Below are positions 1 to 22,587 of a stretch of 22,587 bases of DNA, piece after piece. Position 1 is the first letter of the stretch; each line of letters starts with the position of its first letter. Under the pieces are notes generated by a model. It made no database searches, had not been told where the DNA came from, and saw only the letters and a program-made list of their open reading frames with translations. Origin of the DNA: a virus. The translations under genes were made by a program, and so were the position numbers. The stretch is taken from the IMG/VR virus record IMGVR_UViG_3300042924_002068, positions 1 through 22,587 of that record. The stretch is one strand, 5' to 3'.

Positions 1-727
1 CTACCAATTTCACGTTAGAAGAAGGAATAGTGATCATAAAATCATTTGCTCCTGTTTCTACTGATGGGTAGTTGTATAAGTTTGCGTTTCTTAACGCTGT
101 GAAATAAGTTCTTGCGAAGTCATAACCTACATAACAATACAAGTCATCCATTGCTACGATGTTTACAGGGATTGCTTGAATAGCGTTATCAACAACTGCT
201 ACGATATTACTTGGAGTAATAGAAGTAACTGATGCTGTATTACCATTAACAACTGAACCTGAATAAGTAGTTGTAGCCAATTTGATAAATCCATTACATA
301 AACCTGTATTACCAGTTACAGATGTATTACCTTGCCAAATCAATGTATCAATTAATGAACTGATTTGTGCTACTTTCTCTTCAGCGTAGATTTGCTCAAA
401 AGGAATTGTTGTGTTATATGAACCTGGGTTCATCATTGCTTGTGTGTAGTATTGCTCTAACGTATCCAAACAGATACTTTCGTTTACTTTCAACGGACAA
501 ACATTTAGTGTGTTTTGAGTTAAGATAGTTTCACCTTCATCGTTGAATCCACATCCACCTGCTTGTGCTACTAAATCAGAAGACAACAAGTTAATTGATG
601 CTGCCGATTTAATGTCTGGTTGGATCGTCAAAAATTGAGTTGATCTACCACCTAAAATCATTTTTTTGATTAAAGCCATACGCTCTTGATCTACGTATGC
701 TGATAATCCTGCGACGTTTAATGCCAT
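1..727 (-). CDS. Major capsid protein (partial, cut by left edge)
   Basis: The reading frame opens with ATG at 727 (MALNVAGLSAYVDQER...) and stays open for 242 codons to the left edge, so the C-terminus is missing. It would form the icosahedral head shell. Visible features are an N-terminal 'LSAYVDQERMALIKKMILGGRS' region, a middle rich in short polar strands, and 'VAMDDLYCYVGYDFARTYFTALRNANLYNY', which resembles the E-loop to A-domain style of HK97-fold capsid proteins from Bacteroidota phages. It lies directly after a scaffold-like gene and downstream of a prohead protease, as expected for a capsid gene. The 37-nt leader is almost pure A/T with no Shine-Dalgarno sequence. The family call is from recall and context; a structure prediction showing the HK97 fold would settle it. 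Confidence 0.8.
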   Translation of the reverse strand, partial: MALNVAGLSAYVDQERMALIKKMILGGRSTQFLTIQPDIKSAASINLLSSDLVAQAGGCGFNDEGETILTQNTLNVCPLKVNESICLDTLEQYYTQAMMNPGSYNTTIPFEQIYAEEKVAQISSLIDTLIWQGNTSVTGNTGLCNGFIKLATTTYSGSVVNGNTASVTSITPSNIVAVVDNAIQAIPVNIVAMDDLYCYVGYDFARTYFTALRNANLYNYPSVETGANDFMITIPSSNVKLV

Positions 728-764
728 TTTTGATTAATTTTAATTAGTTTATTTTTATTTTTAA

Positions 765-1544
765 TTATCTTCCTCCGAAGAATTTAGCTCTGTCTAACTT
801 ATCTGCTGATTTTGATAGAGTTGCTTGTTTTTTAGTTACTGATTCAACAGATGGTTCTTTGGAGAACTTGTTAAATTTCTCTGTTAATTCAGAATTTTCT
901 TTACTCACGTTTGAAATAGTTTTTTTCAACTCACCTACTAGTATAGTCAATTGAGAAATTGCTTCAAACATACTTTTCATTTCGTCAGATTCTTCGGTTT
1001 CTGCTGTTTCTAATTCATTGATAAAACCTAATTCATCAACATAGATTACTAATCCACCTTCTAACTTGTGTTCTCCCGCTGGAGCTTTCATAAAATTACC
1101 TTCAGCATCTTTAACTTCAACTTTATCACCGACAGACATTGCGTCACCTTTTGATAAGATTCTCGCTTCTGTTCCATCTACAAGTTTTGTTAAGATTTCA
1201 TTTTTGTAATCTTCCATTTCCTCCATTTTAGGATCTTTTTGGTCTGAACTTGCGGTATCAGATTCCATTTGTGTTTTACCCAAATTCTCTTCGGCTCTGT
1301 ATTCGTTGATTTCTTTGATGACGTTCCCAACAGTGGTAATGCTTTTACCATTATTTAATAGATAATTTCCGTCAGGAAGATCAGTTTCTACCCCACCAAT
1401 TACTTGTGCGACTCTTTCTCCTACTGCCAAACTATCTCCTAAACAACGAATAATCTCATTTGTTGCTGCGGTGTAATCCTCCATCATTTTTTGATCAGCG
1501 AACAACTCCTTGATTTTAGATAAAATGTTTGTTTTTGTGTTCAT
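765..1544 (-). CDS. Putative capsid scaffold or capsid-assembly protein with a duplicated beta module
   Basis: This 259-aa acidic protein sits directly before the major capsid gene and after the protease/holin pair, the usual place for a scaffold. Two related modules are visible. Residues about 22-82 read 'CLGDSLAVGERV...LPDGNYLLNNGKSITTVGNVIKEINE', and residues about 112-181 read 'SKGDAMSVGDKV...APAGEHKLEGGLVIYVDELGFINELE'. They share the pattern GD.(L/M).VG..V, then (P/A).G...L..G..I.V, then I.E(I/L). Residues about 190-228 are predicted coiled coil, and the C-terminus is basic and ends FFGGR, which could contact the shell. The role as scaffold is inferred from position and composition. A capsid-decoration or internal head protein is the main alternative. 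Confidence 0.6.
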   Translation of the reverse strand: MNTKTNILSKIKELFADQKMMEDYTAATNEIIRCLGDSLAVGERVAQVIGGVETDLPDGNYLLNNGKSITTVGNVIKEINEYRAEENLGKTQMESDTASSDQKDPKMEEMEDYKNEILTKLVDGTEARILSKGDAMSVGDKVEVKDAEGNFMKAPAGEHKLEGGLVIYVDELGFINELETAETEESDEMKSMFEAISQLTILVGELKKTISNVSKENSELTEKFNKFSKEPSVESVTKKQATLSKSADKLDRAKFFGGR

Positions 1545-1589
1545 AATTTTTTCTTTTAATTATTTTGATTTGTTTATTGTTTAATACTT

Positions 1590-2018
1590 TTAGTTTTTAG
1601 GGTTTAATTCCTTACTAAATCCAATGATTTTCTTGAGAGATTTCCCAAATTCCACCACTCTATCTGTAAGTCCTTTACCTTTCACCCACTTAATCTTCTC
1701 ATCTATTGAAGTATATTCTACCCATATCAATATGGATGCGAAGAATTTGGTGAATGCCCAATCAAACCAAATGTAATTTCTTGCTATTTCATTCACGATT
1801 ACATAATCAATACCATATGCACTGATTAGAACTACGAAATAAATTATTAGTTTATGTGTGAGACCAATACGTGTCTTCTTACTAGTTACAATCTGATCTG
1901 TCTGTCTTGCGTACCAACGACCTACAAAAGTGTCTATAATTGAAAATAAAGACACCAATATTGCCAATGGAAATAGGGGTGATACAAAGGCGAAGAATAC
2001 CATTAAAAAATGTTTCAT
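1590..2018 (-). CDS. Putative phage holin (Phage_holin_4 / toxin-secretion holin type)
   Basis: A 142-aa protein with hydrophobic stretches at about residues 3-28, 50-76 and 84-100, followed by a basic C-terminal tail (GKSLKKIIGFSK...). After the first membrane segment it reads 'IIDTFVGRWYARQTDQIVTSKKTRIGLTHKLIIYFVVLISAYGIDYVI', resembling the D.(L/F).G...A....K..(T/S)S......K....FVVL pattern of class-II-like holins. Its role would be to form the inner-membrane lesion that times lysis. The start codon overlaps the stop of the upstream protease by one base (TAATG), so translation is probably coupled. Unusually, no endolysin is next to it. A structural head-vertex membrane protein is possible but less likely. 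Confidence 0.7.
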   Translation of the reverse strand: MKHFLMVFFAFVSPLFPLAILVSLFSIIDTFVGRWYARQTDQIVTSKKTRIGLTHKLIIYFVVLISAYGIDYVIVNEIARNYIWFDWAFTKFFASILIWVEYTSIDEKIKWVKGKGLTDRVVEFGKSLKKIIGFSKELNPKN

Positions 2019-2989
2019 TACTTAATATTTAATAATTTTCTGATTTTTAATTCCTTAACCTCATCCGTCTCGGTTGAAGTAAGTATACTTTCTAACTCTT
2101 CCTCAATACGAGCGATCATATCGTCCTCATATTTCTCAATAAAGAATCCTTCTAAACTGAACCCATTAAACTCCCCTGATTTGATTTGTTCCCAAACCTC
2201 ATCATTCTCAATATAAAATGTAGCCATCCAAGTACCTTGAGGTAAATCAGGAAAAACTTTTGACTCATTTCTGTCTCCAACGATATAACTTTCAACCATA
2301 TACACCCCATCTTTACGAGATCTTGGGTCGTGATTTGTATTAACCTTGTGGATTTTGTTTTCCTTGAAGTATTTTTTCATCATTTTCTCAATGGTATAGG
2401 CGGTAAACTTTACCCAATACTTACCAAGTTCAGGATTATATCTTAAAATTGGGGTTTCAGCCAACATAACAGGGGAAGTAACCATTCGTTTTTCCTCGTT
2501 AAGATCACTAAATTCTTGTTTCTTAAACCCCGACATACGAAGTTCGTTGTTGATTTTCTCCATTTTACGGATTGCCCATTCAATCCCTACTTCACCTCCC
2601 CATGCATCAACCATAATTCCTCCACATCCCTTATCATAAGGAACATCTTTATGTTGAATATGTCTTTTGAATGAAGCCATGCGAGCAATAGTTTCAACGC
2701 TAATGTTTCTTCTATTACATAACTGATTGGCTCTTGACCAACCTGTTCTTGTCCCACAATCTAAATCGGGGTGTTTATCTCTATATCTCAATGCTCTACA
2801 AGCATTATCACTAGCGGTAAATGGGTAGTCATTGTATGAATCCTCAATGGTCTCAAATATCCTCCATTGAACGTCTGTGGCTGGCTTATCTACAAAAGAG
2901 ATGGCATCCATCCCCTCATTCATATTATCCTCTTCAAAATCAAGATATAGTGTAGGTTCTTCCATATCCTTAAATACATATTTAATCAT
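2018..2989 (-). CDS. XkdF-like prohead protease with an inserted domain
   Basis: This 323-aa protein should cleave scaffold and capsid N-termini during head maturation. Residues 1-46 match the XkdF-type start of Bacteroidota phages (GMDAISFVDKPATDVQWRIF). Residues about 168-284 carry the protease core: 'RMVTSPVMLAETPILRYNPELGKYWVKF', His220 in 'NTNHDP', 'GVYMVESYIVGD' and Ser278 in 'GEFNGFSLEGFF', the likely His/Ser catalytic pair of the herpesvirus-protease-like fold. Between them, residues about 52-145 form a separate domain (RTGWSRANQLCNRRNISVETIARMASFKRH ... GCGGIMVDAWGGEVGIEWA), a conserved phage head-gene module of unknown function. Residues 290-323 are charged and helical. A 12-nt gap separates it from the tape measure gene, and it overlaps the holin start by 1 nt. 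Confidence 0.8.
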   Translation of the reverse strand: MIKYVFKDMEEPTLYLDFEEDNMNEGMDAISFVDKPATDVQWRIFETIEDSYNDYPFTASDNACRALRYRDKHPDLDCGTRTGWSRANQLCNRRNISVETIARMASFKRHIQHKDVPYDKGCGGIMVDAWGGEVGIEWAIRKMEKINNELRMSGFKKQEFSDLNEEKRMVTSPVMLAETPILRYNPELGKYWVKFTAYTIEKMMKKYFKENKIHKVNTNHDPRSRKDGVYMVESYIVGDRNESKVFPDLPQGTWMATFYIENDEVWEQIKSGEFNGFSLEGFFIEKYEDDMIARIEEELESILTSTETDEVKELKIRKLLNIK

Positions 2990-3001
2990 CTTGTCTAATT
3001 G

Positions 3002-5806
3002 TTAAAATTCAACACTTCGTTTTATTCTATTCACTCGTTTCTGTGAATCGCTTATATCTGTCTCTACCACATATGCTTTGATAGGTTGTTGAACTCTATC
3101 TTGTTGAAATACTGCTGATGGTGCTCCTTGTGCGTTTGATGGTGGTAGATCAGGAACTAATTTCTTACCTCCCCCTCTTTCATTTATACTACTTAATAGT
3201 TCAGGATACATCTGTGCTGATCTTGAATTGATTACAAACTCACCCGGTGCTAACATTGAAGGAACTGAATCAATATATCCAGGTCCCATACCCGGTACAA
3301 TACCCCCTTCTGCAGCACTAAATTGTTGATTAGCGATTGCTGCTATTTGAACCGCTGCGAATGCTGCTGCTATTGCCGCATAAATAGGACCTGTTGTTGC
3401 TGGACCAATAATTGGAACAGCAGCACCTGATGAATATGCCGCTAATACCGCTTGTGCTCCTTGAATGGTAGCATTTACAAGTTGTAGTTTTTTCTGTTCG
3501 TTAAATTTCTTTAACGCCAGTTGTTTCTCCTCTTCCGCACGTTGTTGATCCAATTCTTTTACCTTATTATCGTATTGTTCACGAGTAATAAGTTGATTTT
3601 CCAATTGTTCGTCTAACGCCTCTTTTTCCTTATCGTATAAATTATCAATTTGTTTTGATTGAGCCTCAAATCTTTGTTCGTTTCTTTGGGAAATTATATC
3701 CCCTACTTGACCCCATATCTCTGCGATCTTATCAACATACTGACTAATCTTATCAATCGTCTTATTTAACCCTTCTAAAGCGGATTCTTGTGTGTCCTTC
3801 GTCCCATCTATTACTTCCTGAATTTTGGTTTGAGTATCTTGATTAAGTTTTAAGACATCTTGGTTATACTTCTCCTCAATTTCTTTTCTTTGTTCTGCGG
3901 TAAGTTCTTCATTTGATAATTGTTGATCTTTCGCAAGTCGTAATGCTTCCCTTTGACTGACCGCTGATTGTTTAATCAATTCAATTTCTTTATCCGCATA
4001 TTTCTTCTTGACCTCAAGAATAGCCTCTTGTTTCTTTTCTTCGGTCATTACACCATTATTGATCTCTCTAATTTCTTGTTCTTTCTGAAATTCAAGGTCA
4101 AGTAATAGAGTTTGGTCTTGAATTGCTTTGGTTGCGTTAATTGTTATTTCTTCTTGAAGATCATATTTCTCTCTAATATTTTGAATATCTTGATCAAGGT
4201 ATGTTTTCTTTTGTTCCAACAATACCTTTTCAGAGTCAAGTAAATTACCATCAGCCTTTGCTTTAATGGCAGCGATCCCCTTATCATAATCTTCTTGTGA
4301 TTTTCCTTCTTTTTTGAACTTTTCATCAAATGCCTCAATTTCTCTTTGAATAGCACCATCAATAATTTTTTGTCTTTCCTCACCATATTGTTGTTCAAGT
4401 AATTTAACCTCTCTCTCCTCAACATTTTTGATCCTACTTGCTTTGGCTTTCTCAAGTTCTTCTTCTGCTTGAACTTGTCTAGTAATTTCATCCTTAATTT
4501 TTGCTAATAATTCGGCATATTTTTCATTTTCTTCATTAGCATCTTTAGTTGATTCAGTATTTTTATCAGTTTGATCACCATATTTTTTACCATTATCCGT
4601 AACTTCAGCGATTATTGCGGATACATTAGATTCAACTTTACCATACGACATTAACCTTAATTCAGCAGCAACCAATTCAGCCTTATATTGAGCAAGAGCA
4701 TTAGACGCATCTCTAATATCCATTTGAATTTTACCCGCTCTTAAATCATCAGGTAATAATTTTATGTTTTGTAAGTTTTTTAATTCCTTTTGGGTCTTAA
4801 CTATTTTTTGGTTAATCTCATCTTGTTTGACTAAATTCGCTTGGACTAACTTTTCATTCTTTTGAAGTTGGTATTTCGCTTTCTGATAAGCAATATAATT
4901 AGCCACCTCAACATTAAGTTGTTCTTGGAATTTCTTTTCATCAGATAGATTTTTTAGGGTAGTCCCATATTCACCATTTATTTGTTTGATTAAATCTTTT
5001 CTCTCTTTTGAGTTCTTATTGGTTTGTTTTAATCTTGTAATCAATAAAACAAATTCAGCGGATTCACCGGCAATTGTTTCTCTTGCTTTTTGTTCCTCTT
5101 CTCTTTGAGCCTTTAATGTTGCTTGTCTTTGTTTTTGAGCCTTATCCGCTTTATCGCTTGCTGATATGTATTGATATAAACCATACACCAATGTTCCTAT
5201 TGCTGCTGCGATTGCGATGATTGGTAATGCTTTCATAGCCGTACCTAAAGCGGTTGTTGCCACCACACCTTCGGCTGTTGCTACATTTTCTGCGGTTTGA
5301 GCCACTGTTTGTGCTTGTGTGGCACTAACAAGACCCATAAAACCTGCTTTAATTTCCGTAATCTTATCACCCAATCCACCAAATGTTTCAATCGCTTGTG
5401 ATAAATTAAGTAATGCCGAGAATTTAACCAATGTTTTATTCAATTCTTCATTCTCACTACCAAATAAACTTTGTAATGCCATCAATGATTGGAACCCTGC
5501 GACTCCAATTTGAATGGTATTTGATAATGCTCTACCAAAATTCTCCGTAACATTACCCGCCGTAGCGTTAATTACGGCATTTGTATCTTGAATTGTGTCT
5601 CTTAATTGACCTGCTCTTGCTGATAATTCATTAAATCTTGCTGATCCTGGTTCTAAATTCTGTAATTCTTTTGTAATTTGACGTAATTCAGTTTTTAGAT
5701 TGGCGGATATTTGAGATGCGCCATTAATTGATGAGGATAATTTATTAACATTATCCTGTGCTTGTTTTGAATTTACATTGATATTAATATTCGCTGTTTG
5801 AGCCAT
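3002..5806 (-). CDS. Tail tape measure protein
   Basis: At 934 aa this is the length ruler of the tail and may enter the host envelope during DNA ejection. The N-terminus (ININVNSKQAQDNVNKLSSSINGA) starts a long helical region. A hydrophobic segment lies at about 185-213 (LPIIAIAAAIGTLVYGLYQYI) and another at about 778-830 rich in Ala and Ile. Residues about 220-770 are Glu/Lys/Gln-rich coiled coil. From residue 834 comes the typical tape-measure C-terminus: 'GGIVPGMGPGYIDSVPSMLAPGEFVINSRSA'. At the usual rough rule of 1.5 angstrom per residue, a tail near 140 nm is predicted if it is siphovirus-like. Its ATG is preceded by the bipartite element at 5820-5848. It lies about 12.7 kb from the chaperone-like gene, which normally sits next to it. 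Confidence 0.92.
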   Translation of the reverse strand: MAQTANININVNSKQAQDNVNKLSSSINGASQISANLKTELRQITKELQNLEPGSARFNELSARAGQLRDTIQDTNAVINATAGNVTENFGRALSNTIQIGVAGFQSLMALQSLFGSENEELNKTLVKFSALLNLSQAIETFGGLGDKITEIKAGFMGLVSATQAQTVAQTAENVATAEGVVATTALGTAMKALPIIAIAAAIGTLVYGLYQYISASDKADKAQKQRQATLKAQREEEQKARETIAGESAEFVLLITRLKQTNKNSKERKDLIKQINGEYGTTLKNLSDEKKFQEQLNVEVANYIAYQKAKYQLQKNEKLVQANLVKQDEINQKIVKTQKELKNLQNIKLLPDDLRAGKIQMDIRDASNALAQYKAELVAAELRLMSYGKVESNVSAIIAEVTDNGKKYGDQTDKNTESTKDANEENEKYAELLAKIKDEITRQVQAEEELEKAKASRIKNVEEREVKLLEQQYGEERQKIIDGAIQREIEAFDEKFKKEGKSQEDYDKGIAAIKAKADGNLLDSEKVLLEQKKTYLDQDIQNIREKYDLQEEITINATKAIQDQTLLLDLEFQKEQEIREINNGVMTEEKKQEAILEVKKKYADKEIELIKQSAVSQREALRLAKDQQLSNEELTAEQRKEIEEKYNQDVLKLNQDTQTKIQEVIDGTKDTQESALEGLNKTIDKISQYVDKIAEIWGQVGDIISQRNEQRFEAQSKQIDNLYDKEKEALDEQLENQLITREQYDNKVKELDQQRAEEEKQLALKKFNEQKKLQLVNATIQGAQAVLAAYSSGAAVPIIGPATTGPIYAAIAAAFAAVQIAAIANQQFSAAEGGIVPGMGPGYIDSVPSMLAPGEFVINSRSAQMYPELLSSINERGGGKKLVPDLPPSNAQGAPSAVFQQDRVQQPIKAYVVETDISDSQKRVNRIKRSVEF

Positions 5807-5819
5807 ACTAGTTTTTTAG

Positions 5820-5848
5820 TAAATATCCCCCATTTGGAAGTGTTTTTA
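5820..5848 (-). promoter_or_regulatory. Bipartite intergenic element, copy 1 (before tape measure)
   Basis: On the minus strand, box 1 TAAAAACACTT (5848-5838) begins exactly on the TAA stop of the upstream gene. It is followed by 11 nt and box 2 ATATTTA (5826-5820), then an A-rich stretch and the tape measure ATG 13 nt later. Three other junctions carry the same boxes with the same 11-nt gap. The function is unknown; a phage promoter or a translation-initiation element fits best. Confidence 0.6.
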
Positions 5849-6415
5849 TTCTTTATCTGACTTCGGATGACCCTTTGGTAATAAGTCATAATCACCGGTA
5901 TATTTTTTGTTTTCAGGTCTTCCATTTTTTACAATATAAAGAAACGCATTTACCCTTGCTAACGCCCATTGTTCTGATGATTTTACTGATGGTGAATGAG
6001 ATACATTGTACGCACCAATACCTCTTTGATATACAGATTTTAACATTCCAACATTTACACCATATCCCAACTTATCTTTATATCTTTCGTTAAAATTATC
6101 AGATTTTTCTTTGAGTATATTTTCTACTCTTTCGGATACTTCAGCACCTCTTGTGGTTGATGCATCACCTTTTGCAGTTCCTTCACCTTTTGGGTCTTTA
6201 TTTGGAGTATCAGATTTTGGTGCTTTCTTACTTTCTTTAATACCCCCTCTTTCACCGACTTCAGCAAAATCACCAATTGCTAATCCTTGAAGTATTGCTG
6301 ATTTCTTGGCATTCCTTTTACTACCCTCATTGTTGGGGGAGTAAGTATAACATTTACCCTCATCCCCCCATTTATAACCTGATTGGTTATTATCCTGACA
6401 ATCTTTAACTGGCAT
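5846..6415 (-). CDS. Phage head/structural accessory protein with a DUF5824-like C-terminus
   Basis: A 189-aa soluble protein in two parts. Residues 1-50 hold a small motif (YKWGDEGKCYTY ... AKKSAILQGLAIGD) that I recall recurring in phage structural genes. Residues about 55-95 are a charged, low-complexity Lys/Gly/Asp linker. Residues about 97-185 read 'KSDNFNERY ... YQRGIGAYNVSHSP ... WALARVNAF ... YDLLPKGHP', which matches my memory of the DUF5824 domain. The Arg-Gly-x-Gly-Ala-Tyr, Trp-Ala-x-Ala-Arg-Val-Asn and Asp-Leu-Leu-Pro residues are its visible core. Biochemical function is unknown. It sits just before the tape measure gene and 5 nt after the next small gene. Its stop codon is the first codon of the regulatory element at 5820-5848. 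Confidence 0.6.
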   Translation of the reverse strand: MPVKDCQDNNQSGYKWGDEGKCYTYSPNNEGSKRNAKKSAILQGLAIGDFAEVGERGGIKESKKAPKSDTPNKDPKGEGTAKGDASTTRGAEVSERVENILKEKSDNFNERYKDKLGYGVNVGMLKSVYQRGIGAYNVSHSPSVKSSEQWALARVNAFLYIVKNGRPENKKYTGDYDLLPKGHPKSDKE

Positions 6416-6420
6416 AATTA

Positions 6421-6648
6421 TTAATCTATTGGTATATTAATATCAAATGTAATTGGTTGTCCCAATACTACCTCTAAACTTTGGTCGTATATGATGTAAT
6501 AAAATACATAATAACTATCATATTTATATTCACACCAATTTTTTGTTTCATCGTCGGGTGAAACTGGTATTCCATAGTAATTATTACATAACTCAACAGC
6601 ATCAATTGCTGATTCTTCTATTAAATATTTGTATCCTGTTATTTCCAT
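6421..6648 (-). CDS. Small hypothetical protein next to tail appendage genes
   Basis: A 75-aa acidic, tyrosine-rich protein (MEITGYKYLIEESAIDAVELCNNYYGIPVSPDD...). The pattern 'Y.I.E.AI.A....N.YYGIP', a Trp-Cys-Glu-Tyr segment and 'LGQPITFDI' at the end resembles small proteins that accompany tail-fibre genes in other phages and may act as fibre chaperones. That role is inference only. It follows the stop of the appendage gene by a single base (TAA A ATG) and precedes the DUF5824-like gene by 5 nt, so the three are probably co-translated. No signal peptide or membrane segment is visible. Confidence 0.6.
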   Translation of the reverse strand: MEITGYKYLIEESAIDAVELCNNYYGIPVSPDDETKNWCEYKYDSYYVFYYIIYDQSLEVVLGQPITFDINIPID

Positions 6649-6649
6649 T

Positions 6650-7879
6650 TTAATATATTTGATAATAATTATTTTGATTTGATTGTATAGTATTTGATTG
6701 AGTTAAACCAACAACACCTGTATTAAAATAAATGACCTCACTTGTTAAACCTACATAATAAAGATTAGGGGCTTCTCTAGTACTTCTTCTATTACCACTT
6801 GCTGCAATACTACTATTTAATCCATTTTTGATATTGTATAGTAGGTTATTGGTCTTATCCCAATTTTGTCCGTTTATTGCTTTATTACCACTTGTTGCTG
6901 ATGTTGTAATTACTCCTGAAGTGAATACGGATGATCCACCAGCTTCCAATACATTACCCCAACTACCAGTAGCGTACGCTCCTAAATAGACATCTAAATT
7001 TTGACCCCATAAAGCATTATCACCAACGGTATAAACTTGAACTCCATTTGGTGCTGTTCCCAAGTTAATTAATGTAGTAAATAATGTATCGTTTGAACCA
7101 TCAAATGATAATGTTGTTCTTGTTGATCCCGTACCAGTTAAAGTTACTAAAGCCCCCGCATTTACAATTTTAGGTTGATTTACAGCAACGCCTTGTGCTA
7201 TATCTAATCCATTTCCTGTTTGATCGTACCAAGTTGTTACAAATCCATTATCGGTTCCTCCTGTTCCAACAAATGATAATAAAGATGCTGTATCAAGATT
7301 TACACCAGTAAATCCAATATCTTGTTCTGTGTTATCGCTACTTCTTCTAACCCTTAAAGCACTTCCACTATATGCGGATCTTAATTTTCTAACTGAAAAC
7401 GCAGCACTTGCACTATAACTATCTAAAATGTAAACTTGAGGACTTGGTGTTATTGTAGGAGTTGGAGTTAATGTTCTTGTAGGTGTTACTGTTGTGGTAA
7501 CAGATGGAGTTGGAGTTACTGTTTTTGTAGGAGTAACACTTGGAGTTATTGTTTGAGTTGGGGTAGGTGTGGGAGTTACAGGTTCAGAATTTATAAACTC
7601 ACCAGCATATGTGTAAAATGTGTTGAAATTATAAATATTTGGGTCACTTGTATTTTGGAAGAACGTATATTGATCCACAATATTTGGGTCAACAGAATTA
7701 TATGACTTAAAAAACTCATAACTATTTGTTCCTAAATGATTGAAGAAGTCATATTGGGATGAACTTACAAATCCATCACTAAATGTTAATCCATTAAAAA
7801 GGTCATATTGATTTGTTGCTCCCGATACCCCACCGATAACTCCCAAATCAGACCAAAAGGTATTCATATTAACTGGCAT
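6650..7879 (-). CDS. Tail appendage with Pro-Thr linker and arabinofuranosidase-B-like lectin domain
   Basis: A 409-aa modular protein. Residues 1-98 contain several 'YDFFN / YEFF / YTFF' aromatic repeats, possibly a docking region. Residues about 100-148 are a TPTPT-type linker. From residue about 151, 'SYSASAAFSVRKLRSAYSGSALRVRRSSDNTEQDIGF ... GFVTTWYDQTGNGLDIAQ ... NQPKIVNAG' matches the pattern of the alpha-L-arabinofuranosidase B catalytic-type domain (concanavalin-like fold), which is frequent in phage tail and Bacteroidota surface proteins. It probably binds, or less likely trims, surface glycans of the host. I cannot confirm catalytic residues. It lies among tail-fibre genes and shares its linker type with two other proteins in the window. 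Confidence 0.7.
   Translation of the reverse strand: MPVNMNTFWSDLGVIGGVSGATNQYDLFNGLTFSDGFVSSSQYDFFNHLGTNSYEFFKSYNSVDPNIVDQYTFFQNTSDPNIYNFNTFYTYAGEFINSEPVTPTPTPTQTITPSVTPTKTVTPTPSVTTTVTPTRTLTPTPTITPSPQVYILDSYSASAAFSVRKLRSAYSGSALRVRRSSDNTEQDIGFTGVNLDTASLLSFVGTGGTDNGFVTTWYDQTGNGLDIAQGVAVNQPKIVNAGALVTLTGTGSTRTTLSFDGSNDTLFTTLINLGTAPNGVQVYTVGDNALWGQNLDVYLGAYATGSWGNVLEAGGSSVFTSGVITTSATSGNKAINGQNWDKTNNLLYNIKNGLNSSIAASGNRRSTREAPNLYYVGLTSEVIYFNTGVVGLTQSNTIQSNQNNYYQIY
7436..7582 (-). repeat. Pro-Thr repeat linker in the 409-aa appendage
   Basis: Residues about 100-148 are built from TPTPT, TPTKT, TPTRT and similar units. On the plus strand this appears as a run of 'gttggagttactgt'-like repeats rich in G and T. 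Such linkers are extended, flexible and usually O-glycosylated in eukaryotes; here they probably just separate two domains. Confidence 0.75.
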
Positions 7880-7907
7880 ATTATATTATATTTTTGTTTA
7901 TTTTCAA

Positions 7908-8126
7908 TTATGTAATTGAATTAATATTTAATTGTTTAGGTTCATAGTCATTTAGCTCTAATTCTTTAATCCATAAAAAATTATTATTAGTACAATCATC
8001 TACTTCTTGTTGTGTTATAAAAAAATCCCCATTTATATCTTCAATTGGGTTAAAATAACAATTATCAAAATACATTTTATCTTGTATTTCTTCTTTTTGT
8101 TCTATTGATAATTTATATAATTTCAT
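7908..8126 (-). CDS. Small hypothetical protein between two tail appendage genes
   Basis: A 72-aa protein (MKLYKLSIEQKEEIQDKMYFDNCYFNPIEDINGDFFITQQEVDDCTNN...). It reads as a compact alpha/beta protein with 'YFNPI.D..G.FFIT..EV' and 'FLWIKEL...DYEPKQL'. I recall similar small proteins next to fibre genes in Bacteroidota phages, where they could be assembly chaperones or attachment adaptors, but no function is established from the sequence. It starts 10 nt after the upstream appendage gene. The downstream appendage begins 28 nt further on, with an A/T-only leader. Confidence 0.6.
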   Translation of the reverse strand: MKLYKLSIEQKEEIQDKMYFDNCYFNPIEDINGDFFITQQEVDDCTNNNFLWIKELELNDYEPKQLNINSIT

Positions 8127-8136
8127 ATTTAATATA

Positions 8137-8946
8137 TTATACTTGTCTTGATAATGTTGTTTGACATGCTTGAACTGCTGAATATAAGTTTGTGTTATCT
8201 GTTGCTGTTAATCCTGAACCCATAGAAACGAAACAATAATTTTGATTACTATATCCAGCACTATATGGTGAACTACCAAATAAAGTTGTATTTCCAATTA
8301 AAACACCATAATTAGATAATCCATTTCCACCACTTGTTCCATTTAATTGTAATGTCCCATTTTTATATATTTTAGGACTATTTGCCGAACTTTTTTCAAC
8401 AACAAAAAACCCTGCTCTTGTAGTATCGCTTGCCGTTATGGCTTCATAATTAAATCTAGATATTATTCCTGATGTACCACGAAGTGCTAATAATGATGTA
8501 TAATCTAAAGTATCACCAATTGTTCCAATATCAACATTATCACCTGCAGATGGGGTATTATTTGTATTAGAATAAATTGAAATGTGCTCATTATTTAATG
8601 TAGCATTATTCGCAGGTATATAATAAGTTTGAGCATATCCATTTGTCCCATTTGGATTAAAACCATTTGTTTGTGTAATTCCACCGTTAAAAGTTAATCT
8701 AAATGCTGCATCTAAATCTCTTGGATCTTTTAAGTTATATTTATTTGACGTTGCAGTACCCCCAACAAAAGGATATATTACATTTAATTTAGACCATAAT
8801 CCATCCGACTTCAAATCTATAACTAAAGTATTTATAGCACTTTCTATTGTTGGATCTGTATTACCAATCGCTGTTAAAAATGCTGCAGCATCAGGGTCTA
8901 ATGCTGTACCTACTGATTTAATAAATGAAAAAGGATATACAATCAT
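8137..8946 (-). CDS. Putative receptor-binding tail appendage
   Basis: This 269-aa protein begins MIVYPFSFIKSVG, then 'LDPDAAAFLTAIGNTDPTIESAINTLVIDLKSDGLWSKLNVIYPFVGGTATSNKYNLKDPRDLDAAFRL'. That N-terminal block, helical then beta, is shared by many phage tail proteins as I remember them. The remaining 170 residues are Ser/Thr/Asn/Gly-rich beta strands (HISIYSNTNNT, RAGFFVVEKSS, KIYKNGTL, NYCFVSMGSGL), consistent with a concanavalin/LamG-like jelly roll. The C-terminus (TDNTNLYSAVQACQTTLSRQV) is a short helix of the kind that closes such domains. It probably contributes to host recognition. Its ATG abuts the stop of the collagen-like fibre gene with no gap, so the two are likely translated together and may form one appendage. 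Confidence 0.65.
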   Translation of the reverse strand: MIVYPFSFIKSVGTALDPDAAAFLTAIGNTDPTIESAINTLVIDLKSDGLWSKLNVIYPFVGGTATSNKYNLKDPRDLDAAFRLTFNGGITQTNGFNPNGTNGYAQTYYIPANNATLNNEHISIYSNTNNTPSAGDNVDIGTIGDTLDYTSLLALRGTSGIISRFNYEAITASDTTRAGFFVVEKSSANSPKIYKNGTLQLNGTSGGNGLSNYGVLIGNTTLFGSSPYSAGYSNQNYCFVSMGSGLTATDNTNLYSAVQACQTTLSRQV

Positions 8947-11058
8947 TTAAGTAAAGTTTTGTATGTAAGAACCGAAATATTTAGATCCATCATAGACAAA
9001 TGTAAATACATCAAATTTATTGGCAGTTGCCGTCATAGTGGGTGGTGTCCCCCCCGCCCAACTCACTGTACCGGGCCAAGTAGTTGTGTTAGAACCACCT
9101 GATGATTGTCTTATTATTAATATGTAAGTTGCTCCAGCGTTTGGATTACTGAATGTAAAGGTTGTTGATGCCCCTAATACAAATTCTTGAGTATTACCAT
9201 TATTCCAATTTATAGTTGTGGCGCTTGTTGTTGTTCCTGTTGTTGGTAAGGTAATCCAAGTTTGTCCTGATGTAATTTGTACGTTACCAACATATGGAGA
9301 TGCGAATGATGTACCACTCGTACCAGCAGACCCATTAGTTCCGCTAGTTCCGTTATTACCACTTGTCCCCGAAGATCCATCTGTACCTGAACTACCATTT
9401 GTACCTGAAGTTCCATTAGTTCCACCAAGATTAAATACAAAATTATATTGTTTATTATTAATAAATACAAAAGGTAAGTTAACAACAGGATTTGATGTTA
9501 ATCCAACATTAAAAGTCATCCAAGTATGGGCTCCTGAAACATATGTATTAGCCGAAGAAGCACTATAGATTATTTGGTCTCCATTTTCTACACTTCCTGC
9601 TTGTATAAATAAAGCAGATCCTGAATTAACTTTTGATACAAGAAAATTCAAATAATTTTTATAATCTACACCTAAAGCAAAATAATAAAACGAAAATTGT
9701 GTAATACCAGATGCGTATGTAATATTTGATGCGTAAAATGGATCATAAATAACAGCACCATTAGAGTTCATTAAACTAGATCCTGGATTTGATGGTGATG
9801 TTGATCCTGATGAATATTGCCAAGTGTTCCAATATTGAGTTAATCCATCTGTTCCACTAGTACCATTAGTCCCTGAAGTTCCATTAGTTCCCGTCGCTCC
9901 AAGTGTTGCTAATATAATTTTATGATTGTTGGGGAATTGTGCTGTCCCCGCAGCACTTACCAAAGATACAGGAACTTCCCAATAATTAGTTGCTCCTGTA
10001 ATTTGTGTGGTTGATCCTGTTATAGTCCATACCTGATAATTTCCACTATCCGATTGGTCTTGAATTGTAATCTGTTGTCCTACTTGTAATAAAGATAAGA
10101 ATATATCTATATCTGTTATTGGGGTGTCTGTAAGATGGCTGATATTGATTTGGGTTGATGCGGTCATTGTAACATTATTCCAAAGAATATGTCCATTACC
10201 AGGATTACCTGATTGTGAGTTGTCTTTTGCTTCATAATAAAATATACTTGAAGACACACCATTTTGACCTGATGTACCATTCGTTCCACTTGTACCATTT
10301 GTACCCGAACTACCATCTGTTCCTGAAGATCCGCTAGTCCCATTATTACCTGATGTACCACTTGATCCTGAACTACCATTAGTTCCACTTGTTCCTGAAC
10401 TACCATCTGTTCCTGATGATCCATTTGTACCTGAAGTTCCGTTACTACCATTAGTTCCACTTGTTCCTGAACTACCATCTGTTCCGCTTGATCCGTTTGT
10501 TCCTGAACTACCATCTGTACCTGATGATCCATTTGTACCAGCAGTTCCTGCTAAACCACTTGTACCACTTGATCCTGATGATCCGCTACTTCCACTAGAT
10601 CCATCTGTTCCTGAAGAACCATTTGTTCCACTTGTCCCATCAGTTCCGCTTGTTCCTGATGTTCCTGAACCACCAGATGTTGATCCCGTAACTAAAATTG
10701 TATTACCTGAAGCATCTATTGCTAATAAATTTGAACTTGAACCTGAACTTAATCCTGAAAATACAATGGTATTACCAGGAGATACAACAATATCAAATCC
10801 ATTTGTATAATTCCCCTCATATAAGACCTGTCCTAAATCGGGGGTTGATGCTGTAAGACCTGATAATGAGATTGGATATATCCCATTGTCTGTTCTAATC
10901 CATAATGCGTCGTCAGCGACGTTACAATACATCTCACCAACAAATAAGTCAGTAGGGATCATCTCATTTAATGTAGTCCCCGTTGGTATGGTTGGAACCT
11001 GTCCTGTTTGACCTGTTCTCTTTAATAATAATCGTGAGTATTCTATCTTATCAGACAT
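8947..11058 (-). CDS. Collagen-like tail fibre protein
   Basis: A 703-aa fibre. Residues 1-70 (MSDKIEYSRLLLKRTGQTG...VPTIPTGTTL...DLFVGEMYCNVADDALWIRTDNGIYPISLSG) look like the virion-attachment end of phage fibres. Gly-X-Y repeats of GTSG/GSSG/GTDG/GTNG type fill residues about 129-268. They return briefly in the middle (DNA 9846-9901) and near the C-terminus (9311-9426). Globular beta domains separate the three blocks, one starting 'SIFYYEAKDNSQSGN' and another 'LTQYWNTWQYSSGSTSP'. The last 110 residues (SGQTWITLP ... FTFVYDGSKYFGSYIQNFT) form a beta-rich tip. The repeats predict a homotrimeric triple helix. The gene is preceded by the bipartite element at 11070-11098. Confidence 0.85.
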   Translation of the reverse strand: MSDKIEYSRLLLKRTGQTGQVPTIPTGTTLNEMIPTDLFVGEMYCNVADDALWIRTDNGIYPISLSGLTASTPDLGQVLYEGNYTNGFDIVVSPGNTIVFSGLSSGSSSNLLAIDASGNTILVTGSTSGGSGTSGTSGTDGTSGTNGSSGTDGSSGSSGSSGSSGTSGLAGTAGTNGSSGTDGSSGTNGSSGTDGSSGTSGTNGSNGTSGTNGSSGTDGSSGTSGTNGSSGSSGTSGNNGTSGSSGTDGSSGTNGTSGTNGTSGQNGVSSSIFYYEAKDNSQSGNPGNGHILWNNVTMTASTQINISHLTDTPITDIDIFLSLLQVGQQITIQDQSDSGNYQVWTITGSTTQITGATNYWEVPVSLVSAAGTAQFPNNHKIILATLGATGTNGTSGTNGTSGTDGLTQYWNTWQYSSGSTSPSNPGSSLMNSNGAVIYDPFYASNITYASGITQFSFYYFALGVDYKNYLNFLVSKVNSGSALFIQAGSVENGDQIIYSASSANTYVSGAHTWMTFNVGLTSNPVVNLPFVFINNKQYNFVFNLGGTNGTSGTNGSSGTDGSSGTSGNNGTSGTNGSAGTSGTSFASPYVGNVQITSGQTWITLPTTGTTTSATTINWNNGNTQEFVLGASTTFTFSNPNAGATYILIIRQSSGGSNTTTWPGTVSWAGGTPPTMTATANKFDVFTFVYDGSKYFGSYIQNFT
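10255..10674 (-). repeat. Main collagen-like Gly-X-Y repeat block
   Basis: About 140 residues in strict Gly-X-Y register with Ser, Thr, Asn and Asp at X and Y, almost no Pro and one 'GLAGTAG' interruption. Two shorter blocks of the same type lie at 9846-9901 and 9311-9426. Codon choice varies between units, so the DNA repeat is degenerate and not a young tandem expansion. Confidence 0.85.
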
Positions 11059-11069
11059 TCTTTTTTAGT

Positions 11070-11098
11070 TAAATATTTTAGTTTGATGATTGTTTTTA
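11070..11098 (-). promoter_or_regulatory. Bipartite intergenic element, copy 2 (before collagen-like fibre)
   Basis: On the minus strand, TAAAAACAATC (11098-11088) begins on the TAA stop of the 1195-aa tail gene. It is followed by 11 nt and ATATTTA (11076-11070). The fibre ATG is 11 nt further down. Box 1 differs from the other copies only in its last three bases. Confidence 0.55.
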
Positions 11099-14000
11099 CG
11101 AAGCACAGAAGTAAATTGCTGTACATTCAAGACAATCTCCAATATCAGTTCCCAATAACGTACCAACATATACCGGTGATCCTACTTTTTCCTCAATTAA
11201 TTCATAACATTGACCCCCAATTAACACTAATCTACCTGATAATCCATCAGATGATAAAATAACATAGGTGTCTGGCTCACTACAACAAGATGAAGCCAAG
11301 TACATTATACCTGATGATGGTGTTGGAGTCATTGTTTTTGTTGGTGTTGGACGTGGTGTTGATCCAATTGATGTGGTTACAGTAGGTGTTACAGTAGGAG
11401 TTAAAGTATTTGTAGGGGTTACAGTATTTGTAGGGGTTACTGTAGGTGTAGATGTTGTTGTTGGTGTGGATGTTATTGTTGGAGTAGGGGTTGGACTTAA
11501 TCCTGGTGTAGGAGTAGGGGTTGGTGTCGGTGTTTCTGTAGGAGTAGGACTTGGATCAATTGGTGTAGGAGGTTGTTGTTCGCTACCATCAATGATTGGT
11601 CTTAATTTACTATCCCCACCATAATTTCTTACAGATTGATATGTACCATCTATGATATCAATTAGATTTGTTTTACCAACATACATAACGGTTTCATAAC
11701 CCGCTTCTGTGATCGTTGGATAGTACCATCTAAACCCGTCAGAATTCAATACAAGGTTCCCTACAACGATTGTATCGCTCTCAATAGAGTTATGATCGTT
11801 TCCAATAATTAAAGCGTTTCTCGTGTTCTCATTTACAGAGTTTCCATCACCCATTACAAGTACATTTTCAGCACTTGAATCTACGAAGTTGGAACTACCT
11901 TTTACGACAACAGTATTTGAGTTGATAATGTTTTGATTTTTATTCATCTCAAATGGTCTGTTCTCCCCTATCGCTCCAACTCTTGCTTGAAATGATGGAG
12001 CAATAGCACCTCCTGATTGTGGGTATCCCGTTTGAATCCCCCAAGGCTCAAAAGGATTATTGATAATTGGTTTCTTCGCTTGACAATATCCATTGGTCCA
12101 ATACCCACCCCACAATAAACAACAATCTTCTGTGATTACTTGGTTAGATGGGGATACGAATATCCAACCATATTTAGTTTTCTTAATATAAACATCATCA
12201 GGACAATCAATTTCCGATGAAGGAACATCACTATTGTCGTTATAGAAGATGTCCAACTCATTTAATTTATACAAAACAACCTTGGTTGTTCTATCAATAG
12301 CGTTTGGATTGTAATCCTCAATTCTATTTACCCTCCAATAAGCATTATCAATCAAAATAATGTCTCTAAAATCAAATGTATTTAGATCACTTGGAGTTAA
12401 ATGGAAATAGGCTTCCAATAACTTGGCATTAACATCAGTAAGATCGTTCAATGTAGACAGATAAAACTGATTTATTAGGTTATTACTTGGACAACATAAC
12501 GCTGTATTGTAATATAATCTTGTAGAGTCCCCCCATTCTAATGAATATTCAGGATTTGTTGGGTCATCATACATACCAGCGTGAACATATGTAAACGACG
12601 AAGATATTGAACTCGTTGGAGTATCTCTAATTCTAATATCGTTAAATAGTCCTTGACTTTGTGTTATTTTTTTAACAAATAGAATACGAGGTTTTACTTT
12701 GAATGGTCTTAAATTTGAATTCGTATCTATATCAGCAAAGAATGGACCAATATATGGGGTCATAAAATTATCTGATACTGGCGTTGGAGCAATATCTAAT
12801 TTTATTTCTTTTACAGTCGTTGAGAAATCATTGATAAAATCAACATAAAAATCACCATATACTCTACCAGATTGTTCTGTGTAAGTTTTATTATAGTAGT
12901 CATTATCTTCGGCGTACGTAAATACATATGATTTAACATCCAATTCACTCATTGGAGTTTGTTTTACATCTTGATCATAATCCAATTTATGTGTCCAATC
13001 ACGAACTAATTGTTTTGATTCGTAGAAATCATCCTTCGGTTCAATGATGAGGTTATTAGGTAGAGCAGGATCATCACTTACAACCAAGTTAAACATCTTC
13101 ACCACATTGATAAAAAGGTCTTTCATCTTGATTGCCGGCAACATTGAAGATAAATTTAATAATGCGTTGATATTATAATTTATATTTGTTGCTGGTTTAA
13201 CCTGTATTCTGTTTGGAGTACCCCCTTTTGTTGTTGGATATGTTACTGCGGCAACCAATACTCTATCAGTATTTGATTGCCATTGAACTGATGTTGGGTA
13301 ATTCATACTAAATTGTACTCTAATTTCATCACCAACATTTAACCATACTGAACCAATATTCATATTCATTACATATTCTTGATCGGACAACCACCAACCT
13401 GGCATATAACCTGTTGATGGAACTGTGGTATTACCAAACGCACTCCTACCTGTTGAGTTGGCTAATGGTGGGGTAATTGTTAAGTTATTAGTTGTGACTA
13501 ATACTGTTGTTGAACCATTGGCTGCTACTTTATAAACTCTAGCATTGTATGTAATTGATCCTGATAAATACTTAAATGAAGATCCTTGTTCGTGTCTATA
13601 ATACATTTGGAATGCTTGATCCACATCTATTTCATAGAAACCTGCTGTTGAGGCTTTATATCTTGATAAGTTATTTGGTGTTCCCAAATATATCCATTCG
13701 TTATTTGGATCCTGATATTGTTGATTAGATATAATAGATGTCTCATCACTATATGGAACATACCAAGAACCATTTGTATTATTTTGCCACCAATTATTTG
13801 ATTTTTGTAACATTGGACTCATAGCAGTAACCCCACATAAAAGACATTGTGGTGATAATGGTGATCCAAAATAGTATGATTGTAATCCATTATTTAATGG
13901 TGGTGCCATTACCCAAACAAAAGAGGTTACTGGTTTAACCCCCACTCTTACAGTTCTATCAAAAATACTTTGACTATCATAGGTTGGGGTTTCAGTGGGC

Positions 14001-14683
14001 ATAACTAATGCCTTAAAATAATCTGAATTAAAGAAATTGGATGTATAGGTATATCCCGCCCATTGGAACATTTTATCCATCAATGTCTTCAAATACACAG
14101 CAGGGTTTAAGTCAAACGCATTAAAAGTCCTATTTGATACTGAATTAGCCCCATTTACAATAATTGGATAGATATACCCCGTACCTGGTGATACAAGTGT
14201 GCTCTGCCCAAATACTGTAATTATATTATCATATGATAATTGAATTGTGGCAACATTACGATAGTGGTCGTATTCGTCCAAATTTAACTGATCTAAATAA
14301 TAATCACCAAAAGCAACCATTATATTTTTGAATAAACCTGTTACTACAATCTCATATTCCACCAATTTTTGGTTGGTAATGATATTAAGTAATTGTAGAT
14401 TTCCGTAAAATACTAACTCATCCCCAATCAATACTTGAACTGGTAGTGATTTCTTTGGGTTAAATGAACTTTCAGATATATCAATATTGATCTCAAATAT
14501 ATTTTGGAAGAATGAATTGTTATTTGGTGTACCTGGTAATAGGATAGTTTTGGAAAATGATGCTCTCTTGGAACCAATATCTTCAATATCATCTATCTGA
14601 TACGTCAATGAAATATCAAAATCATCGTATGTATCCAATTGCCTACCTTGTGATATAATCTTAAATTGATTAATTGCTGCCAT
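11096..14683 (-). CDS. Large tail-tip/baseplate protein with beta-helical repeats, Pro-Thr stalk and Cys-rich tip
   Basis: This 1195-aa protein is modular. The N-terminus (KIISQGRQLDTYDDFDISLTYQIDDIEDIGSKRASFSKTILLPGTPNNNSFFQNIFEIN) resembles tail-tip hub proteins of Bacteroidota phages. Residues about 100-900 are mixed beta. Residues about 923-976 hold three roughly 16-residue repeats (NTVVVKGSSNFV, NVLVMGDGNSV, NALIIGNDHNSI), suggesting a trimeric beta-roll or helix. Residues 1036-1125 are a Pro-Thr stalk. Residues 1126-1195 are a Cys-rich tip (SSCC, GQCYELIE, DCLECT, YFCAS). It probably forms the tail tip and displays a small adhesion module. It starts on the base where the upstream 651-aa gene stops (14683), showing translational coupling. 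An alternative is a Tal-like hub without protease activity. Confidence 0.65.
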   Translation of the reverse strand: MAAINQFKIISQGRQLDTYDDFDISLTYQIDDIEDIGSKRASFSKTILLPGTPNNNSFFQNIFEINIDISESSFNPKKSLPVQVLIGDELVFYGNLQLLNIITNQKLVEYEIVVTGLFKNIMVAFGDYYLDQLNLDEYDHYRNVATIQLSYDNIITVFGQSTLVSPGTGYIYPIIVNGANSVSNRTFNAFDLNPAVYLKTLMDKMFQWAGYTYTSNFFNSDYFKALVMPTETPTYDSQSIFDRTVRVGVKPVTSFVWVMAPPLNNGLQSYYFGSPLSPQCLLCGVTAMSPMLQKSNNWWQNNTNGSWYVPYSDETSIISNQQYQDPNNEWIYLGTPNNLSRYKASTAGFYEIDVDQAFQMYYRHEQGSSFKYLSGSITYNARVYKVAANGSTTVLVTTNNLTITPPLANSTGRSAFGNTTVPSTGYMPGWWLSDQEYVMNMNIGSVWLNVGDEIRVQFSMNYPTSVQWQSNTDRVLVAAVTYPTTKGGTPNRIQVKPATNINYNINALLNLSSMLPAIKMKDLFINVVKMFNLVVSDDPALPNNLIIEPKDDFYESKQLVRDWTHKLDYDQDVKQTPMSELDVKSYVFTYAEDNDYYNKTYTEQSGRVYGDFYVDFINDFSTTVKEIKLDIAPTPVSDNFMTPYIGPFFADIDTNSNLRPFKVKPRILFVKKITQSQGLFNDIRIRDTPTSSISSSFTYVHAGMYDDPTNPEYSLEWGDSTRLYYNTALCCPSNNLINQFYLSTLNDLTDVNAKLLEAYFHLTPSDLNTFDFRDIILIDNAYWRVNRIEDYNPNAIDRTTKVVLYKLNELDIFYNDNSDVPSSEIDCPDDVYIKKTKYGWIFVSPSNQVITEDCCLLWGGYWTNGYCQAKKPIINNPFEPWGIQTGYPQSGGAIAPSFQARVGAIGENRPFEMNKNQNIINSNTVVVKGSSNFVDSSAENVLVMGDGNSVNENTRNALIIGNDHNSIESDTIVVGNLVLNSDGFRWYYPTITEAGYETVMYVGKTNLIDIIDGTYQSVRNYGGDSKLRPIIDGSEQQPPTPIDPSPTPTETPTPTPTPTPGLSPTPTPTITSTPTTTSTPTVTPTNTVTPTNTLTPTVTPTVTTSIGSTPRPTPTKTMTPTPSSGIMYLASSCCSEPDTYVILSSDGLSGRLVLIGGQCYELIEEKVGSPVYVGTLLGTDIGDCLECTAIYFCAS
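11309..11578 (-). repeat. Pro-Thr repeat stalk in the 1195-aa tail protein
   Basis: About 90 residues of TPTPT, TPTNT and TPTVT units, the longest of three such linkers in the window. It contains the block 'PTPTPGLSPTPTPT', which has a close match in the 280-aa protein, also at the DNA level (around 11494-11517 versus 17662-17685). Confidence 0.8.
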
Positions 14684-16638
14684 TAAAATCTGAATTCGTT
14701 ATTACTTACTCTCACATTAAATGTATATGAGAATAATTGTTCGTTTATGTTCTTGTATATTTCCGTTTTTGGTTGGTCCAAATGGCAGTTAAATAAACGA
14801 TTATCAGGGGTTTGAATATATACGGAAGGTGATTGTACCAAATCCTTAATTAAATCTCTCTCAAACTCGTATAACCACCCTGAATTAAGTGTTAATGATT
14901 CTCTACTTCTCTCATAGAAAACCTTTTCCCCCACCCCATAATCATCATAGTCAAATGTATTATCTTTCCACGTACCTTCTTGTTGGTAATATGTCTTCTT
15001 CTCACTCTCAATATAATCACGAGACATATAAATAAAAGGGTAAGATATAAATGATCCATACTGATCCTTCCACATTAGGTGGTAAATCTCATACATAGAA
15101 CAATCTCCGTTCAATTTGAAACAGATTTTATTACTTGATTGTGATGGAACACCCGTAGCATTGTATGTATTCACCGTATAACTCGCCACATTATTGATGT
15201 AGTTGGTAAATGTATTGGTGTAGTTCACATAGGTGGAAGCACTGATCTGTGCCAATCCAATCGGCATATAATAGTCAACACTTGACGTAGGCTTTACAAT
15301 GTATAAATTACCTAATTGAGCTCCCGCTGAATTGAAGAATGTATAGAACATACCATCAGCAAAATTAGCCGTATTTTGATGTACCAATAAAAACCCTATT
15401 GTTGATGGCTCAATTCTATAACACGTTGATCCTGATAAAATGGTCGATATATTATTACCACTGAATGGTCTGTTCTGAATTACATATGGATCAAATGCTG
15501 TGATTGAATAATCAGGTCTATTGATGTGAGCATTATACACACAGAACCCACTATAATTAACATACTCCTTCAAGTTCTGTTGTAATGCGTTCCCTGTAAA
15601 TCTAATAAGTCCTGAAATTGGAACAGAGTTTCCTGCGAAACCAAGGTTAGTTTTAATTACCACACCATATGTTGGATCCACATAGATCGCTGTAATTGTA
15701 GCGGTTGTATTATATTGTGGTTTTGGAATACCATAGATAAATCCAGGTGTTGATGAGTTCCCTTGAAACGCCTTGGCTATTGTTAAGGATGTTAATGTTG
15801 GGGCTGGTGTAGCGAATACACTTGTGTTTCCATTATAAAAAGGAATGGTTACTTGACCCGCCACTTGTAATGGTTGACCAACAGTAAATGAATGTGGTTG
15901 TGATGAGTTAAATGTCGCTTTGGGAGCAACACCACCACTACTTGTAATACTTGTATAAGCCCAAGCAACAGGATTTTGTTGGATCTGAATAACGTCCCCC
16001 ACTTCAAATGGTATACCTGTTAGTGTTGTGATTGTTGAATTATAGAAACCAACATTACCCGCCAAGAATATATTGTCCTCAAACTCAAAGACAAACTGAC
16101 CTTCAGATCCCGCTACAATACCAAAACATTTTTTTGTATCTGGTCCATCATAAGTTAATGAGTAATTGGTAGATTGACCTGTTAGGTTTTGACTCACCAG
16201 ATCCTTCATAACATTACTCATATCCAATTTACCATAACCTTGTAAGTCAGGGGTTAGTTTCCACTTATAGAATTTTGAAACTATAAGTGGAAATGTAGCA
16301 AATAATATAGAAGGGAATAGATCAATTACAAATTGTGTACTTGAAACTATAAATACTATGTTGTAATAACCTGTCTGATTATTGGTTGTAGCCGGATCAT
16401 TCAATAGAATTGTATCCCCCCTCACAAATGTATGTGGAGTGGAACTTGTTAATTCAGTATATATCGTTGATTGATACGAATATGGAGCGGCTGACGTTAC
16501 GTTTACAGTATCATATACTGCGTTAATGATGTACTTATATTGTTGTACCTGATCGTAGTCAGTATCAAATACTTTAAGTGGTACGGCTGAATAAGCCGCC
16601 ATAAATTGATGAGGTAATGTAATAGCGGAATAACCCAT
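14683..16638 (-). CDS. Putative tail/baseplate structural protein
   Basis: A 651-aa beta-rich protein. The beginning (SAITLPHQFMAAYSAVPLKVFDTD) and the end (CSMYEIYHLMWKDQYGSFISYPF ... SLTLNSGWLYEFERDLIKDLVQSPSVYIQ ... NCHLDQPKTEIYKNINEQLFSYTFNVRVSN) resemble a family of tail proteins of Bacteroidota phages and prophages found beside the tail-tip hub. Two copies of a small barrel-like module are visible: residues about 64-107 (TPHTFVRGDTILL...GYYNIVFI) and 244-290 (QPHSFTVGQPLQV...FYNGNTSVF). It shares its last base region with the start of the 1195-aa gene and follows a copy of the bipartite element. A distal tail or tail-tip role is likely; a major tail tube function is unlikely at this length. 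The coding DNA contains a perfect 13-bp inverted repeat. Confidence 0.6.
   Translation of the reverse strand: MGYSAITLPHQFMAAYSAVPLKVFDTDYDQVQQYKYIINAVYDTVNVTSAAPYSYQSTIYTELTSSTPHTFVRGDTILLNDPATTNNQTGYYNIVFIVSSTQFVIDLFPSILFATFPLIVSKFYKWKLTPDLQGYGKLDMSNVMKDLVSQNLTGQSTNYSLTYDGPDTKKCFGIVAGSEGQFVFEFEDNIFLAGNVGFYNSTITTLTGIPFEVGDVIQIQQNPVAWAYTSITSSGGVAPKATFNSSQPHSFTVGQPLQVAGQVTIPFYNGNTSVFATPAPTLTSLTIAKAFQGNSSTPGFIYGIPKPQYNTTATITAIYVDPTYGVVIKTNLGFAGNSVPISGLIRFTGNALQQNLKEYVNYSGFCVYNAHINRPDYSITAFDPYVIQNRPFSGNNISTILSGSTCYRIEPSTIGFLLVHQNTANFADGMFYTFFNSAGAQLGNLYIVKPTSSVDYYMPIGLAQISASTYVNYTNTFTNYINNVASYTVNTYNATGVPSQSSNKICFKLNGDCSMYEIYHLMWKDQYGSFISYPFIYMSRDYIESEKKTYYQQEGTWKDNTFDYDDYGVGEKVFYERSRESLTLNSGWLYEFERDLIKDLVQSPSVYIQTPDNRLFNCHLDQPKTEIYKNINEQLFSYTFNVRVSNNEFRF
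16258..16293. repeat. Perfect 13-bp inverted repeat inside the 651-aa tail gene
   Basis: Arms TTTCCACTTATAG (16258-16270) and CTATAAGTGGAAA (16281-16293) are perfect reverse complements around a 10-nt spacer. It encodes residues 116-127 and would fold as a hairpin in the mRNA. The 12-mer TTGAAACTATAA that overlaps one arm (16275-16286) recurs at 16341-16352. Confidence 0.8.
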
Positions 16639-16652
16639 AGAATATTTTTAAT

Positions 16653-16681
16653 TAAATATTCCAAATACACAAGTGTTTTTA
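16653..16681 (-). promoter_or_regulatory. Bipartite intergenic element, copy 3 (before 651-aa tail protein)
   Basis: On the minus strand, TAAAAACACTT (16681-16671) begins on the stop codon of the neck gene. It is followed by 11 nt and ATATTTA (16659-16653), then ATTAAAAA and the ATG 14 nt away. Box 1 is identical to copy 1. Confidence 0.6.
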
Positions 16682-17191
16682 TCCCCCCTTATCAAATTTA
16701 ATTTGAGCCGCTTTGTAGTTATTCTCCAACATCTTAACGATATTATCTACCATTCTCTGTTCGTAAATCCTATTAGCGTTCCTTGAGGTCTGTATGATGT
16801 TGATTGTCTTCCTAACTACATTGGTTGGTTTGATCCCAAACTTATGAATATTCTTTTGTGCTCCATATGCTGCTCCTTCAGGTAATCCTTTTACTCTAGC
16901 CCATCTTAACAATGGTCCGATTGGGGGATATTTCGCCCCCGCTCTTCTCCCCTGATCCACATACTTTAAGTAATCCTCACTCAATAATTGAACTTGAATA
17001 CCTTGAGCCGTTGGTTGTAATCTATAATTGATTGATCTAATTAACCTACCTGTCGCCACCTTTGGATATGACCTTAAACCAGGTCTTGATGGTACGGTAT
17101 TATTCCTCAATAAGCCTACAAGGATCTTAACATAATCCTTCCCAAATTGATTGGCTAATTTAGTATCAAAGAATAACATTTGATTAGCCAT
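16679..17191 (-). CDS. Neck / head-tail joining protein, HK97 gp10-like
   Basis: This 170-aa basic protein would cap or join the tail to the head connector. Residues 47-54 (TGRLIRSI), 74-85 (YLKYVDQGRRAG) and 88-102 (YPPIGPLLRWARVKG) match the 'TG.L..SI ... Y..fvd.GR..G ... PPi..i..Wa..KG' signature of HK97 gp10-like tail-completion proteins. Residues about 110-130 (GAQKNIHKFGIKPTNVVRKTI) match the 'a..I...Gi.P...l..ai' ending. Its ATG overlaps the last 8 nt of the small coiled-coil gene upstream, so translation is coupled. It is next to the tail-terminator-like gene, the normal neighbour for this family, though both lie far from the head genes here. Confidence 0.78.
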   Translation of the reverse strand: MANQMLFFDTKLANQFGKDYVKILVGLLRNNTVPSRPGLRSYPKVATGRLIRSINYRLQPTAQGIQVQLLSEDYLKYVDQGRRAGAKYPPIGPLLRWARVKGLPEGAAYGAQKNIHKFGIKPTNVVRKTINIIQTSRNANRIYEQRMVDNIVKMLENNYKAAQIKFDKGG

Positions 17192-17375
17192 TATTTAATT
17201 GTTTTTTTAACAAATTAAGTTGTCTCTCCAAGTCCATTATTTTCAAATCTCTCTCCAATAATTTCTTTTGTGAGATCAAATCTTCCATTTCTTGTTGAAT
17301 TGGTTGAGGTTCTTTCTGTGCTGTTTTTGTGTCGTTGTGGATGGTCACCCCATCTCTTACTATTCTTATTCCCAT
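17184..17375 (-). CDS. Small coiled-coil hypothetical protein
   Basis: A 63-aa protein, MGIRIVRDGVTIHNDTKTAQ..., with a helical, heptad-like C-terminal half (about residues 28-60, EMEDLISQKKLLERDLKIMDLERQLNLLKKQL). It is not recognised as a named family. The frame is supported by an ATG start 20 nt after the stop of the tail-terminator-like gene, by the 8-nt coupled overlap with the neck gene, and by normal amino acid composition. A competing frame over the same bases needs a GTG start inside the upstream gene and has a less protein-like composition. It may be a minor connector or assembly factor. Confidence 0.6.
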   Translation of the reverse strand: MGIRIVRDGVTIHNDTKTAQKEPQPIQQEMEDLISQKKLLERDLKIMDLERQLNLLKKQLNNG

Positions 17376-17395
17376 ATATATTTAATTTAATTTTA

Positions 17396-18238
17396 TTAAC
17401 AAGTTCCACCAATTTCTAAACCTCCATTTGCTGTGAAATATTTTGGCGATCCTGATGATTGTGATAAAACAATCCATCCAAAAAATTGATTAGTTAAAGA
17501 AGAATTAGTCCATAATGTTTGACCTTGATTGACCGTTGGTATTGGTTGTGATGAATATACTGTTAATTGAGTAGTTGAAACACAAACAGTATTTATACCT
17601 CCACTATAAACCAAAGCACTAAATAAAGTTTGTGTTGAAGTAGGTGTAGGAGTAGGTGTTTGACTTAATCCTGGTGTTGGAGTAGGAGTTAATGTTGGTG
17701 TAATACTTGGTGTAGGAGTTGGGGTAGGTGTATCAAAGTAAGGATTTTCAGGTATGATACAGTTCACTTGTTTTAATTTTAATATAATTCTCGCTACAAC
17801 CCCCGTCGCTTTATCCGTTGTCTCATCAACAGCGGGATAGAATGTTACGTCTTGTGAGATGAATGCCCCATATTGTTGCCAGTTTTGAGCCACATCTGTT
17901 AATAAATCCTGAAGAACCTGTAACATATCACTCAATATCTCTTGTGAGTTGTCTGATGGGAAACCATTAACATCCAAATAATTCTCTTGGATATTGATCT
18001 TATCCATAAACATAATGGAAAACGATAATTCAGGTATAGCCGTCTTGTTATGAACCGCTTGACCAATGGTATTATCCTCATTCATCATCACCCACATATA
18101 GGGGAAATTCATTTGACGGGATGTTCCAATGTCGTAAGGTTCCCCAAATCCGAAATCATTCAAAAAATAGTTATTCTGTTGGAACAATTGGAACCATTTA
18201 ATTATCTGATTTAATGTTATTACATTTGTTATTGCCAT
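17396..18238 (-). CDS. Tail-terminator-like protein with Pro-Thr linker and C-terminal add-on domain
   Basis: A 280-aa protein. Residues 1-163 (ITLNQIIKWFQLFQQNNYFLNDFGFGEPYDIGTSRQMNFPYMWVMM ... LSFSIMFMDK ... SQEILSDMLQVLQDLLTDV ... VNCIIP) resemble tail-completion/terminator proteins of Bacteroidota phages: helix, 'FG.GE', 'yP.mwv', 'sDmlqvl.Dl' and a closing 'C.IP'. Residues about 170-203 are a TPTPT linker. Residues about 204-280 are a small domain with two Cys (VCVSTTQLTVYSS ... GQTLWTNSSLTNQFFGWIVL ... GLEIGGTC), a type I recall as an appended module in flavobacterial proteins. The ATG overlaps the stop of the frameshift extension by one base. A tail terminator carrying a displayed add-on domain is unusual. 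Confidence 0.62.
   Translation of the reverse strand: MAITNVITLNQIIKWFQLFQQNNYFLNDFGFGEPYDIGTSRQMNFPYMWVMMNEDNTIGQAVHNKTAIPELSFSIMFMDKINIQENYLDVNGFPSDNSQEILSDMLQVLQDLLTDVAQNWQQYGAFISQDVTFYPAVDETTDKATGVVARIILKLKQVNCIIPENPYFDTPTPTPTPSITPTLTPTPTPGLSQTPTPTPTSTQTLFSALVYSGGINTVCVSTTQLTVYSSQPIPTVNQGQTLWTNSSLTNQFFGWIVLSQSSGSPKYFTANGGLEIGGTC
17630..17731 (-). repeat. Pro-Thr repeat linker in the 280-aa protein
   Basis: About 34 residues of TPTPT units including 'PTPTPGLSQTPTPTPT'. The DNA around 'gacttaatcctggtgt' (from 17662) matches the stalk of the 1195-aa gene (from 11494) almost base for base, pointing to past recombination or copying between the two linkers. Confidence 0.75.
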
Positions 18239-18504
18239 TATACTGCGTTTTTATTCTTTAATTCTTCTTTATTCTTAAAATACCCCAACCAATTCAGACA
18301 ATGAACATAAGCCATCTCATATACCTCATCCTCCTTTAATCGTAATTTATCCATCAATGTGAATACAAAGTCCAACCATACATATCGGTCGTCCATTTTC
18401 TTCTTATCCCCCAACTTCTTCTTAAACCTATCATTATCGGTTGTTACTTCTCGTTGTTTTTGGAAGAGACCCTCGTATTGTTGGGTTATAAATCTCTTCC
18501 AGTT
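18238..18504 (-). CDS. -1 frameshift extension of the tail assembly chaperone (gpGT-like part)
   Basis: After the slippery site the -1 frame is open for 88 codons and ends with TAA at 18238-18240. It reads NWKRFITQQYEGLFQKQ ... KMDDRYVWLDFVFTLMDKLRLKEDEVYEMAYVHCLNWLGYFKNKEEL. It is helical and charged, with the 'VYEMAYVHCLNWLGYFK' pattern recalled from long-form chaperones of Bacteroidota phages. No in-frame start occurs before the ATG at codon 37, so the bulk of the extension is best reached by frameshift. The fusion would be 178 + 88 = 266 aa. It fills the otherwise gene-free stretch of about 250 nt before the tail-terminator-like gene and overlaps that gene's ATG by one base (TAATG). Confidence 0.75.
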   Translation of the reverse strand, partial: NWKRFITQQYEGLFQKQREVTTDNDRFKKKLGDKKKMDDRYVWLDFVFTLMDKLRLKEDEVYEMAYVHCLNWLGYFKNKEELKNKNAV

Positions 18505-18514
18505 AAAAAAAAAC
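18461..18514 (-). promoter_or_regulatory. -1 programmed ribosomal frameshift signal (slippery heptamer plus hairpin)
   Basis: On the minus strand the codons are AGT TTT TTT TTA ACT, giving the canonical heptamer U UUU UUA (18510-18504). Two nucleotides later a perfect 9-bp stem begins: TGGAAGAGA (18501-18493) pairs with TCTCTTCCA (18469-18461). Inside it CCC (18485-18483) can pair with GGG (18472-18470). Pairing begins closer than the usual 5-9 nt spacer, so the lowest pairs may be open during slippage. Confidence 0.78.
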
Positions 18515-19037
18515 TGAAGATGTGGTTAATATCACTGATCTTTATTTTCCTAAACTTCTCATCACGAGCCATAAAACTCGTATTATACTTCTCTAAACTA
18601 CCATCTTCTTTCTTCTTACGTAGAAATACACATAATAATTTACTCATTACCTTCTTTATATCCCCTCCCGCTGACTGAATGATTGTCTCAATGGAAATAA
18701 CCTCACCAGCGGTGTATTTATTAAACTCTGAATAGAGGAAATATTCTTCCCCATCCACAATAATTGACTCTTTCTTTAGTTCCTCAATCGGTTCATAAAC
18801 AAAAGCCAGTGACTTAACTAACTCTTTGAAGTCATTGTAGTCAATCTGTTCTATAATCTCTCTATCAATCCCTGATAATTGGTGGATCAATTCAAATGAA
18901 TAGAACATTCCTTCGTGAACACTCGTATCAATTGAGTAGATATTAGTGAATTGTTCTATCGTAACCTCACTCCAATCACTTGGAAATTCGTAATCTTTTA
19001 CTTCTTCGTTGTCTACTTGTACGCTAATCTGTATCAT
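18486..19037 (-). CDS. Putative tail assembly chaperone, short form (gpG-like)
   Basis: This protein is 183 aa from the ATG at 19037. A longer frame reaches a TTG at 19070, but that start is weak and would cover part of the conserved leader. The zero frame ends shortly after the slippery run with '...HIFSFFLTGRDL'. Residues include 'YEFPSDWSEVTIEQFTNIYSID', 'LIHQLSGIDREIIEQIDYNDFKELVKSLAFVYEPIEEL' and 'LCVFLRKKKEDGSLEKYNTSF', a helical acidic protein in the style of phage tail assembly chaperones. In lambda the G/GT pair recruits tail tube protein onto the tape measure. Position directly after TerL, and not next to the tape measure, is unusual. The call rests on the frameshift architecture more than on sequence identity. 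Confidence 0.65.
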   Translation of the reverse strand: MIQISVQVDNEEVKDYEFPSDWSEVTIEQFTNIYSIDTSVHEGMFYSFELIHQLSGIDREIIEQIDYNDFKELVKSLAFVYEPIEELKKESIIVDGEEYFLYSEFNKYTAGEVISIETIIQSAGGDIKKVMSKLLCVFLRKKKEDGSLEKYNTSFMARDEKFRKIKISDINHIFSFFLTGRDL

Positions 19038-19055
19038 AATTCTCTTTATTAAAAA

Positions 19056-19084
19056 TAAATATCTCCACAAGGGAAATGTTTTTA
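19056..19084 (-). promoter_or_regulatory. Bipartite intergenic element, copy 4 (before chaperone-like gene)
   Basis: On the minus strand, TAAAAACATTT (19084-19074) begins on the TAA stop of TerL. It is followed by 11 nt and ATATTTA (19062-19056); the chosen ATG at 19037 is 18 nt further down. The element supports 19037 over the TTG at 19070 as the start. Confidence 0.58.
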
Positions 19085-20269
19085 CACATTCATAAATCCT
19101 ACGAATGGTCTATTACCTCCTTCTTTTCTAACCCCCAATTTGGACATCGCCACATATCTTAAAGCATCGCAGGCGTGGTTATGAGCATCAATGGGGGTTG
19201 TATCATATCCACCATTTCTATCCTTCTTCCACATATACTTCTGAAACTCACTTATGATATTCTGTGATGTATTGGTTACAAACATCTTTTTCTGTTGGAG
19301 TATCTGTATCCCGTAGTTCACACTATCCTTACCCTTCTCAACTGATTTAACTTGATGTCCGTATCGTTTTAACTCGTGAATGGATTTGGGTTCAGCACTA
19401 TCAGCGTAGATCTCTCCTTTGACGTTATTCTGTTTCATAATGGAAGATAGTTCTGAATTTAATAATCCTGTCTGATATACAATCTCGTCCACAATAATAT
19501 CATCGTTGTATTTGTATAGAGCCACCAAAGCAGCAGGATCATAACTATATCCAAAGTCCAATCCATATCCAAGTAATCTAGCCTCTTCAGGGATCTTATC
19601 TATGATCTCATAGTCATTGAAGATTGTCCCCTCCACTTGTCCTATCTCACCATCAAGATATACTCTACACCAGTTGTCCCAATATGTTGATGTAGCCGCT
19701 TTGACTCTATTACTCTCCAACATCTTCACAACCTCATCCGGTAAAGCCTGATTGTCTTTATAGTTGAGGACAATGAAATCTGTATTGGGTTGATTTATAA
19801 CCTCTGTATGGACCCAAAACCTCGCTGATGGATTGTAGTCAAGATATATATCCCCACTTGTACGGATCGCTAATTGTAGGTAAGCGTCGTAGTTGATTGA
19901 ATTACACTCATTGATGTATAGTATCTGTCTTCTACCCCCACGTAGTTTCTCTTCACTATCAGCGGAGAAAAACTCTATGTAAGACCCATTTGTAAATTCG
20001 TATCGTAAGAGTGTTTTATTATAGTTGGAAGGAATATACCTACCTGTCTCCTTCATAATCTTTAAGAAGTCCTTAACACAGCCCCTACGGAGATGCGGTA
20101 TTGATTCTGAAACTATGGAAACCTCAAGACCAGGTTCTTTAATACACTTATCTATCAACAGGATTAGAATACTGATTGTCTTTCCCGCTGATGAACCCCC
20201 CTGTATTACCTTAATTCTATTGTTAAGGGATCTGATTTTCTTTAAGGCTGTCGTTTGTTTATAATTCAT
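19082..20269 (-). CDS. terL: Terminase large subunit (PBSX / Terminase_3 type)
   Basis: This 395-aa ATP-driven packaging motor cuts concatemers and fills proheads. The N-terminal ATPase has Walker A GGSSAGKT (residues 24-31) and Walker B QILYINE with Glu121. The C-terminal RNase H-like nuclease shows Asp238 in 'GYGLDFGYSYDPAA', Asp290 in 'IYADSAEPKSIHEL' and Asp361/Asp368 in 'IDAHNHACDALRY', the expected acidic triad. Length is normal for the compact PBSX-like group. Its ATG overlaps the TerS stop by four bases (ATGA), so the two subunits are translationally coupled. The next gene downstream begins 44 nt later after a copy of the bipartite element. I see no intein or truncation. Confidence 0.95.
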   Translation of the reverse strand: MNYKQTTALKKIRSLNNRIKVIQGGSSAGKTISILILLIDKCIKEPGLEVSIVSESIPHLRRGCVKDFLKIMKETGRYIPSNYNKTLLRYEFTNGSYIEFFSADSEEKLRGGRRQILYINECNSINYDAYLQLAIRTSGDIYLDYNPSARFWVHTEVINQPNTDFIVLNYKDNQALPDEVVKMLESNRVKAATSTYWDNWCRVYLDGEIGQVEGTIFNDYEIIDKIPEEARLLGYGLDFGYSYDPAALVALYKYNDDIIVDEIVYQTGLLNSELSSIMKQNNVKGEIYADSAEPKSIHELKRYGHQVKSVEKGKDSVNYGIQILQQKKMFVTNTSQNIISEFQKYMWKKDRNGGYDTTPIDAHNHACDALRYVAMSKLGVRKEGGNRPFVGFMNV

Positions 20270-20640
20270 TCATCATCATCAGGGAGTAATGGTTGTTCCT
20301 GTATTGAAATCTCTTGTCTTGTTGGAGCGTCAAATCCACTCATCTTTGAAATAAGTTCTATCGCCTTCATAGCGGTCGCATCTCTTACTCCCTTATTGTT
20401 ATTTTTTATATCTACCAAATCATTCAGGAGTTCTTCCTTGGTTATATTAAGACGCTGTGCTGTCTTTTCTCCCTCTTGTTGGAGGTATTCTTTTATTCTA
20501 ACATTTTCCATCAATCTTGGTCCACTAGCTCCCGCTACTTTATCACTGACCTTATAGATAGTTTTGTATGCTTGTGTAGCGTTTAGACCATTGGCTAAAT
20601 ACTCATCACAGAACGCTTTGTGTTTCGCTGATAAACTCAT
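20266..20640 (-). CDS. terS: Terminase small subunit (Terminase_2 type)
   Basis: A 124-aa DNA-recognition subunit of the packaging machine. 'LSAKHKAFCDEYLANGLNATQAYKTIY...SDKVAGASGPRLMENVRIKEYL' (residues 3-53) is the helix-turn-helix region of the Terminase_2 family (pattern: k...F..eYl..g.NatqAy..a........g...l.....v...l). A helical oligomerisation segment follows (TAQRLNITKEELLNDLVDI), then an acidic C-terminus LLPDDDE that probably contacts TerL. It overlaps the methyltransferase stop and the TerL start by four bases each (ATGA), giving a tight packaging operon. Confidence 0.9.
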   Translation of the reverse strand: MSLSAKHKAFCDEYLANGLNATQAYKTIYKVSDKVAGASGPRLMENVRIKEYLQQEGEKTAQRLNITKEELLNDLVDIKNNNKGVRDATAMKAIELISKMSGFDAPTRQEISIQEQPLLPDDDE

Positions 20641-21338
20641 CTTTCATTATTTATTCTTTGTTTAGTCATTTCAATATAGGACTCACTTATATCAATTCCT
20701 ATGTAATTTAGATTATATTTTTTAGCAATAACCGCCGATGTCCCACTACCATTATAACAATCAAGAACAATTCCATTTTCAGGACAACAACTACTTACAA
20801 TATTATCCACCAATTCTTCAGGAAAAGGAGCCGGATGTATATTATTTTTTTCCTTGTTAATTCTCCATATATTTTTCTTGTGAATACATTTTGACTTATC
20901 AAAATATGGTGTAGCGTCCCAATCTTTTTTAATCCAAAAAATCCACTCGGTTGTTGGTAAAAAATACTTATTGGATAATTTAGGTGTATTCCCCCTATCC
21001 CATATTATTACTTGTTTAAGATTATAGTCATATACATAAGACGGATGGATTGTATTATTTTTATGTAGAATATCTATATGATTATAAAAAATTGAACCAG
21101 TTGGTTTAATTATTCTTACCATCTCATCTAACACTTCTTTTTGTTGTTTAATGTATTCAGATGGTTCTAAACTATCAGAAAAAACATCATAATGAATCAC
21201 TCTTTTCCAAGACCCTTGTTCTTTATTTCGTGTCCAATAGTTTTTGTTGTAGGGCGGCGATGTGACGATTAGATCAATTGTATTACTCTCAATCTTTTTT
21301 AATTCTTCTAAACAATCTCCTAATCTTAAATCAATCAT
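20637..21338 (-). CDS. Beta-class DNA methyltransferase (N4-cytosine or N6-adenine)
   Basis: A 233-aa phage methyltransferase that would modify phage DNA in a short sequence context, probably as protection from host restriction. The catalytic motif IV TSPPY (residues 26-30) precedes 'HPAPFPEELV' (168-177) and the AdoMet motif I 'DCYNGSGTS' (193-201) with 'GIDIS' (214-218), the beta-class order (IV before I). The Ser-Pro-Pro-Tyr form is most common in N4-cytosine enzymes, but N6-adenine activity cannot be excluded. No restriction endonuclease is adjacent, so it is an orphan. It overlaps the membrane-protein gene upstream and TerS downstream by four bases each (ATGA). The target site cannot be read from this sequence. 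Confidence 0.88.
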   Translation of the reverse strand: MIDLRLGDCLEELKKIESNTIDLIVTSPPYNKNYWTRNKEQGSWKRVIHYDVFSDSLEPSEYIKQQKEVLDEMVRIIKPTGSIFYNHIDILHKNNTIHPSYVYDYNLKQVIIWDRGNTPKLSNKYFLPTTEWIFWIKKDWDATPYFDKSKCIHKKNIWRINKEKNNIHPAPFPEELVDNIVSSCCPENGIVLDCYNGSGTSAVIAKKYNLNYIGIDISESYIEMTKQRINNER

Positions 21339-21580
21339 ATTAAATTTATTACTACCAAAGCCCCAATAACGTAACCGATACTTAAGGCTATGGCTTGTTT
21401 TATTCTTTCAGTCCAATTTTTAGTTTCAATCATATAACCAATAAATGGTAATCCCAAGAATGGACCTATCGCCGCCATCAATAACATCAACAATGGATTC
21501 TTTTCAGCGACACCTGTAATATAAAACGTGGAACATATCTCTATGATCAACGCACTTAATCCTATTATAATATATTTCAT
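21335..21580 (-). CDS. Small membrane protein of unknown function
   Basis: An 81-aa protein with three hydrophobic segments at about residues 2-22 (YIIIGLSALIIEICSTFYITG), 29-50 (LLMLLMAAIGPFLGLPFIGYM) and 62-81 (QAIALSIGYVIGALVVINLI). A short charged loop (ETKNWTERIK) lies between the last two. It is coupled to its neighbours by TAATG upstream and ATGA downstream. The size and topology would suit a holin-like, superinfection-exclusion or other inner-membrane protein, but nothing in the sequence decides. I recall similar short three-helix proteins in unrelated phages without assigned function. Confidence 0.65.
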   Translation of the reverse strand: MKYIIIGLSALIIEICSTFYITGVAEKNPLLMLLMAAIGPFLGLPFIGYMIETKNWTERIKQAIALSIGYVIGALVVINLI

Positions 21581-21918
21581 TACGATTTAATTTTTTTCTT
21601 ACGTGAACATTTGGTACAACCTACCTTTTCCGCCTCTACTACATCCACATCTATTTCAGGTGTAACCATCTCAAATAATGGATCTTCGTTTGGTGGAGGT
21701 ATGTTTGGTATTACCTCTTCAAATATCTCTTGATCAGCCAACCAATTTAGTATCATACCTTGTCCGTGTTTCATTTGAGCGGAACATTTGGTACATACAG
21801 TATACTTGGGATCAATCTTCTCTCTAATCACATTCTCCATATCTAAAGCGTGTGATTTGGTCATCCTATTTAATGTAGCTAAATAATTACAATGTTCGTA
21901 AAATTCTTTTGTGATCAT
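21580..21918 (-). CDS. Hypothetical protein with two CxxC pairs (possible zinc binding)
   Basis: This 112-aa protein has Cys-Thr-Lys-Cys at residues 42-45 and again at 101-104, separated by an acidic, proline-containing stretch (IPNIPPPNEDPLFEM...). Two CTKC knuckles could form one zinc site. The C-terminus is very basic (SRKKKIKS), suggesting nucleic-acid contact. It is the first gene of the packaging operon and lies just after a non-coding region with inverted repeats, so a DNA-binding or regulatory role is attractive but unproven. The leader 'ATATTTAATTAAAAA' resembles box 2 of the bipartite element. Its stop overlaps the next ATG by one base. Confidence 0.62.
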   Translation of the reverse strand: MITKEFYEHCNYLATLNRMTKSHALDMENVIREKIDPKYTVCTKCSAQMKHGQGMILNWLADQEIFEEVIPNIPPPNEDPLFEMVTPEIDVDVVEAEKVGCTKCSRKKKIKS

Positions 21919-21965
21919 ATTCTCTTTTTAATTAAATATATCACTATTTGATTTGTTGTGAAGGA

Positions 21966-22012
21966 TGTGGGTAGGTAATTAAAAAATCAGATAAACTACT
22001 GAACTACCCACA
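21966..22012. repeat. Inverted repeat TGTGGGTAG / CTACCCACA with nested hairpin
   Basis: Perfect 9-bp arms at 21966-21974 and 22004-22012, 29 nt apart. Within the loop TCAG (21987-21990) can pair with CTGA (21999-22002). No U-run follows on either strand, so it is not a standard terminator; an operator or structured RNA is more likely. Confidence 0.7.
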
Positions 22013-22051
22013 ATTATAAACCTTACGAACTATAGAAAAATGGTAGAAAAG

Positions 22052-22111
22052 AATGGGGGGGTTAGAAAATAAAAAAATACTATAAACAAAGACAATAGCT
22101 ACCCCCCCATT
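22052..22111. repeat. G7/C7 inverted repeat, possible terminator
   Basis: Arms AATGGGGGGGT (22052-22062) and ACCCCCCCATT (22101-22111) are perfect complements with a 38-nt A/T-rich loop. AG/CT adds two more pairs past a bulge. On the minus strand the stem is followed by a pyrimidine-rich 'CTTTTCTACCATTTTTCT', so it could terminate transcripts from the genes at the right edge. The large loop is atypical. Confidence 0.6.
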
Positions 22112-22159
22112 TAATCCTTATCTCCAATAAATATAGTATTTTATATCTGTTAAATCAAG

Positions 22160-22366
22160 TTATTCTTCCTTAAAAATAATCTGATCTATCTTTTCAAATC
22201 TACCTAATAATTCTTTTGAGTATCCATTCTCCACGAAATCATTTAATACGGTTGTAATTTGTACGATCTCAACCATTGTTAATTCTTTTGATTTGATGTT
22301 CATATAGTCAATCAGGAATTTTAGGTTGGATTGTGTCGCTATTTGTTTTGATGTTGATTGTGCCAT
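22160..22366 (-). CDS. Small hypothetical protein
   Basis: A 68-aa, mostly helical protein, MAQSTSKQIATQSNLKFLIDYMNIKSKELTMVEIVQITTVLNDFVENGYSKELLGRFEKIDQIIF. It has no recognised domain, signal peptide or membrane segment. It begins one base after the stop of the gene at the right edge (TAA A ATG) and is the last gene before the non-coding region. It is probably part of the upstream (early or middle) transcription unit and not of the packaging operon. Confidence 0.65.
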   Translation of the reverse strand: MAQSTSKQIATQSNLKFLIDYMNIKSKELTMVEIVQITTVLNDFVENGYSKELLGRFEKIDQIIFKEE

Positions 22367-22367
22367 T

Positions 22368-22587
22368 TTATAATTCGTTTAATAATTCCCACTCATTTAT
22401 ATCGTTGTAATGTTTCTCTTCATTACAATATGTATTATCATATAATTCATTAAATATTTCAACGGCTAATTCGTCTCTGGTGTTGTTTATCCAAGATGAA
22501 AATTCAGGGTCTTTCATCTGTTCCATTAACTGATTATTCATTTCAGCGGCGATGGCGTCTCTAGCGTACTCTATTGAGTTGTAGTGA
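22368..22587 (-). CDS. Hypothetical protein, partial (N-terminus beyond right edge)
   Basis: The last 72 codons of a gene cut by the right edge, ending TAA at 22368-22370. The readable part is HYNSIEYARDAIAAEMNNQLMEQ ... WINNTRDELAVEIFNELYDNTYCNEEKHYNDINEWELLNEL. It is acidic and helical. Two stretches look alike (YARDAIAAEMNNQL and TRDELAVEIFNELY), suggesting a duplicated helical hairpin. No family is recognised. In-frame Met codons exist near the edge, so a short start cannot be excluded, but the frame is open to the boundary. Confidence 0.6.
   Translation of the reverse strand, partial: HYNSIEYARDAIAAEMNNQLMEQMKDPEFSSWINNTRDELAVEIFNELYDNTYCNEEKHYNDINEWELLNEL

Follow-up and report, generated by a model that had tools for sequence, protein, structure and literature searches.

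The DNA analysed here (the window, 22,587 nucleotides of the virus record IMGVR_UViG_3300042924_002068) carries a short two-box sequence in front of several of its genes, and the question it raises is what this element does and what would read it. A scan of the window recovered four exact copies, all on the minus strand (5848-5820, 11098-11070, 16681-16653 and 19084-19056), where an earlier note made from the letters alone had placed them. That note described a longer first box, separated from ATATTTA by 11 nt. The part of this description that is kept is TAAAAACA (box 1) and ATATTTA (box 2) at a 14-nt gap, but the three additional letters of the noted box 1 are weakly conserved in relatives. 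At the same junctions in relatives, boxes and gap are retained and spacers and flanks diverge. The ATG lies 13, 11, 14 and 18 nt past box 2 in the four copies, within the range of 11-18 nt given before. The weaker fifth copy that had been noticed before position 21918 reads TCACAACA-N14-ATATTTA (21961-21933) and is a conserved variant at its own junction. The earlier claim that each copy starts on a stop codon holds for all four copies in the window, where the upstream ORF ends on the TAA of box 1, but family-wide for only 30 of the 76 non-redundant sites. Because the overlap is limited to these sites, the stop codon is, on this comparison, common but dispensable, a matter of economy of space and not a functional part of the element.

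The relatives belong to a large family. The 651-aa protein is encoded at 24 IMG/VR loci, at 57-100% identity, and four records (G005, G008, G009 and G011) are 29.9-30.1 kb long, carry a repeat of about 100-127 nt at or near their ends and have the same gene order, which indicates a genome of about 30 kb that closes on itself. In 71 records (816,529 bases), exact copies of TAAAAACA/ATATTTA on the sense strand number 66 at gap 14, two at gap 15 and none at any other gap; the opposite strand of the same records has none at gap 14. For comparison, a Markov-4 simulation gave at most 0.7 exact copies per gap. Matches at gaps 20 and 23 were considered as a second spacing and set aside, since most of them trace back to a small number of homologous sequences.

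The element also appears to be specific to this family. A scan of IMG/VR with an extended pattern returned 85 stretches, and all records with at least two exact copies carry the structural genes of the family; the records without family genes have single matches, or one exact match and one match with 1 mismatch. We rejected the idea that the motif is general to phages of these hosts: the Flavobacterium psychrophilum phage Fpv5, whose terminase is 52% identical, has no copy within 1 mismatch. Taken together, the family membership of all multi-copy records and the lack of the motif in Fpv5 suggest that it belongs to the family and not to phages of such hosts in general. Searching INPHARED with the 651-aa protein or the sigma-like protein described below gave no named relative, only one weak match (E 0.1). 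A genome scan for hosts yielded a single contig, L184 (CACVAR010000201.1, 29,154 bp), a distant member of the family found in a Sulfurovum MAG; either it was probably mis-binned there or it points to a broader range of hosts.

Some contigs are near-duplicates, and sites were therefore reduced to 76 clusters with less than 75% identity outside the boxes, from which the logo was made. The logo consists of T (.83), A (.89), A (.91), then A, A, A, C and A/G, followed by 14 free nucleotides and A T A T T T A. The last base of box 2 is A, not G, in 96% of the sites, and in 88% the late box 2 is preceded by A or T. There is a third conserved element, overlooked in the earlier note: the sixth base past box 2 is A in 96% of the 76 clusters. 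This A (logo position 35) is 97% conserved where the ATG is at least 10 nt from box 2 and, in all seven non-redundant sites where the ATG follows at a gap of 5, it is the A of the ATG itself; we saw no ORF starts at gaps 0-4 or 6 among the family sites. The distance from box 2 to the ATG ranges from 5 to more than 20 nt, while the position of the A stays fixed to box 2. In the simplest reading, this A would be the +1 and the seven gap-5 mRNAs would be leaderless. Counting back from it places box 1 at -34 to -27 and box 2 at -12 to -6. The latter agrees with the sigma-A boxes of F. psychrophilum, at -12 to -5 (PMC9723704), and a second element near -33 is possible in Bacteroidota promoters (PMC7366714).

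When orthologous gene starts were mapped, sites within 2 mismatches preceded the tape measure gene in 5 of 5 cases, the fibre gene in 17 of 17, the 651-aa gene in 23 of 30, the 183-aa gene after the terminase in 42 of 52, and the 112-aa gene that heads the methyltransferase-terminase block in 33 of 53. The 124-aa gene before the portal gene, outside the window, has a site within 2 mismatches in 15 of 21 cases and within 3 in all 21. Most other genes have about none, and the sigma gene none in 56 starts within 2 mismatches. Hence, six conserved gene junctions, mostly structural, carry the element in relatives. Upstream of the fifth copy the window has two strong hairpins (Table 1), as expected at a junction between the end of one transcript and the start of the next. 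Putative HNH-type endonuclease genes of 148-153 aa, about 50-55% identical to each other and assigned to this type from a reading of their sequences, lie at three different candidate late promoters (G005 17864-18310-, G008 1196-1657+ and G009 28065-28514-), as if insertions favoured such sites.

Table 1. Positions of the element, its predicted start sites and neighbouring features (window coordinates unless a record is named)
Feature	Position	Strand	Remarks
Box 1 TAAAAACA, putative tape-measure promoter	5841..5848	-	TAA = stop of ORF 5846-6415
Box 2 ATATTTA, tape measure	5820..5826	-	predicted +1 A 5814; ATG 5806; 934-aa tape measure protein 3002-5806
Box 1, putative promoter of collagen-like tail fibre	11091..11098	-	TAA = stop of ORF 11096-14683
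Box 2, fibre	11070..11076	-	predicted +1 A 11064; ATG 11058; 703-aa fibre 8947-11058
Box 1, putative promoter of 651-aa / 1195-aa gene pair	16674..16681	-	TAA = stop of ORF 16679-17191
Box 2, 651-aa gene	16653..16659	-	predicted +1 A 16647; ATG 16638; 651-aa protein 14683-16638
Box 1, putative promoter of 183-aa gene after large terminase	19077..19084	-	TAA = stop of terminase ORF 19082-20269
Box 2, 183-aa gene	19056..19062	-	predicted +1 A 19050; ATG 19037; 183-aa protein 18486-19037
Variant box 1 TCACAACA, fifth copy	21954..21961	-	kept as such at same junction in relatives
Box 2, fifth copy	21933..21939	-	predicted +1 A 21927; ATG 21918 (112-aa protein), head of methyltransferase-terminase block
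Hairpin, 11-bp stem	22052..22111	-	-20.1 kcal/mol, z -3.3; resembles a terminator closing the sigma-gene transcription unit; lies upstream of fifth copy
Second hairpin	21966..22012	-	-16.9 kcal/mol, z -2.8; immediately upstream of fifth copy
68-aa ORF	22160..22366	-	in block after sigma gene
Second-class promoter-like sites	G005 22984, G009 18020, G001 10936, L062 547 and others		upstream of first sigma-block gene

The sigma-like factor that the earlier note proposed to look for has a candidate just beyond the edge of the window. Contig L079 shares 3,226 nt with the window at 99.8% identity, and thus represents the same phage; its gene for a 176-aa sigma-like protein (4186-4707), a homologue of L047 6996-7526, ends 160 nt past window position 22587. 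The gene was found in every relative long enough to cover the region, and the protein is 62-91% conserved where the motif is. A profile search extended this to 60 viral loci (37-100% identical), of which almost every one also has the motif, in the same orientation; the loci with the gene and without the motif are short fragments, most of them with the TCACAACA variant. Matches to sequence families are weak: PHROG 1740 (RNA polymerase sigma factor) matches 9 of 36 family members, with a best E of 1.6e-4, and Pfam Sigma70_r4 matches two of them (E 0.003); none of the 36 matched a sigma-70 region 2 family, and the protein had no sequence match in the PDB. Its AF2 model (pLDDT 86) has helices at 15-81 and 100-175 around a low-confidence stretch at 84-96, i.e., two helical domains and a linker, and so presents the ECF-like trait of sigma2 and sigma4 domains joined by a flexible linker. 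The best 50 PDB matches of the model are all sigma factors, with modest E-values of 0.05 and up, and one structural match is to sigma-E region 4 on -35 DNA (rmsd 2.2, TM 0.75 of target). The predicted fold and the co-occurrence with the motif make this protein the best candidate for the reader of the element.

A cultured relative has a similar arrangement. Nonlabens phages P12024S and L were reached through the portal protein (25% identity), and gp33 of P12024S, annotated as sigma-70 region 2, is located shortly before the terminase. The P12024S genome (L185, NC_018271) has sites at 145, 2997, 5378, 23928, 25167 and 26768 of the form AAAACA-N15/16-CGTTA(A/C)TA, followed by 4 nt and the ATG, in short AAAACA-N16-CGTTAATA. 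One of them is syntenic, preceding a 125-aa gene and then the portal gene, as in the family of the window's phage. Compared with that family, P12024S keeps the AAAACA box and a similar gap, whereas box 2 is rewritten from ATATTTA to CGTTAATA, and the 176-aa profile does not recognise its sigma protein (E 0.9), which has diverged too far. ECF promoters typically have AAC near -35 and CGT near -10. PMC9723704 mentions the CGT box as well. We found no earlier description of the P12024S gene-start motif in the literature searched.

The element had been described as unlike the Bacteroidota promoter TTTG/TAnnTTTG. This is true of box 1, which sets the class apart from host promoters as far as sequence goes, but less so of box 2, as TATATTTA is close to TAnnTTTG. 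The features of Bacteroidota sigma-A promoters are absent from the logo: box 1 has the core AAAACA without TTTG, and box 2 is ATATTTA. Host-type TTTG-N20-TATATTTG promoters do occur in the same genomes (G005 17832-, G009 13778-, G006 2485-, G011 1209- and G002 439-), which supports a Bacteroidota host. In G009 and G006, the host-type site stands head-to-head with a late site before the 124-aa and portal genes (G009 13793+). There is also a second promoter-like class, upstream of the gene that opens the sigma block. It is made of TTTT, about 13 nt, T-ATATTTA-T and the same +6 A, with no TAAAAACA; the fifth-copy junction of G005 and G009 resembles this class instead. A promoter-like site of the TTTT type at the sigma block suits a cascade in which this block would be expressed first.

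Could the copies be AT-rich repeats produced by chance or composition? The window is about 66% AT, and when it is scanned alone with 3 mismatches allowed the pattern is at chance level (9 found against 7.2 expected); the case therefore rests on the exact copies and on their conservation in relatives. There, exact copies are far above the Markov-4 level, at one gap, on one strand and at orthologous junctions, across relatives whose sigma proteins are down to 37% identical. The gap and strand profile rules out a chance origin against the simulation, and we give this explanation practically no weight. The earlier note had also allowed for an element acting in the RNA, as a processing site or a translation enhancer. 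Such a function would fit the placement near start codons, on the sense strand only, and the A-rich stretch past box 2, which is like flavobacterial translation starts. However, the conserved A is tied to box 2 and not to the ATG, whose distance varies, about six genes have the element, out of some 45, and box 1 lies inside upstream coding sequence at some sites. Nor did we find a consistent RNA fold at the element (z between +0.9 and -1.9 for five sites) or an Rfam match for it. These results disfavour an RNA-level role, which we regard as very improbable, and we are confident that the element is a promoter.

The other alternatives concern the reader of this promoter. A second sigma-like protein, of 217 aa, is encoded on the other strand (G005 21671-22324- and relatives) and its model has a C-terminal alpha/beta pattern. 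It too has a sigma-factor-like fold and matches PHROG 1740 (E 0.0014), but it diverges fast, with 18-46% identity between lineages, while the motif is constant, and a search at E 0.1 did not find it in the near-complete records G063, G065, G067 and G045, all of which retain 2-4 sites together with the 176-aa protein. Its lower conservation and its non-detection in these four records favour the 176-aa protein, and it is improbable that the 217-aa protein reads the element in its place. As for a T7-type RNA polymerase, 13 records gave no PF00940 match, and neither did the control genomes. The main rival is a hybrid promoter, in which host sigma-A would read box 2 and the +1, and box 1 would be bound by a phage activator or a sigma4-like domain that replaces the -33 contact, which we take to resemble the T4 MotA/AsiA style of appropriation. 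Since the sigma block shares ATATTTA and the +6 A under a different upstream element, without box 1, host sigma-A might indeed read box 2; the closeness of TATATTTA to TAnnTTTG, the A or T that usually precedes the late box 2 and the host-type promoters of the same genomes point in the same direction. Yet, sigma2-like and sigma4-like domains are both present in the phage protein, P12024S keeps box 1 while its box 2 becomes CGTTAATA and so departs from the -7 element of the host, and the late box 2 almost always ends in A instead of G. We consider the hybrid unlikely.

The comparative evidence thus favours the phage-specific late promoter, one of the options in the earlier note, and we think it probable that the 176-aa phage sigma reads this promoter together with the host core RNA polymerase. 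The motif, its spacing, its conservation by strand and junction, the +6 A, the sigma-like fold and the co-occurrence are seen in the sequences; we infer promoter activity, start site and reader from them, and the label "late" from gene content. In the mechanism we propose, the two-domain (sigma2-sigma4, ECF-like) phage protein would associate with the core RNA polymerase of the host and recognise both boxes, box 1 (core AAAACA) as the -33/-35 element and box 2 as the -7/-10 element, 14 and rarely 15 nt off. RNA would start at the conserved A six nucleotides past box 2, resulting in 5' leaders of about 5-15 nt, or in leaderless mRNA where the ATG lies on that A. Transcription would then switch from the sigma-gene block, which has another element upstream, to the late units, five or six in number and mostly structural. 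A more detailed version is tentative. It posits a dedicated sigma family and a two-step switch in which the -7 box and the start are shared and the -33 box alone separates late from earlier units; the late class would mix leaderless and short-leader mRNAs, and AAAACA would be kept in cultured flavobacterial phages with a rewritten -7 box (ATATTTA to CGTTAATA).

Phage specificity factors that turn the host RNA polymerase to later promoters are known from SPO1 (gp28 and gp33-34) and T4 (gp55), large myoviruses of other hosts. The T4 late promoter has a single TATAAATA box at -10, no -35 element and a sliding-clamp activator, whereas here two boxes are kept and box 2 is ATATTTA. Two traits of phage-sigma-dependent late promoters, a fixed-spacing motif before late or structural blocks and an encoded sigma-like factor, are present in this family. 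The late promoters of phage 7-11, GTAAtg-16-aCTA, are read by the phage sigma SaPh711_gp47, and gp36 of phiEco32 uses single-element promoters with a start 6-8 bp past the element (PMC8948821). As in our proposal, these phages pair a small sigma of their own with the core RNA polymerase of the host and need no phage RNA polymerase, and phage 7-11 has bipartite promoters before several late blocks. In contrast, consensus, host phylum and sigma family differ, some starts appear leaderless here, and what is biochemically proven there is predicted here. The Bacteroidota sigma-A promoter, with TTTG at -33 and TAnnTTTG at -7 (PMC7366714, PMC9723704), shares the geometry, the -7-like box 2 and the A-rich start, but has TTTG where our element has TAAAAACA, and a G where box 2 ends in A. 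We found no late promoter described for Bacteroidota phages in the literature searched, although such absence is not proof. The kind of promoter is known from phiEco32 and 7-11; relative to this literature and the collections searched, what appears new is the class of sequence, the family of sigma factor and the phylum of the host.

Little seems to have been mapped of gene timing in Bacteroidota phages. Our analysis yields a precise consensus for the promoter, predicts where it starts and names a candidate sigma, all conserved across a large family of uncultured phages, and the cultured P12024S offers a bench system. If confirmed, promoter and sigma would form a compact set of their own for Bacteroidota, separate from others, and the annotation of late operons in flavobacterial phages that are uncultured could be aided by the AAAACA-box motif.

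Follow-up and report, generated by a model that had tools for sequence, protein, structure and literature searches.

A probable lambda G/GT-like gene with a programmed -1 frameshift beside the terminase gene in a group of environmental phages

The locus considered here raises the question of whether two reading frames that meet at a run of nine T's are joined by a programmed -1 frameshift and, if so, at which site and to what product. The window, that is, the whole stretch of DNA that was analyzed, comprises 22,587 nucleotides (positions 1 to 22,587 of virus record IMGVR_UViG_3300042924_002068). A preliminary description of this DNA had proposed that a tail-chaperone-like protein is fused there to an extension of 88 residues. 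The elements on which the proposal was built, namely the 0-frame ORF, the nine-T run, the in-frame U UUU UUA heptamer (18510-18504), the open -1 frame, the 9-bp stem with a nested 3-bp pair (18501-18461), and the TAATG overlap with the next gene, are all present, but T_TTT_TTT at 18513-18507 is in frame as well, and the extension counts 89 codons from TTT 18507 rather than 88. The features of the locus are as follows.

18486-19037, minus strand: 0-frame ORF, from ATG at 19037 to the stop at 18488-18486, 183 aa; chaperone-like ("G"-like), judged from relatives and a fold model
18505-18513, minus strand: run of nine T's (T9), then A at 18504, with two overlapping in-frame slip heptamers inside
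18507-18513, minus strand: conserved slip heptamer T_TTT_TTT, identified from aligned slip regions and tree counts
18504-18510, minus strand: heptamer T_TTT_TTA, whose codon TTA becomes TTG, TCN, ATA or TAT among relatives
18502-18506, minus strand: 5-nt spacer TTAAC between T_TTT_TTT and the stem
18493-18501, minus strand: 5' arm of the 9-bp stem, TGGAAGAGA
18461-18469, minus strand: 3' arm of the 9-bp stem, TCTCTTCCA
18485-18483 with 18472-18470, minus strand: nested 3-bp CCC/GGG pair in the hairpin
18238-18507, minus strand: -1 frame extension, 89 codons and a stop, from TTT 18507; under purifying selection
17396-18238, minus strand: next gene, with its ATG in the TAATG overlap
19082-20269, minus strand: terminase large subunit (TerL), directly upstream of the frameshift gene (PF17288, 5.1e-17)
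3002-5806, minus strand: tape-measure protein (phrog_9959, 7.9e-11); the frameshift gene lies about 12 kb upstream of it

The product of the -1 frame reads FNWKRFITQQYEGLF...KNKNAV over its 89 codons, and the last base of its stop TAA (18240-18238) is the first base of the ATG of the next ORF. The predicted fusion product therefore has 266 aa (177 + 89 residues). The open frames of relatives of the next gene are very unequal in length (162-854 aa), and Pro-Thr repeat stretches are found in three different window genes, namely this one and those at 11096-14683 and 6650-7879.

The layout was compared among relatives collected with either half of the gene. The 0-frame product as a query in IMG/VR gave 27 relatives, in all of which the phase of the T run is kept and the -1 frame is open. 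With the -1 extension as a query, the best 80 of 89 loci were taken; a scan with a 0-frame profile (best 80 of 108 relatives) supplied 27 loci that were new to the extension-found set, and 6 further loci were taken from a later scan (best 80 of 98 relatives). Genome contigs were also scanned, with no matches for query L025 and with one Sulfurovum MAG contig for query A3. The 80 + 27 loci, the window, locus L036, the Sulfurovum contig, and the cultured Nonlabens phage P12024S make up 111 places with 88 distinct slip regions. Clustering of the 0-frame product at 80% identity gave 48 clusters from 107 of these places, the other 4 having a 0-frame part that is too short or without ATG. The tree contains 45 of the 48 clusters, 3 being left out.

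Taken by itself, the window is compatible with a miscount of the nine-T run, an assembly or sequencing error that would make one continuous gene appear as two frames, and homopolymers are error-prone. In all 111 places, however, P12024S among them, the upstream ORF and the extension are offset by one base, in the direction for which a -1 shift is required, and the layout in the 6 further loci agrees. The bases that flank the runs differ between loci, which means that the runs do not all go back to a single copied error, and the 0-frame tails are unequal in length, every one ending in a stop. A relative with one continuous frame, which the preliminary description had named as counterevidence, was looked for and found neither among the 111 places nor among the 6 further loci. 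Since the fold library contains two proteins, A0A516L5A8 and A0A6J7WJY4, that resemble both halves and could be natural fusions in one frame, this absence is limited to the loci examined. Some hundred contigs, together with a cultured phage, thus exclude the miscount, the probability of which we regard as practically nil, and the -1 part evolves as a protein. In the 27 loci that were chosen by their 0-frame part, the extension is whole in 24; it is broken at codon 69 in L122 and runs to the contig end in L033 and L168. One 34-kb contig (IMGVR_UViG_3300028571_000063) carries two similar, non-identical TerL-frameshift gene regions about 28 kb apart (L113 and L130), from either a mixed assembly or two related phages.

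Both parts of the gene are under protein-coding selection. For the non-overlapping part of the extension, dN/dS is 0.00-0.22 in 24 pairs, several of which are near-duplicates, and changes at the three codon positions of the -1 frame number 133, 69 and 359. An alternative is that the extension is made as a separate protein, by coupled or internal initiation within the 0-frame gene or close to it. In P12024S, a 55-aa ORF with an ATG of its own is annotated at the end of the extension, and several viral proteins in the fold list of the extension have 47-68 aa, with weak E-values. In 45 of the 48 clusters, however, there is no ATG, GTG or TTG in the extension frame up to residue 10, so the extension is not easily started alone. 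Its residues are conserved from the first one on, and a separate start would leave T_TTT_TTT without explanation. We consider a separate start very improbable, and a shift from the 0 frame into the extension is the reading followed below.

The next question is where the shift would occur. The preliminary description had placed it at T_TTT_TTA (18510-18504) and had proposed that conservation of the heptamer be sought in related phages. An in-frame heptamer is indeed kept, and it is T_TTT_TTT, one codon upstream, which is found at the aligned position in 84 of the 88 distinct slip regions; the remaining 4 include one A_AAT_TTT, one heptamer shifted by 6 nt, and two regions without a heptamer. 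At the level of clusters, T_TTT_TTT is aligned in 45 of 48 (L125 after a one-codon register correction). It lies 6 nt upstream of the aligned position in L103, and the canonical A_AAT_TTT takes its place in L096. The cluster of L090-L094 alone is without a canonical heptamer, having T5 and the sequence TAT/CAT TTT TCA while keeping both frames; its slip site may be non-standard, or one may have been missed.

The codons on either side of T_TTT_TTT show which unit is kept. The preceding codon encodes nine different residues across the clusters. At least 25 changes on the tree fall on the first two bases of this codon, as against two on the third, which is the X of the heptamer; the exceptions to T are L090 and L096. 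The naive chance of T being kept throughout at this position is 1e-18, a figure that ignores relatedness. The codon that follows T_TTT_TTT has 7 states, with at least 18 changes on the tree. Because the codon TTA is often replaced while the upstream T stays, the unit held by selection is, as judged from these alignments, T_TTT_TTT and not T_TTT_TTA, and the latter was rejected as the slip site.

A run of this length could also be slipped on by RNA polymerase, which would add a U on T9, so that part of the mRNAs, with ten U's, would be read into the extension; this could act jointly with ribosomal slippage. According to a passage in PMC5009743, bacterial RNA polymerase slips on stretches of 9 As or Ts. 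The slip regions have T9 or T10 in 79 of 88 cases (T9 in 70, T10 in 9, T8 in 5, T7 in 1 and T5 in 3), and T runs of at least 9 occur only twice elsewhere on this strand across the 48 representative loci, which comprise 384,632 nt. However, the T8, T7 and T5 regions keep both frames, and this variable run length therefore favors ribosomal over transcriptional slippage. In addition, A_AAT_TTT stands at this place in L096, the preceding codon retains its last T as the X of a heptamer would be retained, the hairpins described below start at a ribosomal spacer distance, and T9 is also expected from T_TTT_TTT and its neighboring codons. Transcriptional slippage thus has a small probability in our estimation; ribosomal slippage appears to be well ahead, with the polymerase as a possible contributor.

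With the ribosomal slip placed at T_TTT_TTT (18513-18507), the spacer to the stem is 5 nt and not 2. The range for 3' structures given in a passage of PMC5009743 is 5-9 nt, inside which the spacer of the window falls. The stem to which the preliminary description had drawn attention is real, but the spacer is not unusually short. The 76 nt at 18515-18440 fold with an MFE of -14.9 kcal/mol (z -2.26), and 3 of 200 shuffles fold as well. Fold tests covered 46 clusters, 2 of the 48 being out for lack of sequence. The 60 nt starting 3 nt past the heptamer are in the lowest 5% of same-gene windows in 14 of the 46 clusters and in the lowest 10% in 18. Stems that start exactly 5 nt past the heptamer reach the top 5% in 14/46 clusters at 80% identity and in 7/33 at 60%; when compared with TGG sites, the corresponding counts are 12/46 and 6/33. 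The stem signal at 60% clustering is modest.

These stems differ between clades. In the window clade, 92.6% of cells of the stem are paired in 12 sequences; no changes on both sides were seen in 9 pairs, the stem runs over conserved codons, and many relatives lack it. In another clade (L111, L117, L125, L133, L141 and L095), TGGCGGG pairs with a 3' arm about 40 nt further on. Here, 3 of 7 pairs have changes on both sides, and the covariation in 12 sequences, three of which lack that 3' arm, is 0.290 as against 0.137 in shuffles, none of 500 shuffles being as high, although the shuffles ignore relatedness. Both stems start 5 nt past the heptamer, with different 3' arms, and in many clusters, including P12024S, no stem was found. 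Because the clades differ in their stems and many clusters are without one, hairpins seem, on this comparison, to be optional and replaced in places. The hairpin was accordingly rejected as a conserved general stimulator; the conservation of the stem that the preliminary description had proposed to look for in related phages extends to the window clade, the stem being absent or different in others.

A Shine-Dalgarno-like stimulator was also considered and rejected, there being no Shine-Dalgarno-like 4-mer 5-20 nt upstream in any of the 48 clusters as against 152 of 1245 control windows. The motif is likewise found in 0 of 22 window genes. An Rfam search gave no matches.

The identity of the protein was approached through profiles, folds and gene order. 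PF10109 (Phage_TAC_7) matches 8 of 15 members (best 0.017) and 4 of 19 (best 2.2e-4); the window protein itself scores 15.6 bits, below the gathering score of 25, over residues 47-78 only. The "tail protein" family phrog_166 matches 6 of 19 members (best 2.2e-4), and phrog_8595, a "tail assembly chaperone", matches one (0.0036). The fold model of the 0-frame product has a mean pLDDT of 84.5. With an E-value cutoff of 0.001, Foldseek against BFVD gave 40 matches, almost all without a name; one is a "Tail assembly chaperone protein" (7.5e-4), and among 357 PDB chains compared by VIA, the HK97 tail assembly chaperone came out on top, weakly (Z 3.2, 72 residues at 4.2 A). The PDB gave no match under 0.001 to the 0-frame model by Foldseek and a best E of 0.46 by profile, and VIA matches of the extension were unrelated (best Z 3.3). 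The phage records had no match to the DNA of 17000-20300, to the 0-frame protein, or to the distant extension L105, an absence that is uninformative.

A tail chaperone gene usually lies just upstream of the tape-measure gene, which is a position and not a functional definition; by function, chaperones of the G/GT kind bind the tape measure and the tail tube and are not part of the virion. In 16 contigs searched, a homologue of the window's next gene follows the extension in every case, and TerL is strongly matched in 11, weakly in 4, and not recognized in 1. A tape-measure match was obtained in 13 of the 16, adjacent to the frameshift gene in none of these 13; in the 8 contigs that are not opened between the two genes, the tape measure is about 8-13 kb downstream. 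The weak TerL matches belong to G006, G010, G012 and G014 (L036, L113, L120 and L150), where TerL has 27-28% identity with that of the window over part of its length. Because the frameshift and next genes remain homologous there, the terminase seems, on sequence grounds, to have been exchanged in these four.

Considering the weak sequence and fold matches together with the architecture, we take the frameshift gene to be likely a tail assembly chaperone. The label that the preliminary description had given thus fits the matches to PF10109, phrog_166 and BFVD and the G/GT architecture, but not the usual position, the gene being beside TerL and not beside the tape measure. This position, the weakness of the family and fold matches, and an annotated Flavobacterium phage chaperone that cannot be aligned with it (see below) would suit a real frameshift in some other head or tail factor that is made in two forms. 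Against such a factor stand the presence of PF10109, phrog_166 and phrog_8595 among the named phage matches, the fold match to a named chaperone, and the G/GT architecture itself; we regard it as unlikely, though with an appreciable probability, and retain the tail assembly chaperone as the preferred identity.

The closest relatives of the window TerL are in Flavobacterium phages (best 52% identity), and because of these relatives and of P12024S, the hosts are presumably Bacteroidota. The same frameshift gene is found at L106 (CACVAR010000201.1), a contig binned as Sulfurovum (Campylobacterota), which represents either another host group or a binning error.

Altogether, the conserved heptamer, the two frames at 111 places, and the coding selection support a programmed -1 frameshift that fuses a chaperone-like protein to an extension, and we consider it probable that the gene uses a programmed -1 ribosomal frameshift in the manner of lambda G/GT. 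The majority of ribosomes would read 19037-18486 and produce the 183-aa tail-chaperone-like protein. In a minority, tRNA-Phe in the P and A sites on T_TTT_TTT would slip back by one base, and these ribosomes would read the -1 frame to 18238, giving the fusion protein. In the window clade, ribosomes are probably stalled by the hairpin 5 nt past the heptamer, so that the shift becomes more frequent. If the two products work as gpG and gpGT do, the short form would cover the tape-measure protein, and tail-tube subunits would be brought in by the extension. We infer that the slip is ribosomal rather than transcriptional, and likewise the frameshift efficiency, the tail-chaperone function, and the roles of the two forms.

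A broader reading is that T_TTT_TTT was kept while the hairpin disappeared repeatedly or was formed anew, with a non-homologous 3' arm but an unchanged 5-nt spacing, and without Shine-Dalgarno help, in a chaperone pair that stands beside the terminase and away from the tape measure. We hold this tentatively, stopping just short of calling it probable; if true, it would provide a natural experiment in the birth and replacement of frameshift stimulators. The 48 clusters also offer a comparative set for what a -1 frameshift needs, the heptamer being near-constant and the hairpin not, and a gene model for the fusion protein is supplied.

Several known systems can be compared with this gene. PF10109 covers tail assembly chaperones E, 41 or 14, to which the likeness is a weak profile match, with the window member below the gathering score; P2 gpE shifts at TTTTTTG. 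The chaperone of Flavobacterium phage FPSV-S2 (QCW20388.1) is annotated as such and lies directly upstream of the tape measure; it differs in being one frame of 250 aa, which is alignable with neither half. In Flavobacterium phage 6H (L108, record 10927-10352, minus strand), a fold relative has T_TTT_TTC and an extension-like -1 ORF, with a TAG just after TTTTTTC and before that ORF. In RAP44, Harreka_1 and BS-TP2, which were fetched by TerL, a portal gene follows TerL, and in P12002L a hypothetical gene does.

Lambda gpG/gpGT resembles the window gene in having a 0-frame protein with a -1 C-terminal extension. The window group differs in its conserved T_TTT_TTT, in the place of the gene at TerL, and in the distance of the tape measure (about 8-13 kb), and its sequence similarity to named chaperones is marginal. 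Xu et al. 2004 reportedly dealt with -1 frameshifts of the G/GT kind in tailed phages. Frameshifts of this kind are widespread in tailed phages despite low sequence similarity, as stated in a passage of PMC5009743. We found no report of one in this environmental phage group in open-licence papers, and the present gene would thus extend the G/GT frameshift to a little-described group.

The nearest cultured counterpart is that of P12024S (JQ823122), where ORF38 (23136-23663) comes right after TerL. Its slip region reads ATA CTT TTT TTT TAT, with T_TTT_TTT in frame at 23579-23585, and the -1 frame takes in the annotated ORF39, reaching 23830. ORF38 matches the family profile with an E-value of 2.9e-5, and the extension matches weakly (0.043). 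P12024S differs from the window in that the two parts are annotated as hypothetical proteins, in the weak match of the extension, and in the absence of a detected hairpin, but shares with it the position after TerL, T9, T_TTT_TTT and the -1 extension. This cultured phage makes the frameshift directly testable: the predicted tryptic peptide ends in ...SSCILFFYHLGNDLGIYTQNSTPPQADSK in the 0 frame and in ...SSCILFFLSFR in the fusion.
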